Shown one piece after another: positions 1-64,000 of a stretch of 64,000 bases of DNA. The notes beneath the pieces are model-generated. The model did not search any database, had not been told where the DNA came from, and worked only from the letters and a program-made list of their open reading frames with translations. Position numbers and translations under genes: made by a program. The stretch's first letter is position 1. Every line of letters begins with the position of its first letter. Origin of the DNA: Paracoccus zeaxanthinifaciens ATCC 21588 (GTDB taxonomy: Bacteria; Pseudomonadota; Alphaproteobacteria; Rhodobacterales; Rhodobacteraceae); the NCBI RefSeq assembly GCF_000420145.1, contig NZ_ATUJ01000003.1:62001-126000 (forward strand), read 5' to 3'.

Positions 1-525
1 GACGGCATCGGCCCCGCGCGCAACGGCCATCCGCACGGCGCGCACCAGCGTATCGATCAGGCGGTCCGGGTCGTCCATCAGCAGACGCGGATCGACATCG
101 CCTGCGGTGAAGGTGCCCACGAAGCGGTCCCCATGCCCGAGCTGCGCGGCCCGCGCGTCGATCGCCGCGACCAGCGCGGGCGTCGTCGTGGCCACGCCGA
201 ACCGCCCGTGACGCGCGGCGGCGGCAAAGCTGGCCTGCGCCAGCCCCGTCACCGGCACCGGCAGCGCCGCGGCCAGCGCATCCGCGCCCGGATCCCCGAA
301 GGCCGAGACGATCACCCCGTCCACCCCCCGCAGCGCACGGCCGATCCGCTCGACCTCGGGGGCGGCGGCGATCAGCTCGCCCTCGGTCAGGATCATCCCG
401 GGCGCGCGGGTCGCGGTATGCCCCGTGATGCTGGCCCCCGGCACCGCGGCCTGCGCCAGCGCCACCATCCGCGCCGTGGTCGCGGTGTTCGAATTCGGGT
501 TGATCAGCGCTATCGTCGTCATCAT
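1..525 (-). CDS. Asp/Glu/hydantoin racemase family protein, C-terminus cut by window edge
   Basis: The first 175 codons are present and the rest lies beyond the left edge. The product opens MMTTIALINPNSN, the N-terminal strand and NPNS/N motif typical of the Asp/Glu/hydantoin racemase family (HyuE, allantoin and arylmalonate relatives). The later segment VSAFGDPGADALAA matches the family's first active-site loop, but the position often held by the catalytic cysteine is alanine. The second cysteine loop would lie off the window, so the activity cannot be judged. Two adjacent ATG codons are possible starts (525 or 522), behind a weak GGCGGGTGG ribosome site. It is transcribed away from the peroxiredoxin gene, with a 350-nt gap between them. 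The substrate is unknown. Confidence 0.75.
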   Translation of the reverse strand, partial: MMTTIALINPNSNTATTARMVALAQAAVPGASITGHTATRAPGMILTEGELIAAAPEVERIGRALRGVDGVIVSAFGDPGADALAAALPVPVTGLAQASFAAAARHGRFGVATTTPALVAAIDARAAQLGHGDRFVGTFTAGDVDPRLLMDDPDRLIDTLVRAVRMAVARGADAV

Positions 526-875
526 CCACCCGCCGGGACCAAGATTGCGCCCAGCCTGATCCCGTGCCGCGAGCGCTGACAAGCGCCTGCGCCCTTTCGG
601 CACTGCGGCATGACCACCGAATCCGCGTTTCGGGGGAAGGTTCTTCCGGCTGCCCGCCGCATGGGCAGAATGCGAAAAACAACCTTCCGCCTTCCGCCCG
701 ATCCGAGGAACGTCCGTTCTGTCCGTGGAACGACAGCGCCAAGCCTTTCCTTTTCTTCCGGCGCCCCCGTTGCGCAGGCGCGGCACGATCCGATCTATAG
801 CGCAGCAAGGAGTGATCCGCCGGGCCATCCGGCCGGACGACCACGAAGCAGACAGGTCAAGAAGGAACCGCAATT
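526..875. other. Divergent intergenic region, no gene recognised
   Basis: This stretch separates the leftward racemase gene from the rightward peroxiredoxin-cys genes, so it should hold both promoters. Short frames here overlap each other and look like GC-rich noise. The only ordered element I see is the imperfect palindrome GAACG-TC-CGTTC at 708-719, with further GGAACG/GTTC words around it, which could be an operator. An AAGGAA ribosome site lies just before the peroxiredoxin ATG. No riboswitch or small RNA could be recognised by eye. Confidence 0.4.
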
Positions 876-1529
876 ATGGCACTGCGTCTGAACGACACCA
901 TCCCGAACCTGACGGTCACCACCGACCAGGGGACCTTTGCCCTGCATGACTGGATCGGCGACAGCTGGGCCATCCTGTTCAGCCACCCCAAGGACTTCAC
1001 CCCCGTCTGCACCACCGAGTTCAGCGCCGTCGCGCGCCTGGCCGACGAATGGGACAAGCGCGGCACCAAGGTGATCGGCGTCTCGGTCGACGGCGTCGAG
1101 GACCACAAGAAGTGGAAGGGCGACATCGAGAGCTATGGCGGTGCCGCCGCGGGCTTCCCCATCATCGCCGATGACGGGCTGGAAGTGTCCAAGGCCTTCG
1201 ACATGCTGCCCGCCGAAGCCTATCTGCCCGATGGCCGCACCCCCGCCGACAGCGCGACCGTGCGTTCGGTCTTCATCATCGGCCCGGACAAGAAGCTGAA
1301 GCTGTCCATGACCTATCCGATGACGGTCGGCCGCAACTTCGCCGAAATCGTCCGCGCGCTGGACGGTCTGCAGACCTCGACCGCCAAGGGCGTGGCCACC
1401 CCCGCCGACTGGCAGCTGGGCCAGGATGTCATCATCCCGGCATCGGTCAGCGACGAGGACGCGACCGCCAAGTTCGGCAGCTTCGACAAGGTCCTTCCCT
1501 ATCTGCGCAAGGCCAAGCTGCCTGCGTGA
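876..1529 (+). CDS. 1-Cys peroxiredoxin (Prx6-type)
   Basis: The 217-residue product is a thioredoxin-fold peroxidase that would reduce H2O2, alkyl hydroperoxides or peroxynitrite in the cytoplasm. It carries the peroxidatic motif FTPVCTTE with Cys45, and this is the only cysteine in the protein, which places it in the 1-Cys Prx6 class. The long C-terminal extension (after about residue 160) also fits that class. The ATG follows an AAGGAA ribosome site. A 73-nt gap with a strong hairpin separates it from cysI, so it may be co-transcribed with the sulfate-reduction genes. That would couple peroxide defence to cysteine supply, which is inference. Family assignment is secure; the reducing partner is not visible. 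Confidence 0.93.
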
Positions 1530-1539
1530 CCCTGATGTT

Positions 1540-1564
1540 CCGGGCGGCACGATCCGCCGCCCGG
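1540..1564 (+). other. Intercistronic hairpin between peroxiredoxin gene and cysI
   Basis: A perfect 9-bp inverted repeat (CCGGGCGGC / GCCGCCCGG) with a 7-nt loop lies directly after the peroxiredoxin stop. No U-tract follows, so it is more likely an mRNA-stabilising or attenuating hairpin than a full terminator. Confidence 0.5.
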
Positions 1565-1602
1565 TCCGCCCCTCCAAAGCCCGTGCAGAGAAGCCGATAG
1601 CC

Positions 1603-3318
1603 ATGCTGGACAACACCGCGAACCCGAACCTGATCGTCGAAGGCAAGCTTGCCGACAACGAGCGCCTGAAGCGCGAGAGCGACTTCCTGCGCGGCACGAT
1701 CACCGAGGACCTGCAGGACCGCATCACCGGCGGCTTCACTGCCGACAATTTCCAGCTGATCCGCTTCCACGGCATGTATCAGCAGGACGACCGCGACATC
1801 CGCCCCGAACGCGCCCAGCAGAAGCTGGAGCCGCTGCACAACGTCATGCTGCGCGCGCGCATGCCCGGCGGGATCATCACCCCCGAGCAGTGGCTGATCG
1901 TGGAGAAGTTCGCGGCCGATCACACGATCTATGGCTCGGTCCGTCTGACCACGCGCCAGACCTTCCAGTTCCACGGCGTGCTGAAGCCGAACATCAAGAA
2001 CATGCACCAGACGCTGGCCAGCGCCGGCATCGACAGCATCGCGACCGCGGGCGACGTGAACCGCAACGTGCTGTGCACCACCAACCCGGTCGAGAGCGAG
2101 CTGCACCAGGAAGCCTATGAATGGTCCAAGCGCATCTCGGAGCACCTGCTGCCCAAGACCCGCGCCTATGCCGAGATCTGGCTGGACGGCGAGAAGGTGA
2201 AGACCACCGAGGAGCCGATCCTCGGCAACACCTACCTGCCGCGCAAGTTCAAGACGACCGTCAGCATCCCGCCCAACAACGAAGTGGACGTCCACGCCAA
2301 CGATCTGAACTTCGTTGCCATCGCCGAGAACGGCAAGCTGATCGGCTGGAACGTGCTGGTCGGCGGCGGCCTGGCGATGACCCATGGCGACACGGCCACC
2401 TATCCGCGCAAGGCCGACGATTTCGGCTTCATCCCGCTGGAGCACACGCTGGCCGTGGCCGAGCATGTCGTGACCGTGCAGCGCGACTGGGGCAACCGCG
2501 TCAACCGCAAGAACGCCAAGACGAAATACACGCTGGACCGCGTCGGCACTGACACCTTCAAGGCCGAGGTCGAGAAGCGCGCGGGCGTCAAGTTCGGCCC
2601 CTCGCGTCCCTATGAATTCACCTCCCGCGGCGACCGCTTCGGCTGGGTCGAGGGCGTCGACGGCAAGCATCACCTGACGCTGTACATCCTGTCGGGCCGC
2701 ATCCTCGATTACCCGGGCCGTCCGCTGAAGACCGGCCTGCGCAAGATCGCCGAGATCCACCAGGGTGACTTCCGCATGACGGCGAACCAGAACCTGGTCG
2801 TCGCGGGCGTCCCCGCGGATCAGAAGGCCGAGATCGAGCGCATCGCCCGCGAGCACGGCCTGATCGACGACCTGATGACGCCGCAGCTGAAGAACTCGAT
2901 GGCCTGCGTCGCGCTGCCGACCTGCCCCCTTGCCATGGCCGAGGCCGAGCGTTTCCTGCCCGAGCTGGTCGAGAACGTCGAGGGTCTGCTGCAGAAGCAC
3001 GGCATCGGTCAGGACCACCTGATCCTGCGCGTCGTCGGCTGCCCGAACGGCTGTGGTCGCGCGATGCTGGCCGAGGCCGGTCTCGTGGGCAAGGGCCCGG
3101 GCAAGTACAACCTGTACCTGGGCGGCAACCGCGTGGGCACCCGCATCCCCAAGCTGCACCTGGAAAACGTCTCGGCCGAGGTGATCCTGGCCGAGCTGGA
3201 CACGCTGATCGGCCAATGGGCGGCCGAGCGCAACGAGGACGAGGGCTTCGGCGATTTCGTCATCCGCAAGGGTGTCGTCCCCGAGGTCAAGGTGTCCGTG
3301 ACCGACTTCCACGCCTGA
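1603..3318 (+). CDS. cysI: Assimilatory NADPH sulfite reductase, hemoprotein beta subunit
   Basis: The product (571 residues) would reduce sulfite to sulfide with six electrons supplied by CysJ. It contains both ferredoxin-like half domains and the siroheme/[4Fe-4S] ligands Cys435, Cys441, Cys480 and Cys484 in the motifs CVALPTC and CPNGCG. Long stretches closely resemble Escherichia coli CysI, for example [12 protein letters not shown] near the N-terminus and the segment around NSMACV. Length equals the enterobacterial protein (about 570). The chosen ATG gives the CysI N-terminus; an upstream in-frame extension would overlap the peroxiredoxin gene. cysH follows after 28 nt and cysJ after that, giving an unusual order I-H-J. 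Rhodobacterales more often have a ferredoxin-type enzyme beside cysG, so this version may have been acquired by transfer. Confidence 0.96.
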
Positions 3319-3346
3319 TCCACGGCCGTAACCGGAGGCAAAGACG

Positions 3347-4072
3347 ATGATGGCTGAACGCAACATTCCTGATGCCGGCACCATGCGCCCCGAGGCGCTG
3401 GTGGACGAGGCGAACGCGGCGCTTGCCGAACGCTCGCCGCAGGAACGGGTCGAATGGGCGCTGCGGCATCTGCCGGGCACCCATGTCGTCTCGTCCAGCT
3501 TCGGCGTTCAGTCGGCGGTCATGCTTCACCTCATGACCAGCTTCCGGCCCGACATCCCGGTGCTGCTGATGGATACCGGTTACCTGTTCCCGGAAACCTA
3601 CCGCTTCATTGACGAGCTGACGAACCGGCTGCAGCTGAACCTGCACATCTACCGCGCCGAGATGAGCCCCGCCTGGCAGGAGACCCGCTTCGGCGCCCTG
3701 TGGGAACAGGGCGAGGAAGGCATCCGCAAGTACAACACGATCAACAAGGTCGAACCGATGCAGCGCGCGCTGGAGGAGCTGGGCGTGAACACCTGGTTCA
3801 CCGGCCTGCGCCGCAGCCAGTCGCAAAGCCGCGCGAACCGTCCCGTGGTCGAGCTGCAGGACGGGCGCATCAAGGTCAATCCCATCATCGACTGGACCAA
3901 CCGCGACGTTCACCGCTATCTGCGCCAGCATGATCTGCCCTATCACCCCCTGTGGGACGAGGGTTATGTCAGCGTGGGCGACATCCACACCACCAGGCGG
4001 CTGGAAGACGGCATGACCGAAGAGGAAACGCGCTTCTTCGGCACCACCCGCGAATGCGGCCTCCATCTCTGA
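3347..4072 (+). CDS. cysH: Phosphoadenylyl-sulfate (PAPS) reductase
   Basis: This 241-residue PP-loop protein would use thioredoxin or glutaredoxin to reduce PAPS to sulfite and adenosine 3',5'-bisphosphate. The PP-loop [10 protein letters not shown], the middle motif LRRSQSQSR and the C-terminal ECGLH with the single catalytic Cys237 are all visible. The CC...CC cysteine pairs that bind the iron-sulfur cluster in APS reductases are absent, so PAPS is the expected substrate. Two adjacent ATGs (3347 and 3350) follow the ribosome site GGAGG. The gene lies between cysI and cysJ, so sulfite made here is passed to the reductase encoded on both sides. Confidence 0.95.
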
Positions 4073-4118
4073 TCCCGCATCCTTCCGGCACCCAGACAGA
4101 CCAAGGCAGACAATTCCC

Positions 4119-5930
4119 GTGCTTACCAACACCCTCCCCCCCGGCCTGAACCCGCTGACCCCCGAGCAGTCGACCCAGATGCAGACGCTTCTGACGACCC
4201 TGACCCCGATCCAGCAGGCATGGATCAGCGGCTTCCTGGCCGCGACCGCAGGTGCGGCGGGTGCGACCGCCGTGCAGGCCCCCGCCCAGCAGGCCGAAAA
4301 GGCCGTGCTGACGGTGCTGTACGGGTCGCAGACGGGTAACGCCAAGCATGTCGCGCAGGACGTGGCCGCCAAGGCGAAGGCGCGCGGGCTGGACGTCAAG
4401 CTGGTGGACATGGCCGATTACAAGCCGAACCAGCTGAAGAACGAACGCTACATGGTGGTCGTCGTCTCGACCTATGGCGAGGGCGAGCCGCCCGAACCCG
4501 CGCTGAAGCTGTTCGATTTCATAGGCTCGAAGAAGGCGCCGAAGCTGGACGGCACCAAGATCGCCGTGCTGGGCCTGGGCGATACCAGCTACGAGTTCTT
4601 CTGCAAGACCGCCGTCGATTTCGAGGAACGCCTGACGGCCCTCGGCGCGACCGTGCTGGTCGAACGCGCGCTGCTGGACGTGGATTACGACGATCACGCC
4701 GCCGCCTGGATCGACGGCACCGTCGATGCGTTCGAGCCCGACCTGAAGGCCGATGCGCAGCCCAGCAACGTGGTGCCGCTGACCCCGGGCATGGCCGCCC
4801 CCGCGCCCGCGGCGTCGCAATGGACCAAGAAGAACCCCTTCACCGCCGAGGTGAACGCCGTCCAGAAGATCACGGGCCGCGACAGCACCAAGGACGTGCG
4901 TCACCTCGAGGTGTCGCTGGAAGGTTCGGGGATCACCTATCAGGCGGGCGACTCGCTCGGGGTCTATTTCCACAACGACCCGGTCGAGGTCGACGAGACG
5001 CTGGCGCTGCTGAACCTTGATGGTGCAGCCGAGGTCACGGTCGGCGGGCAGCAGAAGACGCTGCGCGAGGCGCTGACCCAGGATCTGGAGCTGACCCAGT
5101 CCTATCCCACCTTCGTCGAGAAATTCGCCGAGGCGACCGACAACGACGCCCTGCGCAAGCTGGCCTCCGACAAGGCCGCGCTGCGCGAATACATCGCCGA
5201 TCGCCAGATCTTCGACATCCTGCGCGAGCACAAGGACGGCGCCACGCCGCAATCGCTGGTGGACAGCCTGCGCAAGATGCAGCCACGGCTCTACTCCATC
5301 GCCTCCAGCCAGAAAGAGGCCGAGGACGAGGTGCACGTGACCGTCGGCGTGGTCGAATACAACGCCCATGGCCGCAACCACCTGGGCGGGGCTTCGGGCC
5401 ATCTGGGCCGCCGCCTTGCCGATACGGGCGAACTGCGCGTCTTCGTCGAGGAGAACAACAATTTCCGCCTGCCCGCCGATCCGGACGCGCCCGTCATCAT
5501 GATCGGCCCCGGCACTGGCATCGCCCCCTTCCGCGCCTTCCTTCAGGATCGCGATGCGGATGGCGCGTCGGGCCGGAACTGGCTGTTCTTCGGCAACCCG
5601 CATTTCACGCAGGACTTCCTCTATCAGGTTGAACTGCAGGGCTATCTGAAATCGGGCCTGCTGACCAAGCTGGACGTCGCCTTCAGCCGCGACCAGGCCG
5701 AGAAGGTCTATGTCCAGCACCGCATCGTCGAACAGGGTGCCGAGCTGTGGAAATGGCTGGACGAGGGCGCGCATCTATATATCTGCGGGGATGCCGACCG
5801 GATGGCCAAGGACGTCCACGACGCCCTGATCCAGGTGCTGGTCGAACATGGCAAGCACAGCGTCGAAAGCGCCGAGGCCTTCCTGGTCGAGATGCGCGAC
5901 AACCGCCGCTATCAGCGCGACGTCTACTGA
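4119..5930 (+). CDS. cysJ: NADPH sulfite reductase, flavoprotein alpha subunit
   Basis: The 603-residue protein carries electrons from NADPH through FAD and FMN to CysI. Domains in order: an N-terminal segment (LNPLTPEQ) typical of CysJ, a flavodoxin domain with YGSQTGNA at 68-75 and STYGEGEPP, an FAD domain with RLYSIASS near 390, the nucleotide site GPGTGIAPFRAF near 463, CGDADRMAKDV near 556, and the conserved C-terminus RRYQRDVY. It resembles E. coli CysJ along its whole length. The start is GTG, preceded by AAGG. It ends the cysI-cysH-cysJ group; no cysG or siroheme gene is next to it, so siroheme must be supplied from elsewhere. Confidence 0.96.
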   Translation: MLTNTLPPGLNPLTPEQSTQMQTLLTTLTPIQQAWISGFLAATAGAAGATAVQAPAQQAEKAVLTVLYGSQTGNAKHVAQDVAAKAKARGLDVKLVDMADYKPNQLKNERYMVVVVSTYGEGEPPEPALKLFDFIGSKKAPKLDGTKIAVLGLGDTSYEFFCKTAVDFEERLTALGATVLVERALLDVDYDDHAAAWIDGTVDAFEPDLKADAQPSNVVPLTPGMAAPAPAASQWTKKNPFTAEVNAVQKITGRDSTKDVRHLEVSLEGSGITYQAGDSLGVYFHNDPVEVDETLALLNLDGAAEVTVGGQQKTLREALTQDLELTQSYPTFVEKFAEATDNDALRKLASDKAALREYIADRQIFDILREHKDGATPQSLVDSLRKMQPRLYSIASSQKEAEDEVHVTVGVVEYNAHGRNHLGGASGHLGRRLADTGELRVFVEENNNFRLPADPDAPVIMIGPGTGIAPFRAFLQDRDADGASGRNWLFFGNPHFTQDFLYQVELQGYLKSGLLTKLDVAFSRDQAEKVYVQHRIVEQGAELWKWLDEGAHLYICGDADRMAKDVHDALIQVLVEHGKHSVESAEAFLVEMRDNRRYQRDVY

Positions 5931-6002
5931 CGACCGCGCAGGGGCACGCGGCCCGTCGTCGGGGATCGCGCGCGCCGATGCAGTTCGGGGGGAAACGCGG
6001 GA

Positions 6003-6920
6003 ATGGATATCGACGGCCTGCGCCTTTTCGTCCTTGCGGCCGATCTGCTGAACATCACCGCCGCGGGGCGCAGCCTTGGCATGGGCCCCGCCGTCGCCAG
6101 CGCAAGGCTGGCCAAGCTGGAACAGCAGCTGGGGGTCGAGCTGCTGCACCGCACCACCCGCAAGGTGTCCCTGTCGCACGAGGGCGAGGCATTCCTGCCC
6201 TATGCCACCGAGATCCTGGCCCAGCTCGAGGCCGGATGCGCGGTTCTGGGCCATGACGCGACCGAACCCGTCGGCACCCTGCGCTTTGCCGCGCCCAGCA
6301 GCTTCGCGCAGCGCCATATCGTGCCGCTGCTGCCGCGGTTCCACGACATGCACCCGGGCATCACGCTGGACCTGCGCCTGTCGGACACCCGCTTCGACCT
6401 GATCGAGGGCAGCTTCGACCTGGCCCTGCGCAGCGCGCCCCTGACCGACAGCAGCCTCAAGGGCCGCAAGCTGGCCGAGGATCCGCGCATCCTCTGCGCC
6501 TCGCCCGATTATCTTGCGCGTCACGGCACCCCGTCGGGACCGGACGATCTGGCGCGGCACCGCTTCCTGTCCTGGGGCGACCTGTCTGCGCGGGACATGA
6601 CGAACGGGCAGACGACCTGGCGGCTGGACCCGAAGGCCATGAGCTGCCGTGCGATCTTCGACGACGGAGCCTCGATGCGGATCGCCACCGTCGCGGGGGC
6701 GGGCATCTCGATCAACTCGGTCTGGAGCGTGGCGCGCGAGCTGCGCGACGGCAGCCTTGTGCAGGTCCTGCCCGAGTGGCGGCTGAACGACCGCTCCGTG
6801 CTGTGGCTGGTCTATCCGCGCAGCAACGTGCTGACGCCCAAGACGCGGCTGTTCATGGATTTCCTGATCGCCCATCTGGATACGGGCTGGACCGACCCGC
6901 CAGCGGCAGCGTCAGGCTGA
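6003..6920 (+). CDS. LysR-family transcriptional regulator
   Basis: The product (305 residues) has an N-terminal winged helix-turn-helix over about residues 1-60 (DGLRLFVLAADLLNITAAG and HRTTRKVSLSHEG) and a periplasmic-binding-protein-like effector domain from about 90 to 295. That is the normal LysR length. It follows cysJ by 72 nt on the same strand, but a LysR regulator usually controls a divergent gene and no such partner is present. CysB- or Cbl-type residues cannot be confirmed by eye, so control of the cys genes is only a possibility. Its 3' end overlaps the convergent sensor-kinase gene by 68 nt. The subfamily resembles regulators annotated as acting in acid or drug response, but the effector is unknown. 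Confidence 0.88.
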   Translation: MDIDGLRLFVLAADLLNITAAGRSLGMGPAVASARLAKLEQQLGVELLHRTTRKVSLSHEGEAFLPYATEILAQLEAGCAVLGHDATEPVGTLRFAAPSSFAQRHIVPLLPRFHDMHPGITLDLRLSDTRFDLIEGSFDLALRSAPLTDSSLKGRKLAEDPRILCASPDYLARHGTPSGPDDLARHRFLSWGDLSARDMTNGQTTWRLDPKAMSCRAIFDDGASMRIATVAGAGISINSVWSVARELRDGSLVQVLPEWRLNDRSVLWLVYPRSNVLTPKTRLFMDFLIAHLDTGWTDPPAAASG

Positions 6921-8253
6921 AGCACCCGCCCCCTTCGGACGCGCGGGCATCGACCTGCCCGCCATGCGCCTCGGCGACCTGGCGCACGATGGACAGGCCC
7001 AGCCCGCTGCCCTGCCCCGACCGGACCTGACCGAAGCGGCGGAATGCCAGTTCCAGGTCCTCGGGCGACAGGCCCCGCCCGTCATCGCTGACGGTGACGC
7101 GGGCCGCATCGCCCGTGCGCGACAGCGTCACGGCGATTGCGGTCATGGTCGGACCACCATGCTGGATCGCATTGTCGATCAGGTTGCGGATCGCCTCGCC
7201 CACAAGGACGGGATCGGCCATGACCGGCAGCGGCCCGGCAGCGTCGAAGGACAGCGCCAGATCGCGCGACAGGATCAGCGGCGCAAGATCGGATGCGGCC
7301 TCCTCGGCCACGGCGTTCAGATCGATCGCCTGCCGCCCCGACATGCCGCCATAGCGCAGCCTTTCCATCGACAGCAACTTTTCGGCCAGCGTCGCGGATC
7401 TGCGGGCGGCGGCGATCAGTTCCTGCTGGCGGCGGTGGCGTTCCTCGGGGTCGCGCGCATGGGGCAGCGTCTCGGCCAGGGACAACAGCGCGGCGGCGGG
7501 GTTGCGCAGCTGGTGCGCCGCATCCGAGATGAAGGCCTGATGCGCCTGGATGCTGTCCTGCACCTGCCCGAACAGCCGGTTCAGCGTCGCGACGACGCCG
7601 CGCACCTCGGAGGGGACGGGTCGCCGGATGGGCGTCAGATCGTCCGGCGACCGCCTCTCGATCGCATCGCGCAGACCCCGAAGCGGACTGAGACCGCGCT
7701 GGACGCCGAACCAGACAACGACCGCCAGCGTCGCCATCAGCGCGCCGATCAGGACCGCCGCGCGATAGGACAGCTGCCGCGCAAAGGCATAGCGGTCGCT
7801 CATGCGCTGCCAGACGGTGACGACGGTCTGGCCGGTCAGGTTGTCGATCGTCGTCGTCTCGGACATGCGCAGGATGCGCACGGGTTCACCGCGATAGGTC
7901 GCGACGGCGTATTGCGGACGACCGTCCACGGCATCGGGGACGCGCCAGGACGGAGGATAGGCATAGCCGGTGACATAGATCCCACCCGGCCCCGTGACGT
8001 GATAGAAGACCTCGCCCCCGCCCGCATCCGAGATGACGCTTCTGGTGGCGGGGGACAGGGCGTCGCCCTCGGATATGGCGACGTCGCGCGAAATCGCCAG
8101 CGCCGCCGCCAGCAGCCCGCGGTCGAACAGCAGGTCGGAGGTGTCGCGCGCGACCTGGTATCGCCAGATGCCCAGCAGGACGGAAGCAACCAGCAGCGGC
8201 GACAGGATCAGCAGGAACAGCCGAAGGCGCAGCGACAGGTTGGCAAACCTCAT
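6853..8253 (-). CDS. tctE: Two-component sensor histidine kinase, TctE-like
   Basis: This 466-residue membrane kinase has a TM helix at about 11-30, a periplasmic sensor region of roughly 130 residues, a second TM helix near 164-182, a HAMP-like linker, the dimerisation/phosphoacceptor box SDAAHQLRNP with His247, and an ATPase domain with NLIDNAIQHG, DDGRGL and GSGLGLSIV. It overlaps the response-regulator gene by four bases (ATGA), so the pair is translationally coupled. The pair is divergent from the tctC-tctAB transporter genes, the arrangement known for TctDE systems that sense extracellular tricarboxylates. The true ligand is not shown by the sequence. A much longer open frame continues through the start but covers the opposite strand of other genes. 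Confidence 0.9.
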   Translation of the reverse strand: MRFANLSLRLRLFLLILSPLLVASVLLGIWRYQVARDTSDLLFDRGLLAAALAISRDVAISEGDALSPATRSVISDAGGGEVFYHVTGPGGIYVTGYAYPPSWRVPDAVDGRPQYAVATYRGEPVRILRMSETTTIDNLTGQTVVTVWQRMSDRYAFARQLSYRAAVLIGALMATLAVVVWFGVQRGLSPLRGLRDAIERRSPDDLTPIRRPVPSEVRGVVATLNRLFGQVQDSIQAHQAFISDAAHQLRNPAAALLSLAETLPHARDPEERHRRQQELIAAARRSATLAEKLLSMERLRYGGMSGRQAIDLNAVAEEAASDLAPLILSRDLALSFDAAGPLPVMADPVLVGEAIRNLIDNAIQHGGPTMTAIAVTLSRTGDAARVTVSDDGRGLSPEDLELAFRRFGQVRSGQGSGLGLSIVRQVAEAHGGQVDARASEGGGCFSLTLPLAGRSSPYPDGRSGNP

Positions 8254-8921
8254 GTATCGTCCGTCTCCAGCATGTAGCCCAGTCCCCGCGCGGTGCGGAT
8301 GCGCACGCCATATCCCTCGATCCGCTTGCGCAACCGCGAGACATGCGGCTCGATCGCGCTGTCGTCCACGTCGGCGCCCGTGCCGAACACATGCGACATC
8401 AGGACCGAGCGTGACACGATGCGCCCCCGCCGGTCCAGCAGGCATTCCAGCGTCGCAATCTCCTTGCGGGGAACGTCCAGCGCGCTTCCCTGGTCCAGAA
8501 GCTGTCGGCTGGTGCGGTCGAAGACCAGCCCCCCAAGCGCATCCTGCGCCGAGAAGACCAGGTCGCGCCTGCGCGACAGCGCCCGCAGCCGGGCCTCCAG
8601 CTCGTCCATGTCGAAGGGCTTGGTCAGGTAATCGTCCGCCCCCGCGTCCAGGCCGGCCACACGCTCGCCCGTCTCGCTGCGGGCGGTCAGAAGGATGACG
8701 GGCGCGTTGTCGCCGCGCCTGCGCATCGCGCGCAGGATCGCCAGCCCGTCCATGGACGGCAGGTTGATGTCCAGGACGACCATGTCCGCGCCCTCGTGGG
8801 CCAGGAAGGCATCCGCCTCGGCGCCGTCGGCCAGAAGGTCGACCGAATGCCCGCGTTCCCGCAGGCGGCTTGCGATGCCCGCCGCCAATGCCGCGTTGTC
8901 TTCGATGATTGCAATCCGCAT
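8250..8921 (-). CDS. tctD: OmpR-family response regulator, TctD-like
   Basis: The 223-residue product has a receiver domain (about 1-115) with the acidic pair after IIED, phosphoacceptor Asp51 in VVLDINLPSMDG, and the switch Lys in LTKPFD. A C-terminal OmpR-type winged helix (about 125-220) carries the SRSVLMSHVFG and VHISRLRKRIEG-like region. The ATG giving MRIAIIEDN was chosen because it is the usual family N-terminus. It would be phosphorylated by the kinase encoded next to it and activate the divergent tctC promoter. A perfect palindrome in the 148-nt divergent gap is a candidate target. Confidence 0.93.
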   Translation of the reverse strand: MRIAIIEDNAALAAGIASRLRERGHSVDLLADGAEADAFLAHEGADMVVLDINLPSMDGLAILRAMRRRGDNAPVILLTARSETGERVAGLDAGADDYLTKPFDMDELEARLRALSRRRDLVFSAQDALGGLVFDRTSRQLLDQGSALDVPRKEIATLECLLDRRGRIVSRSVLMSHVFGTGADVDDSAIEPHVSRLRKRIEGYGVRIRTARGLGYMLETDDT

Positions 8922-8941
8922 GACCACAGGAATTGTCACAC

Positions 8942-8958
8942 TGCGCAAGCTTTGCGCA
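8942..8958. promoter_or_regulatory. Palindromic candidate operator in the tctD-tctC divergent promoter region
   Basis: The sequence TGCGCAA-GCT-TTGCGCA is a perfect 7-bp inverted repeat with a 3-nt centre. It lies 20 nt upstream of the tctD start and about 110 nt upstream of tctC, where a TctD dimer or another regulator would be expected to bind. This is a positional inference; no binding data are implied. Confidence 0.45.
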
Positions 8959-9069
8959 AGGTTCAAACGTCAGTGTCGTGAAACTGGAGGAGGGAATCGT
9001 TTCCCTACATCGAGAATTCATGGCCGGGCCGCAGCGCCCGGACCCAAGGCACGAACCAGGGAGGAACAA

Positions 9070-10149
9070 ATGAACGCACGCAAACTCGCACTCACCGCAG
9101 CCGTCTCGGCCCTTGCGATCGCAGGCCAGGCACAGGCCGAGGTCGATTTCTCGGGCAAGACGATCGAATGGGTCATCCCCTTCTCGGAGACCGGCGGCTC
9201 GGCCAAGTGGGCCAACTTCTTCGCCCCGCTGCTGGCCGAGGAACTGCCCGGCAACCCGACCGTCGTGGTCAAGTTCATGCCCGGCGCGGGATCGACCAAG
9301 GGCGCGAACTGGTTCCAGGAACAGGAGCACGAGGACGGCACGCTGCTGTTCGGCACCTCGGGGTCGACGCAGTTCCCCTATCTGCTGGATGACCCGCGCG
9401 TCCGCTACGAATATTCGGACTGGGTGCCGGTCATGGCATCGGGCACCGGCGGCGTGGCCTATCTGAACCCGACCGACGGCGAAAAGTTCGACGGCTCGGC
9501 CGATGCGCTGAAGGACACGGCCTTCATCTATGGCAGCCAGGGCGCGACGCGTCTCGACCTGGTGCCGCTGCTGGCATGGCAGATGCTGGGCATGAACGTC
9601 GAGCCCGTCTTCGGCATCAAGGGCCGCGGCGACGGCCGCCTGATGTTCGAACGCGGCGAGGCCACGATCGACTACCAGACCTCTTCGGGCTATCTGGGCG
9701 CATCGGCCGACCTGGTCGCGCAGGGCAAGGCCGTCCCCATGATGACCTGGGGCGCCCTGGACGAGGACGGCAACATCGTCCGCGACCCGACCTTCCCCGA
9801 CATGCCGACCTTCAAGGAGGTCTGCGAGGCGACCGAGGGCTGCGAGACCCAGGGCGACGCATGGGATGCCTGGAAGGCGTTCTTCATCGCGGGCTTCCCC
9901 GTCCAGAAGATCGCGTTCCTGCCCGCAGGCACCCCGGATGACGTGGCGCAGACCTATTCGGACGCGTTCGACGCGGTCCGCAGCCGCCCCGACTTCGCCG
10001 AGCGCGCGATGCAGCAGGTCGGCGAATACCCCGTCTTCGTGGGCGAGGGCGCGGCCAACGCGGCCAAGGAAGGCACCACCGTCTCGGACGAGGCCAAGAC
10101 CTATGTCCAGAACTGGCTGCAGGAAGCCTACGGCGTCTCGCTGAACTGA
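9070..10149 (+). CDS. tctC: Tripartite tricarboxylate transporter substrate-binding protein
   Basis: This 359-residue periplasmic protein has a clear Sec signal peptide (MNARKLALTAAV with a cleavage site after QAQA, near residue 23) and the TctC/Bug family fold. It would capture a di- or tricarboxylate and deliver it to the TctAB permease. Two cysteines near residues 252 and 259 (EVCEATEGCET) could form a disulfide. The ribosome site GGGAGGAAC precedes the ATG. The sequence is more divergent than the common Bug proteins, consistent with an uncommon ligand. A strong hairpin follows, then the permease gene. Confidence 0.92.
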   Translation: MNARKLALTAAVSALAIAGQAQAEVDFSGKTIEWVIPFSETGGSAKWANFFAPLLAEELPGNPTVVVKFMPGAGSTKGANWFQEQEHEDGTLLFGTSGSTQFPYLLDDPRVRYEYSDWVPVMASGTGGVAYLNPTDGEKFDGSADALKDTAFIYGSQGATRLDLVPLLAWQMLGMNVEPVFGIKGRGDGRLMFERGEATIDYQTSSGYLGASADLVAQGKAVPMMTWGALDEDGNIVRDPTFPDMPTFKEVCEATEGCETQGDAWDAWKAFFIAGFPVQKIAFLPAGTPDDVAQTYSDAFDAVRSRPDFAERAMQQVGEYPVFVGEGAANAAKEGTTVSDEAKTYVQNWLQEAYGVSLN

Positions 10150-10162
10150 TCGCCCGGATATC

Positions 10163-10193
10163 GGGGCGGCCCGGCCATGCGCGGGGCCGCCCC
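10163..10193 (+). other. Intercistronic hairpin after tctC
   Basis: GGGGCGGCCC pairs perfectly with GGGCCGCCCC (10-bp stem, 11-nt loop), followed by only two Ts. Such hairpins between binding-protein and permease genes usually protect the upstream mRNA or reduce read-through, giving more binding protein than permease. Confidence 0.6.
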
Positions 10194-10230
10194 TTCTGAC
10201 ATCATCTGAAACAAAGAAAAGGCCGGTGCG

Positions 10231-12261
10231 ATGGATGCGCTTGCAACCGCCCTGCCCGCCCTCGGCGAGGCATGGGCGCTGATCCTTCAACCAGTGGTTC
10301 TGGGCTATCTTGTCCTTGGCGTGGTCATGGGGCTTGCCGTGGGCGTGTTCCCGGGGCTTGGCGGGATTGCCGGCCTGTCGCTGCTGCTTCCCTTCATGTT
10401 CGGGATGGAGCCCGTCCTGGGCCTTGCCCTGATGATCGGCATGGTCGCGGTCGTGCCGACATCGGACACGTTCGCCTCGGTGCTGATGGGCATTCCGGGG
10501 TCCTCGGCCTCTCAGGCGACGGTGCTGGACGGGTTTCCGATGGCCAAGCGCGGACAGGCCGCGCGGGCGCTGTCGGCGGCCTTCACCTCGTCGCTGTTCG
10601 GCGGGCTCGTGGGGGCGCTGTTCCTGACGCTGTTCATCCTGGTGGCGCGGCCGATCGTGCTGGCCTTCGGCCTGCCCGAGATGCTGATGATCACCATTCT
10701 CGGGCTGTCGATGGTGTCGGTCCTTGCGGGCCGCGTCGCGCTCAAGGGGTTGGCGGCCGCGGGGCTGGGCCTGATGATCGGCACCATCGGCGAGGCAGAT
10801 GCCGGCGGCAGCCTGCGCATGGCCACCTACGACATCCCCTATCTGACCGACGGGCTGCAGCTGGTCATCGTGGGCCTGGGCATCTTCGCCATCCCCGAGA
10901 TCGTGTCGCTGCTGCGCCAGGACCGCTCGATCGCCAAGGACGCCAAGCTGGGTTCGGGCTGGATGGACGGCGTGCGCGACTGGGCCGCGAACAAGTGGCT
11001 TTCGATCCGCTGTTCGCTGATCGGCGTGCTGGTGGGCGTGATCCCCGGCCTGGGCGGGTCCGTCGTCGACTGGATCGCCTATGGCCACGCGGTGCAGACC
11101 ACCAAGGACAAGTCGAATTTCGGCAAGGGCGAGATCCGCGGCGTGATCGGGCCTGAAAGCTCGAACAACGCCAAGGAAGGCGGCGGGCTGGTGCCGACGC
11201 TGCTGTTCGGCATCCCCGGTTCGGGATCGATGGCGATCTTCATCGGGGCCATCGCCCTGCTGGGTTCGGGCGATATCGAGGTCGGCCCGAACATGCTGCG
11301 CGACAACCTGGACATCACCTATTCGATCGTCTGGCTGCTGGCGCTGGCCAATGTCGTCGGCACGCTGCTGTGCATCGCGGCATCGGGCGGGATCGCGCGC
11401 CTGACCACGATCCGCTTCACCTATCTCGCGCCGTTCCTGTTCATGCTGATCAGCTTCGCGGCATTCCAGTCGGGCCAGAACTTCGAGGACCTGCTGGCGC
11501 TGTTCGCCATCGGCCTGATCGGCATCTTCCTGCGCCGCTTCGACTGGTCGCGCCCCGCCTTCCTGATCGGCTTCGTGCTGTCGAACCCCGTCGAGAAATT
11601 CTCGAACCAGGCGTTCCAGATCGCGTCCTTCCGCTTCCGCAGCAGTTTCGCCGAGGGGATGGACTACATCTTCTCGCCCATCGTGATCATCCTGATCGTG
11701 ATCACCGTCGTGTCGGTCGTGCTGGGCATCCGGCAGGCCAAGACCATCATGGCCGAAGGCGACGTGAAGTCTGGCAGCAAGCGCGCGCCGATCGTCTTCC
11801 TGCTGGTCATCGCGGCCTATCTCGTGACGGCGCTGATCAACGCGCAGATGATCCCCGACTACAACCTGACCGACAAGATCGTGCCGCTGGTCGTGGGGGG
11901 CATCTCGTTGCTGTGCTGCCTGATCATCCTGGGGCAGATGATGCTGCGGCCCGAAACCGACGTGGTCTTCGCCGACAAGGAGATCGCGGGCGAGGATGCC
12001 GACGCCCCCTACGGGCTGTGGTCCACGCTGGCTTGGTTCGCGTCGCTGATCGCGGGGACGTTCCTCTTCGGGTTCATCATCGCGCTGGTCGGCTTCATGC
12101 TGTCCTTCCTGCGCGTCCGCGCCGGTGCGGGCTGGGCCAAGACGCTGATCCTGACCGCCGCGGGCCTTGCGTTCATGTGCCTGATGGCCGGCGCGCTGAA
12201 CCGCGACTTTCCGCCGGGTCTGCTGCAGGATGCGGTCGACCTGCCCTGGCCGCTGAACTGA
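10231..12261 (+). CDS. tctA: Fused TctA-TctB permease of the tripartite tricarboxylate transporter
   Basis: The product has 676 residues, against about 500 for a normal TctA. The first ~500 residues are TctA (DUF112): many TM helices and the two diagnostic repeats GVFPGLGG (near 34) and GVIPGLGG (near 272). The last ~160 residues start around RAPIVFLLVIAAY and contain four predicted TM segments with a polar loop, which is the size and pattern of the small subunit TctB (DUF1468). No separate tctB exists between tctC and this gene, so the fusion would supply both membrane subunits in one chain. It sits in the inner membrane and uses a cation gradient with TctC. Confidence 0.9.
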   Translation: MDALATALPALGEAWALILQPVVLGYLVLGVVMGLAVGVFPGLGGIAGLSLLLPFMFGMEPVLGLALMIGMVAVVPTSDTFASVLMGIPGSSASQATVLDGFPMAKRGQAARALSAAFTSSLFGGLVGALFLTLFILVARPIVLAFGLPEMLMITILGLSMVSVLAGRVALKGLAAAGLGLMIGTIGEADAGGSLRMATYDIPYLTDGLQLVIVGLGIFAIPEIVSLLRQDRSIAKDAKLGSGWMDGVRDWAANKWLSIRCSLIGVLVGVIPGLGGSVVDWIAYGHAVQTTKDKSNFGKGEIRGVIGPESSNNAKEGGGLVPTLLFGIPGSGSMAIFIGAIALLGSGDIEVGPNMLRDNLDITYSIVWLLALANVVGTLLCIAASGGIARLTTIRFTYLAPFLFMLISFAAFQSGQNFEDLLALFAIGLIGIFLRRFDWSRPAFLIGFVLSNPVEKFSNQAFQIASFRFRSSFAEGMDYIFSPIVIILIVITVVSVVLGIRQAKTIMAEGDVKSGSKRAPIVFLLVIAAYLVTALINAQMIPDYNLTDKIVPLVVGGISLLCCLIILGQMMLRPETDVVFADKEIAGEDADAPYGLWSTLAWFASLIAGTFLFGFIIALVGFMLSFLRVRAGAGWAKTLILTAAGLAFMCLMAGALNRDFPPGLLQDAVDLPWPLN

Positions 12262-12274
12262 TCCGGAGGTTCCG

Positions 12275-13363
12275 ATGACACAGACCGCAATCCCCTTCGT
12301 CTTCATGCGGGGCGGCACCTCTCGCGGGCCGTATTTCGACCGCGCGGACCTGCCCGAGGACCTGGACACCCTGGCCGAGGTGCTGATCGCGGCGGTCGGA
12401 TCGGGGCATCCGCTGAACATCGACGGGATCGGCGGCGGGGCCGCCGTGACCACCAAGGTCGCGATGCTGTCGCGCTCGGACGACGACTGGGCCGATATCG
12501 ACTATTTCTTCGCCCAGGTCTCGGTCGAGGATCGGCTGGTCGACTTCAAGCCGACCTGCGGGAACATCCTGTCGGGCGTCGGCCCCGCCGCGATCGAGAT
12601 GGGCCTGATCCAGCCGTCGGGCGACGTGACCGAGGTGCGCATCCGCGCGGTCAATACCGGCGCCCAGGTGGTGGCCAAGGTCCGCACGCCGGGCGGGCGG
12701 CTGACCTATGACGGCACGACCGCGATCGCGGGCGTCCCCGGCACCGCCGCCCCCATCGCGCTGAACTTCATGGGCGTGGTCGGATCATCGACAGGGGCGT
12801 TCCTGCCCACGGGGAACCTGCGCGACACCATCGACGGGATCGAGGTGACCTGCATGGATGTCGCCATGCCCATGGTCATCGCCCGCGCTGCGGATTTCGG
12901 CAAGACCTGCCGGGAAACGGCCGAGGAACTGGATGCCGACACCGATTTCTTCGCCCGGATCGAGGCGATCCGCATCGAGGCGGGCCGCCGGATGGGCATG
13001 GGCGATGTCAGCGCATCGGTCACGCCGAAATTCGGGCTTCTGGCCCCTGCCATGCAGGGCGGCACCATCGCGACCCGCTATTTCATGCCGTGGAACACGC
13101 ATCCCAGCATGGCGGTGACGGGGTCGCAATGCCTGGCCTCCTGCGCGCTGACGCCGGGGACGGTTGCCGACGGGATGCTGGAACGCCCGACCGAGGGACC
13201 GGCGGACGTGGTGCTGGAACATGCATCGGGCACCATCGGGGTGCTGGTCGATTTCGACGGCACGGACGGGTTCACGCTGAACTCGGCCGGGCTTCTGCGC
13301 ACGGCGCGCAAGCTTGCGGACGGCAATCTCTATGTCCCCGCGCATGTCTGGAAGGGGAAGTGA
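12275..13363 (+). CDS. PrpF-family isomerase (4-oxalomesaconate tautomerase / aconitate isomerase type)
   Basis: The 362-residue product has the two pseudo-symmetric diaminopimelate-epimerase-like halves of the PrpF family, opening FVFMRGGTSRG, with CGNILSG near residue 91 holding the first catalytic cysteine and later SQCLASCA. Known members shift a C=C bond next to carboxylates: methylaconitate isomerase (PrpF), 4-oxalomesaconate tautomerase (GalD) and aconitate isomerase. It begins 13 nt after the fused permease stop, so it probably acts on the imported tricarboxylate. Which of these substrates is used cannot be decided from the sequence. A prpC/prpD context is absent, which argues against the methylcitrate role. 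Confidence 0.88.
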   Translation: MTQTAIPFVFMRGGTSRGPYFDRADLPEDLDTLAEVLIAAVGSGHPLNIDGIGGGAAVTTKVAMLSRSDDDWADIDYFFAQVSVEDRLVDFKPTCGNILSGVGPAAIEMGLIQPSGDVTEVRIRAVNTGAQVVAKVRTPGGRLTYDGTTAIAGVPGTAAPIALNFMGVVGSSTGAFLPTGNLRDTIDGIEVTCMDVAMPMVIARAADFGKTCRETAEELDADTDFFARIEAIRIEAGRRMGMGDVSASVTPKFGLLAPAMQGGTIATRYFMPWNTHPSMAVTGSQCLASCALTPGTVADGMLERPTEGPADVVLEHASGTIGVLVDFDGTDGFTLNSAGLLRTARKLADGNLYVPAHVWKGK

Positions 13364-13364
13364 C

Positions 13365-14180
13365 ATGGCCATCATGAACCTGCTCGTCGCCTTCAACGGC
13401 TCGGATGCGTCGGTGGCGGCGCTGCGCTATGCCGCGTCGCTGGCGCGGGAACGCGGCGCGCATGTGACCGCGATTCTGGCCCATTCCAAGCACGAGGTCA
13501 TCGACAGCTCGTCCCGCTGGATCCCCGCCGCCGCGCGCGGCCTGCTGGCCGAGGCGAATGCCGGCATCCTTCGAGAGATCGAGCACCGCTTCGAGACCCT
13601 GCGCGACGAACTGGGCCTGGGCGACGCGCTGAGCCTTCGCCAGCAGCCGGGTCGCGTCGATGCCAGCCTGTCCGAGGCCGCGCGCTGCTTCGACGCGCTG
13701 ATCGTCGGCAAGCGCGACCGCGACGACGACGAGCACGTGTCGCTGAACCCCGACCGGATCGCGCTGATCTCGGGGCGGCCCGTCATCGTGGTTCCCGAAG
13801 GTTACGACGCGGGCGCGGCGCACAACCACGCGGCGCTTGCATGGGACGGCAGCCGCGCCGCGGCGCGCGCGCTGTCCGACAGCCTCCGCCTGCTGGAAGA
13901 GGACGGCCGCGTCAGCGTGCTGACCGTCGGCCCGCGCGCGCCCCAGCCCATCGACGACCTGCTGACCCACCTGTCGCGCCACGGCGTCGAGGCCATCCAC
14001 GAGAACTTTCCCGAGACGCATCCCGTCGCGGACACGATCATCGCCTATTGCCAAAGGCATGATCCGGGGCTTCTTGTGATGGGCGCCTATGAACATTCCA
14101 AGTTCCGCGAGGATTTCATCGGCGGCGTCACGCATTCCATCCTGCGCGACATCCGCATCCCCGTGCTTCTGTCCCACTGA
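13365..14180 (+). CDS. Universal stress protein with two Usp domains
   Basis: The start is one base after the preceding stop, which implies translational coupling within the tct operon. The 271-residue chain contains two UspA-like halves; the second ends LVMGAYEHSKF...GGVTHSILR...IPVLLSH, the conserved nucleotide-binding tail of the family. A GTG/ATG frame upstream would run back into the previous gene, so the ATG giving MAIMNLLVAFNGS was preferred. The family binds ATP or other ligands and adjusts metabolism under stress; a specific role in this transport operon is not known. Confidence 0.88.
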   Translation: MAIMNLLVAFNGSDASVAALRYAASLARERGAHVTAILAHSKHEVIDSSSRWIPAAARGLLAEANAGILREIEHRFETLRDELGLGDALSLRQQPGRVDASLSEAARCFDALIVGKRDRDDDEHVSLNPDRIALISGRPVIVVPEGYDAGAAHNHAALAWDGSRAAARALSDSLRLLEEDGRVSVLTVGPRAPQPIDDLLTHLSRHGVEAIHENFPETHPVADTIIAYCQRHDPGLLVMGAYEHSKFREDFIGGVTHSILRDIRIPVLLSH

Positions 14181-14192
14181 GAAAGGACCGCC

Positions 14193-15209
14193 ATGCCCCC
14201 CACCAACGACAAGGATGCGGGCATGGCACCGCTTCGGGTCCACATCCTGGACGACTGGTTCGACACGCTGCGGGGCCTGCCCTGCTTCGGCCTGCTGGAC
14301 GGGCACGAGGTCACGGTCTGGACCGATCACACCGATGACGAGGACGAGCTGGTCCGCCGCCTTGCCGATGCCGAGGTGCTGGTCCTGTTCCGCGAACGCA
14401 CCCGGATCACGCGCAGCCTGATCGCCCGCCTGCCGCGGCTTCGCATGATCTCTCAGCGCAGCGTCTATCCGCATGTGGACGTGCAGGCATGCAGCGATCA
14501 CGGCGTGGTGCTGTGCTCGAACATGGGCTCGGACATGCCATCCTATGCCGCGGCGGAGCTGACCTTCGGGCTGATCCTGTCGGCCATGCGCCAGATCCCG
14601 CAGCAGATGGCGTCGACCAAGGCCGGCAACTGGCAGATCGGCGTCGGGCGCACCTTGCGCGGGCGGACCCTGGGGCTGATCGGCTATGGCCGGATCGCCC
14701 GCACCGTCGCAGGCTATGCCGAGGCGTTCGGGATGAAGGTCCAGTGGTGGGCGTCCGACGAAGGCCGCGCGCGCGCAGCGGCGGACGGGTGCGACGTGGC
14801 GCGCGACCGCGCCAGCTTCTTCTCGACCAGCGATGTCGTCTCGATCCATGTGCGCTTGAAGCCCGAGACGCGCGGCATGATCACGCCCGAAGACCTTGCT
14901 GCGATGCGGCCCGGGGCGGTCTTCGTGAACACATCTCGGGCGGGGTTGATCGCGCCGGGGGCGCTGCTGGCGGCGCTGGATGCAGGGCGGCCAGGCATGG
15001 CCGCCATCGACGTCTTCGACCAGGAACCGATGCGCGATCCCTCGGACCCGCTGCTGGCGCATCCGCGCCTGATCTGCACCCCGCATATCGGCTTCGTCAC
15101 CGAGGACGAATTCGACATGCAGTTCACCGACATCTTCGAGCAGGTCCGCGCCTGGGCCGCAGGCACGCCGCTGAACGTCATCAACCCCGACGCGCTGCCC
15201 GCCGCATGA
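14193..15209 (+). CDS. D-2-hydroxyacid dehydrogenase (NAD-dependent)
   Basis: This 338-residue enzyme has the two-domain fold of the D-isomer-specific dehydrogenases. Visible elements are the dinucleotide motif GLIGYGRIA (161-169), catalytic Arg249 in NTSRAGL, Glu278 in DQEP and His298 in TPHIG. It would interconvert a 2-oxoacid and a D-2-hydroxyacid in the cytoplasm. An internal ATG 30 nt downstream (MAPLRVHILDD) is an equally plausible start. It is the last gene of the tctC operon and its end overlaps the convergent membrane-protein gene by 29 nt. The substrate may be an intermediate of the imported acid. Confidence 0.9.
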   Translation: MPPTNDKDAGMAPLRVHILDDWFDTLRGLPCFGLLDGHEVTVWTDHTDDEDELVRRLADAEVLVLFRERTRITRSLIARLPRLRMISQRSVYPHVDVQACSDHGVVLCSNMGSDMPSYAAAELTFGLILSAMRQIPQQMASTKAGNWQIGVGRTLRGRTLGLIGYGRIARTVAGYAEAFGMKVQWWASDEGRARAAADGCDVARDRASFFSTSDVVSIHVRLKPETRGMITPEDLAAMRPGAVFVNTSRAGLIAPGALLAALDAGRPGMAAIDVFDQEPMRDPSDPLLAHPRLICTPHIGFVTEDEFDMQFTDIFEQVRAWAAGTPLNVINPDALPAA

Positions 15210-16242
15210 GGCCCGCGACCACGGGCGCGCCCAGGATCACCAGCACGATCCGCGTCAGGTGGTGCGCCACGACAAAGCCCAGGTCGGCCCCGGTGACGAT
15301 GGCAAGGACCGTCATCTCGGCCTGACCGCCGGGGGCGAAGGCCAGGAAGGCGTCGACCGGGTGCCCCACCCCCATCGAGGTCACGATCCAGGTGAAGATC
15401 GCCGCAAGGATCGCGATGACGAAGACATAGGCGACGCCCGCCATCACCACGCGGCGCAGCTCGGCCCAGGTGACGCCCACGAACTGCACCCCTATGCCGC
15501 AGCCGATCAGGAACTGCGCCGCAAGGATCGCCTCTCGCGGGGGGCGGATATGCAGCAGGCCGGTCAGCGACAGGACCATCGCGACGATCATCGGCCCCAG
15601 GATCGAGGCCCCGAACAGGCCCACCCTCTCGGCCAGCTTCCAGCCGATCAGGGCGGCGGCGACCATCAGCAGCAGCTCGATCGCGGGGATGTCGGCGGCG
15701 GGGGCGCCGATGGGGTTCGCCAGCTGCGCGCCATATCCCCATGACAGGAAGATCGGCGCCAGCGTCACGATGATCAGCACGCGCGTCCCGTGGATCAGCG
15801 ACAGCGCGCGGGGATTGCCCCCCGCCTCGGTCCCGAAGATCACCATGTCCTGCAGCCCGCCCGGCATCGCGGCATAGAAGGCCGTCGCCGGATCGAAGCC
15901 CCAGATGCGGCGGAAGAACGGCACGCCGACCAGACCGATCGTCAGAATGAACAGCGGCACCAGCGCGATCGAGGTCAGCATCCGCGGCAGTTCGGCGAAC
16001 AGCGCGGGCGTGATTGACGCGCCCACGGCGACCCCCAGGATCGTGCGCGCCCCCACCGACACCTGCCCGAAGCCCCGCAGCGGTGCCCGCGCCAGCGCGC
16101 CGATCAGGCAGGCCAGCATCGGTCCGAACAGGAAGGGCAACGGCAGCCCGAGGGCCAGGAAGACCGCCGCGCCAAGGCTTGCAAGCCCAAGCGTGATCAG
16201 GCGATGGCGTGTACCGGACGAGAGATGCGCGATGGGCGTCAT
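15181..16242 (-). CDS. AbrB-family (DUF AbrB duplication) integral membrane protein
   Basis: About 353 residues with roughly ten hydrophobic helices and an internal repeat, as in the AbrB/AidB-regulator-like membrane family (often wrongly named transcriptional regulator). Repeated glycine-rich segments such as FYAAMPGGLQDMV and LAFAPGGQAEMTV mark the two halves. The ATG at 16242 follows AAGGGGGGA; longer frames upstream run into the operator region. Function is unsettled; it may be an exporter or ammonia-linked transporter. It is divergent from the GntR gene, and the shared 78-nt gap contains the candidate GntR site. Confidence 0.85.
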   Translation of the reverse strand: MTPIAHLSSGTRHRLITLGLASLGAAVFLALGLPLPFLFGPMLACLIGALARAPLRGFGQVSVGARTILGVAVGASITPALFAELPRMLTSIALVPLFILTIGLVGVPFFRRIWGFDPATAFYAAMPGGLQDMVIFGTEAGGNPRALSLIHGTRVLIIVTLAPIFLSWGYGAQLANPIGAPAADIPAIELLLMVAAALIGWKLAERVGLFGASILGPMIVAMVLSLTGLLHIRPPREAILAAQFLIGCGIGVQFVGVTWAELRRVVMAGVAYVFVIAILAAIFTWIVTSMGVGHPVDAFLAFAPGGQAEMTVLAIVTGADLGFVVAHHLTRIVLVILGAPVVAGLMRRAARRG

Positions 16243-16283
16243 CGGGGCGATTCCCCCCTTGATTGACTTTCGATGCACCCATT

Positions 16284-16294
16284 CGTATACATTC
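16284..16294 (+). promoter_or_regulatory. Candidate GntR operator, copy 1
   Basis: CGTATACATTC lies between the divergent membrane-protein and GntR genes, followed by a second related word (GGATACA). The same 11 bases recur at 17067-17077 in front of the flavoprotein gene. The core GTATAC is palindromic, as in many FadR/VanR-class operators. Autoregulation is inferred from position. Confidence 0.5.
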
Positions 16295-16320
16295 GGATAC
16301 AGTTACGCAAGGAGGGGTCG

Positions 16321-16998
16321 TTGGACGATCGCGCCGATCAGCAATATTCCGGGCCGCAGGGCAGCAGCGCCTATCAGCGGCTTCTGGGCGAAATCCGCGA
16401 TGGCAGCCTGCCGCCCGGCGCGCGCCTTCGCGAAACCGAACTGGCCGAGCGGCTGGGCGTCAGCCGCACCCCCGTGCGCGAGGCGATCCGCCAGCTGGAG
16501 ACAGACGGCCTGGTCACGCATGTCCCCCGCCACGGCGCGACCGTGCGGACGCTGGACTATGCCGAGGTGATGGAGCTGTACGAGATGCGCGGCGTGCTCG
16601 AGGGCACCGCCGCCCGCCTTGCCGCCCGCGCCGCCGCCGAGGTCGAGCTGGACGAGCTGATCGCCCTGAACGACCGCATGGCCGCCGTCGAAAGCGGCCC
16701 CGAGGCCGCCGAGCTGAACCGCCTGTTCCACGCCACGCTGCTGGACGCGGCCAAGAACCGGTTCCTCGCCCGGTCCATCGCGACGCTGCAGAAGGGTCTG
16801 CTGATCCTGGGCCCGACCACGCTGGCCGACCAGAACCGCGCCGCCGAGGCCGCCGCCGAACATGCGGCCGTCCTGGAGGCGATGCAGCAGCGCGACGGCG
16901 AAGCGGCCGAGCAGGCGATGCGCGCCCATATCAGGGCCTCTCAACGGTTGCGGATAGGCGCACTGCGCGACAGCCGTGACATGGCCGAGGACGGCTGA
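16321..16998 (+). CDS. GntR-family regulator, FadR/FCD subclass
   Basis: The 225-residue product has a winged helix at about 15-80 (AYQRLLGEIRDGSLPPG and LGVSRTPVREAIRQLETDGLV in two parts) and an FCD ligand domain at about 90-215 with the metal-binding helix residues typical of FadR relatives. The start was set at TTG, because GGAGG lies five bases upstream of it; the ATG 48 nt earlier lies inside the proposed operator. Ligand is unknown, but its neighbours suggest a carboxylic acid. It is followed by a good intrinsic terminator. Confidence 0.9.
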   Translation: MDDRADQQYSGPQGSSAYQRLLGEIRDGSLPPGARLRETELAERLGVSRTPVREAIRQLETDGLVTHVPRHGATVRTLDYAEVMELYEMRGVLEGTAARLAARAAAEVELDELIALNDRMAAVESGPEAAELNRLFHATLLDAAKNRFLARSIATLQKGLLILGPTTLADQNRAAEAAAEHAAVLEAMQQRDGEAAEQAMRAHIRASQRLRIGALRDSRDMAEDG

Positions 16999-17005
16999 GA
17001 ACGCG

Positions 17006-17032
17006 AAGGGCCCCGGAGACGGGGCCTTTTTT
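17006..17032 (+). terminator. Intrinsic terminator after the GntR gene
   Basis: GGCCCC - GGAGAC - GGGGCC with flanking AA before and six Ts after: a classical rho-independent terminator that isolates the GntR gene from the flavoprotein gene. Confidence 0.85.
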
Positions 17033-17066
17033 CTGACCATCTACCTTGTTCACAATTGCATCCACG

Positions 17067-17077
17067 CGTATACATTC
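17067..17077 (+). promoter_or_regulatory. Candidate GntR operator, copy 2
   Basis: The 11-mer CGTATACATTC is identical to the copy before the GntR gene and lies 26 nt upstream of the flavoprotein start, overlapping the expected promoter. This predicts repression of the flavoprotein gene by the adjacent GntR protein. Confidence 0.5.
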
Positions 17078-17103
17078 CGCGAATCCAAGGAGAGGAGGTC
17101 CCG

Positions 17104-18603
17104 ATGGAACAGGATCTGATCGTCGTCGGCAGCGGGAACGCCGCCCTTTGCGCAGCCATCGCCGCATCCGAGAAGGGCGCCCGCGTGCTGGTGATCGAAA
17201 AGGCCCCCGAGGACATGGCGGGCGGCAATACCAAGTATACCGCCGGCGCGATGCGCTTTGCCTATGACGGCGGCGAGGATCTGCAGGACCTGTTGCTCGA
17301 CCCAAAGGACGAGCGCCTGCCCCGCACCGATTTCGGCGCCTATACCGCGCAGAAGTTCCGCGACGACCTGCTCTATTTCAACGATGGCCGCCCGCTCAGC
17401 CCGGAACAGGACAAGCTGGTCGGACGCTCGCTCGAGACGATGAAGTGGCTGGCCGGGCACGATGTGAAGTTCGAACCGATCTATGCCCGCCAGTCCTTCG
17501 AAAAGGACGGGCGGCTGGTCTTCTGGGGCGGCCTGACCCTTGCCGCCGAGGACGAGGGCGTCGGCCTGTTCGAGGCCGAGCGCGCGGCTCTGCTGCGTGC
17601 CGGCGGGCGGATCGAATACGGGCTGGCCGCGCAGTCGCTGCTGGTCGAGGACGGTCGGGTCCGAGGCGTCACGGCCCGGCGCGAGGATGGCAGCACGGTC
17701 GATCTGCGCGCGCAGGGCGTCATCCTGGGCTGCGGCGGCTTCGAATCCAGCCGCGAGCTGCGCCACGACTTCATGGGCGAGGAATGGGAGGCCGCCCGCG
17801 TCCGCGGCACGCCGCACAATACCGGTGACGGGCTGCTCATGGCGCTGGAGCTGGGTGCCGCGCGGCACGGGCTGTATTCCGGTGCGCATGCCACGCCGAT
17901 GGACCGGCACATGAAGGAATACGGCAATCTCGACATCCCGCACGGGGACCGCAAGAACTATCGCAAGATCTGCTACTTCCTGGGCGTGATGGTGAATGCC
18001 GAAGGCAAGCGCTTCGTCGACGAGGGCAAGGATTTCCGCAACTACACCTATGCCCAATATGGCAAGGCGGTGCTGGACCAGCCGGGCCAGTTCGCCTGGC
18101 AGCTGTTCGACGCCAAGACCGAAGACCTGCTCTATGCCGAATACCGTTTCCACGACGCGCATTACGTTCAGGCCGACACGATCGAGGATCTGTGCGCCAA
18201 GCTGGAAGGCGTCGACGCCTCGGCCGCGCTGGACACCGTGCGCGCCTTCAACGCGGCGGTCGACGACGACACGCCCTTCGACCCGACGATCAAGGATGGC
18301 CGTCAGGCGCGCGGCCTGACCCCGCCGCGCAGCAACTGGGCGCAGCGGCTGGATACCCCGCCCTTCCGCGCCTATCCGGTGACGGGGGGGATCACCTTCA
18401 CCTATGGCGGGCTGAAGGTGGACGACGCGGGTGCGGTCCTGCGGCCGGATGACAGCCCGATCCCCGGCCTGTTCGCCTGCGGCGAGATCGTGGGCGGCGT
18501 GTTCTTCAACGGCTATCCGGGCGGGTCGGGGCTGACCTCGGGTGCGGTCTTCGGACGGCAGGCCGGGTATGGCGCGGCGGCCAGCCTGTCGCCCGCGACC
18601 TGA
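17104..18603 (+). CDS. FAD-dependent dehydrogenase, TcuA-like / fumarate reductase flavoprotein family
   Basis: The 499-residue product has the FAD-binding start LIVVGSGNAALCAAIAASEKG, the segment GGNTKYTAGAMR, an internal capping domain, and the C-terminal FAD site PIPGLFACGEI...GGSGLTSG. This is the fumarate reductase/succinate dehydrogenase flavoprotein superfamily; length and motifs are closest to tricarballylate dehydrogenase TcuA, which oxidises tricarballylate to cis-aconitate. A partner TcuB is not found nearby. With a tricarboxylate transporter and a PrpF-type isomerase upstream, a tricarballylate/aconitate route is plausible. An AGGAGAGGAGG ribosome site precedes the ATG. Confidence 0.85.
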   Translation: MEQDLIVVGSGNAALCAAIAASEKGARVLVIEKAPEDMAGGNTKYTAGAMRFAYDGGEDLQDLLLDPKDERLPRTDFGAYTAQKFRDDLLYFNDGRPLSPEQDKLVGRSLETMKWLAGHDVKFEPIYARQSFEKDGRLVFWGGLTLAAEDEGVGLFEAERAALLRAGGRIEYGLAAQSLLVEDGRVRGVTARREDGSTVDLRAQGVILGCGGFESSRELRHDFMGEEWEAARVRGTPHNTGDGLLMALELGAARHGLYSGAHATPMDRHMKEYGNLDIPHGDRKNYRKICYFLGVMVNAEGKRFVDEGKDFRNYTYAQYGKAVLDQPGQFAWQLFDAKTEDLLYAEYRFHDAHYVQADTIEDLCAKLEGVDASAALDTVRAFNAAVDDDTPFDPTIKDGRQARGLTPPRSNWAQRLDTPPFRAYPVTGGITFTYGGLKVDDAGAVLRPDDSPIPGLFACGEIVGGVFFNGYPGGSGLTSGAVFGRQAGYGAAASLSPAT

Positions 18604-18665
18604 GCGGCATCCGCGACGCGCCCCGATGCGGGCGCGCCATGCATTCGTTGACCGGCGGCGCATAC

Positions 18666-18676
18666 TGAAATATTAG
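18666..18676 (+). promoter_or_regulatory. AT-rich regulatory motif upstream of kdgD
   Basis: TGAAATATTAG differs at one position from the TGATATATTAG elements at 33277 and 36434 (the latter on the minus strand). It stands 26 nt before the kdgD start in otherwise very GC-rich DNA, so it may be a shared GntR operator or part of the promoter. Confidence 0.4.
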
Positions 18677-18702
18677 TGTTCCATCAATCACGGGAGGATA
18701 TG

Positions 18703-19605
18703 ATGGACCCGCTGGAACTGAGGGAAAGGATCCGCCACGGGCTGCTGTCCTTTCCCGTCACCCCCTTCGATGCCGACGACCGCTTTGCCAAGGCGCCGTT
18801 CCAGGCGCATCTGGAATGGCTGTCGCAATATCCGGTCGCGGGCCTGATCGTCGCGGGCGGCACGGGCGAGATGTTCTCGCTTGCCCCGTCGGAAATCGTC
18901 GAGGTCGTGCGCGCCACGCGCGAGGTGGCGGGCGATCAGCCGGTGCTGGCGGGCTGCGGCTATGGCGTGCGCATGGCCTGCGACCTGGCGCGGGAAATCG
19001 AGGCCGCGGGCGGCGACGGCATCCTGCTGCTGCCCCATTACCTGACCGAGGCCCCGCAGGAGGGGGTCGCCGACCGTGTCCGCGCTGTCTGCCGCGCGAC
19101 GAAGATGGCGGTGATCTTCTACAATCGCGGGCAGTCGCGGATCTCGGCCCAGACGCTGGCGCAACTGTGCGAGGAATGTCCGAACCTGATCGGCTTCAAG
19201 GACGGCACCGGCGATATCGACACGGTGCGCCGGGTGACGGCGACGATGGGGGACCGGCTGTCCTATATCGGGGGCATGCCCACGCACGAGCTGTTCGCGC
19301 AGGCCTATCGCGGGGCGGGGATGCCGACCTATTCCTCGGCGGTGTTCAATTTCGTGCCGGAAACCGCGCTGGCCTTCCACAAGGCGTTCCTTGCGGGCGA
19401 CGATGCCGAATGCGAACGGCTGCTGAAGGATTTCTACTATCCCTTCGCGGCGATCCGGGATCGGCAGACGGGCTATGCCGTCTCCGCGATCAAGGCGGGC
19501 GTGCGGCTGCGCGGCTTCGATGCGGGTCATGTCCGAGCGCCCCTGACCGATCTGGACGAGGCCGAGACCGCGATGATGCGCGACCTGATCGCGGGCCGCG
19601 CCTGA
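18703..19605 (+). CDS. kdgD: 5-dehydro-4-deoxyglucarate dehydratase
   Basis: The 300-residue protein is a DapA-fold class I aldolase-like enzyme. It would convert 5-dehydro-4-deoxyglucarate into 2-oxoglutarate semialdehyde with loss of water and CO2. Diagnostic elements are GGTGEMF (52-58), the Tyr140 in IFYNRG and the Schiff-base Lys166 in the KdgD signature GFKDGTGD. The second of two adjacent ATGs is favoured because GGGAGGA then has normal spacing. It is convergent with the GarL-like gene. The aldehyde dehydrogenase encoded nearby on the minus strand would finish the route to 2-oxoglutarate. Confidence 0.93.
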   Translation: MDPLELRERIRHGLLSFPVTPFDADDRFAKAPFQAHLEWLSQYPVAGLIVAGGTGEMFSLAPSEIVEVVRATREVAGDQPVLAGCGYGVRMACDLAREIEAAGGDGILLLPHYLTEAPQEGVADRVRAVCRATKMAVIFYNRGQSRISAQTLAQLCEECPNLIGFKDGTGDIDTVRRVTATMGDRLSYIGGMPTHELFAQAYRGAGMPTYSSAVFNFVPETALAFHKAFLAGDDAECERLLKDFYYPFAAIRDRQTGYAVSAIKAGVRLRGFDAGHVRAPLTDLDEAETAMMRDLIAGRA

Positions 19606-19607
19606 GC

Positions 19608-19636
19608 GATCGCCGCGCTAGCGCAGCGCGGCGATC
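19608..19636. terminator. Symmetric hairpin between convergent kdgD and aldolase genes
   Basis: GATCGCCGCGCT and AGCGCGGCGATC form a perfect 12-bp stem with a 5-nt loop. It covers the 12-nt gap and the last codons of the minus-strand gene, so it can act in both directions, though there is no U-tract on either side. Confidence 0.55.
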
Positions 19637-20370
19637 ATCCCGTCCATCTGCCGCGCCAGCAGCCAGGCATCGCCCGCGACAGCGACGAATTCGACGCCCT
19701 GATCGAAATAGCCCTGCGCAAGGTCGTGCCCGTATCCCAGGATGCCCGCAGGCAGGCCCGCCGCATGGATCGCGGCGACGGCCTCGGCGATCTTGGCGCG
19801 GACCTCGGGCGCGTTGCCCTGCCCCGCGAACCCCATCGAGGCCGCAAGATCGCCCGGCCCGATGAAGATCGCATCGACCCCCGGCACGGCGGCGATCTGG
19901 GCGATATTCGCGACAGCCTCGGGCGTTTCGACCTGCACGATCACCGTCAGATCGTCGGCATAGCGTTGCAGGTAATCGCCCTGTCGCCCGTAACCGTTCG
20001 CCCTGACCGTGGCCGAGATCCCGCGCACGCCGTGGGGGGGATAGCGGGTCCAGGCGACCGCATCCGCGGCATCCTGCGCATTCCGGATCATCGGGAACAT
20101 CAGGTTCCGCGCCCCGATATCCAGCAGGCGCTTGGTGATCACAGGCTCGGACTGGGGCGGACGCACGACCACCTCGGCCAGGCCACCCCGCGCGGCGCGC
20201 AGCTGATCGGCGATCTGCGACAGGTCGGCGGGGGCGTGTTCCATGTCGACCAGCAGCCAGTCCGCGCCGGAATGGGCCGCGATCTCGACCACGGTGGGCG
20301 AACACAGCGACAGCCAGAAGCCCGGCAGGCGGCGGCGCGCGGCCAGCGCCTGCTTGAACGAATTGGTCAT
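19618..20370 (-). CDS. HpcH/HpaI-type class II aldolase, GarL-like
   Basis: The 250-residue product has the family motifs DWLLVDMEHAP near the N-terminus, the metal site in QVETPEAV and FIGPGDLAASMG, and the conserved PPHGVRG loop. Relatives include 5-keto-4-deoxy-D-glucarate aldolase (GarL, giving pyruvate and tartronate semialdehyde), HpaI and RhmA. Beside KdgD and a GarD-like dehydratase, cleavage of a 2-keto-3-deoxy sugar acid is the best guess. It is the last gene of the long minus-strand operon and starts with a four-base overlap on the dehydrogenase gene before it. Confidence 0.87.
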   Translation of the reverse strand: MTNSFKQALAARRRLPGFWLSLCSPTVVEIAAHSGADWLLVDMEHAPADLSQIADQLRAARGGLAEVVVRPPQSEPVITKRLLDIGARNLMFPMIRNAQDAADAVAWTRYPPHGVRGISATVRANGYGRQGDYLQRYADDLTVIVQVETPEAVANIAQIAAVPGVDAIFIGPGDLAASMGFAGQGNAPEVRAKIAEAVAAIHAAGLPAGILGYGHDLAQGYFDQGVEFVAVAGDAWLLARQMDGMIAALR

Positions 20371-21338
20371 GCGGCCCCCTTGCGCGCCCCGCCCAGATCC
20401 ACGGGCGAGATCAGCGGCTTCCCGTCAAGGAACGCCAGCAGGTTGTCGACCGCCAGATGCGCCATCGCGTCGCGCGTCTCGACCGTCCCCGAGGCGTGGT
20501 GCGGATAGTTGGTGACATTCGGCATCCCGGTCAGGCGCGGATCGGGGTTCGGTTCGTCCTCGTAGACATCCAGCGCGGCGGCCCCCAGCCGCCCGTCGCC
20601 AAGCGTGGCGATCAGCGCGTCCTGATCGACGACGGTGCCGCGCGCGACATTGACGAACAGCCCCTGCGGCCCAAGCGCCTGAAGCACCTGTTCGGAAATC
20701 AGGCCGCGCGTCCCCTCGCCCCCCGCGACGATGGCGACAAGGTGGTCGCTGTCGCTGGCCAGTTGCACCAGGTCGTCCTGCTGTGGCCAGCGCAGGTCCT
20801 TGCGGCTGCGGTTCCAGAAGGCGATGGACATGCCGAAGGCCTCGGCCCGTTCCGCGATGGCGTGGCCGATCGTGCCCATGCCGACGATGCCCAGCCGCGT
20901 GCCCGACACCTTGCGCTGCAGCGGAAAGGCCCCGTCGCGGCCCCATGCGCCGCTGCGGACATGCGCCTCGGCGGGAACCAGCCCGCGACGCGCGGCAAGG
21001 ATCAGCATCATTGCCGTATCGGCCACGTCGTCGCGCAGCGCCTGCGAGGTGTTTGTCAGCGCGATCCCGCGTTCCGCCAGCGCCTGCGTGTCGAACGCGT
21101 CGTATCCGGCGGACGAGCAGGTCACCAGTTCAAGATCCGGCATCGCCTGCAGCATGGCGCGCGTCAGCGGTACATGCCCGTTCGTCACAAGGACCCGGCA
21201 GCCCGGCCCGTGATCGCGCAGGAACGCGTCACGATCTTTGGCCAGGTCCCATCGCTGCAGGTCGTGATCGCGCGCCAGCCGCTCCATCGCGGCGGGGCGC
21301 AGGGTCGTCATCACCATCACCCTGGGTTTGCCGGTCAC
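20367..21338 (-). CDS. D-2-hydroxyacid dehydrogenase, glyoxylate/hydroxypyruvate reductase type
   Basis: The protein (about 323 residues from the chosen start) has GIVGMGTIGHA for NAD(P) binding, catalytic Arg233 in NVARGT, Glu262 in YEDEP and a histidine at YPHHASGT (280/281). The GTG start was chosen because a GGGGGCAG ribosome site lies just after the stop of the upstream gene; ATGs 21 and 42 nt earlier would overlap that gene. It may reduce hydroxypyruvate/tartronate semialdehyde made by the aldolase, or oxidise a D-hydroxyacid produced by the LarA-like enzyme. Substrate not provable here. Confidence 0.85.
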   Translation of the reverse strand: MTGKPRVMVMTTLRPAAMERLARDHDLQRWDLAKDRDAFLRDHGPGCRVLVTNGHVPLTRAMLQAMPDLELVTCSSAGYDAFDTQALAERGIALTNTSQALRDDVADTAMMLILAARRGLVPAEAHVRSGAWGRDGAFPLQRKVSGTRLGIVGMGTIGHAIAERAEAFGMSIAFWNRSRKDLRWPQQDDLVQLASDSDHLVAIVAGGEGTRGLISEQVLQALGPQGLFVNVARGTVVDQDALIATLGDGRLGAAALDVYEDEPNPDPRLTGMPNVTNYPHHASGTVETRDAMAHLAVDNLLAFLDGKPLISPVDLGGARKGAA

Positions 21339-21348
21339 CTCTGCCCCC

Positions 21349-22059
21349 TTACCTGCCATTGGCCTTGCGCCATTCGGCAAAGGCTGCCTGGTGGCGGTCC
21401 TGCGTGCAAGGATACAGCCCGATGATCGCCTCGCCGTCCTTGACCCGGTCGATGACGAAATCCTCGTAGGCGGTCATCTCGACGGCCTCGTCCGCGATCT
21501 CGGCGGCCAGATCGGCGGGGATGACGATCACGCAATCGCCGTCGCCCACGATGATGTCGCCCGGAAAGACCGGCGCGTCGCCGCAGCCGATGGGCACGTC
21601 GATCTCGATCGCCTCGTGCAGGGTCAGGTTCGTCGGGCTGGAGGGCCGCTGGTGATAGACGGGCATGTCGATCCCCGCGATGGTCGCCGCATCGCGGAAC
21701 CCGCCATCGGTGACCGCGCCCGCCGCGCCGCGCATCATCAGCCGCGTCAACAGGATGTCGCCCGCCGTCGCGGCGCGCGCGTCCTTGCGGCTGTCCATGA
21801 CCAGCACGTGCCCCGGGGGGCAGGTCTCGATCGCGACGCGCTGCGGATGTTCGGGGTTGCGGAACTCGGCCAGCTGGTTGCGGTCCTCTCGGGCGGGCAT
21901 GTAGCGCAGGGTGAAGGCCGGGCCGACCATGTTGCGGCCCTTGTGGCCGATGGGGTGGACCCCCTGGATCACCTGCTGGCGCAGGCCGCGCTTATACAGC
22001 GCGGTGGCCAGCGTCGCGACCGAGACATCCATCAGCTTCTGGCGGATCGTTTCATCCAT
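21349..22059 (-). CDS. RraA-family protein (4-hydroxy-4-methyl-2-oxoglutarate aldolase-like)
   Basis: This 236-residue product has the RraA/HMG-aldolase fold, with the signature GAVTDGGFRD that supplies the metal-water and substrate arginine, and PVGCGDAPVFPGDIIVGD-like segments further on (here IGCGDAPV and PGDIIVGDGD). Catalytic members cleave 4-carboxy-4-hydroxy-2-oxoadipate or related oxoacids and decarboxylate oxaloacetate; others inhibit RNase E. The location within a sugar-acid operon favours an enzyme. It lies 10 nt from the aldehyde dehydrogenase gene. Confidence 0.85.
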   Translation of the reverse strand: MDETIRQKLMDVSVATLATALYKRGLRQQVIQGVHPIGHKGRNMVGPAFTLRYMPAREDRNQLAEFRNPEHPQRVAIETCPPGHVLVMDSRKDARAATAGDILLTRLMMRGAAGAVTDGGFRDAATIAGIDMPVYHQRPSSPTNLTLHEAIEIDVPIGCGDAPVFPGDIIVGDGDCVIVIPADLAAEIADEAVEMTAYEDFVIDRVKDGEAIIGLYPCTQDRHQAAFAEWRKANGR

Positions 22060-22069
22060 GGGCAGTCCC

Positions 22070-23593
22070 TCAGCTCAGGTCGGCAGGCAGGATCGCCGCC
22101 GGGATATTCTGGAAACAGACCGGCCGCAGGAAGCGGCGGATCGACAGGGTGCCGACGCTGGTCGCGCCGAAATTCGTGCTGGCGGGGTAAGGCCCGCCAT
22201 GGACCATCGTGTCCGACACCTCGACCCCGGTCGGAAAGCCGTTGGCCAGCACGCGCCCGGCCTTGCGTTCCAGGACCGGCAGCAGGCGGCGGCCAAGATC
22301 GGCATCGCCGTCGTCCAAGTGCAGCGACGCCGTTAACTGCCCGTCGAAGTTGCGGGCGACCTGCAGCATCTGGTCGGCATCGCGGACCGTCACGATCACG
22401 CCAAGCGGGCCGAACACCTCTTCGGACAGGGCGTGGTTGCCCATCCAATCCTCGGCGGTGACGCGGAACAGGTTGGGGCGCGCCTGCCGCCCCTTGCAGG
22501 TCGAGGTGACAAGATCGCGGATACCCGCCTGCCCCGCAACCCGCGCCGCACCATCGCGATAGGCGTCCGCGATGCCGTCGGTCAGCATCACCTGCGCGCC
22601 CGATTGCGACAACGCCTGCGCGGCTGACTGCGCGAAGGCATCGGCATCCGCACCCTCGATCACCACGGCGATGCCGGGATTGGTGCAGAACTGCCCCGCG
22701 CCCATCGTCAGGCTGGCGGCCCAGCCCGCGCCCAGATCGGCCCCGCGTGCGGCCAGCGCTGTGGGCAGCAGGAACATCGGGTTCACGCTGCCCAGCTCGC
22801 CGAAGAACGGGATCGGCTCGGGGCGCTGCGCGCACAGGTCGAACAGCGCGCGCCCCCCGGCCAGCGATCCGGTAAAGCCCACCGCCTTGATCAGCGGATG
22901 CTGGACCAGCGCCTGCCCCACGTCGCGCTTGCCCCCCTGGACAAGGCTGAAGATGCCCGCGGGCATGCCGGTGTCGCGGATGGCCTCGGCGACGGCATCG
23001 GCCACGATCTCGGCGGTGCCGGGATGGGCGCCGTGGCCCTTGACCACGACCGGACAGCCCGCGGCCAGCGCCGCCGCCGTGTCCCCGCCCGCGGTCGAGA
23101 AGGCCAGCGGAAAGTTCGAGGCCCCGAAGACCGCGACCGGCCCGATGGGACGCTGGATCATCCGCAGGTCGGGGCGCGGCAGGGGCTGACGGTCGGGCAG
23201 CGCCGCGTCATGGCGGCGGTCCAGGTAATCGCCCTTCAGGATGTGATCCGCGAACAGTCGCAGCTGCCCCGTGGTGCGACCGCGTTCGCCCTGCAGCCGC
23301 GCCTCGGGCAGGCCGGTTTCCTGCGTGCCGATCAGCGTGATCGCATCGGCCCGCGCCTCGATCCGGTCGGCGATGGCGTTCAGCAGCCGCGCCCGATCCT
23401 GACGAGAGGTCGCGGCGAACGCGTCGAAGGCATCCTCGGCGGCGCGGCAGGCGCGATCCACCAGATCGGGCGTGCCGACCGCGAAGGAATGCGCCGGCCC
23501 ATGCGCGGGCGAGGACTGGAACTGACGGTCGCCGCCGATCCGTTCGCCCGCGATCAGGTGCTTGCCATGGGGGGTGAAGGTCTGGTCTTTCAT
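22070..23593 (-). CDS. 2-oxoglutarate semialdehyde (2,5-dioxopentanoate) dehydrogenase
   Basis: The 507-residue aldehyde dehydrogenase has Asn160 in GASNFPLAFS, Glu266 in FFGELGSVNP and catalytic Cys303 in GAGQFCTNPG. The GASNFPLAFS and ELGSVNP sequences are typical of the KGSADH branch that oxidises 2-oxoglutarate semialdehyde with NAD(P)+. This is the expected common last step for the KdgD product and for the pentonate route suggested by the IlvD and DapA-like genes upstream. The ATG follows a GGATCACAG region with moderate ribosome site. Confidence in the substrate comes from sequence branch plus neighbours. Confidence 0.92.
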   Translation of the reverse strand: MKDQTFTPHGKHLIAGERIGGDRQFQSSPAHGPAHSFAVGTPDLVDRACRAAEDAFDAFAATSRQDRARLLNAIADRIEARADAITLIGTQETGLPEARLQGERGRTTGQLRLFADHILKGDYLDRRHDAALPDRQPLPRPDLRMIQRPIGPVAVFGASNFPLAFSTAGGDTAAALAAGCPVVVKGHGAHPGTAEIVADAVAEAIRDTGMPAGIFSLVQGGKRDVGQALVQHPLIKAVGFTGSLAGGRALFDLCAQRPEPIPFFGELGSVNPMFLLPTALAARGADLGAGWAASLTMGAGQFCTNPGIAVVIEGADADAFAQSAAQALSQSGAQVMLTDGIADAYRDGAARVAGQAGIRDLVTSTCKGRQARPNLFRVTAEDWMGNHALSEEVFGPLGVIVTVRDADQMLQVARNFDGQLTASLHLDDGDADLGRRLLPVLERKAGRVLANGFPTGVEVSDTMVHGGPYPASTNFGATSVGTLSIRRFLRPVCFQNIPAAILPADLS

Positions 23594-23614
23594 CGCTGTG
23601 ATCCTTTCGTCGGC

Positions 23615-24352
23615 TCAGCCGCGCCCGATGAAGGGCATGGTCGTGGCCATGACGGTCATGAACTGGACATTGGCCTGCGGGGGCAGGCGCATCATGTGCA
23701 AGACCGAGGAGGCGACCTGCGCCACGTCCATCATCGGCTCGGGGCGGATCGCGCCGTCGGCCTGGGGGACGCCCTCGGTCTGGTGCTGCGACATCTCGGT
23801 CAGGGCATTGCCGATGTCGATCTGGCCGCAGGCGATGCCGAAGGCGCGCCCGTCCAGCGACAGACTGCGGGTCATGCCCGTGACGGCGTGCTTGGACGCG
23901 GTATAGGCGATCGAGCCCGGTCGCGGCACATGCGCCGAGAGCGAGCCGTTGTTGACGATCCGTCCGCCCTGCGGGTCCTGCGCCCGCATCCGGCGGAACG
24001 CGGCGCGCGCGCACAGGAACATCCCGGTGACGTTCGTGTCGATGACGCGGCGCCAGTCCTGCAGCGCGATTTCGTCGATGCTGACGGATTTCAGCCCCAC
24101 GCCCGCATTGTTGAACAGCCCGTCGATCCGGCCCCATTCGCGGGCGGCGCGGTCGAAGGCGGCATCGACCTGCCCCTCGTCCGTGACATCGCAGGGCAGG
24201 ATCAGCGCGCCCGCATGGCCTGCGGCGGCTTCGGTCAGCGCATCCTCGCGCCGACCGATCAGGCCCACGCGCCAGCCGTCATCCAGGAACGCCCGCGCGG
24301 TCGCGCGCCCGATGCCGGCGGATGCGCCGGTGACGATGATCGTCCCGCTCAT
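23615..24352 (-). CDS. Short-chain dehydrogenase/reductase
   Basis: The 245-residue SDR has the cofactor motif TGASAGIGR (8-16), NNAG (81-84), and the catalytic Ser137, Tyr150 and Lys154 (YTASK). Arg34 and Arg35 after the second strand suggest NADP rather than NAD. It overlaps the DapA-like gene by ATGA. In this operon it may oxidise a sugar or sugar alcohol to the lactone/acid or act on a ketoacid; no substrate can be named. A longer frame extends upstream inside the neighbouring gene and was not used. Confidence 0.9.
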   Translation of the reverse strand: MSGTIIVTGASAGIGRATARAFLDDGWRVGLIGRREDALTEAAAGHAGALILPCDVTDEGQVDAAFDRAAREWGRIDGLFNNAGVGLKSVSIDEIALQDWRRVIDTNVTGMFLCARAAFRRMRAQDPQGGRIVNNGSLSAHVPRPGSIAYTASKHAVTGMTRSLSLDGRAFGIACGQIDIGNALTEMSQHQTEGVPQADGAIRPEPMMDVAQVASSVLHMMRLPPQANVQFMTVMATTMPFIGRG

Positions 24353-25278
24353 GCCAGGCCCGCCTTGCGCAGGAAGGCCATCATCCGCGCCGACTGATCG
24401 TCGGTCAGCGGCCAGGCCGAGGGCGGGCGCGTCGGGCCGCAATCCATGCCCGTCGCCTGCAGCGCCGCCTTGACGCCGGTCACGTTGGTGCCGTTCAGTT
24501 CCTCGGCGCGGATATCCTCGAAGGCGCGCATCTCGGCGATCAGGGCGTTGGCGCGGGGATAGTCGCCCGCCTCGAGCGCGGCATGGATCGCCATCGAGCG
24601 CTCCGGCCAGATGTTGATCAGCCCCGAGGTGAAGCCCCGCGCCCCCACGGCATAAAGCGCGGGCGCCCAGACCTCGGCCAGGCCGCCGACCCAGACGATG
24701 GCGGGGTCGCAGGCGGTCTTGGCCTCGGCCAGCTTCAGCGGGTTGGGGGTCGCCCATTTGACGCCGCGCACGCCCGGCAGCGCGCACAGATCCGCGATGG
24801 CCGCCGTTCCGATGGCGTCGTTGCGCAGATACAGCATCATCGGCAGCCCGCCGCTGGCATCGCTGATGGCGCGGATGTAATCGACCGTGCCGCGCGGGCT
24901 GACGAAGGGATCGGGCGGCTGGTGGATCATCAGCGCCGCCGCCCCGGCATCCGCGGATGCCCGCGCAAGGCGGCAGGCATCGCGCAGGCCCCGCCCGACG
25001 CCCGCCAGCAGCGGCGCGCGGGGGCCGACCATGGCCGCGACCTCGCGCGCCATCGTGCAGGCCTCGTCCGTGGTCAGGGCATAGAATTCGCCGGTATTGC
25101 CGTTCACGACCGGGATATGCATCCCCGCCCCCAGCGCGCGGTCGATGATGGGCTGCAGGCGGTCGGGCGCGATTTCGCCCGCGTCGTCATAGGGCGTGAC
25201 GAGAATGCCCGAGATGCCGGTCAGCGCGGCGTCCAGATCGTGTCGTCCCTTGGCGGACTGGTCCATGTGTCTATCCAT
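24349..25278 (-). CDS. DapA-family lyase/dehydratase, likely 2-keto-3-deoxypentonate dehydratase
   Basis: The 309-residue product is a class I (Schiff-base) TIM-barrel enzyme with VNGNTGEF, Tyr150 in MLYLRND and Lys174 in GVKWATPNP. The motif around the lysine differs from the KDGT of KdgD, so this is a distinct activity. Next to an IlvD-type sugar-acid dehydratase and the semialdehyde dehydrogenase, dehydration of 2-keto-3-deoxy-arabinonate/xylonate to 2-oxoglutarate semialdehyde fits best, but aldol cleavage is possible. The ATG directly follows the ilvD-like stop; an ATG 12 nt downstream is an alternative. Confidence 0.85.
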   Translation of the reverse strand: MDRHMDQSAKGRHDLDAALTGISGILVTPYDDAGEIAPDRLQPIIDRALGAGMHIPVVNGNTGEFYALTTDEACTMAREVAAMVGPRAPLLAGVGRGLRDACRLARASADAGAAALMIHQPPDPFVSPRGTVDYIRAISDASGGLPMMLYLRNDAIGTAAIADLCALPGVRGVKWATPNPLKLAEAKTACDPAIVWVGGLAEVWAPALYAVGARGFTSGLINIWPERSMAIHAALEAGDYPRANALIAEMRAFEDIRAEELNGTNVTGVKAALQATGMDCGPTRPPSAWPLTDDQSARMMAFLRKAGLA

Positions 25279-27018
25279 TCAGAAGATGTCGGGTTCGCCC
25301 GCGACGCGGCCGAAATCGGTTTGCAGGAAATCGAAGTCGCAGCCCTGGTCGGCCTGCGTCACGTGACGTTCGAACATCCAGCCCCAGCCACGCTCGAACC
25401 GCGGCTGCGGCGGGGTCCAGGCGGCCTTGCGGGCGGCCAGTTCCTCTTCGGGGACCAGCATGTCCAGACGCCGCGCGTTCAGGTCCATGCGGATGATGTC
25501 GCCCGTGCGCAGCAGCGCCAGCGGCCCGCCGACAAAGCTTTCGGGCGCGACATGCAGCACGCAGGCCCCGTAGGAGGTCCCCGACATCCGCGCGTCCGAG
25601 ATGCGCAGCATGTCGCGATACCCCTGCCGGATCAGCGCCTTGGGGATGGGCAGCATCCCCCATTCGGGAAAGCCCGGCCCCCCCTGCGGCCCCGCGTTGC
25701 GCAGCACCATCACCGTGTCGGGCGTGATCTGCAGATCCTCGTCGTCGACGGCCTTCTTCATTTCGGGATAGCTGTCGAAGACCAGCGCCGGACCTTCGTG
25801 CAGGTGGTATTTCGGGTCACAGGCGGCGGGCTTGATGATCGCGCCGTCGGGGCACAGGTTGCCGCGCAGCACCGCCAGAGATCCCTCGCGATAGACCGGG
25901 TTCGACAGCGGGCGGATCACGTCGTCGTCGAAGACCTCGGCCCCTTGCAGGTTCTGCGCAAGGCTGCGGCCCGTGACGGTCAGGGCGCTGCCGTCCAGCC
26001 GATCCTCGATCTGCTTCATCAGCGCGCGCAGGCCGCCCGCCTGGAAGAAATCCTCCATCAGATAGTCCTTGCCCAAGGGGCGGACATTCGCGATCAGCGG
26101 CGTGTCGCGGCCAAGCGCGTCCAGATCGTCCAGCGACAGGGCGACGCCCGCGCGACGCGCCATCGCGATCAGGTGGACGACCGCGTTCGTCGAACAGCCC
26201 GTCGCCATCGCCACGATCGCCGCGTTGCGGACCGAGGCGGGGGTGATGATGCGGTCCGGGGTCAGATCCTCCCAGACCATGCCGACGATGCGGCGGCCGC
26301 ATTCCGCGCCCATGCGCTGATGCCCCGAATCCACCGCCGGGATCGAGGACGCGCCCGGCAGGGTCAGACCCATCGCATCAGTGATCGCGGTCATCGTGCT
26401 GGCGGTGCCCATCGTCATGCAGGTGCCCGCCGACCGCGCGATGCCGCCCTGCACGCCCAGCCATTCGTCGTCGGTGATGTTGCCCGCGCGGCGCTCGTCC
26501 CAGTATTTCCACGCATCCGACCCCGACCCCAGGGTCCGCCCTGCGAAATGCCCCCGCAGCATCGGCCCCGCAGGCAGATAGATCATCGGAACGCCCGCGC
26601 TGATCGCGCCCATGACCAGCCCCGGCGTGGTCTTGTCGCAGCCCCCCATCAGCACCACGCCGTCCAGCGGGTGGCTGCGGATCATCTCTTCGGTCTCCAT
26701 CGCCAGCATGTTGCGATACAGCATCGAGGTCGGCTTGGTGAAGCTTTCGTCCACGGACAACGCGGGAAGTTCCACAGGAAAGCCGCCCGCCTGCAGCACG
26801 CCGCGCCGCACGTCCTGCGCGCGTTCGCGGAAATGGGCGTGACAGCTGTTCAGCTCGGACCAGGTGTTCAGGATGCCGATGACGGGCTTGTCGCGGAAAT
26901 CCTCCTCGCCATAGCCCAGCTGCATCAGGCGCGACCGGTGGCCGAAGCTGCGCAGGTCGTCCGGCGCGAACCAGCGGGCCGAGCGCAGCTGGGAGGGGGT
27001 CTTCACGGGTTCGGTCAA
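25279..27018 (-). CDS. IlvD/Edd-family sugar-acid dehydratase (arabinonate/xylonate type)
   Basis: About 579 residues. The iron-sulfur cysteines are in GGCDKTTPG and MATGCSTN, and the C-terminal DARMSGTSYGACVLHVAPES region is the substrate-binding signature shared by L-arabinonate, D-xylonate and related dehydratases rather than IlvD itself. It would form a 2-keto-3-deoxy acid. A TTG start is preferred because AGGAAGGAAAG lies at ideal spacing; a GTG further upstream overlaps the previous gene and lacks a ribosome site. It is followed at once by the DapA-like gene, giving a Weimberg-like pair. Confidence 0.9.
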   Translation of the reverse strand: MTEPVKTPSQLRSARWFAPDDLRSFGHRSRLMQLGYGEEDFRDKPVIGILNTWSELNSCHAHFRERAQDVRRGVLQAGGFPVELPALSVDESFTKPTSMLYRNMLAMETEEMIRSHPLDGVVLMGGCDKTTPGLVMGAISAGVPMIYLPAGPMLRGHFAGRTLGSGSDAWKYWDERRAGNITDDEWLGVQGGIARSAGTCMTMGTASTMTAITDAMGLTLPGASSIPAVDSGHQRMGAECGRRIVGMVWEDLTPDRIITPASVRNAAIVAMATGCSTNAVVHLIAMARRAGVALSLDDLDALGRDTPLIANVRPLGKDYLMEDFFQAGGLRALMKQIEDRLDGSALTVTGRSLAQNLQGAEVFDDDVIRPLSNPVYREGSLAVLRGNLCPDGAIIKPAACDPKYHLHEGPALVFDSYPEMKKAVDDEDLQITPDTVMVLRNAGPQGGPGFPEWGMLPIPKALIRQGYRDMLRISDARMSGTSYGACVLHVAPESFVGGPLALLRTGDIIRMDLNARRLDMLVPEEELAARKAAWTPPQPRFERGWGWMFERHVTQADQGCDFDFLQTDFGRVAGEPDIF

Positions 27019-27053
27019 AACGTCTTTCCTTCCTGTCGTGGTCGCGCGCCGGA

Positions 27054-28466
27054 TCACAGCACCTTGCCGGGATTCATCAGCCCGTCGGGGTCCAGCGCGG
27101 ATTTGATGCGTTCCATCACGGCCAGCGCGACGGGGTCCTTGTAGCGGCGCAGCTCGGCCCGCTTGACCAGCCCGATGCCGTGTTCCGCCGAGATGCTGCC
27201 GCCCATATCCGCCACGATGTCATGCACGATGCGGTTGAAGGCGGGGTACTCGGCAAGGAAATCCGCATCCTTCATCGCCTTTGGCCGCGACAGGTTGAAA
27301 TGCAGGTTCCCGTCGCCGAAATGCCCGAATGGGCAGACGCGCAGATCGGGCATATGCGCGTGGCAGGCCGCCGTGGCACGGGTCAGGAAATCGGCCACGC
27401 GCGACACCGGGACCGACACGTCATGCTTGATCGAGGCCCCTTCGGGCTTCTGCGCCTCGGACAGGGATTCGCGCAGGCGCCACAGCCCGTCGCGCTGCGC
27501 CTCCGAGGCGCCGATGACGGCGTCGCGGATCTCCTCGGCCTCGAAGGCGGCGGCCAGCAGGCCCTCCAGCCGCTGGTCCGGATCGGACTGCGCATCGGCC
27601 GAGGTCAGCTCGATCAGGGCATAGGCCGGATGGGGTTCGGCCATCGGATCGGTGCAGCCCGGCCCGTGATCCAGCGCCATCTGCAGGGCGAGGCGGTCGA
27701 CATATTCGAAGGTCGACAGCGCATCCGCGCATTGCCCGCGCAGCCGGTCATACAGCGCCAGCGCCTGTTCCGGCCCCTTCACCCCGACCATCGCGGTCGC
27801 GCGGGTGACGGGGCGCGGGAACAGCTTCAGCACGGCGGCGGTGATGATCCCCAGCGTGCCTTCGGACCCCACGAACAGGTGCTTCAGGTCATAGCCGGTG
27901 TTGTTCTTGCGCAGCCCGTTCAGGTCCGACAGCACTTGCCCGTCGGGCAGCACCACCTCCAGCCCCAGGACCATCTCGCGCATGTTGCCATAGCGCAGGA
28001 CCGCCGTGCCGCCCGCATTCGTGGCAAGGTTGCCGCCGATCTGGCACGACCCCTCGGAGGCCAGCGACATCGGGAACAGCCGGTCCGCCTGCGCCGCCGT
28101 GTCCTGCACCACCTGCAGGATGCAGCCCGCCTCGACCGTCATGGTGCTGTTCAGCGCATCGACGGATCGGATGCGGTTCAGCCGGTCCGTCGCAAGGATC
28201 ACGCCGCCCTGCGGAACGCCACCACCGACCAGCCCGGTATTGCCGCCCTGCGGGGTGATGGCAACACCTGCCGCGCGGCAGATGCGGATGCATTCGGCGA
28301 TCTCGGCGGTGCTGCCGGGACGGATCAGGGCCAGCGCCTCGCCCCGATACAGGCCGCGATCCTCGGCCAGGCGCCCGCCCATCTGGGCGGGGTCGGTGGT
28401 GACATGTTGCGCGCCGATCGCCTGTTCCAGGCGCGCGGTCAGCAGATCGGGTCGGGCGGTCAGCAT
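27054..28466 (-). CDS. FAD-linked D-2-hydroxyacid dehydrogenase (GlcD / D-2-hydroxyglutarate dehydrogenase type)
   Basis: The protein (about 470 residues) belongs to the VAO/PCMH flavoprotein family: FAD-binding GGNTGLVGGGV near 75, GGNLATNAGG, the FAD-linked C-terminal domain, and the metal-binding His pair in GHFGDGNLHFN and SAEHGIGLVK. It would oxidise a D-2-hydroxyacid such as D-lactate, D-malate or D-2-hydroxyglutarate and pass electrons to a quinone or flavoprotein. It lies in one operon with the TRAP transporter and near a LarA-like racemase, so it may take the D form made by the racemase. The ATG at 28466 was chosen over an overlapping GTG. Confidence 0.9.
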   Translation of the reverse strand: MLTARPDLLTARLEQAIGAQHVTTDPAQMGGRLAEDRGLYRGEALALIRPGSTAEIAECIRICRAAGVAITPQGGNTGLVGGGVPQGGVILATDRLNRIRSVDALNSTMTVEAGCILQVVQDTAAQADRLFPMSLASEGSCQIGGNLATNAGGTAVLRYGNMREMVLGLEVVLPDGQVLSDLNGLRKNNTGYDLKHLFVGSEGTLGIITAAVLKLFPRPVTRATAMVGVKGPEQALALYDRLRGQCADALSTFEYVDRLALQMALDHGPGCTDPMAEPHPAYALIELTSADAQSDPDQRLEGLLAAAFEAEEIRDAVIGASEAQRDGLWRLRESLSEAQKPEGASIKHDVSVPVSRVADFLTRATAACHAHMPDLRVCPFGHFGDGNLHFNLSRPKAMKDADFLAEYPAFNRIVHDIVADMGGSISAEHGIGLVKRAELRRYKDPVALAVMERIKSALDPDGLMNPGKVL

Positions 28467-28470
28467 CGGA

Positions 28471-30165
28471 TCACCCACGGCCCTGCGCCGCGTCGCGCAG
28501 CCTGCTGATAGTGGTCCGGGTCGAGATCTGTTCGGGATCGGTCACCAGTTCGATGACGGCGGGTCTGCCACTGGCGCGGGCGCGGGCGAAGGCGGGGGCG
28601 AAATCCTCGGTCCGGGTGACGCGTTCGGCGTGACAGCCCAGCCCCTCGGCCATGCGGACGAAGTCCTGGTTCATCAGCGTGGTGCCCGACACGCGCCCCG
28701 GATGTTCGCGTTCCTGGTGCATGCGGATCGTGCCATAGGTGCCGTTGTTGAACAGCAGCACCACGGGCCGTCCGCCATATTGTGCGGCGGTGGCCAGTTC
28801 GTTCCCGCTCATCATGAAGCCGCCATCGCCGACGAAGGACAGGGCAAGACGGTCGGGATCGGCCAGCGATGCGGCGACCGCGGCAGGCACGGAATAGCCC
28901 ATCGCCCCGCAGGTCGATCCGACCACGCGGCCCGGACGACCAAAACGCAGGAAACGCTGCGCCCAGCCGGTATGGTTGCCCGCATCCAGCGTCACCACCA
29001 TGTCGGCGGGCAGCCCGTCACGGATCTGCGCCAGTGCCGCACCCATGTCCAGCGGCCAGTCCCCCTCAGGCGCGGGCGGTTCGCTGTCGGCCAGATATTC
29101 GCCATGCAGCCCCGCGCACCAGTCCGACCAGCGCGCCCCCTGCCCCAGATCGCGCCCGTCCAGCGCATCGGCGACCGAGTCAGGCGTCGCGGCGATGCCA
29201 AGGTCGGGGGAATAGACGCGCCCGATCTCGTCGGGGTCCGGATGGATATGGACCAGCCGGATCGCGGGGTTGGGCGGGGTCAGCGTGGTATAGGTCCTGG
29301 TCGTCATCTCGCCCAGGCGGGCACCGATCACGACCAGCAGGTCGGCCTCTTGCAGGCGCCGATACAGGCTGGGCGCGGTCGAGGTGCCGAAATCGCCCGC
29401 ATAGACGGGCGAGAGGTTGTCCACGATGTCCTGCCGCCGGAACGAGCAGGCCACCGGCAGGTGATTGCCTTCGGCAAAGCGCTGGATCGCGGCCGCCGAG
29501 GCATCCGACCACCCCGATCCGCCCAGCAGCAGCAGCGGGCGTTCGGCACGCGACAGCTCGTCCGCAAGGGCGTCCAGCCGATCCGGGGCGATCCCTGCCC
29601 CGGTCGGGCAGAAGGGCCGCGCATCGGCGACGGCCACGGCATCGGTCAGCATGTCCTCGGGCAAGGCGATCACCACCGGACCGGGCCGTCCCGAGGTCGC
29701 CACGCGGAAGGCCCGCGCCATGTATTCCGGAATCCGCCGCGCATCGTCGATCTGGGTCGCCCATTTCGCGACGGGGCCGAACATGGCGCGATAGTCCAGT
29801 TCCTGGAACGCCTCGCGGTCGGTCGTGTCGCGGGCGATCTGGCCGACCAGCAGGATCATCGGCGTGCTGTCCTGCTGCGCGATATGGACGCCGATGGCCG
29901 CGTGGCAGGCCCCCGGACCGCGCGTCACCATGCAGATGCCGGGACGCCCGGTCAGCTTGCCATAGGCCTCGGCCATGTTGGCGGCGCCTGCCTCATGGCG
30001 GGCATTGATCAGGGTAAAGCGGTCCTGGACGTCATGCAGCGCATCCAGCACCTCGAGATAGCTTTCGCCGGGCACGCAATAGGCGGTGTCTGCGCCGTGG
30101 ATCAGCAACTGGTCGACAAGGATCTGGCCACCGGTGCGGGTCGCGGTATCTGTGGTCTTCAGCAT
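28471..30165 (-). CDS. Thiamine-diphosphate-dependent enzyme, acetolactate synthase-like
   Basis: The 564-residue product has the three ThDP-enzyme domains: a pyrimidine-binding domain with catalytic Glu58 in ARHEAGAANMAE, a central domain, and a PP-binding domain with GDGGFMMSGNELATA followed by NNGTYG. It is in the AHAS/benzoylformate-decarboxylase-like group but there is no regulatory subunit gene, so branched-chain synthesis is unlikely. It may be a 2-oxoacid decarboxylase or carboligase (glyoxylate carboligase-like) acting on products of this pathway. The exact reaction is unknown. Confidence 0.85.
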   Translation of the reverse strand: MLKTTDTATRTGGQILVDQLLIHGADTAYCVPGESYLEVLDALHDVQDRFTLINARHEAGAANMAEAYGKLTGRPGICMVTRGPGACHAAIGVHIAQQDSTPMILLVGQIARDTTDREAFQELDYRAMFGPVAKWATQIDDARRIPEYMARAFRVATSGRPGPVVIALPEDMLTDAVAVADARPFCPTGAGIAPDRLDALADELSRAERPLLLLGGSGWSDASAAAIQRFAEGNHLPVACSFRRQDIVDNLSPVYAGDFGTSTAPSLYRRLQEADLLVVIGARLGEMTTRTYTTLTPPNPAIRLVHIHPDPDEIGRVYSPDLGIAATPDSVADALDGRDLGQGARWSDWCAGLHGEYLADSEPPAPEGDWPLDMGAALAQIRDGLPADMVVTLDAGNHTGWAQRFLRFGRPGRVVGSTCGAMGYSVPAAVAASLADPDRLALSFVGDGGFMMSGNELATAAQYGGRPVVLLFNNGTYGTIRMHQEREHPGRVSGTTLMNQDFVRMAEGLGCHAERVTRTEDFAPAFARARASGRPAVIELVTDPEQISTRTTISRLRDAAQGRG

Positions 30166-30183
30166 GTCTCTCTCCGGCTCCGG

Positions 30184-32052
30184 TCACTCGCCCGGCTGGG
30201 TCAGGGGTTTCGACTGGCGCAGGGTCTGGGTGAACCAGATCACGCCCGCGCAGGTCAGACCGGCCAGGGTCACCCGCCAGTCGGGATAGATGAAGCACAG
30301 CGACCCGGCGAACAGGACCATCGCCTGCAGGGGCCGCAACCGGCCGAAGAAGTAGCGTTGCAGCGCCGCCGCCAGCAGCACGACCCCAAGCGTCGCCTGC
30401 GCGATCACCATGAAGATGTGGAACCAGTCGCCCTGCAGCAGGATCGCGGGCTCATAGACGAACATGAAGGGCACGATGAAACCGGTCGCGCCCAGCTTGA
30501 CCGCCGCCCAGCTGGCCTCGACGATCTTGGCTTGGCTCAGCGTGTTGGCGGCATAGACGGCCATCGCCACGGGGGGCGTGATCGCGGACAGGATCGCGAA
30601 GTAGAAGACGAACAGATGCGCCGCCTCGACCTGCACGCCCAGCTTGACCAGCGCGGGCACCAACAGCGCGACCTGCACGATATAGGCCGGGGTCGTGGGC
30701 ATCCCCATGCCCAGGATGATGCCCGCCACCATCGACAGCAGCAGCGCGATCAGCAACGTGTCCTGCGCCGCCGAGATCACGAAGTTCGAGAAGGTCAGCC
30801 CCAGCCCGGTGATGTCGATCACGCCGACCACGATGCCCGCACAGGCGCAGGCCGCAGCGATGGACAGCACGTTCCGTGCGCCGTTCTCCAGCGCGCCCAG
30901 GATGTTGTCGAGCGTCACGTAATGGCGCGTCGTCTTGCGCAGAGCGGCGGTCGGGATGACCGACACCACCCCGCACAGCGCGGCATAGGGCGCGGAGTAG
31001 CCCTGCAGCAGCACGCCGATGATGATCGCCAGCGGGATGAACAGGTGGCCGCGCTCGCGCAGCACCTGCATCATCGGGACCTGATCCTCGGCCGGGACGC
31101 TGCCGACACCCATGCGGCGGGCCTCGAAATGCACGGCGGCGAACAGCGCGACATAGAACAGGATCGCCGGAACGATCGCATAGGCCGCGACCTGCAGGTA
31201 TCCGACGCCCAGGTATTCGGCCATGACGAAGGCCGCGGCCCCCATCACCGGCGGCATGATCTGCCCGCCGGTCGATGCCACGGCCTCGACCGCGCCGGCG
31301 AAGGCGGGCTTGAAGCCCATGCGCTTCATCAGCGGGATCGAGAAGGTTCCCGTCGTCATGACATTCGCCACCGCCGAACCCGAGACCGAGCCGAACATCC
31401 CCGAGGTCACGCAGGCGACCTTGGCCGGGCCGCCGACCTGCCGCCCCGTCAGGGCGACCGCGAAATCCATGAACAGCTGGCCCACGCCCATCCGCTCGAC
31501 CAGCGAACCGAACAGGATGAACAGCACCATGTAGGTCGCCGAGACCGAGATCGGGATGCCGAAGATCCCCTCGGTCGTCATGAACAGCTGTTCCAGGATC
31601 ACGCTCGGCAGGGTCGAGGTGAAGGTCAGCCCATAGGCCATGAACAGCATGGCCGTGATTGGCAGGACCGGGCCCAGCATCCGCCGCGCGCCCTCCAGCA
31701 GCAGGACGACCAGCACGATCCCCACCACGATATCCATCGGCAGCAGCGGATCGACATAGAGGAACCGCTGGTACACGTATTCGAGGTTCAACGAGGGATA
31801 GAGCGCGGCAAGGCACGCCACGATCCCCAGCCCCACATCCAGCCAACGCGGGCGTTCGGTCAGCATCCCCTGCCGGTTCACCGTCAGGAAGATCAACAGC
31901 AGCGCCAGCGCCACATGAGTCCCGCGCATGACATAGGGGTTCGGCGGCCCCGCGAACGCGACATAAAGATGCCACAGCGCCATTCCGATCAGGATGACAC
32001 GCGCGATGCGCCCGATCAGCGGGATGTTGCGGTCGAAAATGGACAGGTTCAC
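30184..32052 (-). CDS. TRAP transporter fused permease (DctQM type, TAXI system)
   Basis: The 622-residue membrane protein fuses the 4-helix small subunit (about 1-160) with the 12-helix DctM large subunit. Motifs typical of TAXI-TRAP fused permeases are present, for example GSVSGSAVANV, GGQIMPPVMGAAAF and GMGMPTTPAY. It would import an organic acid with Na+ or H+ together with the TAXI binding protein encoded 85 nt upstream. It is followed 18 nt later by the ThDP-enzyme gene, so transport and catabolism share a transcript. Confidence 0.94.
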   Translation of the reverse strand: MNLSIFDRNIPLIGRIARVILIGMALWHLYVAFAGPPNPYVMRGTHVALALLLIFLTVNRQGMLTERPRWLDVGLGIVACLAALYPSLNLEYVYQRFLYVDPLLPMDIVVGIVLVVLLLEGARRMLGPVLPITAMLFMAYGLTFTSTLPSVILEQLFMTTEGIFGIPISVSATYMVLFILFGSLVERMGVGQLFMDFAVALTGRQVGGPAKVACVTSGMFGSVSGSAVANVMTTGTFSIPLMKRMGFKPAFAGAVEAVASTGGQIMPPVMGAAAFVMAEYLGVGYLQVAAYAIVPAILFYVALFAAVHFEARRMGVGSVPAEDQVPMMQVLRERGHLFIPLAIIIGVLLQGYSAPYAALCGVVSVIPTAALRKTTRHYVTLDNILGALENGARNVLSIAAACACAGIVVGVIDITGLGLTFSNFVISAAQDTLLIALLLSMVAGIILGMGMPTTPAYIVQVALLVPALVKLGVQVEAAHLFVFYFAILSAITPPVAMAVYAANTLSQAKIVEASWAAVKLGATGFIVPFMFVYEPAILLQGDWFHIFMVIAQATLGVVLLAAALQRYFFGRLRPLQAMVLFAGSLCFIYPDWRVTLAGLTCAGVIWFTQTLRQSKPLTQPGE

Positions 32053-32137
32053 GGGGCTCTCCGTCGCTGCCCGGCGGACCGGGCCGTCATTCGGTGCGAC
32101 CGGGCGACATCCGCCCGGTCAGGCGATACCCTGGGGA

Positions 32138-33097
32138 TCACTCCATCCCGGCGATGCCGCGTTCGGCATAGAACTCCGTGGCGGCCGAATGCATGGGCAC
32201 GCCGATATCGGTGGCCATCTCCTCGACGGTCAGCCCCTCCATCGACTTGTTCACCGAGGCGAAGCTGTCCACGTTGTCCGCGACCGCCGCCAGCACCGCC
32301 TTGACGATCGTGCCGTCCGTGTCGCAGGGCGCGACCATATGCGTGTCGTAGCTGAGCGTCTTGATCGCCTGATCGAAGCCCGGATAGGCGCCCGCGGGCA
32401 CGTCACGAAGCTGGAAGGCCGCGTTCTTGGCCTTGAAATGTTCGAAGGTGGCGTCGTCCACGTTCATCAGCGCGATGTCGCGCGACGATGCCAGGTCCAT
32501 GACCGACCCCGTCGGCAGCGACGAACCCAGGGTGAAGATGTCGGCATGGCCGTCCTTCATCTGCGTCGCGCTGTCGGAATAGGACGTGTGCGCGACCGAA
32601 CCCAGATCCTCGTAGGACATGTCCTGCAGGGCCAGCAGCTCTCGCGTCAGGAACTCGCCGGTATTGCCGACCTGCTGGGTTGTCAGCCGCTTGCCCGCCA
32701 TGTCCGCGATGCCGTTCACGTTCGCATCCGCGATGCTGACGATCTGGAAATATTGCGGGTACAGGATCCCGATATTGCAGACATTGGTCGTGGGCTTGCG
32801 GAAGGGCTCCTTGCCCTCCAGGCTGTCCACCGTCGAGATCGAGTTCGCGAAGGCGATCTGGAAGCGCCCCGCATCCACTCCGACCACGTTGGCCGCACCC
32901 GCGCCGGGCGTCACGGTGAAGTCGATATCGGGGTTCTCTCGCTCGACGATGGCCTTGATCTGGCCGCCGACGGGGAACCACGATCCCCCCTGCTGACCGG
33001 TCGCCATGGTGATGGCCTGCGCATGCGCGGTTCCCGCCGCCATCAGACCCAGTGCGGTACACGCGGCAAGACGCGCGGCTGTGCTTCTGCGGAACAT
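32138..33097 (-). CDS. TAXI-family TRAP transporter substrate-binding protein
   Basis: The 319-residue protein has a signal peptide (MFRRSTAARLAACTALG..., cleavage after AHA near 26) followed by ITMATGQQGGSWFPVGG, the standard start of TAXI periplasmic receptors. The ATG behind GGAGGGGGA was used; a longer frame upstream lacks a ribosome site and would spoil the signal peptide. It is the first gene of an apparent 11-gene minus-strand operon running to the GarL-like aldolase. Ligand is unknown; TAXI receptors are less studied than DctP. Confidence 0.93.
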   Translation of the reverse strand: MFRRSTAARLAACTALGLMAAGTAHAQAITMATGQQGGSWFPVGGQIKAIVERENPDIDFTVTPGAGAANVVGVDAGRFQIAFANSISTVDSLEGKEPFRKPTTNVCNIGILYPQYFQIVSIADANVNGIADMAGKRLTTQQVGNTGEFLTRELLALQDMSYEDLGSVAHTSYSDSATQMKDGHADIFTLGSSLPTGSVMDLASSRDIALMNVDDATFEHFKAKNAAFQLRDVPAGAYPGFDQAIKTLSYDTHMVAPCDTDGTIVKAVLAAVADNVDSFASVNKSMEGLTVEEMATDIGVPMHSAATEFYAERGIAGME

Positions 33098-33226
33098 CGA
33101 TTCCCCCTCCCTGGAATATGTCTTCTGCTGTCGGATCAATGGGTCCCGCGATGGCCGCTCCTCCTGCGGCGGGGTCCCGGATCACCTGTGGCAAGGTTGC
33201 GGCAAAGGGGCGCCTCCTGTCAATTA

Positions 33227-33237
33227 TTAATACATCA
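33227..33237 (-). promoter_or_regulatory. AT-rich regulatory motif, transporter side
   Basis: On the minus strand this reads TGATGTATTAA, 9 of 11 bases equal to the TGATATATTAG element 50 nt away. It lies 130 nt upstream of the TAXI gene, within its probable promoter region. Confidence 0.4.
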
Positions 33238-33257
33238 GAAAAGGGCCGGATTCATTT

Positions 33258-33281
33258 TATCACACTGTTATCGTTGTGATA
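33258..33281. promoter_or_regulatory. Inverted repeat TATCACA-N10-TGTGATA
   Basis: A perfect 7-bp inverted repeat with a 10-nt spacer in the divergent gap between the TAXI gene and larE. Arms and spacing differ from the TGATATATTAG element that it partly overlaps, so it may bind a second regulator. Confidence 0.4.
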
Positions 33282-33295
33282 TATTAGTCATATCA
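33277..33295. promoter_or_regulatory. Candidate GntR operator TGATAT-N7-ATATCA
   Basis: TGATATATTAG followed by TCATATCA forms an inverted repeat (TGATAT / ATATCA). The first 11 bases recur perfectly at 36434-36444 on the other strand. It lies 78 nt upstream of larE and about 180 nt upstream of the TAXI gene, in a locally AT-rich island. Two GntR genes are close by and either could be the binder. Confidence 0.5.
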
Positions 33296-33372
33296 GATTA
33301 TGGCTGCAGATCTGTTGACATCAGGCATGACAAGATGGACGCTTGATGGAACTGGCGGCAGGAGGCGTGGGG

Positions 33373-34173
33373 ATGACCATATCGCAAGGGCTTGCAGCGG
33401 CGTTGCGCGCGCCACAAGGGCTGGTCATCGCTGTCAGCGGCGGCATGGACAGCCTGTGCCTGACGGCGGCTGCGGCGCGTGTGCGCGACGGCGACCTGCG
33501 CATGGTGCACGCATCCTCGGCGGCGGTTCCGGCCCAGGCGACAGACCGCGTGCGCCGCATGGCGGCCGATCTGGGGCTGCCGCTGGACGTGGTCGATGCC
33601 CGCGAATTCGCGGACGAGCGTTATCGCGCGAACCCGGTCGACAGGTGCTACTATTGCAAGACGAACCTCTATCGCACGCTGGTCGCGGCCAATCCCGGCC
33701 ATGTGGTCGCGTCGGGGACGAACCTGGACGATCTGGGCGATTACCGCCCCGGCCTGCGCGCGGCCGGGGAACACGGCGTGATCCACCCCTTCGCGGATGC
33801 CCGCATGACCAAGGACGACGTGCGGCGGCTGGCGGACGGGCTGGGCCTGCCCCAGATCGCCGCGCTGCCCGCATCGCCCTGCCTTGCCAGCCGCATCCAG
33901 ACCGGCCTGCGCGTCGAGCCCGGGGAACTGCGCATGATCGACACGGTCGAGACGCGCCTGCGCGAGGTTCTGGGCCCCGTCACGCTGCGCTGCCGCCGCC
34001 AGCCGCAGGGCATCGCGATTGAGATCGACGAGACCCGCCTTGCCGCCCTGTCCGACCCCGACCGGCAGGACATCGCGCGACTGGCCCGCATCGCGGTCGA
34101 CGAACACGGATATGCGGGGCTGGCGATCCGCCTTGCCCCCTACAGGCAGGGGAGCGCGTTCATCCATGCGTGA
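33373..34173 (+). CDS. larE: NPN cofactor biosynthesis sulfur transferase
   Basis: The 266-residue product is a PP-loop ATP pyrophosphatase with SGGMDS (22-27), NPVDRCYYCKTNLY (88-100), GTNLDDLGDYRPG and SPCLASRI. LarE adenylates the pyridinium dicarboxylate made by LarB and converts carboxylates to thiocarboxylates for the nickel-pincer nucleotide. Three cysteines are placed as in the iron-sulfur type of LarE: Cys92 and Cys95 (CxxC) and Cys170. The single-cysteine, sacrificial type has only the last. The ATG behind AGGAGGCGTGGGG was chosen. It overlaps larB by 8 nt. Confidence 0.92.
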   Translation: MTISQGLAAALRAPQGLVIAVSGGMDSLCLTAAAARVRDGDLRMVHASSAAVPAQATDRVRRMAADLGLPLDVVDAREFADERYRANPVDRCYYCKTNLYRTLVAANPGHVVASGTNLDDLGDYRPGLRAAGEHGVIHPFADARMTKDDVRRLADGLGLPQIAALPASPCLASRIQTGLRVEPGELRMIDTVETRLREVLGPVTLRCRRQPQGIAIEIDETRLAALSDPDRQDIARLARIAVDEHGYAGLAIRLAPYRQGSAFIHA

Positions 34174-34858
34174 CCAGGGAACCGACAGCCACCCGCTGGT
34201 GACCTTCGACCGCGACAGGCAGGACCGGATCGGCCTGCCCGAGGCGGTCCTGGCCGAGCCGAAGACGATCGACCAGTTGTCGGCCATCATCGGGGATGCC
34301 ATGGCCGAGGGGCGCCGCCTTCTGCTGACGCGCCTGACGCCCGACCAGCACGCGGCCCTTGGCGCGGACGCACGCGCGGCGCTGGATTATTGCGCCACCT
34401 CGCGCACGGCGATCCTGGGGGGCTGCCCCGAACCGGACGGGCGGCTGCGGATCGCGCTGGTCAGCGCCGGAACCTCGGATGCCGGACCGCTGATCGAGGC
34501 GCAGCGCGTGCTGGCCCATGCCGGCCAGGGCGCGCATGTCTTCGCGGATTGCGGGGTCGCGGCCCTGTGGCGGCTGACCCGCCACCAGGAAACGCTGCGC
34601 GGGATGGATGTCGTCATCGTCTTTGCCGGAATGGACGCGGCGCTGCCAAGCGTCGTGGGCGGGATGGTGCCGGGGCTGGTCATCGCGGTGCCGACCTCGG
34701 TCGGATACGGGGTCGCGACGGGCGGGCGCGTGGCGCTGGATTCCGCGCTGGCAAGCTGCGCATCCGGGGTGCTCGTGACCAATATCGACAACGGCTATGG
34801 CGCGGCCTGCGCGGCGCTGCGCATGGCGAATGTCACCGCAAGGGGGGGGTGGCCATGA
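34166..34858 (+). CDS. larB: NPN cofactor biosynthesis protein, nicotinate adenine dinucleotide carboxylase/hydrolase
   Basis: The 230-residue protein has a PurE-like C-terminal domain with VSAGTSD (99-105) and a Cys198 in ALASCASG, matching the cysteine that forms the covalent adduct with nicotinic acid adenine dinucleotide in LarB. It carboxylates the pyridinium ring at C5 and cleaves the phosphoanhydride, giving pyridinium-3,5-dicarboxylic acid mononucleotide. The N-terminal part (about 1-90) matches the LarB-specific region around LDYCATSRTA. It is coupled to larE before it and overlaps the GntR gene by ATGA after it. Confidence 0.93.
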   Translation: MRDQGTDSHPLVTFDRDRQDRIGLPEAVLAEPKTIDQLSAIIGDAMAEGRRLLLTRLTPDQHAALGADARAALDYCATSRTAILGGCPEPDGRLRIALVSAGTSDAGPLIEAQRVLAHAGQGAHVFADCGVAALWRLTRHQETLRGMDVVIVFAGMDAALPSVVGGMVPGLVIAVPTSVGYGVATGGRVALDSALASCASGVLVTNIDNGYGAACAALRMANVTARGGWP

Positions 34859-35625
34859 GGATGCTGCCCTCGGTCAACCTGTCGGATCCCACCCCCGCGC
34901 CAACCCCGGACGAGGGAGCGAAGCTGACCATCCGCAAGCGCAAGACGCTGGCCGACCAGCTTTACGGTCAGATCCTGGAACAGATCGTGTCGGGCGTGCT
35001 GCAGCAGGACGCCAAGCTGCCGTCCGAGAACCAGATCTGCGCCGCGTTCGAGGTGTCCCGCCCCGTCGTGCGCGAAGCCCTGCGCCGCCTGCAGGAGGAC
35101 GGCCTGATCGAGGCGCGGCGCGGCGTCGGATCCTTCGTGCGCAAGCGTCCGCCGCAGGGGCTGGTGCAGTTCACCACCTCGGACAGCGTGGCGGGCCTGC
35201 TGCGCTGCATGGAGGCGCGGATGGCGGTCGAGGGGCAGACCGCCCGCCTTGCCGCGCTGCGCGCCACCCCGCGCGACATCGCGGCCATCGAATCCGCGCT
35301 GCGCGTTCTGGAAGGCGCGATGAAACGACGCGAAGTCGGGCGCGATGCCGATTTCGGCTTTCACCTGGCCGTGGCCGAGGCCAGCGGCAACGAGGTCTTC
35401 GTCGCCATGCTGAACGCCATCCGCGAACAGACCGAACGCGCCATCACCGTCGCCCAGAGCATCACGGTCGGCGGCACGCAGGCCCGCGTCGATCGCGTCT
35501 CGTTCGAGCATCGCCAGATCTTCCAGGCCATCCTGGCCCGCGACAGCGAGGCCGCCGGCCTGTCGATGGCCTATCACCTGATGCAGGCGCGGCGCCGGAT
35601 CACCGATTACGCGCAGGACGACTGA
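34855..35625 (+). CDS. GntR-family regulator, FadR/FCD subclass
   Basis: The 256-residue product has a winged helix at about 28-95 (KTLADQLYGQILEQIVSG, SRPVVREALRRLQEDGLIEA in part) and an FCD domain at about 110-245 with the helix FGFHLAVAEASGN. It is translationally coupled to larB (ATGA overlap), so the NPN genes larE-larB and this regulator are made together. It probably senses the hydroxyacid or sugar acid handled by the island. It ends exactly where the convergent GntR gene ends. Confidence 0.92.
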   Translation: MRMLPSVNLSDPTPAPTPDEGAKLTIRKRKTLADQLYGQILEQIVSGVLQQDAKLPSENQICAAFEVSRPVVREALRRLQEDGLIEARRGVGSFVRKRPPQGLVQFTTSDSVAGLLRCMEARMAVEGQTARLAALRATPRDIAAIESALRVLEGAMKRREVGRDADFGFHLAVAEASGNEVFVAMLNAIREQTERAITVAQSITVGGTQARVDRVSFEHRQIFQAILARDSEAAGLSMAYHLMQARRRITDYAQDD

Positions 35626-36405
35626 TCAGCCGAAATATTCGGGGAAGGCCGCGCGTTTCTCGGACAGGCGGTCGACGGTGCGGCGCAGGTGGCGGCGCAT
35701 GGCCTCGGCGGCATCCTCGGGTCGCCCTGCGGTGATCGCCTCGATGACCGCGCCATGCCCGTCGATCACCGCGCTCATGTTCGCATGGCTGTCGGCGGCG
35801 GCAGGCGCATCGGGCAGGAAGATGCGGCGCAACCGGTCCAGATGCCCCGACCGGCTGCGCATCAACCGCGCGGTCTGCATGTGACCGGCAGCGGCGAACA
35901 GCGCCATGTGGAACACCTCGTCCAGTTCCTGGAAGGTGGCGATGCTGTCGGCGTCGCCCACCAGGCTGGATTGCAGCTTGTGGATGCCGCGCAGCCGCTC
36001 CAGGTCCTCGGGGGCGATCGCGGTGGACAGTTCGCGCACGACCTCGGTCTCGAGCGCCATGCGCAGGAACTGGGCCTCGCGGATGGCGGTCACGTCGATG
36101 GGCGCGACCAGCGTGCGCGACTGTGGAAAGATCAGGACCAGCCCTTCCTCGGCCAGTTGCTGCAGGGCATCGCGCAGGGGCGTGATGCTGACGCCGAACT
36201 GGCGCGCAAGCTCGGCCCGCGGCAGGGGCGTTCCGGGGACCAGCTCCAACCGGACGATGCGGCTGCGCAGCGCGTCATAGACGCCGCGCCCCGCCTGCCC
36301 GCCTTCGAACAGGCCCTGCGATATGCCCTGCAGGCCGAACCCCGCGGCAAGTCCAAGGCCGGATGGCGACGGGATGTCGGACGGGGTGCCATGCTGTTCG
36401 GCCAT
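35626..36405 (-). CDS. GntR-family regulator, FCD subclass
   Basis: The 259-residue product has an N-terminal tail, a winged helix at about 40-105 (ALRSRIVRLELVPG, SITPLRDALQQLAEEGLV) and an FCD domain at about 115-245. It is only distantly similar to the other GntR protein encoded next to it. Its gene is divergent from the GarD-like gene; the 108-nt gap holds the AT-rich element at 36434, making that operon its likely target and the protein a self-regulator. Confidence 0.9.
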   Translation of the reverse strand: MAEQHGTPSDIPSPSGLGLAAGFGLQGISQGLFEGGQAGRGVYDALRSRIVRLELVPGTPLPRAELARQFGVSITPLRDALQQLAEEGLVLIFPQSRTLVAPIDVTAIREAQFLRMALETEVVRELSTAIAPEDLERLRGIHKLQSSLVGDADSIATFQELDEVFHMALFAAAGHMQTARLMRSRSGHLDRLRRIFLPDAPAAADSHANMSAVIDGHGAVIEAITAGRPEDAAEAMRRHLRRTVDRLSEKRAAFPEYFG

Positions 36406-36433
36406 TGCGACTGTTCCTCGAGCTTCGTATATT

Positions 36434-36444
36434 CTAATATATCA
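36434..36444 (-). promoter_or_regulatory. Candidate GntR operator, dehydratase side
   Basis: On the minus strand the sequence reads TGATATATTAG, identical to the element at 33277-33287, and continues AATATAC, giving a partly symmetric site. It lies 70 nt upstream of the GarD-like gene and 29 nt upstream of the divergent GntR gene. Confidence 0.5.
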
Positions 36445-36513
36445 GATGGGCGGAATCTGTCGATCCCCTCGACCCGGGATACCGCATTCCGCCCAGCTTG
36501 GGGAGGAGACATC

Positions 36514-38061
36514 ATGGAAGATCGAACCGCCGCCACGATGGCGCGGCCGCGCATCCTGCGCCTGAACGCGGGTGACAACGTCGCGGTCGCCCTGCAACCG
36601 ATCCCCGCGGGATACGCCCTGCCCGAACTGGACATCACCGCGCGGCAGGAGATCCCGCAGGGCCACAAGATCGCGCTGTGCGCCATTCCCGAAGGTTCGC
36701 CCATCCTGAAATTCGACGTGGTGATCGGCTATGCCGGAACCGATCTGCAAGCCGGCGACTGGCTGCACAGCCACAACATCCGCTTCGACGCGGTCGAGAA
36801 GGACTATGCCTTCGCCCGCGACTATCGCCCGACCCGCATCCTGCCGCCGGACCGGCGGGCCGTGTTCCAGGGCATCCGCCGCGCGAACGGGCGCGTGGGG
36901 ACGCGCAACTATATCGGGCTGTTCGTGACGGTGAACTGTTCGGCCACGGTGGCCCGCAAGATCGCCAATCACTTCGACGAGGAACGCCTGCAGGACTGGC
37001 CCCATGTCGATGGCGTCATTCCCTTCATCCACGAATCCGGCTGCGGGATGGAGATGACGGGAGAGCCGATGGACCTGCTGCGCCGCACGCTGGCGGGCTA
37101 TGTCCGCCATCCGAACATGGCGGGCGCGGTGGTCGTCTCGCTTGGTTGCGAGCGCAACGACCTGATGCAGTTCTTCCGCGACCACAGCCTGGCCGAGGGC
37201 AAGATGCTGCGCAGCATCACCATGCAGCATGTCGGCGGCACCGCCCGCGCCATCGCCGAGGGCAAAAAGGCCGTGCGCCAGATGCTGGACCGGGCGAACG
37301 AGGTCCGGCGCGAGCCCTGCTCGGCGGAACATATCACCATCGGCATGCAATGCGGCGGCTCGGACGGGTTGTCGGGGCTGACGGCCAATCCGGCACTTGG
37401 GGCCGCCGCCGACATCCTGATCCGCAATGGCGGCACCGCGATCCTGTCGGAAACCCCCGAGATCTTCGGCGTCGAACAGCTTCTGACCCGCCGCGCCCGA
37501 TCCGAGGAGGTGGGCCGCAAGCTGGTCGACCGGATGGACTGGTGGCTGGATCACACCCGTGGCCGGGACACGCAGATCAACGGCAATGTCAGCCCCGGCA
37601 ACAATGCGGGCGGGCTGGCCAACGTGCTGGAAAAGTCGCTTGGCGGGGCGAAGAAGGGCGGCACGACCGGGCTGATGCAGGTCTATCGCTATGCCAAGCC
37701 CGTGGACGAGAAGGGCCTTGTCTTCATGGATACGCCGGGCTTCGATCCGGTCTCGGCCACGGGTCAGATCGCGGGGGGCGCGAACCTGATCTGCTTTACC
37801 ACCGGTCGGGGGTCGTGCTTCGGCAGCTACCCCTCGCCCACGATCAAGCTGGCCTCGAACAGCGCGATGTTCGCACGAATGGAGGAGGACATGGACGTCA
37901 ATTGCGGCCGCATCGCCGACGGCACCAGCACCATCGAGGAGATGGGAGAGGAGATCTTCCGCACCATCCTGGACATCGCATCGGGCCGGCAAAGCAAATC
38001 CGAGGCGCTTGGCGTGGGCGAGGATGAATTCGCCCCCTGGCCCATCGGCGTGACGGGATAA
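36514..38061 (+). CDS. Galactarate/altronate dehydratase family protein
   Basis: The 515-residue product has an N-terminal SAF domain (about 17-95, ending GDWLHSHNI) and the UxaA/GarD catalytic region with FIHESGCGM, VSLGCERND, GMQCGGSDGLSG and NVSPGNNAGG. These enzymes are Fe2+-dependent and dehydrate an aldarate or aldonate. Length is between E. coli UxaA (495) and GarD (523); with KdgD and GarL relatives nearby, galactarate or a stereoisomer is the likely substrate. It starts an operon with the LarA-like gene, whose ATG lies 4 nt after this stop. Confidence 0.88.
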   Translation: MEDRTAATMARPRILRLNAGDNVAVALQPIPAGYALPELDITARQEIPQGHKIALCAIPEGSPILKFDVVIGYAGTDLQAGDWLHSHNIRFDAVEKDYAFARDYRPTRILPPDRRAVFQGIRRANGRVGTRNYIGLFVTVNCSATVARKIANHFDEERLQDWPHVDGVIPFIHESGCGMEMTGEPMDLLRRTLAGYVRHPNMAGAVVVSLGCERNDLMQFFRDHSLAEGKMLRSITMQHVGGTARAIAEGKKAVRQMLDRANEVRREPCSAEHITIGMQCGGSDGLSGLTANPALGAAADILIRNGGTAILSETPEIFGVEQLLTRRARSEEVGRKLVDRMDWWLDHTRGRDTQINGNVSPGNNAGGLANVLEKSLGGAKKGGTTGLMQVYRYAKPVDEKGLVFMDTPGFDPVSATGQIAGGANLICFTTGRGSCFGSYPSPTIKLASNSAMFARMEEDMDVNCGRIADGTSTIEEMGEEIFRTILDIASGRQSKSEALGVGEDEFAPWPIGVTG

Positions 38062-38065
38062 GACC

Positions 38066-39403
38066 ATGACCCAGCTTGCGAAACCGAACTATGTCCGGCT
38101 GGTCGAGGATACGCCCCTGCCCCGCATCGCGCTGTGCCGCCAGCGGTTCCAGGGCACGCGGATCGACGATCCGGCCCGCGCCGTCCACGACGCGCTGGCC
38201 GCCGCCGATTGCGCGTCGAAGATCCGCCCCGGCATGTCCATCGCCATCACCGCGGGCAGCCGCGGCATCGCGGCCTTTCCCGAACTGGTCGCGGCCATCG
38301 TCGCGGAAATCCGTGCGCGGGGGGCCGACCCCTTCGTCGTGCCCGCGATGGGCAGCCACGGTGGCGCCACCGCCGAGGGTCAGACCGCCGTCCTGGCCAA
38401 GCTGGGCGTCACCGAGGAGGTCATCGGCTGCCCCATCCGGTCCAGCATGGACACGGTCGAGATCGGGCGGCTGGATAACGGCATGTCCGTCCGCATGGAC
38501 CGCCACGCGCAGGATGCCGACGGCATCGTCCTGTTCAACCGCATCAAGCCCCACACCTCGTTCCGCGCGCCGAACGAAAGCGGGCTGGCGAAGATGCTGT
38601 CCATCGGTCTGGGCAAGCAATCGGGGGCCGAGGCATGCCATTCGCGTGGCATCGACCAGGTGCCGATCTATGTCGATCTGATGGCGCGGATGAAGCTGGA
38701 ACGCTGCAAGGTGCTGTTCGGCATCGGCACGATCGAGAACGCCCATGACCAGCTGTCCGACATCGCGGTCCTGGACAGCGAGGGCCTGCTGGAGGCCGAA
38801 CAGCCCTGGCTGCAAAAGGCGATGGCGAACATGCCGCGGCTGCCGGTCGGTCCCGCCGATGCGCCCTCGGCTGCGGGCAATCTGGACGTGCTGGTCGTCG
38901 ATCAGATCGGCAAGGAGTTTTCGGGGACCGGTATGGATCCGAACATCACGCATCGCTTCTCGTCGGCCAGGATGATGGCGCATGCCACGCTGCACATCTC
39001 GCGCCTTGCCGCGCTGGAACTGTCGCCGCGCAGCAACGGCAACGGCAATGGCGCGGCCCGCGCGGACGTGGTGACCGCACGGCTGGAACAGGCCTTCGAC
39101 CGAGAGGCCGTCTATGCCAATGCGCTGACCTCGACCGTGCTGCTGCAGGCCAAGATGCCGATGGTCATGCCCGACGATCGCAGCGCCATCCAGGCCGCGA
39201 TCAAGACCTGCGGCGCCCAGGATATCGCCAAGGCCCGCCTGCTGCGCATCCCCAACACGCTGCAGCTGGAATATCTCTATGCGTCCGAGGCCATGCTGCC
39301 CGAATTGCAGGACAGGCCGGGGATCGAGGTGATCGGCCCGCCTGAACCGATGCGCTTCGACGCCGTGCGGCTGGCGAATCCCTGGCCCGAGGCGCATCCA
39401 TGA
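38066..39403 (+). CDS. LarA-family (lactate racemase domain) NPN-dependent racemase/epimerase
   Basis: The 445-residue product belongs to the nickel-dependent hydroxyacid racemase superfamily (DUF2088). Visible elements: AMGSHGGAT with His98, NRIKPHTSF with His163, a downstream lysine Lys176 in ESGLAKM (candidate cofactor-bearing residue), His192 in ACHSRG (candidate nickel ligand), and Lys283 in DQIGKEFSG. The surrounding sequence is unlike true lactate racemase (for example no GYSGGRK motif), so the substrate is probably not lactate. Sitting between an aldarate dehydratase and LarC, it may invert a hydroxyl next to a carboxylate so that a stereoisomer can enter the dehydratase. It overlaps larC by ATGA. 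Confidence 0.82.
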   Translation: MTQLAKPNYVRLVEDTPLPRIALCRQRFQGTRIDDPARAVHDALAAADCASKIRPGMSIAITAGSRGIAAFPELVAAIVAEIRARGADPFVVPAMGSHGGATAEGQTAVLAKLGVTEEVIGCPIRSSMDTVEIGRLDNGMSVRMDRHAQDADGIVLFNRIKPHTSFRAPNESGLAKMLSIGLGKQSGAEACHSRGIDQVPIYVDLMARMKLERCKVLFGIGTIENAHDQLSDIAVLDSEGLLEAEQPWLQKAMANMPRLPVGPADAPSAAGNLDVLVVDQIGKEFSGTGMDPNITHRFSSARMMAHATLHISRLAALELSPRSNGNGNGAARADVVTARLEQAFDREAVYANALTSTVLLQAKMPMVMPDDRSAIQAAIKTCGAQDIAKARLLRIPNTLQLEYLYASEAMLPELQDRPGIEVIGPPEPMRFDAVRLANPWPEAHP

Positions 39404-40572
39404 GGCTGCATCTGCATCTGGACCCGCTTGGCGGGATCGCGGGCGACATGTTCGTCGCGGCGATGCTGGACGCCTTTCCAGACCTGACGGATCGCGTGCT
39501 GGCCGATGTGGCCGCCGTGCTGCCCCGCGACGCGGGCACCGCGCGGCTGGAACGCGGCATGTCGCGGGGCATGTCTGTCCTGCGCTTCGGCCTGCATGGC
39601 GGGCACGCGCATGACCATCATCACCACCATCACCATGACCACGCGACGACCTATGCCGCGCTGCGCGACCGCATCGGTGCCGCGCCGCTGTCCGAGGGCA
39701 GCGCGCACCACGCCTGTGCCATCCTGCACCTGATCGCCCTGGCCGAGGCTGCGGCCCATGACCTGCCGCTGGAGAAGGTGCATTTCCACGAACTGGCCGA
39801 CTGGGATTCGCTGATGGATGTCGTGGCGGCGGGCAGCATCGTCGCGGCACTGGGCGATGCCACATGGTCCTGCGCGCCCCTGCCGCTTGGCAGGGGCACG
39901 ATCCGCACGGCGCATGGCATCCTGCCGGTGCCCGCCCCGGCCACCGCGCGGATCCTGCAGGGATACGACTGGATCGATGACGGGATCGGCGGCGAACGCG
40001 TGACGCCCACGGGCGCGGCCATCCTGGCGCATGTGACCGGCGGACGCCCCGCCCCCACCCCTCCGGGCGGGCGCATGGGGGCGACCGGCATGGGCGCGGG
40101 CACGCGCGACCTGTCCGACCGCCCGAACGTGCTGCGCGTCACCGCCTTCGACATCGCGCAGGGGGCCGACCGCGACCGGGTCGTCCAGCTTGCCTGCGAT
40201 CTGGACGACATGACCGGAGAGGAGATCGGCGCCGCGACCGACCGCCTGCGCGACATGCCGGGGGTCTTGGACCTGACCCTGCTGAATGCGCAGGGCAAGA
40301 AGTCGCGCCCCGTGACGCGCATGGAACTGCTCTGCGATCCGGCGCGGGCAGAGGCTGTCGCCGCGCGGATGTTCGACCTGACCTCGACCATCGGGATCAG
40401 GCGCACCGAGGTCGCGCGCCTCGTGCTGCCCCGATGCTCGACGACCGTCGCCGGGATGCCCGCCAAGACCGTCGGCCGCCCCGGCAGCACCACCACCAAG
40501 ATCGAGGACGAGGCGCTGCGCGCCCATGAAACGCTGGCCTCGAGACGCGCTGCCGCGAAAAATATCGTCTGA
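39400..40572 (+). CDS. larC: NPN cofactor biosynthesis nickel insertase
   Basis: The 390-residue protein opens HLDPLGGIAGDMFVAAMLDA, the LarC signature, and has a histidine-rich stretch at about 66-81 (eight or more His with Asp), suited to nickel handling. The C-terminal domain includes CDLDDMTGEEIG and TSTIGIRR. LarC inserts nickel with CTP into the pyridinium dithio-mononucleotide, completing the cofactor. Here it is a single uninterrupted frame; in Lactobacillus plantarum the two halves are joined by programmed frameshift. It ends the dehydratase-larA-larC operon. Confidence 0.93.
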   Translation: MRLHLHLDPLGGIAGDMFVAAMLDAFPDLTDRVLADVAAVLPRDAGTARLERGMSRGMSVLRFGLHGGHAHDHHHHHHHDHATTYAALRDRIGAAPLSEGSAHHACAILHLIALAEAAAHDLPLEKVHFHELADWDSLMDVVAAGSIVAALGDATWSCAPLPLGRGTIRTAHGILPVPAPATARILQGYDWIDDGIGGERVTPTGAAILAHVTGGRPAPTPPGGRMGATGMGAGTRDLSDRPNVLRVTAFDIAQGADRDRVVQLACDLDDMTGEEIGAATDRLRDMPGVLDLTLLNAQGKKSRPVTRMELLCDPARAEAVAARMFDLTSTIGIRRTEVARLVLPRCSTTVAGMPAKTVGRPGSTTTKIEDEALRAHETLASRRAAAKNIV

Positions 40573-40679
40573 TCCGAAAAAAAATCATCCGCCCTGCATC
40601 CAAACGCCCCCACCCCCGAGTCCTTGTGGGTATGGAGGCTGCGGATGAACCGTGGTCGATCCCACCTAGGAGAAGACCG

Positions 40680-41480
40680 ATGCTGAACAAGTTTGCCGGC
40701 CTGACCGTCGCCACCCTGATGACCACCACCGCAGCCATGGCCGACGACCACGGCGCGAAGATGGCCATCGGCCTGTCGGGCGACAAGATGCTGCACATGA
40801 TCGACGCGTCTTCGGCCAGCGTCACCGCCTCGATGGAGGTCGAGGGCGTGGACAAGCTGCTGGGCATCGACCTGCGTCCCGCCACCGGTCAGCTGATCGG
40901 CGTCACCGACGGCTTCGAGATCGTCGAGATCGACCCCGAGACCGGCGCCGCGACCGTCATCTCGACCATGGATACCGAACTGCCGATCGAGGGCGATGCC
41001 GCCGTGATCGTGGACTTCAACCCGATGGCCGACAAGCTGCGCTTCATGTCGGGCACCACGAACCACCGCGTCGACATCGAATCCGGTGCCGTGACCGTCG
41101 ATGGCAGCCTGGCCTTCGAGGAACAGGACATGCATGCGGGCGAGGCCCCGGCCATCGTCGCCGCCGCCTATATCAACAGCTTCGGCAAGCCCGAGGGCAC
41201 GGCGATGTACGACATCGACAGCACCATCGTCGCGCTGATCCAGCAGACCTCGCCCAATGACGGCACGCTGGCCGCCGTGGGCAAGCTGGGCATCGACGGC
41301 ACCGACACCTATGCGTTCGACATCGCGACCGATGCCGAAGGCACGAACACCGCTTGGCTGGCCGCAGGCAGCCAGCTTCACACCGTTTCGCTGGAAGATG
41401 GCAGCGTCACCGACAGCTGGGACATCCAGGGTGCCGATGGCGCAATCCTCCGCGACATCACTTTCATGACCGCGAAGTAA
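40680..41480 (+). CDS. Secreted DUF4394-domain protein
   Basis: The 266-residue product has a signal peptide (MLNKFAGLTVATLMTTTAAMA, cut at about 21) and a beta-propeller-like DUF4394 domain with repeated blocks such as GIDLRPATGQLIGVT, FNPMADKLRFMSG and FDIATDAEGTNTAW. Function is unknown; related proteins are periplasmic or secreted. The gene precedes an ECF sigma/anti-sigma pair, from which it is separated by a strong hairpin, and it may be a target of that sigma factor. The CTAGGAGAAG ribosome site sits before the ATG. Confidence 0.85.
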   Translation: MLNKFAGLTVATLMTTTAAMADDHGAKMAIGLSGDKMLHMIDASSASVTASMEVEGVDKLLGIDLRPATGQLIGVTDGFEIVEIDPETGAATVISTMDTELPIEGDAAVIVDFNPMADKLRFMSGTTNHRVDIESGAVTVDGSLAFEEQDMHAGEAPAIVAAAYINSFGKPEGTAMYDIDSTIVALIQQTSPNDGTLAAVGKLGIDGTDTYAFDIATDAEGTNTAWLAAGSQLHTVSLEDGSVTDSWDIQGADGAILRDITFMTAK

Positions 41481-41497
41481 CGTTGAAAGAGTGAACA

Positions 41498-41525
41498 GCC
41501 GGCGCGGGGGCGGTCCCGCGCCGGC
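41498..41525 (+). terminator. Strong hairpin after the DUF4394 gene
   Basis: GCCGGCGCGGG and CCCGCGCCGGC form a perfect 11-bp stem with a 6-nt loop. It is followed by ACCCG and then six As rather than Ts, so a plus-strand U-tract is missing; termination would rely on the stem. Confidence 0.55.
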
Positions 41526-41623
41526 ACCCGAAAAAAGCCTGCGCATTTGACAAACGGTGCGACGGCGTCATAGCCCTTGGACGAAGGGCGCGGACAACCG
41601 CGCCGAGGGGGGCGGAAGTCGAA

Positions 41624-42136
41624 TTGTCTGATCATGCGGCATTGCTGAGGGCCTGCGCGGGCGGCGACAAGGACGCGCTTCGCAGGCTGGTCGATCTTGA
41701 AGGCGGGCGGATGCTGGGCGTCGCGCGGCGGATGCTGCGCCGGTCCGACCTGGCCGAGGACGCCGTGCAGGACGCGCTGGTCCTGATCTGGCGCCGCGCG
41801 CATCAATACGATCCCGAACGGGGCCATGCGCGGGGCTGGATCTTCACCATCCTGCGCAACCGCTGCCTGACCATGCTGCGCCACGAGGATCGGGGCGAGA
41901 CGACAGACCCCGCCGACGAACGTGCCGTGGACGATGCCTTCGACCGGCTTCCGCAATCGCTGGACCTGCGCGCCTGCCTGGACGGGCTGGAGCCCGAGAC
42001 ACGCCGCGCGATCCTGTCGTCCTATGTGCTGGGCCACAGCCACGGAGAGATCGCGGGCCGCATGGATGCGCCGCTCGGGTCGGTGAAATCCTGGCTGCGA
42101 CGGGGCCTCGTGAAACTGAGGGAGTGCCTGACATGA
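41624..42136 (+). CDS. ECF-family RNA polymerase sigma factor
   Basis: The 170-residue product has sigma region 2 (about 20-85, DLAEDAVQDALVLIWRRA) and region 4 (about 115-168, SHGEIAGRMDAPLGSVKSWLRRGLVKLR). The start is TTG, behind a GGGGGCGGAAG ribosome site. The anti-sigma gene overlaps by ATGA, so the two are made together. TTGACA at 41547-41552 with a 17-nt spacer to ATAGCC is a possible housekeeping promoter. It is like SigK/RpoE-type ECF factors paired with RskA; the signal is unknown. Confidence 0.9.
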   Translation: MSDHAALLRACAGGDKDALRRLVDLEGGRMLGVARRMLRRSDLAEDAVQDALVLIWRRAHQYDPERGHARGWIFTILRNRCLTMLRHEDRGETTDPADERAVDDAFDRLPQSLDLRACLDGLEPETRRAILSSYVLGHSHGEIAGRMDAPLGSVKSWLRRGLVKLRECLT

Positions 42137-42828
42137 CGACCCAGGTGCCTGACACCCTGTTGGACGAAGTCGCGCTCGGGCTTGCGCCCGACGAGGACAT
42201 CCGCCGCGTCGAGGAACTGGCCCTTGCCGATCCTTCGATCGCCGCCCGCCTGGAACGGGCGCGGCTGCGCTTCCTGCCGCTGGACGATACCGCGCCCGAA
42301 ATGCCCCTGCCGGACGGGTTCTGGGACCGCCTGCGCGCGCAGCTGGACCAGGCGCCTGCCCGCGCCGCGAATGTCGTGAACCTTGCCGATCGGCGGCTGC
42401 GTCGCTGGCGCATGACCGCGATGGGCGGGATGGCCGCAGCCGCGACGCTGGCCGCGATGCTGGGCTGGTCGCTGCTGCAAAGCCCCGACCCCTCGGTGGT
42501 CGCGGTCCTGCTGGACGCCGAAGGAGAGGCGGTCGCCCTGATCGAGGGGCAGCCCGACAACACCACCCGCGTCACCCTGCTGGAACGACCCGATCTGCCC
42601 GCAGGCCGCGTGATGCAGGTCTGGACCAAGCCGGATGCGGACGGCCTGCCCGTATCGCTCGGGCTGCTGGTGGCGGGGCGCTCGGACACGCTGACGGTGC
42701 CGGGATTGCCCGAACCCGATGCAAGCCAGCTCTACGAGATCACCGCGGAACCCGAGGGCGGGTCGCCGACCGACCTGCCGACCGGCCCGATCCTGGGCAA
42801 GGGGCTGGCCAAGAAGCCGGTGATCTAG
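42133..42828 (+). CDS. Anti-sigma factor, RskA/anti-sigma-K type
   Basis: The 231-residue product has a cytoplasmic N-terminal anti-sigma region (about 1-90), one TM helix (about 94-115) and a periplasmic C-terminal RskA domain containing MQVWTKPDADGLPVSLGLL and YEITAEPEGGSP. It should hold the ECF sigma factor encoded just before it at the membrane until a signal causes release, probably by regulated proteolysis. Its stop overlaps the stop of the convergent DUF2141 gene. Confidence 0.9.
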   Translation: MTTQVPDTLLDEVALGLAPDEDIRRVEELALADPSIAARLERARLRFLPLDDTAPEMPLPDGFWDRLRAQLDQAPARAANVVNLADRRLRRWRMTAMGGMAAAATLAAMLGWSLLQSPDPSVVAVLLDAEGEAVALIEGQPDNTTRVTLLERPDLPAGRVMQVWTKPDADGLPVSLGLLVAGRSDTLTVPGLPEPDASQLYEITAEPEGGSPTDLPTGPILGKGLAKKPVI

Positions 42829-43232
42829 CGCCTGACACTGATCGACAGGCTGCGCGGGCGGTCGTCCAGATCGAAGGCCGCCTCGTCGAAGCGCGGGGCG
42901 CGCATCATCGGGCGGGCGTTTCGCGACACGCCCCACGCCTCTTGCGGCAGGCCGATGGCATTGGTGTCCAGCCGCCCGTTGTCATTGCCGTCATGCAGCA
43001 CCGCGACGGCATAGCGGCCCGGCGCGATCCCCTCGAAGACGCAGCGCCCCTGCCCGGCGGGCACGCGCTGGCCCGAAACCTCGTTGCTGCCGGGAAACCC
43101 CTCGGCGCGGTCGTGCAGCGCGCAGAAGACGCTGCCCTCGGTCGATGGCAGGTCCGTCAGGGCAATCTCGATCCGGCCCGCCATCAGGGGCGCAGGCAGG
43201 ATCAGGGCGATCAGGCACAGGCTGCGCAGCAT
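42825..43232 (-). CDS. Secreted DUF2141-domain protein
   Basis: The 135-residue product has a signal peptide (MLRSLCLIALILPAPLMA) and the DUF2141 core with FEGIAPGRYAVAVLHDGNDNGRLDTN, a calcium-loop-like acidic turn. The ATG behind GGGGAAG was used; a longer frame upstream has no ribosome site. Function is unknown. Cys42 and Cys68 could form a disulfide in the periplasm. It sits alone, convergent with the anti-sigma gene. Confidence 0.85.
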   Translation of the reverse strand: MLRSLCLIALILPAPLMAGRIEIALTDLPSTEGSVFCALHDRAEGFPGSNEVSGQRVPAGQGRCVFEGIAPGRYAVAVLHDGNDNGRLDTNAIGLPQEAWGVSRNARPMMRAPRFDEAAFDLDDRPRSLSISVRR

Positions 43233-43324
43233 CGTCTTCCCCGTTTCGCGACAACACCCGCGCAGGGAAGCACCGACCGCCCCCGCCCGCAAGTCCACGT
43301 TCCCGCGAGGGGCGCTCATGAAGA

Positions 43325-43350
43325 AGGGGCGCGCCGCAAGGCACGCCCCC
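43325..43350 (-). terminator. Terminator-like hairpin downstream of katG
   Basis: On the minus strand GGGGCGTGCC - TTGC - GGCGCGCCCC forms a 10-bp stem with one G-T pair, followed by TTCTT. It lies 24 nt after the katG stop. Confidence 0.65.
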
Positions 43351-43373
43351 AACAGGTCTTCGGGATCGCCCGA

Positions 43374-45703
<2,330 letters not shown>

Positions 45704-45729
45704 TATGACGACGCAGTCCGGCGGGCATG

Positions 45730-45753
45730 AAAAAGGGCCGCGAAATGCGGCCC
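45730..45753 (-). terminator. Intrinsic terminator of the ferredoxin gene
   Basis: On the minus strand GGGCCGC - ATTTC - GCGGCCC is followed by five Ts, about 5 nt after the ferredoxin stop. It is a standard rho-independent terminator. Confidence 0.85.
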
Positions 45754-45758
45754 CGTTC

Positions 45759-46169
<411 letters not shown>

Positions 46170-47729
46170 TCACTCTTCCTCGGCGATGGGCAGGGCCACG
46201 AACAGCGGCGCGCCTTCGCGGCGAATCAGCATCAGGACCGAACGGCGACCGGCATCGCGGGCGTCCTGCACGCGGGCCTCGAGGTCGGCGATGCTGCCGA
46301 CGGGCTGCTGGTTCACCTCGGTGATGACATCGCCCGCGGCCAGCCCCTTCTCGGCCGCGGCCGAGCTTGCATCGATTCCGGTGATGACAAGACCCGACGC
46401 GTCGCGGGGCGCGCCCAGCTCCTGCGCCATCTCGGGGGTCAGGGGCGTCACGGTCAGGCCCAGCAGCTCGGTCTCGCCCTCGGGCTCGTCCGACTGCGCC
46501 TCGCCCTGCGCGGTCTCGCGGCGGCCGATGGTGACGTCCAGCACCTCCTCGTCGCCGTCGCGCTGGATGGTGACCTCGACGGGTTCACCCACCGGGGCAT
46601 CCGCGACGCGGCGCACCAGGTCGCGCGTATCCTCGACGGGTTCACCGCCGAAACGGGTGATGACATCGCCCGCCTTCAGCCCCGCATCCTGCGCGGGCCC
46701 CTCGGGGACGTCGGTGATCATCGCGCCGCCCGGCTCGTCCAGGCCAAGGGCCTCGGCCATCTCCTCGGTGACGTCCTGGATCATGACGCCCAGCCAGCCG
46801 CGACGCGTCTCGCCAAAGTCGCGCAGCTGGTCGACCACCTCGGACACGACGTTCGACGCCATCGAGAAGCCGATCCCGATCGAGCCGCCATTGGGCGACA
46901 GGATCGCGGTGTTCACGCCGATCACCTCGCCCTTGAGGTTGAACAGCGGGCCGCCGGAATTGCCGCGGTTGATGGCCGCGTCGGTCTGGAGATAGTCGTC
47001 ATAGGTGCCCGACAATTCGCGGTTCCGCGCCGACACGATCCCGGTCGAGGCCGAGAAGCCCTGCCCCAGCGGGTTGCCCAGGGCCAGCACCCAGTCGCCC
47101 ACGCGGGCGGCGTCGCTGTCGCCGAAGCCCACGAAGGGGATCGCGTCCTCGCTCTCGACCTTCAGCAGCGCGATATCGGTCGAGGGGTCGGTCCCCACGA
47201 CCTCGGCTGCCAGCCGCTCGCCCGAATAGAACTCGACCTCGATCTCGTCGGCGCCGTCGATGACGTGGTTGTTCGTGACGATGAACCCGTCGGCCGAGAT
47301 GACGAAGCCCGACCCCAGCGCGTTCGAGCGCTGCGGCATCTGGCGCTGCGGGCTGCCATCGGGTCCGGGCATCCCCGGAAAGCCGAACTCGCGGAACAGG
47401 TCGGAAAACGGGCTGCCCTCGGGGAAGACCGGGCCGCCCTGCGTGGGCTGCGAGACGACGGCGGTGGTGGTGATGTTCACGACCGCGGGCGAGACCTGCT
47501 CGGCAAGGTCGGCAAAGCTGCCGGGCATCACGTGCTGGGGCGCGGCTTCGGCACCGTCGACGCCCAGGGGCTTGTTGGCGTCTGCCGCCTCCTGCGCCTC
47601 CTGGCTGATCTGGGGGGCCGTGTCCTCGTTGGCGGGCTCGACCACCTGCTGGGCACCGGCATGGCCGAGGCCCAGCAGAAGCGCCGTCGCCGATGCGGTC
47701 AGAAGATGCCGAGGAAGAAGCTGTTTCAT
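46170..47729 (-). CDS. degP: Periplasmic Do-family serine protease/chaperone
   Basis: The 519-residue HtrA protein has a signal peptide (cut near 26 after GHAGA), a trypsin-like domain with His155 (TNNHVIDGA), Asp185 (STDIALLKV) and Ser258 (RGNSGGPL), and two PDZ domains at about 300-395 and 420-510. It degrades or refolds damaged envelope proteins. The flexible acid/Gln-rich linker after the signal peptide is longer than usual. It lies downstream of hflK-hflC, separated by 181 nt and a terminator, as in many alphaproteobacteria. Confidence 0.95.
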   Translation of the reverse strand: MKQLLPRHLLTASATALLLGLGHAGAQQVVEPANEDTAPQISQEAQEAADANKPLGVDGAEAAPQHVMPGSFADLAEQVSPAVVNITTTAVVSQPTQGGPVFPEGSPFSDLFREFGFPGMPGPDGSPQRQMPQRSNALGSGFVISADGFIVTNNHVIDGADEIEVEFYSGERLAAEVVGTDPSTDIALLKVESEDAIPFVGFGDSDAARVGDWVLALGNPLGQGFSASTGIVSARNRELSGTYDDYLQTDAAINRGNSGGPLFNLKGEVIGVNTAILSPNGGSIGIGFSMASNVVSEVVDQLRDFGETRRGWLGVMIQDVTEEMAEALGLDEPGGAMITDVPEGPAQDAGLKAGDVITRFGGEPVEDTRDLVRRVADAPVGEPVEVTIQRDGDEEVLDVTIGRRETAQGEAQSDEPEGETELLGLTVTPLTPEMAQELGAPRDASGLVITGIDASSAAAEKGLAAGDVITEVNQQPVGSIADLEARVQDARDAGRRSVLMLIRREGAPLFVALPIAEEE

Positions 47730-47866
47730 GCTGTATGTCCTCTGTTTTTCGAGACATTTTCCGGGGGACGCACCCCCGGACCTGCCGGATCCATCGAAAA
47801 CCTATCCCTCGGCGCGTTGCAAATAAACCACGCTCTCGGGATGTGAACTGATCGTGATTGGGCAAT

Positions 47867-47898
47867 GAAAAAGGGCGGGACCGCAAGGCCCCGCCCCC
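47867..47898 (-). terminator. Intrinsic terminator of hflKC
   Basis: On the minus strand GGGCGGG ... CCCGCCC forms the stem and five Ts follow, about 12 nt after the hflC stop. Confidence 0.8.
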
Positions 47899-47910
47899 TT
47901 CGGGTTCGGA

Positions 47911-49122
47911 TCAGTTCGCCGGGGTCCCGGCCTCTTCATCGAGGGCCTCTTCCTCGGGGGCCGGTTCGTCGGTCCCTTCGGCGGGCGCATCCTGGGCGGG
48001 CTGGCTTTCCAGCTCGGCGTCGGGGGCCACGATCTCGGGGGCCTGCTGCGGCGGGGGCGACAGGCTCTCGGGGACCGGGGTCAGCTTGACGCCGGCATTC
48101 TCGCCCAGGCGGTTGCCCTCGCGGTCGGTGACCTCGGGGGTGACCAGTTCCTCCTCCTCGGCAGGCTCGACCGGCTTCGGCGCGTTCAGACGCTCGGCCG
48201 AGTTTCCGGCAGGCACGGGCGTGGACGCGGGCTGCGCGTTCTCGGCCCCGTCACCCGACAGATAGGTGAAGAACTCGCTGTCAGGCTGCATCACCATCGA
48301 GCTGTTGCTGCCCTTCAGCGCGCGTTCATAGGACGTCAGCGAGCGGGTGAAGGCGAAGAACTCGGGGTCGCGGCCATAGGCGTCGGCATAGATCGCGTTG
48401 CGCTGCGCATCGGCCTCGCCTCGGACGATCTCGGCGCGGCGGCTGGCTTCCGAGGTCAGCTCGACCACGGTCCGGTCGGCGGCGGCGCGGACCCGCTGCG
48501 CGGCTTCCTGACCGCGGGCGATCTCGTCCGCGGCCTCGCGTTCACGCTCGGCCCGCATCCGGGCATAGGTCGCCGTCAGGTTCTGCTCGGGCAGGTCGGT
48601 CCGGGTCAGGCGCACATCGATGAACTCGACCCCCAGCCCTTCCGAGTTGTTGCGCGCCTCGTCGCGGATCTGGTTCATCAGCGCCGTGCGCTCGTCCGAC
48701 AGGACGGTGGTCGAGGGCACGGTGCCCAGCACTTCGCGGATGGCGTTCCGGACAATCGGTTCCAGCCGCTGCTGCGCGGTATCGACACCGCCCGAGCCCA
48801 CGGCCTGGCGGAAGCGGACCGGATCGGTGATGCGCCAGCGCGCGAAGGCGTCGACGACAAGGCGGCGGTCGTCGGCGGGCGTCACCTCCAGCGGGCTGGT
48901 GGGCAGCCCCAGGATGCGACCGTCATATTTGACCACGTTGTCGAGGAAGGGCACCTTGAAGTTGAGGCCCGGCGCCTCCTGCACATCGACCACGCGGCCA
49001 AGGCGCAGGACCAGTGCCTTCTCGCGCTCGTCGACGATGAACAGGGCGCTGCCGGCAAGGACGCCGGCGACGATCAGTGCGGGCAGCGCAAGGGCTGCAA
49101 GGGTCTGCGTACGGCGTGCCAT
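47911..49122 (-). CDS. hflC: HflC protein, FtsH protease modulator
   Basis: The 403-residue membrane protein has an N-terminal anchor (LPALIVAGVLAGSALFIVD), the SPFH/band-7 domain (about 35-200), and a coiled coil (about 180-260, rich in RAEREREAADEIA). HflC and HflK form a large cage around FtsH and limit its proteolysis. After residue 300 there is a proline/glutamate-rich acidic tail of about 100 residues (PAEEEELV ... APEEEALDEEAG), which E. coli HflC (334 residues) lacks. Its start overlaps the hflK stop by one base. Confidence 0.94.
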   Translation of the reverse strand: MARRTQTLAALALPALIVAGVLAGSALFIVDEREKALVLRLGRVVDVQEAPGLNFKVPFLDNVVKYDGRILGLPTSPLEVTPADDRRLVVDAFARWRITDPVRFRQAVGSGGVDTAQQRLEPIVRNAIREVLGTVPSTTVLSDERTALMNQIRDEARNNSEGLGVEFIDVRLTRTDLPEQNLTATYARMRAEREREAADEIARGQEAAQRVRAAADRTVVELTSEASRRAEIVRGEADAQRNAIYADAYGRDPEFFAFTRSLTSYERALKGSNSSMVMQPDSEFFTYLSGDGAENAQPASTPVPAGNSAERLNAPKPVEPAEEEELVTPEVTDREGNRLGENAGVKLTPVPESLSPPPQQAPEIVAPDAELESQPAQDAPAEGTDEPAPEEEALDEEAGTPAN

Positions 49123-50327
49123 CAGTTCGACCCTCCGTTGCCTTGGTCAGATCCGGTGGTGCGGTTCCCGCGCAGCTGGTCCAGCGGCAGATAGGGCACC
49201 ACGCCCGATCCCTCGTTCAGACCTTCGCCCAGGATGATCTTGTTCACGTCGCCCAGGACCTGCTCCATCGTTTCCAGATACATCCGGCGCCGCGTGACCT
49301 CGGGCGCGTTCACGTATTCCTCGTAGATCGAGTTGAAGCGCGCGGCCTCACCCGATGCGGTGTTCACGGCCTCGGCGCGGTACCCCTCGGCCTGTTCCAG
49401 CGACTGCGCCGCGTCACCGCGGGCCTGCGCCAGAACGCGGTTGGCATAGGCGTCGGCCTCCTTCTCCAACCGGTCGCGTTCCTGCTGCGCGGCCTGCACG
49501 GCGCGGAAGCTGTCGATCACCTCTTCGGGCGGGTCGGCACGGTCGAGGTTGACGCGGACGACGTTGATCCCGGACTGATAGGCGTCCAGCGTCTGCTGCA
49601 CGGCCTCTTGCAGGTCCTGCGCGATGGCGCCGCGATCGCGGTTCAGAATGGGCGCAAGCTCGCTGCGGGCGATGATGTCGCGCATCGCGGATTCCGCGAC
49701 GGCGCGGATCGTGTCCGAGGGATCGGCAAGGTTGAACAAGTACATCTGCGGATCGCGGATGTTCCAGACGACCTGGTATTCCATGTCCACGATGTTCTGG
49801 TCGCGGGTCAGCATCAGGCCGCTGTCCATCTGGCCGCCGCGACCGGTGCCGATCTCGGTCACGCGTTCGTTCGTGACGGACACCACCTCGGCGGTGACGA
49901 AGGGCCAGGGCGCGAAGTTCAGACCCTCGGAGCCCACGGCGACCGCGCGACCGAAGAGGAACTCGACCGATTTCTCGTTGGTCTGCACCCGGTAGAAGCT
50001 GGAAAAGGCCCAGAGCGCCACCGCCGCGATGGCGACCAGCGACACGGTCGAGCGGTTCAGCCCGAAATTCGGACCCGAGGGCTTGCGCCCGCCCGGACCG
50101 CCATTGCCGCCGTTCCCGCCATTTCCGCGACCGCCCATCAGGACGCGCAGGCGTTCCTGGCCCTTCTTCATCAGATCCTCGATCTCGGGGCGCTGCGGGT
50201 CGTTACCCTGACCGGGACGACGCCCGCCCTGCGGCTCTTCTCCCCAAGGGCGACCGGCGGGGCGCTTGTCGCCATCCCCGTCCTTCCGGCCGCCATTGCC
50301 TCCGCCCCAGGGGCCCTGATTTGCCAT
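49122..50327 (-). CDS. hflK: HflK protein, FtsH protease modulator
   Basis: The 401-residue protein has a glycine-rich, charged cytoplasmic N-terminus (about 1-95, GGNGGNGGPGG repeats), one TM helix (about 100-118, STVSLVAIAAVALWAF), the SPFH domain (about 120-290) and a long coiled coil with ALA/Glu repeats. It is the partner of HflC; the two genes overlap at TGATG so the subunits are made in step. No hfq/hflX is adjacent. Confidence 0.94.
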   Translation of the reverse strand: MANQGPWGGGNGGRKDGDGDKRPAGRPWGEEPQGGRRPGQGNDPQRPEIEDLMKKGQERLRVLMGGRGNGGNGGNGGPGGRKPSGPNFGLNRSTVSLVAIAAVALWAFSSFYRVQTNEKSVEFLFGRAVAVGSEGLNFAPWPFVTAEVVSVTNERVTEIGTGRGGQMDSGLMLTRDQNIVDMEYQVVWNIRDPQMYLFNLADPSDTIRAVAESAMRDIIARSELAPILNRDRGAIAQDLQEAVQQTLDAYQSGINVVRVNLDRADPPEEVIDSFRAVQAAQQERDRLEKEADAYANRVLAQARGDAAQSLEQAEGYRAEAVNTASGEAARFNSIYEEYVNAPEVTRRRMYLETMEQVLGDVNKIILGEGLNEGSGVVPYLPLDQLRGNRTTGSDQGNGGSN

Positions 50328-50371
50328 CCGTCGAACCTTCTTTCCTTGGAATTTCCGTTAGTTGAAAACTG

Positions 50372-50403
50372 GGGCTGCGCGTCGAAAAGTCAAGGCGCAG
50401 CCC
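50372..50403 (-). terminator. Terminator-like hairpin after gor
   Basis: On the minus strand GGGCTGCGC - N14 - GCGCAGCCC is a perfect 9-bp stem followed by AGTTTTC, placed between the gor stop and hflK start. Confidence 0.65.
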
Positions 50404-50421
50404 TGCGGCCATCGGGCGCGG

Positions 50422-51801
50422 TCAGACACCTGCCCCTTCGTGTCGGCGCGTCACGCTGCGCATCGTCACCAGCTCCTCGGCAGCGGTCGGGTGGACCGCG
50501 ATGGTCGCGTCGAACTGCGCCTTGGTCGCGCCCATCCCGATGGGGATGGCGGCCAACTGGATCATCTCTCCGGCTTCGGGGCCGAAGATGTGGCAGCCCA
50601 GCACCCGGTCGTCGCGCGGATCGACCAGCAGCTTCATCATCATCTTCGCATCGCTGCCCGCGAACATCGACCGCATGGGCCGGAAGGTCGTGGCAAAGAC
50701 ATCGACCGGCCCGCGGGCCTTGGCCTCTTCCTCGGTCAGGCCGACCGTCGCGAATTCATGCGGCCGAAGATAGACGGCGCTGGCGACGATGGAATGATCG
50801 ACCTTGCGCGGGTTCGCCCCGAACACCGTGTCCGCGAAGCTGTGCCCCTCGCGGATCGCCACCGGGGTCAGGTTCACGCGGTCGGTCACGTCGCCCACCG
50901 CGAAGATCGAGGGCACGCTGGTCTGGGACCATTCGTCCACCTCGATCGCGCCATTGGGCTTCAGCACGACCTCGGTGTTCTCCAGCCCCAGCCCGGCGGT
51001 ATAGGGGTTGCGGCCCGTCGCCATCAGCACGCGGTCGAAGCGGTCGGTGCTGCCGTCGTCGAAGGCGACCTCGATGCCGTCATCGGTCTTGCGCAATTCG
51101 GTCGGCGTGATGCCCAGCCGCAGGTCGACGCCCACCTGCGACAGCTGCAGCGTCGCCAGGTCGCGCCCCTCGCGGTCGAAGCCCCGCAGCACCGCGTCGC
51201 CGCGATAGGCCTGCACCGTCTCGACGCCCAGCCCCGCCAGGATGGTCGCGAATTCGCAGGCGATGAAGCCGCCGCCCACCAGCAGGACGCGCTTGGGCAG
51301 CTCGTCCATCAGGAACAGGTCGTCGCTGACCATGGCCAGCTCCTCGCCCGGGATGCCGATGGGCGCGGGACGACCGCCGGCGGCGATCAGGATGTGGCGC
51401 GCGGTCTTGCGCGTCCCGTCGGCCAGCGCGACGGTGTGGTGATCGACAAGGGTCGCGCGTTGGTCGTGAACCTCGACGCCCGCACGCTCCAGCCCGGCGC
51501 GATAGATCAGCTCCAGCCGCGTCAGCTCGGCGTCCAGCTTTTCGCGGAAGACGGCCCAATCGAAGCTGCCCGCATCCGCGCCGGTCCAGCCATAGCCGCG
51601 CATCTCGTCGATGGCCATGCCCGCGCCCGCCGCGAAGATCATCAGCTTCTTGGGCACGCAGCCCCGGATCACGCAGGTGCCGCCCATGCGGCTTTCCTCG
51701 GCCAGACCGACCTTCGCGCCATGTTCGCCGGCCGCGATCCGCGCGGCGCGGACCCCGCCCGAACCGCCACCGATCACGAAGAGGTCGTAGTCGAAGCTCA
51801 T
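50422..51801 (-). CDS. gor: Glutathione-disulfide reductase
   Basis: The 459-residue flavoprotein reduces oxidised glutathione with NADPH. It has FAD-binding GGGSGGVRAAR (11-21), the redox pair Cys43 and Cys48 in GGTCVIRGCVPKK, the NADPH motif VGGGFIACEFA, the second FAD motif FAVGDVTD, and the C-terminal HPTAAEE with the active-site His. The ATG lies one base after the rpiA stop, so the two genes are coupled and both relate to NADPH/pentose supply. Upstream extension would enter rpiA and was not used. Confidence 0.96.
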   Translation of the reverse strand: MSFDYDLFVIGGGSGGVRAARIAAGEHGAKVGLAEESRMGGTCVIRGCVPKKLMIFAAGAGMAIDEMRGYGWTGADAGSFDWAVFREKLDAELTRLELIYRAGLERAGVEVHDQRATLVDHHTVALADGTRKTARHILIAAGGRPAPIGIPGEELAMVSDDLFLMDELPKRVLLVGGGFIACEFATILAGLGVETVQAYRGDAVLRGFDREGRDLATLQLSQVGVDLRLGITPTELRKTDDGIEVAFDDGSTDRFDRVLMATGRNPYTAGLGLENTEVVLKPNGAIEVDEWSQTSVPSIFAVGDVTDRVNLTPVAIREGHSFADTVFGANPRKVDHSIVASAVYLRPHEFATVGLTEEEAKARGPVDVFATTFRPMRSMFAGSDAKMMMKLLVDPRDDRVLGCHIFGPEAGEMIQLAAIPIGMGATKAQFDATIAVHPTAAEELVTMRSVTRRHEGAGV

Positions 51802-51802
51802 C

Positions 51803-52558
51803 TCATTCTCCTTCATGGGCCAGCATGTCGGCATCGATATCGGCATCGCGGGCCAGTTCGACAACACTGCCGTCGGGCTTTCCGATGATCGCGACATCGC
51901 ACATGCCCAGGAACAGGCCGTGTTCGACCACGCCCGGAATGGCCGACAGCGCGCGTGCCAGCGCGGCGGGATCGGGGATCGCGCCCAGATGCAGGTCCAG
52001 GATCAGGTTGCCCTCGTCGGTGATCAGCGGGTCGCTGCCCTTCATGCGGGTCAGCACGTCGCGACCGCCAAGGTCCAGGTCGTCCAGCACGCGGCGGATC
52101 AGGGTGCGGCTGCTTTCGAAACCGAAGCCCAGGACCTCGACCGGCAGGGGGAAGGCGCCCAGCCGTTCCACCACCTTGCCGGGATCGGCGATCACCACCA
52201 TGCGGTCGCTGGCCGCCGCGACGATCTTCTCGCGCAGATGCGCGGCCCCGCCGCCCTTGATCAGGTGCAGGTCGGGATCGACCTCGTCGGCGCCGTCGAT
52301 GGTCATGTCCAGCCAGCCGATATCGTCCAGGCTCTCGACCTTGAGGCCGCGCGACAGCGCCTGTTCCGCCGTCGCCTTCGAGGTGGCCGCGCAGCGCAGG
52401 CTCAGGCCCTCGGCCTCGACCCGGCGGGCCAGCATCTCGACCATGACGGCAGCGGTCGAGCCGGTCCCCAGACCCAGCTTCATCCCATCCTCGACCAGTC
52501 GCACCGAGGCGTTTGCGGCGGCAAGCTTGGCCGGATCGAAGCCGGTTGCGTCAGACAT
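51803..52558 (-). CDS. rpiA: Ribose-5-phosphate isomerase A
   Basis: The 251-residue enzyme interconverts ribose 5-phosphate and ribulose 5-phosphate. Conserved elements are GLGTGSTAAVMV (about 29-40), TIDGADEVDP and LIKGGGAAHLREKIVA with the catalytic Asp, Glu and Lys residues. Length is normal. It is the first gene of rpiA-gor. Confidence 0.96.
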   Translation of the reverse strand: MSDATGFDPAKLAAANASVRLVEDGMKLGLGTGSTAAVMVEMLARRVEAEGLSLRCAATSKATAEQALSRGLKVESLDDIGWLDMTIDGADEVDPDLHLIKGGGAAHLREKIVAAASDRMVVIADPGKVVERLGAFPLPVEVLGFGFESSRTLIRRVLDDLDLGGRDVLTRMKGSDPLITDEGNLILDLHLGAIPDPAALARALSAIPGVVEHGLFLGMCDVAIIGKPDGSVVELARDADIDADMLAHEGE

Positions 52559-52618
52559 GGCGGTCCCTCTCGCGTGAATGTGCCGCGCCGTTATAGGCGA
52601 TCGGCACGCGAAGGGCCA

Positions 52619-53731
52619 CTAGCCGCGAGAGCTGCGTTCGGGAAGGATCACGGTAAAGCGGCTGCCCGCGCCCCGGCGGCTGTCGATCCGCAGCCGACCG
52701 CGATGGCGGTTGATGATGTGCTTGACGATGGCAAGCCCCAGCCCAGTGCCGCCCTGCGCCCGCGACCGGTGCGTGTCCACGCGGTAGAAGCGTTCGGTCA
52801 GGCGCGGCAGGTGCTGTTCCTCGATCCCCTCGCCACGATCCTCGACGGTGACGGCCCAGGCGGGGCCGCGCAGCATCGGCTCGTGCGCGATGCGTTCCAG
52901 CCGCAGCCCCAGATATCCGCCCGATCCGCCGTATTTCAGCGCGTTCTCGATCAGGTTCTGGAAGACCTGCGTCAGCTGGTCGGCATCCCCCGGCAGCGCG
53001 ACCGCATCCTCCAGCCCCGCGACGTGGATGTCGACGCCCGCAGCCTCGGCGCGCGGGGACATGGTCGCCACGACACTGCGCAGCAGTCCGGCCAGATCGA
53101 CGCGCGTCGAGGGGCGCTGACGTTCCTCGGCCTGGACGCGGCTCAGCGACAGCAGGTCCTGGATCAGGCGGTTCATGCGCGCGGCCTCGCGCTCCATGAT
53201 GTCGAGGAACCTGTCGCGGGCGCGCGCATCCTCGCGCGCGGGCCCGCGCAGCGTCTCGATGAAGCCGGTCATGGCGGTCAGCGGGGTCTTCAGCTCGTGG
53301 CTGACATTGGCGACGAAATCGCGGCGCATCTGCTCGGCCTCCTCGGCGACCGAGCGGTCGTGCAGCGCGATCATCGCGCCGCGCCCGAAGACGGACGGCA
53401 GGGGCGAGACCGTCACCTCGGCCAGGATGTCGCGCCCGTCGGCGGGGAATTGCGCCCGCAGCGTGACGCCCCCGTCGACCGGCGGCGGCAGGCCCGGATC
53501 CAGCGTGGGGGCACGGTGGCGGTCGGGTTCCAGGACCCAGTCCACGGCCTCGACGATGGCGGGATGGCGCAGGACGGTGACGAAGGGGCGGTCCATCAGG
53601 TCGGCGCCCAGCAGGCGCACGACGGCCGGATTGGCCGCGATGACCCTTGCGCGGTGATCGACCGCCATCATGGGCATCGGCACGCCATCGAGGAACCCCC
53701 CGACGCGGCGCGCGGTGCCCGGCGGCATCAT
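52619..53731 (-). CDS. PhoR-like sensor histidine kinase without visible membrane segment
   Basis: The 370-residue product has a PAS domain (about 15-130), the phosphoacceptor box ANVSHELKTPLTA with His145, NLIENALKYG, EDRGEGI and GTGLGLAIV. The HisKA and ATPase parts resemble PhoR, but no TM helix is found from the start used, so the protein looks cytoplasmic. The start (MMPPGTARR) overlaps the previous stop by TGATG. No phoB, pst or phoU gene is near, so the partner is unknown. A frame extending upstream is the antisense/other frame of the gamma-carbonic-anhydrase gene and was rejected. Confidence 0.85.
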   Translation of the reverse strand: MMPPGTARRVGGFLDGVPMPMMAVDHRARVIAANPAVVRLLGADLMDRPFVTVLRHPAIVEAVDWVLEPDRHRAPTLDPGLPPPVDGGVTLRAQFPADGRDILAEVTVSPLPSVFGRGAMIALHDRSVAEEAEQMRRDFVANVSHELKTPLTAMTGFIETLRGPAREDARARDRFLDIMEREAARMNRLIQDLLSLSRVQAEERQRPSTRVDLAGLLRSVVATMSPRAEAAGVDIHVAGLEDAVALPGDADQLTQVFQNLIENALKYGGSGGYLGLRLERIAHEPMLRGPAWAVTVEDRGEGIEEQHLPRLTERFYRVDTHRSRAQGGTGLGLAIVKHIINRHRGRLRIDSRRGAGSRFTVILPERSSRG

Positions 53732-54258
53732 CACCGCCCGCCCGCGGGCTTCAGCCCGTCGCGGAACCGCGCCGCGTTCGCGCGATAGCGTTGGGCCGAC
53801 TCGATCAGCCGCTGCCGCGCATCGGCGTCCAGTTCGCGCACGACCTTGCCCGGCGCGCCCATGACCAGCGCCCCTGCGGGCACTTCCCTGCCCTCGGGGA
53901 TCAGCGCGCCCGCGCCGATCAGGGCGCCTTCGCCGATGACCGCGCCGTTCAGGATCGTAGCACCCATGCCGATCAGCGCCCCCGCGCCGATGGTGCAACC
54001 GTGCAGCATGGCGCGGTGGCCGATGGTCACATCCGGCCCGATGGTCAGCGGATGGCCCATGTCGGTATGCAGGCAACACAGGTCCTGCACGTTGCTGCCG
54101 CGCCCGACGCGGATTTCCTCGTTGTCGCCGCGCAGGACGGCCCCGAACCAGACCGAGGCCCCTTCCTCCAGCACCACGCGGCCCATCAGCGAGGCGTCGG
54201 GGGCCACCCAGGCGTCGGGGTCGATCCGCGGGGCGATGCCGTCCAGTTCCCAGATCAT
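53731..54258 (-). CDS. Gamma-class carbonic anhydrase-like hexapeptide protein
   Basis: The 175-residue product is a left-handed beta-helix of repeated hexapeptides ([25 protein letters not shown]), with metal-binding histidines in [18 protein letters not shown]. It belongs to the gamma-carbonic-anhydrase/PaaY/CaiE family. Enzyme activity is not certain since many members lack it. It overlaps gmk by ATGA and the sensor kinase gene by one base. Confidence 0.9.
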
Positions 54259-54890
54259 GCGCTCTCCTCGGCCATCAGGTCCTTGACGAAGGCGCCCAGA
54301 CCCGCCTGCCGCGTGCGGCGCAGCCGTTCGGCGGTCAGGATGGCGCGCAGATGTTCCTCGGTCCGGTCCAGATCGTCGTTCACGAGGACATAATCGTATT
54401 CGGCCCAGTGGCTGATCTCGCCCCGGCTCTTGTCCATGCGGCCGGCGATCACCTCGTCGCTGTCCTGCCCGCGGGTGCGCAGCCGCCGCTCCAGCTCGGG
54501 CAGCGAGGGGGGCAGGACGAAGATCGACACCACATGCCCGCCAAGCGCCGAGGCGCGGATCTGCTGGCCGCCCTGCCAGTCCACGTCGAACAGCGTGTCG
54601 CGCCCTGCCAGCATCGCCTCTTCGACGGGGCCGCGCGGACTGCCATAGAGATTTCCGAAAACCTCCGCATGTTCCAGCATCTGGGAATTCTGCACCAGCG
54701 ACAGGAATTCCTCGCGCGAGGTGAAGTGATAATGGACGCCGTCCACCTCGCCCGGGCGCGGTGCGCGCGTCGTGGCCGAAACAGAAAAGCTGAGCGAGGG
54801 GTCCCAGTCCATGAGACGACGGGCCAGCGTGGACTTCCCCGCGCCCGATGGCGACGACAGGATGACCATCAGTCCGGTACGGTCCATCAT
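54255..54890 (-). CDS. gmk: Guanylate kinase
   Basis: The 211-residue enzyme phosphorylates GMP to GDP with ATP. P-loop [11 protein letters not shown] (11-21), GMP-binding [17 protein letters not shown] and the lid region are complete. The first of two ATGs is preferred, with AAGGAAAA before it. It leads the gmk-gammaCA-kinase operon. Confidence 0.96.
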
Positions 54891-55126
54891 GCGGGTTTTC
54901 CTTCTGGCAGTCGCTTGAATCCTGCGCATGGGGATGCCCCGCCGCCACGCGCTGGTCAAGTCCATGCCTTATTCGCAAGCATATCGCGCAAGAAAGACTT
55001 TCAACTTTGGAAGTAGAAGTTTAACTATTTGTTCAGGAATTGACTCGTGTCGCGACAGGTTGTGGCGTTATCTATGGCCACGGCATACCAGTTGTTGCGA
55101 CACATCTGTATTATTGCATATAGTGA
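54891..55126. promoter_or_regulatory. Divergent, locally AT-rich intergenic region (gmk / PAS gene)
   Basis: This 236-nt gap is clearly lower in GC than its surroundings. It holds the perfect palindrome TGTCGCGACA (55048-55057) and a half-site GCGACA again at 55097-55102. TTGCGA (55095-55100) with 18 nt to TATAGT (55119-55124) resembles a sigma-70 promoter for the PAS gene, but it is very close to the start codon. No RNA gene recognised. Confidence 0.4.
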
Positions 55127-55858
55127 ATGAGGCCTCGATTGCCTGACCGGGAAGACAGATCCGAAGCGAAGCCGGGTGCGATCGACGCGCCGGGATCCGA
55201 TCGTGTCGTCCGTCTGGTCGATTACGAGCCCTGCCGCCCCGACCGCATCCTGGCCGAGCTGCGCGACTATTGGGAAAGCCTGCGCAACGGTCGCGCCGTG
55301 CCCGCGCGCAGCGATGTGGACCCGCGCGGGATCGCGCGTGCGCTGGACCACGCCTTCATCCTGGAACGCATCGCGCCCGGCGCGGGTCGCCTGCGCCTTG
55401 CGGGACGTCACATGATTGACCTGATGGGGATGGAGGTGCGCGGCATGCCGATCTGCGCCTTCCTCAACACCAGCTCGCGGGGGCGGTTCTCGGATGTGCT
55501 GGAAAGCGTGTTCAAGGCCCCGCAGATCGCACGGCTGACGCTGCATGCGCGGGGCGACTATGCGCGCCCCGAACTGAATGCGCAGATGTTGCTGCTGCCG
55601 CTGCGGTCGGATCTGGGCGACGTGACGCGCGCCCTCGGCTGTCTCATCGCCGAGGGAGAGCCGGGCGTCGCGCCCCGTCGCTTCGACCTGACCGGGGACG
55701 AGGTGATGCCGATCATCGAGGGCGGTCGCACGCTGACGCCCTCGCCCTCGCAGATCGGGTTCGCGGAAGATCCCGACCAGTATGTCCCCGCGCGCAGCCC
55801 CCGCAGCCCCGAGGAACGCCGCGCGATGTTCCGCGTCATCGGCAGGTCCGAAGATTAG
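55127..55858 (+). CDS. PAS-domain protein (PAS_5 / DUF1457-like)
   Basis: The 243-residue product is a soluble single-domain sensor-like protein: YWESLRNGRAVPARSDVDP, then RLAGRHMIDLMGMEVRGMP and the C-terminal strand with LLPLRSDLGDVTRALGCL. This is the PAS_5 family common in Rhodobacterales, often annotated without function. No output domain is seen. Start is ATG without a clear ribosome site. It converges with the GNAT gene, overlapping its end by 4 nt. Confidence 0.85.
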   Translation: MRPRLPDREDRSEAKPGAIDAPGSDRVVRLVDYEPCRPDRILAELRDYWESLRNGRAVPARSDVDPRGIARALDHAFILERIAPGAGRLRLAGRHMIDLMGMEVRGMPICAFLNTSSRGRFSDVLESVFKAPQIARLTLHARGDYARPELNAQMLLLPLRSDLGDVTRALGCLIAEGEPGVAPRRFDLTGDEVMPIIEGGRTLTPSPSQIGFAEDPDQYVPARSPRSPEERRAMFRVIGRSED

Positions 55859-56835
55859 CTGACCGAGGGGCGCCAGCGATACAGCGCGGCCATGTCCCGA
55901 TCCTCGCGTGCCAGCGACTTGATGCGGATATCCTCGACCCGCTGAAAGCCGAGGTTCTTCAGAACCTTGCGCGAGGGCAGGTTGTCGAGGAATGCATCGG
56001 CCTCGACCTGCTGCGGATCGAAGCGGGCGACATATTCGTCGAATGCCGCCGCGACCATTTCCTGCCCGATCCCCCGCCCCGCCAGTTCCGGATCGAGGAA
56101 ATAGCTGAGGCGCGGCACGCTGCCTGCGCTGACCGCGACCGCGCCGATCACGCGCCCGTCCATCCGGACGGCCAGGCGCAGGGGCGGAAACAACGCGCCC
56201 TCGGACAGGATCGCGGCGGTATCGGCTGGCGTCATGTCCGGGTGGAACCGCAGCAGCATCCGCGCGACGGAGTGGCGGGTGACGATGCGGTGCAGCGCCT
56301 CGTGATCGTCGGGGCCGATGGCGTTCAGGCGCAACCGCGCCGTCCGCAGGTCGATGGCATGGCGCGCCTCGAATTCGGCGCGGGTCAGGCGCAGCCCCTG
56401 CGCGGGGGCGTCGCGGCCAAGCGGCCTCGATGCGATCTGCAGCGGACCGGTGGGACGGAAGCCCAGCCAGTCCAGCATCCGCGCGGATCGCGTGTTTCCG
56501 TCAAGGTGCTGCGCGGCGATGGCCTGCCCGCCCCCGGCGAAGAAGCGCGTCAGCGCAAGGATGGCGGCGCGTCGGGCGATCCCCCTGCCCTGCCAGCCCG
56601 GCGCCATCCAGATGCCGAAGCTTTCGCCCACGCGCAGCATGCCCACCAGCGACGCACCCATGCGGATCGCGTATTCGTCTGGGCCCGCCTCCTCGATGAA
56701 GGCGCGTGCGTCGTCTTCGGCATAGGGGAAGGGCACGACGGTCAGCCAGCGCGTCGTTTCCCAATCGCCAAGCGCGGCAGTGATCGCTTCGACATCTTCG
56801 GGCCAGGGGCGGGTCAGTCGAAGCGATTGCATCAT
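55855..56835 (-). CDS. Tandem GNAT acetyltransferase-domain protein
   Basis: The 326-residue product contains two RimJ/RimL-type GNAT domains (about 5-150 and 165-320). The acetyl-CoA loops are MAPGWQGRGIARRA (first) and LDPELAGRGIGQEM (second). Tandem GNATs of this type may have one catalytic and one structural domain. The target is unknown. It begins 4 nt after the rnd stop, so the pair is probably co-transcribed. The first of two adjacent ATGs was taken. Confidence 0.88.
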   Translation of the reverse strand: MMQSLRLTRPWPEDVEAITAALGDWETTRWLTVVPFPYAEDDARAFIEEAGPDEYAIRMGASLVGMLRVGESFGIWMAPGWQGRGIARRAAILALTRFFAGGGQAIAAQHLDGNTRSARMLDWLGFRPTGPLQIASRPLGRDAPAQGLRLTRAEFEARHAIDLRTARLRLNAIGPDDHEALHRIVTRHSVARMLLRFHPDMTPADTAAILSEGALFPPLRLAVRMDGRVIGAVAVSAGSVPRLSYFLDPELAGRGIGQEMVAAAFDEYVARFDPQQVEADAFLDNLPSRKVLKNLGFQRVEDIRIKSLAREDRDMAALYRWRPSVS

Positions 56836-56839
56836 GATG

Positions 56840-58021
56840 TCACCGTGCGGGAACGATCCGGACCGCACCGTTCTGGGCGGACAGCGCGATATCGCCCGCG
56901 GCCAGCCGCAGCGCGTCGTCGCCGAAGACCTCGGCCCGCCAGCCCGACAGCGCGGGCAGGTTGCGCGTCCCGCTGGCGATGGCATCCAGGTCCGAGGCCG
57001 AGGCGATCAGCTTGGGCGCGACGCCCGCCGCATCGGCCTTGGCCTTCAGCAGCACGCGCAGCAGGTCCGACAGCGCGGGATTGCCGGGCTTGCCCGGCTC
57101 CTCGCCCTTGGGCTGGGGCAGGTCCTTGGCCTCGACCCCCGCCTTGACGGCGGCAAGGATGCCCGCCGCGATGTCGCCCTTGCGCGCATCGCGCAGCAGC
57201 AGGCGCGCGCGGCCCAGATCACCCTCGGACATCGGCTTGGTCGAGGCCAGCTCGATCATGGCGTCGTCCTTGAAGACCCGGCTGCGGGGGATGTCGCGTT
57301 CCTGGGCATAGGCCTCGCGGAAGCGGGCCAGCTCGCGCAGGATCGCAAGGAAACGCGGCGAGTTGGTGCGGGTGCGGACCTTCAGCCATGCCTCTTCGGG
57401 GCGGGTGATATAGGTCTCGGGGTCGGTCAGGACGCCAAGCTCCTCGTCGACCCAGGCGTCGCGGCCGGTCTTCTGCAGTTCCTGCGCCAGGAATTCGTAG
57501 ATGCCGCGAAGATGGGTCACGTCGGCCAGCGCATAGGATTTCTGCGCATCCGAAAGCGGACGCCGCGACCAGTCGGTGAAGCGCGACGACTTGTCCAGGT
57601 TCGCCTTGGCGATCTTGCGTACCAGCGTCTCGTAGCCGACCTGTTCGCCGAAACCGCAGACCATCGCGGCGACCTGCGTGTCGAACAGCGGCCTGGGGAA
57701 CACCTCGGCGTCGTGGAAGAAGATTTCCAGGTCCTGCCGCGCGGCATGGAAGACCTTCACCGTCGCCTCGTGGCGGAACAGATCATAGAGCGGTACGAGC
57801 GAGAGCCCTTCGGCCAGCGGATCGACGAGGACCGCCTCTCCGCCCGGTTCCTTGGGCGCCGATGCCGGCGGGATCGCCAGCTGGATCAGGCACAGCTTGG
57901 ACCAGTAGGTCCGCTCTCGCAGGAACTCGGTATCGACGGTGACATAGGGGGCGGATTTCGCAGCTTCGCAGAAACGTGCAAGATCTTCGGTGCGGGTGAT
58001 CGTCGTTATGTCTTGGCTCAT
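56840..58021 (-). CDS. rnd: Ribonuclease D
   Basis: The 393-residue 3'-5' exonuclease trims tRNA 3' ends. The DEDDy residues are in VTVDTEFLRE (Asp30, Glu32), FHAARQDLEIF and SYALADVTHL, followed by an HRDC domain (about 215-290) and a C-terminal second HRDC-like region. Length is typical. Confidence 0.95.
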   Translation of the reverse strand: MSQDITTITRTEDLARFCEAAKSAPYVTVDTEFLRERTYWSKLCLIQLAIPPASAPKEPGGEAVLVDPLAEGLSLVPLYDLFRHEATVKVFHAARQDLEIFFHDAEVFPRPLFDTQVAAMVCGFGEQVGYETLVRKIAKANLDKSSRFTDWSRRPLSDAQKSYALADVTHLRGIYEFLAQELQKTGRDAWVDEELGVLTDPETYITRPEEAWLKVRTRTNSPRFLAILRELARFREAYAQERDIPRSRVFKDDAMIELASTKPMSEGDLGRARLLLRDARKGDIAAGILAAVKAGVEAKDLPQPKGEEPGKPGNPALSDLLRVLLKAKADAAGVAPKLIASASDLDAIASGTRNLPALSGWRAEVFGDDALRLAAGDIALSAQNGAVRIVPAR

Positions 58022-58072
58022 CTGGCTCTTTCGGCTCGGGCGGTTCGTCCGCCATTCGCCAGATATCTACGA

Positions 58073-58101
58073 CGCGCGGGCCGGTTTGGAAAGCCCGCGC
58101 G
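58073..58101 (-). terminator. Hairpin at the end of the mrp operon
   Basis: CGCGCGGGC pairs with GCCCGCGCG (9-bp stem, 11-nt loop) 16 nt after the mrpG stop. No U-tract; termination is probable but not certain. Confidence 0.5.
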
Positions 58102-58116
58102 CAGGATGACGGACCG

Positions 58117-58476
58117 TCAGGGCAGCTTCTGCCCGCCCGCGCGCTTGCGCAGGGCCTCGGCCACGCCGGGTTCGCAGGCGGTATCCTCGACCATGGGGAC
58201 GCCCGTGCGGAAGGCCGCGCGCCCGATCAGATGCGCGGCGACGGGCGCGGTCAGCAGCAGGAACAGGATCGCCGCGACGGCGCGCGCGATGATCGTGCTT
58301 TCGCCGAACAGCACCGCGACGGCCACAAGGATCATCCCCGACCCCAGCGTGGCGGCCTTGGTCGAGGCATGCATCCGGTTGAACACGTCCGGCAGGCGCA
58401 GCACGCCCAGACCGGCGGCAAAGCAGAACAGCCCGCCGATGACGACCAGTGCGGATATGACAAGCTCGGTGATCAT
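58117..58476 (-). CDS. mrpG: Na+/H+ antiporter subunit G
   Basis: The 119-residue protein has three TM helices and the MnhG/PhaG motif GVLRLPDVFNRMHASTKAATLG. It is the last gene of the complete mrpA-G set and overlaps mrpF by ATGA. Subunit G is needed for assembly of the Mrp complex. Confidence 0.95.
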   Translation of the reverse strand: MITELVISALVVIGGLFCFAAGLGVLRLPDVFNRMHASTKAATLGSGMILVAVAVLFGESTIIARAVAAILFLLLTAPVAAHLIGRAAFRTGVPMVEDTACEPGVAEALRKRAGGQKLP

Positions 58477-58763
58477 TCGCGTTCCTCCGCCTTCAGCAGG
58501 ATGCGCTGTTCAAGGTAACGGGCCAGGCACACCGTGGCCAGAAAGCCCACCAGCGCCAGCACGACCGCCACGTCCAGGAATGCCGCGTCGCGCGACAGAA
58601 GCGCCATCAGCGCCCCGAAGGCCACCAGCTGCACGGTCATCATGTCCAGCGCCACGATCCGGTCGGCCAGGGTCGGGCCGCGGAACAGCCTGACCGCCGC
58701 CAGCACGATCCCAAGGATCACGAAGACGAAGGCGACAAGGATGGCATAATCGAGAATGGTCAT
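58473..58763 (-). CDS. mrpF: Na+/H+ antiporter subunit F
   Basis: The 96-residue membrane protein has three helices and the MnhF signature RLFRGPTLADRIVALDMM. An ATG giving MTILDYAI is used; the longer frame reaching into mrpE has no support. Located 4 nt after the mrpE stop. Confidence 0.95.
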   Translation of the reverse strand: MTILDYAILVAFVFVILGIVLAAVRLFRGPTLADRIVALDMMTVQLVAFGALMALLSRDAAFLDVAVVLALVGFLATVCLARYLEQRILLKAEERE

Positions 58764-58767
58764 CGGC

Positions 58768-59244
58768 TTACTCCGTCGCGTCCCGGATCCACAGTTCCAG
58801 ATGTTCGCGGATGCGCCAGCGGATCTGTTCGGGGTCCGATGCGAACATGGCGTGGACATACAATGTCTTGCGATCCTCGGAAACGTCCAGCGTCAGCGTG
58901 CCCGGCGTCAGCGACACCAGGTTCGACAGAAGCGCGATCTGCAGGTCCGTCGTCACCGAGATCGGCACCTCGAGCAGGGCCGGCTTCGAGTTCTGACCCG
59001 GCGTCAGCACGTCCTTGGCGACCGACAGGCTGCTGACGAACAGTTCATAGACGAACATGACCACCAGGCGGCACCAGAAATACAGTCGCGCGAAATAGCC
59101 GCGGCTGCGCGGGAACAGCGGCCGGACCAGCCACATCGCGGCGGTGCCCAGCACGAAGCCCGTCAGAAGGCCCGTCAGCGTCAGGCTGCCGGTCAGGGCC
59201 ACCCAGGCGATCGCAAGGATCAGGTTTACGGCGAAATGGTTCAT
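58768..59244 (-). CDS. mrpE: Na+/H+ antiporter subunit E
   Basis: The 158-residue product has two N-terminal helices and the MnhE core, with SLVSLTPGTLTLDVSEDRKTLYVH. Start ATG overlaps mrpD by ATGA. Longer upstream frame lies in mrpD and is not real. Confidence 0.95.
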   Translation of the reverse strand: MNHFAVNLILAIAWVALTGSLTLTGLLTGFVLGTAAMWLVRPLFPRSRGYFARLYFWCRLVVMFVYELFVSSLSVAKDVLTPGQNSKPALLEVPISVTTDLQIALLSNLVSLTPGTLTLDVSEDRKTLYVHAMFASDPEQIRWRIREHLELWIRDATE

Positions 59245-60740
59245 GGCTGCACCCCCAGCACGGTGGAGATGTAGTCGCTCGGGTCGAGAAGCTGCCCGGC
59301 GGCGATCTCGGCAAAGTTGACGAAGGGTTCGGGGAAGAGGCCGATCACGCAGGTCAGCAGCGCCAGCGCGCCGATGGGCAGCATCATGGCCAGACGCTCG
59401 AAGACGGGGATGTCGCCAAGGCGCGGCTTCGCGCCCTCGGGGTGGTCGGGCCAGAAGGCCGCGCCCCAGATCTTGGTCATCGAGAAGACCGTCAGCAGGC
59501 CCACCGCCAGCGCGATGCCCGCCACGACCCACATCTGCGCATCCAGCGCGGCCTTGACCACCAGGAACTTGGCCCAGAAGCCCGACAGCGGCGGGAAGCC
59601 CGCCAGCGAGAATGCCGGGATCAGGAACAGGAAGGCCAGCACCGGCGCATGGGCATAGAGCCCGCCCAGCTTCGACAGGTCGGTCGATCCGCCGATGCGC
59701 TTGGCCACGCCCGCGATGAAGAACAGGTTCGCCTTCACGATGATATGGTGCACCAGGTAGAAGACCGCCCCCAGAAGCCCCAGCGGCGTGAACAGCGCAA
59801 GCCCCAGCACCATGTAGCCGATCTGGCTGACGATGTGGAACGACAGGATCCGGCGGAAATCGTTCATCGCCGCGGCACCCAGGACGCCCATCACCATGGT
59901 CGCGACCGCCAGCCACAGCATCAGCGTATGCGTGTATCCGACATCCTGGTCGAAGATCAGCGTGAAGACCCGGATCAGCGCATAGACGCCCACCTTGGTC
60001 AGCAGGCCCGCAAAGATCGCCGAGACCGCGATCGGCGGCGTGTGATAGGATGCGGGCAGCCAGAAGAACAGCGGGAACAGCGCGGCCTTGACCCCGAAGG
60101 CCACCATGAACATCACCGCGACCGAGCTGAGCAGGCCGGTATTCTCGACCTCTCGGACGGCAAGGTGCAGGTCGGCCATGTTCAGCGTGCCGGTGATCCC
60201 GTAGAGGATGCCGACGCCCGCCAGGAACATCACCGTGGATACCAGGTTCAGGGCGACGTATTTCACCCCGCCGTCAAGCTGTTCGCGCGTGCCGCCCATG
60301 ACCAGCAGTCCGAAGCTGGAAATCAGCATCACCTCGAACCAGACATAGAGGTTGAAGAGGTCGCCCGTCACGAAGGCCCCGCAGACGCCCATCAGCAGCA
60401 CCTGCAGCAGCGCGAAGAAGCCCTGACGCTCCAGCCGCTCGGGGATCTCGCCGATGCAATAGACGACGGTGGCAAGGCCGGTGATGGCGGTGATGACGAC
60501 CATGACCGCGCCCAGATAGTCGGCGACCAGCGTGATCCCGAAGGGTGCGCCCCAATCCGACATCTGCGCGGCGATCACCCCGTCGCGGATGACCGAGGCC
60601 AGCAGCATGATGCTGGTCAGCAGCAGCGCCAGCGTGCCCGCCACGGAAATCCACCGCCCCGCCGGGTTGTGTCGCAGGATATAGGTCAGGACCGCCGTCA
60701 GCAGCGGGATGACGATGGGATAGACAAGCAGCCAGCTCAT
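59241..60740 (-). CDS. mrpD: Na+/H+ antiporter subunit D
   Basis: The 499-residue, roughly 14-helix protein is related to complex I subunits NuoM/N. Conserved elements are the Glu in WFEVMLISSFGLLV (about 134), the proton-channel Lys regions, and LFFWLPASYHTPP. It forms a channel module of the Mrp complex. It overlaps mrpC and mrpE by four bases each. Confidence 0.95.
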   Translation of the reverse strand: MSWLLVYPIVIPLLTAVLTYILRHNPAGRWISVAGTLALLLTSIMLLASVIRDGVIAAQMSDWGAPFGITLVADYLGAVMVVITAITGLATVVYCIGEIPERLERQGFFALLQVLLMGVCGAFVTGDLFNLYVWFEVMLISSFGLLVMGGTREQLDGGVKYVALNLVSTVMFLAGVGILYGITGTLNMADLHLAVREVENTGLLSSVAVMFMVAFGVKAALFPLFFWLPASYHTPPIAVSAIFAGLLTKVGVYALIRVFTLIFDQDVGYTHTLMLWLAVATMVMGVLGAAAMNDFRRILSFHIVSQIGYMVLGLALFTPLGLLGAVFYLVHHIIVKANLFFIAGVAKRIGGSTDLSKLGGLYAHAPVLAFLFLIPAFSLAGFPPLSGFWAKFLVVKAALDAQMWVVAGIALAVGLLTVFSMTKIWGAAFWPDHPEGAKPRLGDIPVFERLAMMLPIGALALLTCVIGLFPEPFVNFAEIAAGQLLDPSDYISTVLGVQP

Positions 60741-61111
60741 TCATCGGACTCCGGTTTGCGGGGTCGGGGTTCTGCAATCCGCATCTCGGTGCTGGTGACC
60801 GTCCCGAGGGTCATGTAGGTGCGATAGATCAGCGCCAGCGCGAAGGCCATCAGCCCGAAGCTGATGACGATGGCCGTCAGGACCAGCGCCTGCGGCAGGG
60901 CGTTCGCGACCTCGCCCGCGGGGGCATAGTCGCCCTCGTCGATCAGGGGCGGCGCGCCGGGGGTCAGGCGACCGCCGAGGAAGATGACGAAGTTCACCGC
61001 GTTCGACAGCAGCACCAGCCCCCAGAGATAGCGCAGCAGGTTCTTCGACAGCATCAGATAGACCGCGACGGCGGTCAGGACGCCCGTGGTGATGGCAAGG
61101 AGAAGCTCCAT
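60737..61111 (-). CDS. mrpC: Na+/H+ antiporter subunit C
   Basis: The 124-residue, three-helix protein is homologous to NuoK. LLRYLWGLVLLSNAVNFVIFLGG and LPQALVLTAIVISFGLMAFALAL are typical. One base separates it from mrpB. Confidence 0.95.
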   Translation of the reverse strand: MELLLAITTGVLTAVAVYLMLSKNLLRYLWGLVLLSNAVNFVIFLGGRLTPGAPPLIDEGDYAPAGEVANALPQALVLTAIVISFGLMAFALALIYRTYMTLGTVTSTEMRIAEPRPRKPESDE

Positions 61112-61112
61112 C

Positions 61113-61532
61113 TCAGGTTTCCTCTTCCAGGGCGAAGACCAGCGTCAGGATGCCGCCGAAGACGGCAAGATAGACGCCCGTGTCGAAGATCAGCACCGTG
61201 GACAGGGGCAGGCCCTTGCCCCCCTCGCTTGCGCCCAGGAACAGCCACAGGCCGGTCAGGAACGGCTTGCCCGCAAGGACCGATGCCAGCCCCCCGATCG
61301 CCGCCGCGCCAAGCCCCGCGACCGCGATGTTGGACGGATCGACCAGAAGCGCGGCCCTGGCCTCGTCGACGCTGGCCGCGATCGCATAGAGGATGAAGGC
61401 CGTGGCCCCGATCAGCCCGCCGATAAAGCCGCCGCCCGGCAGGTTGTGCCCCCGCAGCAGCGCATAGACCGAGAAGACCAGAAGCAGCGCCACCAGCAGC
61501 CGCGTGGCCGTAGTCAGGATCAGGGATTGCAA
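61113..61532 (-). CDS. mrpB: Na+/H+ antiporter subunit B
   Basis: The 139-residue, four-helix protein has the MnhB motif [17 protein letters not shown]. It sits one base after the mrpA stop. It is a separate subunit here, not fused to MrpA. Confidence 0.95.
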
Positions 61533-61533
61533 G

Positions 61534-63834
61534 TCAGGCCTCCTCGCTGCCGTTCTGGTTGCCGGTGTTTCGGGTCTTGATGCCGCGCAGCAGGGCCAGC
61601 GCGCCGATGGCGGCGATGGCGACCACCGTGATCTCGCCGAAGGTGTCCAGTGCCCGGAAATCGACCAGGATCACGTTGACGATGTTGCGGCCATGCGCCT
61701 CGGGATAGGCGGTCTGTTCGAAGTAATCCGTCAGCTTGCGGTCGAACGGACCCGACAGCATCGCGATCAGGACCAGCGTGACGACCGCCCCGACCGAGGT
61801 CGCGATGATCGCGTGTCCGAAGCGGAAATGCAGCTCGCTTCTGGGCGGCAGATAGGGCAGCCGCAGCATGACCAGCGTGACCAGCACGATGATCAGCACC
61901 TCGACCAGCAGCTGGGTGATGGCGACATCGGGCGCGCTGAACATGATGAAGACCATCGCGACGCCGACACTGACCACGCCCAGCCCCGCCACCGCCGTCA
62001 TGCGGCTGGTGGTGGACACCACGAGGAACGACCCCGCGATCATCAGCAGAAGCACGCTCCACTGCACCGGATGGGCGCCCAGCTGGATCAGGCGCGGGCC
62101 GACCTCGAACGCGCCGCGCACCAGGTAGGTGCCGCCGACCAGCACCGCGAAGGTGGTGAAGGTCACCGCAAGATAGCGTTGCAGGTTGCCGTTCTGCACG
62201 ATCCCCGTCAGCCAGCCCGCGAAATCCTTGAACCCGTCCAGAAGCCGGTCCCAGCCCGCGTCGAAATCGATCGGGCTGCGGGCCTCGAAGGCCGCAAGGC
62301 GCGCGCGGATCCCCTCGTGGTTGCGATACAGAAGCCAGCCCGCGATGAAGGTCAGGATCGACAGGAACAGCGCCATGTTGATCCCGCCCCACAGGTGCAG
62401 GTGCACCTCGTGGACGGCGCCCTCGACGGCATTGGTCGCGGGGCCGATCAGGAAATGGCCCGGAATGCCGGGGAACAGCCCGAAGATCAGCGACAGCGCG
62501 CCCAGGACCAGCGGCCCCGCCAGCATGGGCCAGGATCCCTCGTGCGCGTGATGCGGGGTCTCGGCCAGCTCGCCGCGGAACGGGCGCCAGGCGACGATGC
62601 CGCCCGCCGCGAACATCAGCGCCGATGCCGCGAAGGTCATCAGGGTGACCCAGATCGCGCCCAGGCCCGGCAGGTCCATGCCCGCCTTGTACATGTATTC
62701 CTTGCCCACGAAGCCCAGCAGCGGCGGGATGCCCGCCATGCTCAGCGCGGCAAGCGCGGCGGCGATGCCCGTCAGCGGCATGGCCTTCGACAGGCCGCGA
62801 AGGACCGTCGCGTCCCGCGTACCGGTCGAGTGGTCCACGATGCCGATCATCAGGAACAGCGCCGCCTTGTAGAGCGAATGCACCAGCAGGAACAGCATGC
62901 CCGCCATGATCGCGTAATGCGTGCCCGCGCCGATGAACATGGTCAGCGTGCCCAATGCCATCAGCGTGGTATAGGCCAGCACCTGCTTGATGTCGGTCTG
63001 GCGCATCGACATGACGGACGCGAAGACCGCCGTGACCCCGCCGAACAGGATCAGGATCCAGAACCACGCATCCGTGCCGCCCAGCACCGGGTTCATCCGC
63101 GCCATCAGGAAGACACCCGCCTTCACCATCGTCGCCGAGTGCAGATAGGCCGAGACCGGCGTCGGCGCGGCCATCGCGTTCGGCAGCCAGAAGTGGAACG
63201 GCACCTGCGCGGATTTCGTGAAAGCGCCCGCCAAGAACAGGATCAGGATCGCGCCATAGGCGGGATGCGCGCGGATCATGTCGCCCTGCGTCAGGATCTC
63301 GGATATGCGGAACGTGCCCGCGATGCTGCCCAGCACGATCAGCCCGGCCAGCAGGATCAGCCCCCCTGCCCCGGTCACCAGCAGCGCCTGCAGCGCGGAT
63401 CGCCGCGATGATGCCTGGTCGGCGTTGAACCCGATCAGCAGGTAGGACGAGATCGTCGTGACCTCCCAGAAGACGAACAGCGCGATCAGGTCGTTCGCCA
63501 GCACCAGCCCCAGCATCCCCACCATGAACATCAGCAGATAGCAGACGAAGCGCGGGTAATGCGGGTGATCGCCCAGATAGTGGCAGGAATACAGCGTGAC
63601 CGCCGTGCCGATCCCGGTGATCAGCAGGGCGAACATCATGCTCAGCCCGTCCAGCAGGACCGACATCTGGACGCCCAGTGCGGGCACCCAGTCGAAGCCC
63701 GCCGTCACCGGCCCTTCGACCACCTCGGGCAGCAGGTTCAGGAAATAGGTGAACAGGATCGCGGGGAACAGGATCGACACCCAGCCGGCGGGACCTCCCA
63801 TCACGCGTTCGACCTTCGGATAATCCCCGGCCAT
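61534..63834 (-). CDS. mrpA: Na+/H+ antiporter subunit A
   Basis: The 766-residue protein has an N-terminal NuoL-like channel domain (about 1-500, with [32 protein letters not shown] and [12 protein letters not shown]), then C-terminal domains related to MbhD/NuoJ-like (DUF4040, about 590-700) and the MbhE-like tail. The start behind GGGGGATCGAGAC was chosen; upstream in-frame Met codons lack a ribosome site. It leads the operon mrpABCDEFG, which exports Na+ in exchange for protons. Confidence 0.95.
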
Positions 63835-64000
63835 GTCTCGATCCCCCATCGCGGCATGTGATTGAAAAGCCTGTCTAGCATCCTTTTTTGGCCTGAAACA
63901 GAGCGGCACGGCCCTGATGCGCATCCTGACGCGAATTTCATCCGCGCCGCCGATACGCCTTGGCAGGCTGCGACAAACGGGGACTTGCGCCCCACGGTTC
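63835..64000. promoter_or_regulatory. Upstream region of mrpA, up to window edge
   Basis: These 166 nt should contain the mrp promoter. No neighbouring gene is visible before the edge, and a small leftward frame here looks like noise. No clear operator could be picked. Confidence 0.35.

Follow-up and report, generated by a model that had tools for sequence, protein, structure and literature searches.

The window, a 64,000-nt stretch of the genome of Paracoccus zeaxanthinifaciens ATCC 21588 (GCF_000420145.1, NZ_ATUJ01000003.1, positions 62,001-126,000) to which all coordinates refer, contains larE, larB, a LarA-like gene and larC, all of them intact according to matches to curated profiles. 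The features of the locus are as follows.

18665..18676, minus strand: third palindrome copy, one mismatch, before kdgD (motif search)
18703..19605, plus strand: kdgD-like, 5-dehydro-4-deoxyglucarate dehydratase (PRK03620, 410.8 bits, cut-off 278; TIGR03249, 359.3 versus 373.95 bits; start codon checked)
19618..22059, minus strand: genes for an HpaI/GarL-type aldolase, a D-2-hydroxyacid dehydrogenase and an RraA-like protein (PRK08245, the only match above cut-off)
22070..23593, minus strand: aldehyde dehydrogenase family protein (family matches far under cut-offs)
23615..24355, minus strand: SDR oxidoreductase, start approximate (profile search)
24349..25278, minus strand: DHDPS-family enzyme, not KdgD (TIGR03249, 101.5 versus 373.95 bits; PDB relatives)
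25279..27057, minus strand: IlvD/Edd dehydratase, L-arabinonate dehydratase type (PRK13016, 1099 bits, cut-off 882; PDB relatives)
27054..28478, minus strand: FAD-linked oxidase, GlcD-like (under the GlcD cut-off)
28471..30165, minus strand: thiamine diphosphate enzyme, PRK08199 type (profile match)
30184..32052, minus strand: fused TRAP permease (TIGR02123)
32138..33139, minus strand: TAXI solute-binding protein (TIGR02122)
33276..33287, minus strand: second palindrome copy, one mismatch, between taxi and larE (motif search)
33373..34173, plus strand: larE, sulfur transferase of NPN synthesis (TIGR00268, 239.8 bits, cut-off 150)
34166..34858, plus strand: larB, first enzyme of NPN synthesis (NF033503, 225.2 bits, cut-off 175)
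34855..35625, plus strand: gntR1, GntR/FCD regulator 1 (Pfam FCD and GntR)
35626..36405, minus strand: gntR2, GntR/FCD regulator 2, divergent from uxaA (Pfam)
36434..36445, no strand: operator-like palindrome CTAATATATCAG, before uxaA-larA-larC (motif search)
36514..38061, plus strand: uxaA, GarD/UxaA-family dehydratase with SAF, GD_AH_second and GD_AH_C (Pfam; TIGR03248 below cut-off)
38066..39403, plus strand: larA, LarA homologue of group 22, NPN-dependent isomerase (NF052515; fold; residues)
39400..40572, plus strand: larC, nickel insertion, single open frame (TIGR00299, 167.3 bits, cut-off 90; NF052512, 91.7 bits, cut-off 50)

Since all four lar matches are well above the curated cut-offs, chance is excluded. 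As the first-pass annotation had stated, larE and larB lie together, as do larA and larC, with two GntR genes and a dehydratase gene in between, and the TAXI-TRAP genes that it had linked to them were indeed found at 30184-33139 on the opposite strand. The pairs larE-larB, larB-gntR1 and larA-larC overlap by a few bases, and only 4 bases separate uxaA from larA. The lists of a simple gene finder, which overlooked three genes of the window (gntR1, gntR2 and the SDR gene) and most of one relative's locus (L029), served only to pick proteins for searches. The whole genome encodes one Lar_N protein and one LarE above the cut-off. The motifs read earlier in the cofactor enzymes were also present. 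LarE has SGGMDS (PP-loop) at 22, the cysteines 92, 95 and 170, and two more cysteines at 29 and 207. According to PMC9283937, [4Fe-4S]-dependent LarE is characterized by SGGXDS plus CXXC-C cysteines, and the LarE of the window is assigned to this type by its cysteine pattern. LarB has SAGTSD at 100 and Cys198, one among five cysteines, as the candidate catalytic residue, and LarC has the His-rich stretch at 71.

The LarA-like protein is a member of the family NF052515 (484.2 bits, cut-off 400), which NCBIfam names "nickel pincer cofactor-dependent isomerase, group 22." No activity or reaction for group 22 was found in the main texts of the literature searched, which agrees with the earlier remark that the substrate of such an operon is not established. 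The malate racemase model NF052593 gave 25.6 bits versus a cut-off of 500. An AF2 model of the protein had a mean pLDDT of 87.2, and in a Foldseek search against the PDB all 17 matches at E ≤ 0.001 were LarA-family chains; their TM-scores were 0.44 to 0.58, which we counted against our explanation. Neither phmmer nor a 29-sequence profile gave matches in the PDB, and homology to the solved LarAs was established via the predicted fold and via canonical LarAs.

The match to the canonical LarA profile is weak (hhalign, 21%, E 0.001). In this alignment, R66, H98, H163, K176 and H192 correspond to R75, H108, H174, K184 and H200 of LarA, and all five are invariant in 29/29 aligned relatives, which bears out the His/Lys motifs noted before. 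K176 and H192 are thus the predicted counterparts of the NPN-binding Lys184 and the nickel ligand His200, and by the same low-scoring alignment both catalytic histidines are kept as H98 and H163. A replacement of the second histidine as in group 17 (Asn for His174) was rejected, H163 being present in all 29 sequences. Asp72 of LarA, a feature of LarA that is not known to define group 22, has no counterpart: it faces a gap in one alignment and Ala63 in another, and the position 3 before the arginine holds Ala, Val or Leu but in none of the 29 sequences Asp. Lys298 of LarA lies in the C-terminal domain, a region relevant to specificity. This domain of the LarA-like protein could not be aligned with that of LarA; even the permissive mode of hhalign gave no believable alignment of it.

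Compared with known systems, the locus resembles L. plantarum LarA with LarB, LarC and LarE in its aligned cofactor and catalytic residues and its three synthesis genes, but differs in the missing Asp72, the nonalignable C-terminal domain, the sugar-acid neighbors and the CXXC-C LarE. With LarASp and LarABw (PMC12611868) it shares a C-terminal domain unlike that of classical LarA, a carbohydrate context and a similar fold (9q3j and 9q3k), whereas those enzymes have a single catalytic histidine with Asn at the second position, where the window protein has His163. GntE, the D-gluconate 2-epimerase of C. glutamicum and T. maritima (LarAH19 and LarAH20), is also of the LarA family and is found in a uronate/aldonate setting to which Bacilli loci are similar, but it belongs to a different phylogenetic group. 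After the second histidine, GntE has Glu-Val/Ser, LAR has Phe-Phe (175/176) and the LarA-like protein has Thr164-Ser165, the register of the latter being unsure since the loop from this histidine to the lysine is 3 residues longer than in LarA.

The dehydratase encoded just ahead of larA had been called aldarate type. Its membership in the GarD/UxaA family holds, but the aldarate label went further than the data: the protein (36514-38061) is 33.5% identical to Escherichia coli GarD and 35.4% to UxaA and lies on a separate branch, it stays below the cut-off of the galactarate dehydratase model TIGR03248 (377 versus 730.85 bits), and no altronate dehydratase model was among its NCBIfam matches. 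By sequence it is equally far from both enzymes and cannot be assigned clearly to either. KdgD had also been invoked. Profile scores single out 18703-19605 as the KdgD-like one of the two DHDPS-family genes: it exceeds the PRK03620 cut-off and just misses that of TIGR03249, and its orthologue in P. homiensis is 96% identical; 24349-25278 is not KdgD. The aldehyde dehydrogenase (22070-23593) is possibly a 2-oxoglutarate semialdehyde dehydrogenase.

A palindrome, CTRATATATCAG, precedes larE, uxaA-larA-larC and kdgD in the window. The longer form TATATTNNAATATA occurs only once in the window, and the shorter conserved core was used instead. The 3 copies compare with a mean of 0.06 matches over 100 shuffles, and in the whole genome there are 6 such places, 3 in the lar island and 3 within long open frames. 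In P. homiensis, the palindrome stands before kdgD without a mismatch, and in relatives the gene that follows it is kdgD, ilvD or one for an SDR. Moreover, it lies beside gntR2 in all 16 of the relatives' loci that have a gntR2 of at least 57% identity, and we presume that gntR2 encodes its binder. In a reversed-pattern control, three of eight relatives' genomes had no clear excess of the palindrome. The shared palindrome, a link that is new here, suggests that LarA is tied to a sugar-acid pathway leading toward 2-oxoglutarate.

Among 295 genomes of the family, group 22 was found in 7 and LarB above the cut-off in 9, and all 7 genomes with group 22 had LarB (Fisher p 1e-12, kinship ignored). 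The remaining two LarB genomes each had another Lar_N protein; one genome (G405) had a Lar_N protein without LarB above the cut-off, and another (G445) had LarB pieces under the cut-off without a Lar_N match. Close relatives of the LarA-like protein occur in proteobacteria, bacilli, an actinobacterium and haloarchaea. Within about 10 kb around larA in 34 loci, IlvD was present in 17, the GarD/UxaA family in 17 and larC in 27, and IlvD recurred on three separated tree branches. In Bacilli loci, an SDR gene like D-mannonate oxidoreductase (267 versus 281 bits) adjoins larA, and uxaC is adjacent or about 5 kb off. One locus (G086) has a GarD 64 to 68% identical to that of E. coli, a glucarate-dehydratase-like gene and KdgD nearby. 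The stretches examined in haloarchaea and Rubrobacter had no larB, larC or larE match, and none of the three genes tested on a 7.5-kb contig (L017) encoding a 56% identical LarA was a sugar-acid gene. Five near relatives (L005, L009, L014, L015 and L042) lack uxaA next to larA, so the module can do without this dehydratase. Gene context failed to indicate the activity in several cases of LarA homologues, as stated by Desguin et al. (PMC7583248).

From the genes, the family, the aligned residues, the predicted fold, the co-occurrence and the shared palindrome, we infer that the NPN pathway probably serves a group 22 LarA that epimerizes a sugar acid at C2 before a 2,3-dehydratase acts on it, on a route to 2-oxoglutarate. 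The TAXI-TRAP system would import the sugar acid, and LarB, LarE (of the [4Fe-4S] type by its cysteines) and LarC would build the nickel-pincer nucleotide, which LarA would hold via Lys176 with His192 as the nickel ligand. His98 and His163 would be the acid/base pair, and the inversion of C2 would proceed through proton-coupled hydride transfer. The dehydratase encoded just ahead of larA would then receive the epimer whose C2 suits it and, since 2,3-dehydration erases C2, one 2-keto-3-deoxy acid would arise from both epimers, to be converted to 2-oxoglutarate via KdgD or the second DHDPS-family enzyme plus the aldehyde dehydrogenase. The gene set may be regulated by gntR2 through CTRATATATCAG. 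In this form the proposal of the first-pass annotation gained from the LarB co-occurrence, the recurring context and the palindrome; an aldarate as the substrate and the racemization itself are predictions. Hexarates and aldonates are the leading predicted substrate classes.

Each of these classes gives a narrower form of the explanation. It is possible that the enzyme is a 2-epimerase of an aldonate, a pentonate or hexonate such as D-ribonate/D-arabinonate, L-arabinonate/L-ribonate or D-mannonate/D-gluconate, with the IlvD or the UxaA-like enzyme as the dehydratase and KdgD in another branch. The L-arabinonate-dehydratase-type IlvD recurring on three branches, the palindrome before the relatives' ilvD and the likeness of the Bacilli uxaC plus SDR loci to the route from mannonate to gluconate that has been proposed for T. 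maritima GntE2 argue for it. However, the palindrome also precedes kdgD, whose enzyme takes the product of a C6 aldarate, in both the window and P. homiensis, and the G086 locus combines GarD, a glucarate-dehydratase-like gene and KdgD. The palindrome common to kdgD, the aldarate genes near larA in G086 and the family of the adjoining dehydratase are consistent with a hexarate 2-epimerase (e.g., talarate/galactarate or mannarate/glucarate) feeding a GarD-like dehydratase and KdgD. This version we regard as tentative and slightly less likely: the dehydratase is under the galactarate dehydratase cut-off and as distant from UxaA as from GarD, and no role would be left for IlvD and the second DHDPS enzyme. 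Likewise tentative is the broader reading that group 22 as a whole comprises NPN-dependent C2-epimerases of C5-C6 sugar acids and that this member is dedicated to an aldarate (e.g., talarate/galactarate), forming, via CTRATATATCAG, one regulon with its dehydratases, KdgD and cofactor synthesis. In that case, nickel would open a route on which a single dehydratase suffices for the bacterial use of a sugar acid in both its C2 epimers.

Racemization of a small by-product acid (glycerate, 2-hydroxyglutarate, tartrate or lactate) rather than of the imported substrate is improbable: GlcD-like, D-2-hydroxyacid dehydrogenase and TPP genes are close by, and a glycerate-kinase-like gene (247 versus 550 bits) lies near a haloarchaeal relative, but the recurring neighbors are dehydratases and the malate racemase model scored far too low. 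We give still less weight to the idea that group 22 is not a racemase but another type of NPN-dependent isomerase, shifting hydride within one enantiomer. Desguin et al. raise such a reaction for homologues without one histidine, and the absent Asp72 counterpart and the longer catalytic loop would fit; by alignment, however, both catalytic histidines are present in all 29 sequences. The GD_AH family also includes sulfolactate sulfo-lyase. Racemization of sulfolactate ahead of such a lyase is nevertheless very unlikely since, despite matches to the L-sulfolactate dehydrogenase family near two relatives (137 and 186.5 versus 500 bits) and to sulfoacetaldehyde dehydrogenase beside the L017 larA (486 versus 600 bits), the dehydratase is a single polypeptide of GarD/UxaA type and no sulfonate gene was above the cut-off among the genes tested in the loci.

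The group 22 operon is described here together with its context and its palindrome. Many groups of the large LarA superfamily are without an assigned substrate; for group 22, context and palindrome narrow the candidates from the whole range of hydroxyacids to a small set of sugar acids. If our explanation is true, nickel would gain a place in the sugar-acid catabolism of Rhodobacterales, and sugar-acid chemistry would gain a new epimerase.

The lar genes of the window (G000:C3:62001-126000, in a genome of 3.05 Mb) lie in two runs. On the plus strand, larE, larB and a GntR/FCD gene (gntR1) form a single overlapping run, and a second tight run leads from a GarD/UxaA-family dehydratase gene (uxaA) to a LarA-like gene and larC; a second GntR/FCD gene, gntR2, lies between both runs in the opposite orientation. 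In a profile search, larE, larB, the LarA-like gene and larC all scored above the curated cut-offs (4/4), which bears out the complete gene set for the nickel-pincer nucleotide cofactor, together with a LarA-like gene, described in the first-pass annotation. The cysteines of LarE follow the CXXC-C pattern of the [4Fe-4S] type, as given in the searched text of PMC9283937. Genome-wide, we found one Lar_N protein, one LarE above the cut-off, three IlvD/Edd proteins and two GD_AH proteins. The LarA-linked dehydratase is a separate paralogue, 45.5% identical to the other GD_AH protein. The gene before this second GD_AH gene matched tagaturonate reductase below threshold (170.5 bits versus a cut-off of 359), and the two would be as expected of a UxaB-UxaA pair. 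The dehydratase had been called aldarate-type, which is possible but unproven: its score does not reach the GarD cut-off, and it is no closer to GarD than to UxaA. Of the two DHDPS-family genes in the window, the one at 18703-19605 is KdgD-like and the other is not.

Among the loci fetched, the nearest named relative is Paracoccus homiensis, whose LarA is 98% identical. Compared with its locus L002, the uxaA, LarA, TRAP, TPP and kdgD products are 95 to 98% identical, those of taxi and larC 86%, and those of larE, larB, gntR1 and gntR2 only 63 to 75%; moreover, there is no room in the window for the GntR gene that precedes larE in P. homiensis. Because of this low identity against 95 to 98% around it and the lack of space for the GntR gene, 33373-36405 is probably a replaced segment. 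The left part of the window (1426-5930) carries genes for assimilatory sulfite reductase and PAPS reductase (cysI, cysH, cysJ).

The LarA-like protein matched the NCBIfam family "nickel pincer cofactor-dependent isomerase, group 22" with 484.2 bits (cut-off 400). Its description as a LarA homologue was therefore correct and can be narrowed to a named group, which we take to be the same-numbered group of Desguin et al. 2020 (PMC7583248). We applied the group 22 model to the window and eight relatives, all of which scored above the cut-off; other relatives were assigned by tblastn, with at least 36% identity. An AF2 model built with 22 sequences (mean pLDDT 87.2) gave PDB matches at E ≤0.001 that were LarA-family chains in 17/17 cases (TM 0.44 to 0.58). 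R66, H98, K161, H163, K176 and H192 were invariant in all 29 aligned sequences, i.e., the window protein and 28 of 36 loci; the eight left out comprised six close relatives (L008, L010, L016, L018, L035 and L036) and the window's own gene in two copies. A weak hhalign alignment with two canonical LarAs (probability 21%, E 0.001) placed H98/H163/K176/H192 on His108/His174/Lys184/His200 and R66 on Arg75. The N-domain mapping was unchanged with four canonical LarAs, and the canonical LarA of L046 could be aligned to the L. plantarum structures. Profile alignment found no counterpart of LarA Asp72, hhalign gave no alignment of the C-domain with canonical LarAs, and the loop following H163 is three residues longer than in canonical LarA.

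That the substrate is not established, as had been stated, agrees with the literature searched: the searched text of PMC7583248, PMC11770544, PMC12611868, PMC9283937 and PMC11796402 names no substrate for group 22. The group is absent from the main text of PMC7583248, the part searched. Functions for over half of the LarA superfamily are predicted in Figure 2 of PMC11770544, outside the text searched. The LarA-like protein joins an already named group, for whose activity we found no report in this literature.

Among 295 same-family genomes of 294 genera, the window's own included, group 22 was present in 7 and LarB above the cut-off in 9. LarB was found in 7/7 group 22 genomes (Fisher p 1e-12, a statistic that ignores phylogeny), and the remaining two LarB genomes (G410 and G451) each have another Lar_N protein. 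Two genomes do not fit: in G405 (82% complete) a Lar_N protein occurs with no LarB above the cut-off, and G445 has sub-cut-off LarB pieces (116.8 bits) without a Lar_N match. A phylum-wide draw gave group 22 in 3/398 genomes, own genome counted, and among 14 control genomes it was present in Haloferax volcanii. The group 22 gene (larA22) is carried on plasmids of many Pseudosulfitobacter/Sulfitobacter strains (e.g., L036), several of them diatom-derived; 60 of 114 plasmid records matching the gene did so at 60 to 80% identity.

Gene neighbours were taken from 34 loci outside the window (17 genomic contigs, 9 plasmid records and 8 other genomes) as tblastn matches to window proteins with a midpoint ≤10.5 kb from larA; some loci are shorter than this span, and the counts are not independent, since many loci come from close relatives. 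Neighbours were larC (27), larB (15), larE (14), GarD/UxaA-type (17), IlvD (17), DHDPS-type (13), aldehyde dehydrogenase (14), fused TRAP (10, three at 24 to 32% identity) and TAXI (7). There are counter-examples: no larB, larC or larE match was found by tblastn within the stretches L030 to L034, and none of three neighbours tested in L017 was a sugar-acid gene. IlvD lies beside larA22 on three separated tree branches: the Rhodobacterales clade, G299 (LarA 49% identical, long branch), and G086 (39%) with G550/G565 (38%). G086 retains TAXI, TRAP, TPP, GlcD and SDR relatives (57 to 75%) and, farther along, a GarD 64 to 68% identical to that of E. coli, a glucarate-dehydratase-like gene (692 of 828.7 bits) and KdgD (402.6 of 373.95 bits). 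Paenibacillus has uxaC, larA22 and a D-mannonate-oxidoreductase-like SDR gene (267 of 281 bits), then larE, larB and larC; in Niallia the SDR and lar genes follow this order too, with uxaC about 5 kb off. In four haloarchaeal plasmid relatives the surrounding genes are annotated for sugar or sugar-acid metabolism, with family scores below cut-off where tested.

Other genes recur in these neighbourhoods. The GlcD-like oxidase and PRK08199 TPP enzyme (27054-30165) accompany TAXI-TRAP and IlvD even in G086, and could form a second branch by oxidation and decarboxylation of a 2-hydroxy acid. The HpaI/GarL aldolase, D-2-hydroxyacid dehydrogenase and RraA-like PRK08245 genes (19618-22059) have relatives near larA22 in the distant L038, near gntR2 or ilvD in L070, L073, L074 and L084, and, for the RraA-like gene, near larA22 in the distant L060. 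In another distant clade (L039 to L041), larA22 adjoins larC-larE-larB, related palindromes such as CTGATATACCAG are present, and L040 and L041 have a DctM/DctP-type TRAP.

The operator-like palindrome CTAATATATCAG occurs at three places in the window (≤1 mismatch; four matches, one place being scored on both strands):
18665-18676, copy with one mismatch, its last base 27 bases upstream of the kdgD start at 18703
33276-33287, copy with one mismatch, between taxi and larE
36434-36445, the palindrome itself, between gntR2 and uxaA
The copy at 33276-33287 could serve both divergent operons. One hundred shuffles of the window gave a mean of 0.06 matches, and none reached four. Across the entire genome there are 6 places (10 matches; reversed pattern, 2), three in the island and three within long open frames of a different contig; the probability that 3/6 fall in one given stretch of 20 kb is about 6e-6, for a stretch chosen post hoc. 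Sixteen of the 34 loci have a gntR2 of at least 57% identity, and each of them has the palindrome alongside it within two mismatches; the palindrome is absent at the corresponding place in L004, L005 and L009, the three near relatives without gntR2. Presumably, gntR2 encodes its binder. A second copy lies about 40 to 65 bases before the ilvD match in 6 of these 16 loci (L006, L008, L011, L012, L013 and L016).

Eight relatives' genomes were also searched, and context was viewed for 18 of 21 new loci, a minority of the one-mismatch places. The palindrome precedes kdgD without mismatch in P. homiensis (L068; kdgD 96% identical), ilvD in G543 (L072) and an SDR gene in two genomes (L069, L081); the ilvD sites of L084 and L086 are those of L013 and L012 and were not counted twice. 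In 3/8 genomes there was no clear excess over the reversed pattern (G677, 13 versus 12; G680, 13 versus 22; G681, 8 versus 6), and single weak matches thus carry little meaning. The case for shared control rests on the recurring gene partners of the palindrome. No mention of CTAATATATCAG and these partners was met in the searched text of the LarA-family papers cited here.

Shared control of kdgD, ilvD, larE and uxaA-larA-larC, together with the dedicated cofactor genes, is best explained if the LarA-like protein acts as a sugar-acid C2-epimerase; we infer all reactions of the pathway from the genes. As to substrate type, KdgD points to a hexarate, and IlvD and the Bacilli loci point to an aldonate. 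2,3-Dehydration erases C2 of a sugar acid. The chemistry is established and, if used here, an epimerase upstream of the 2,3-dehydratase would let both C2 epimers enter a single enzyme.
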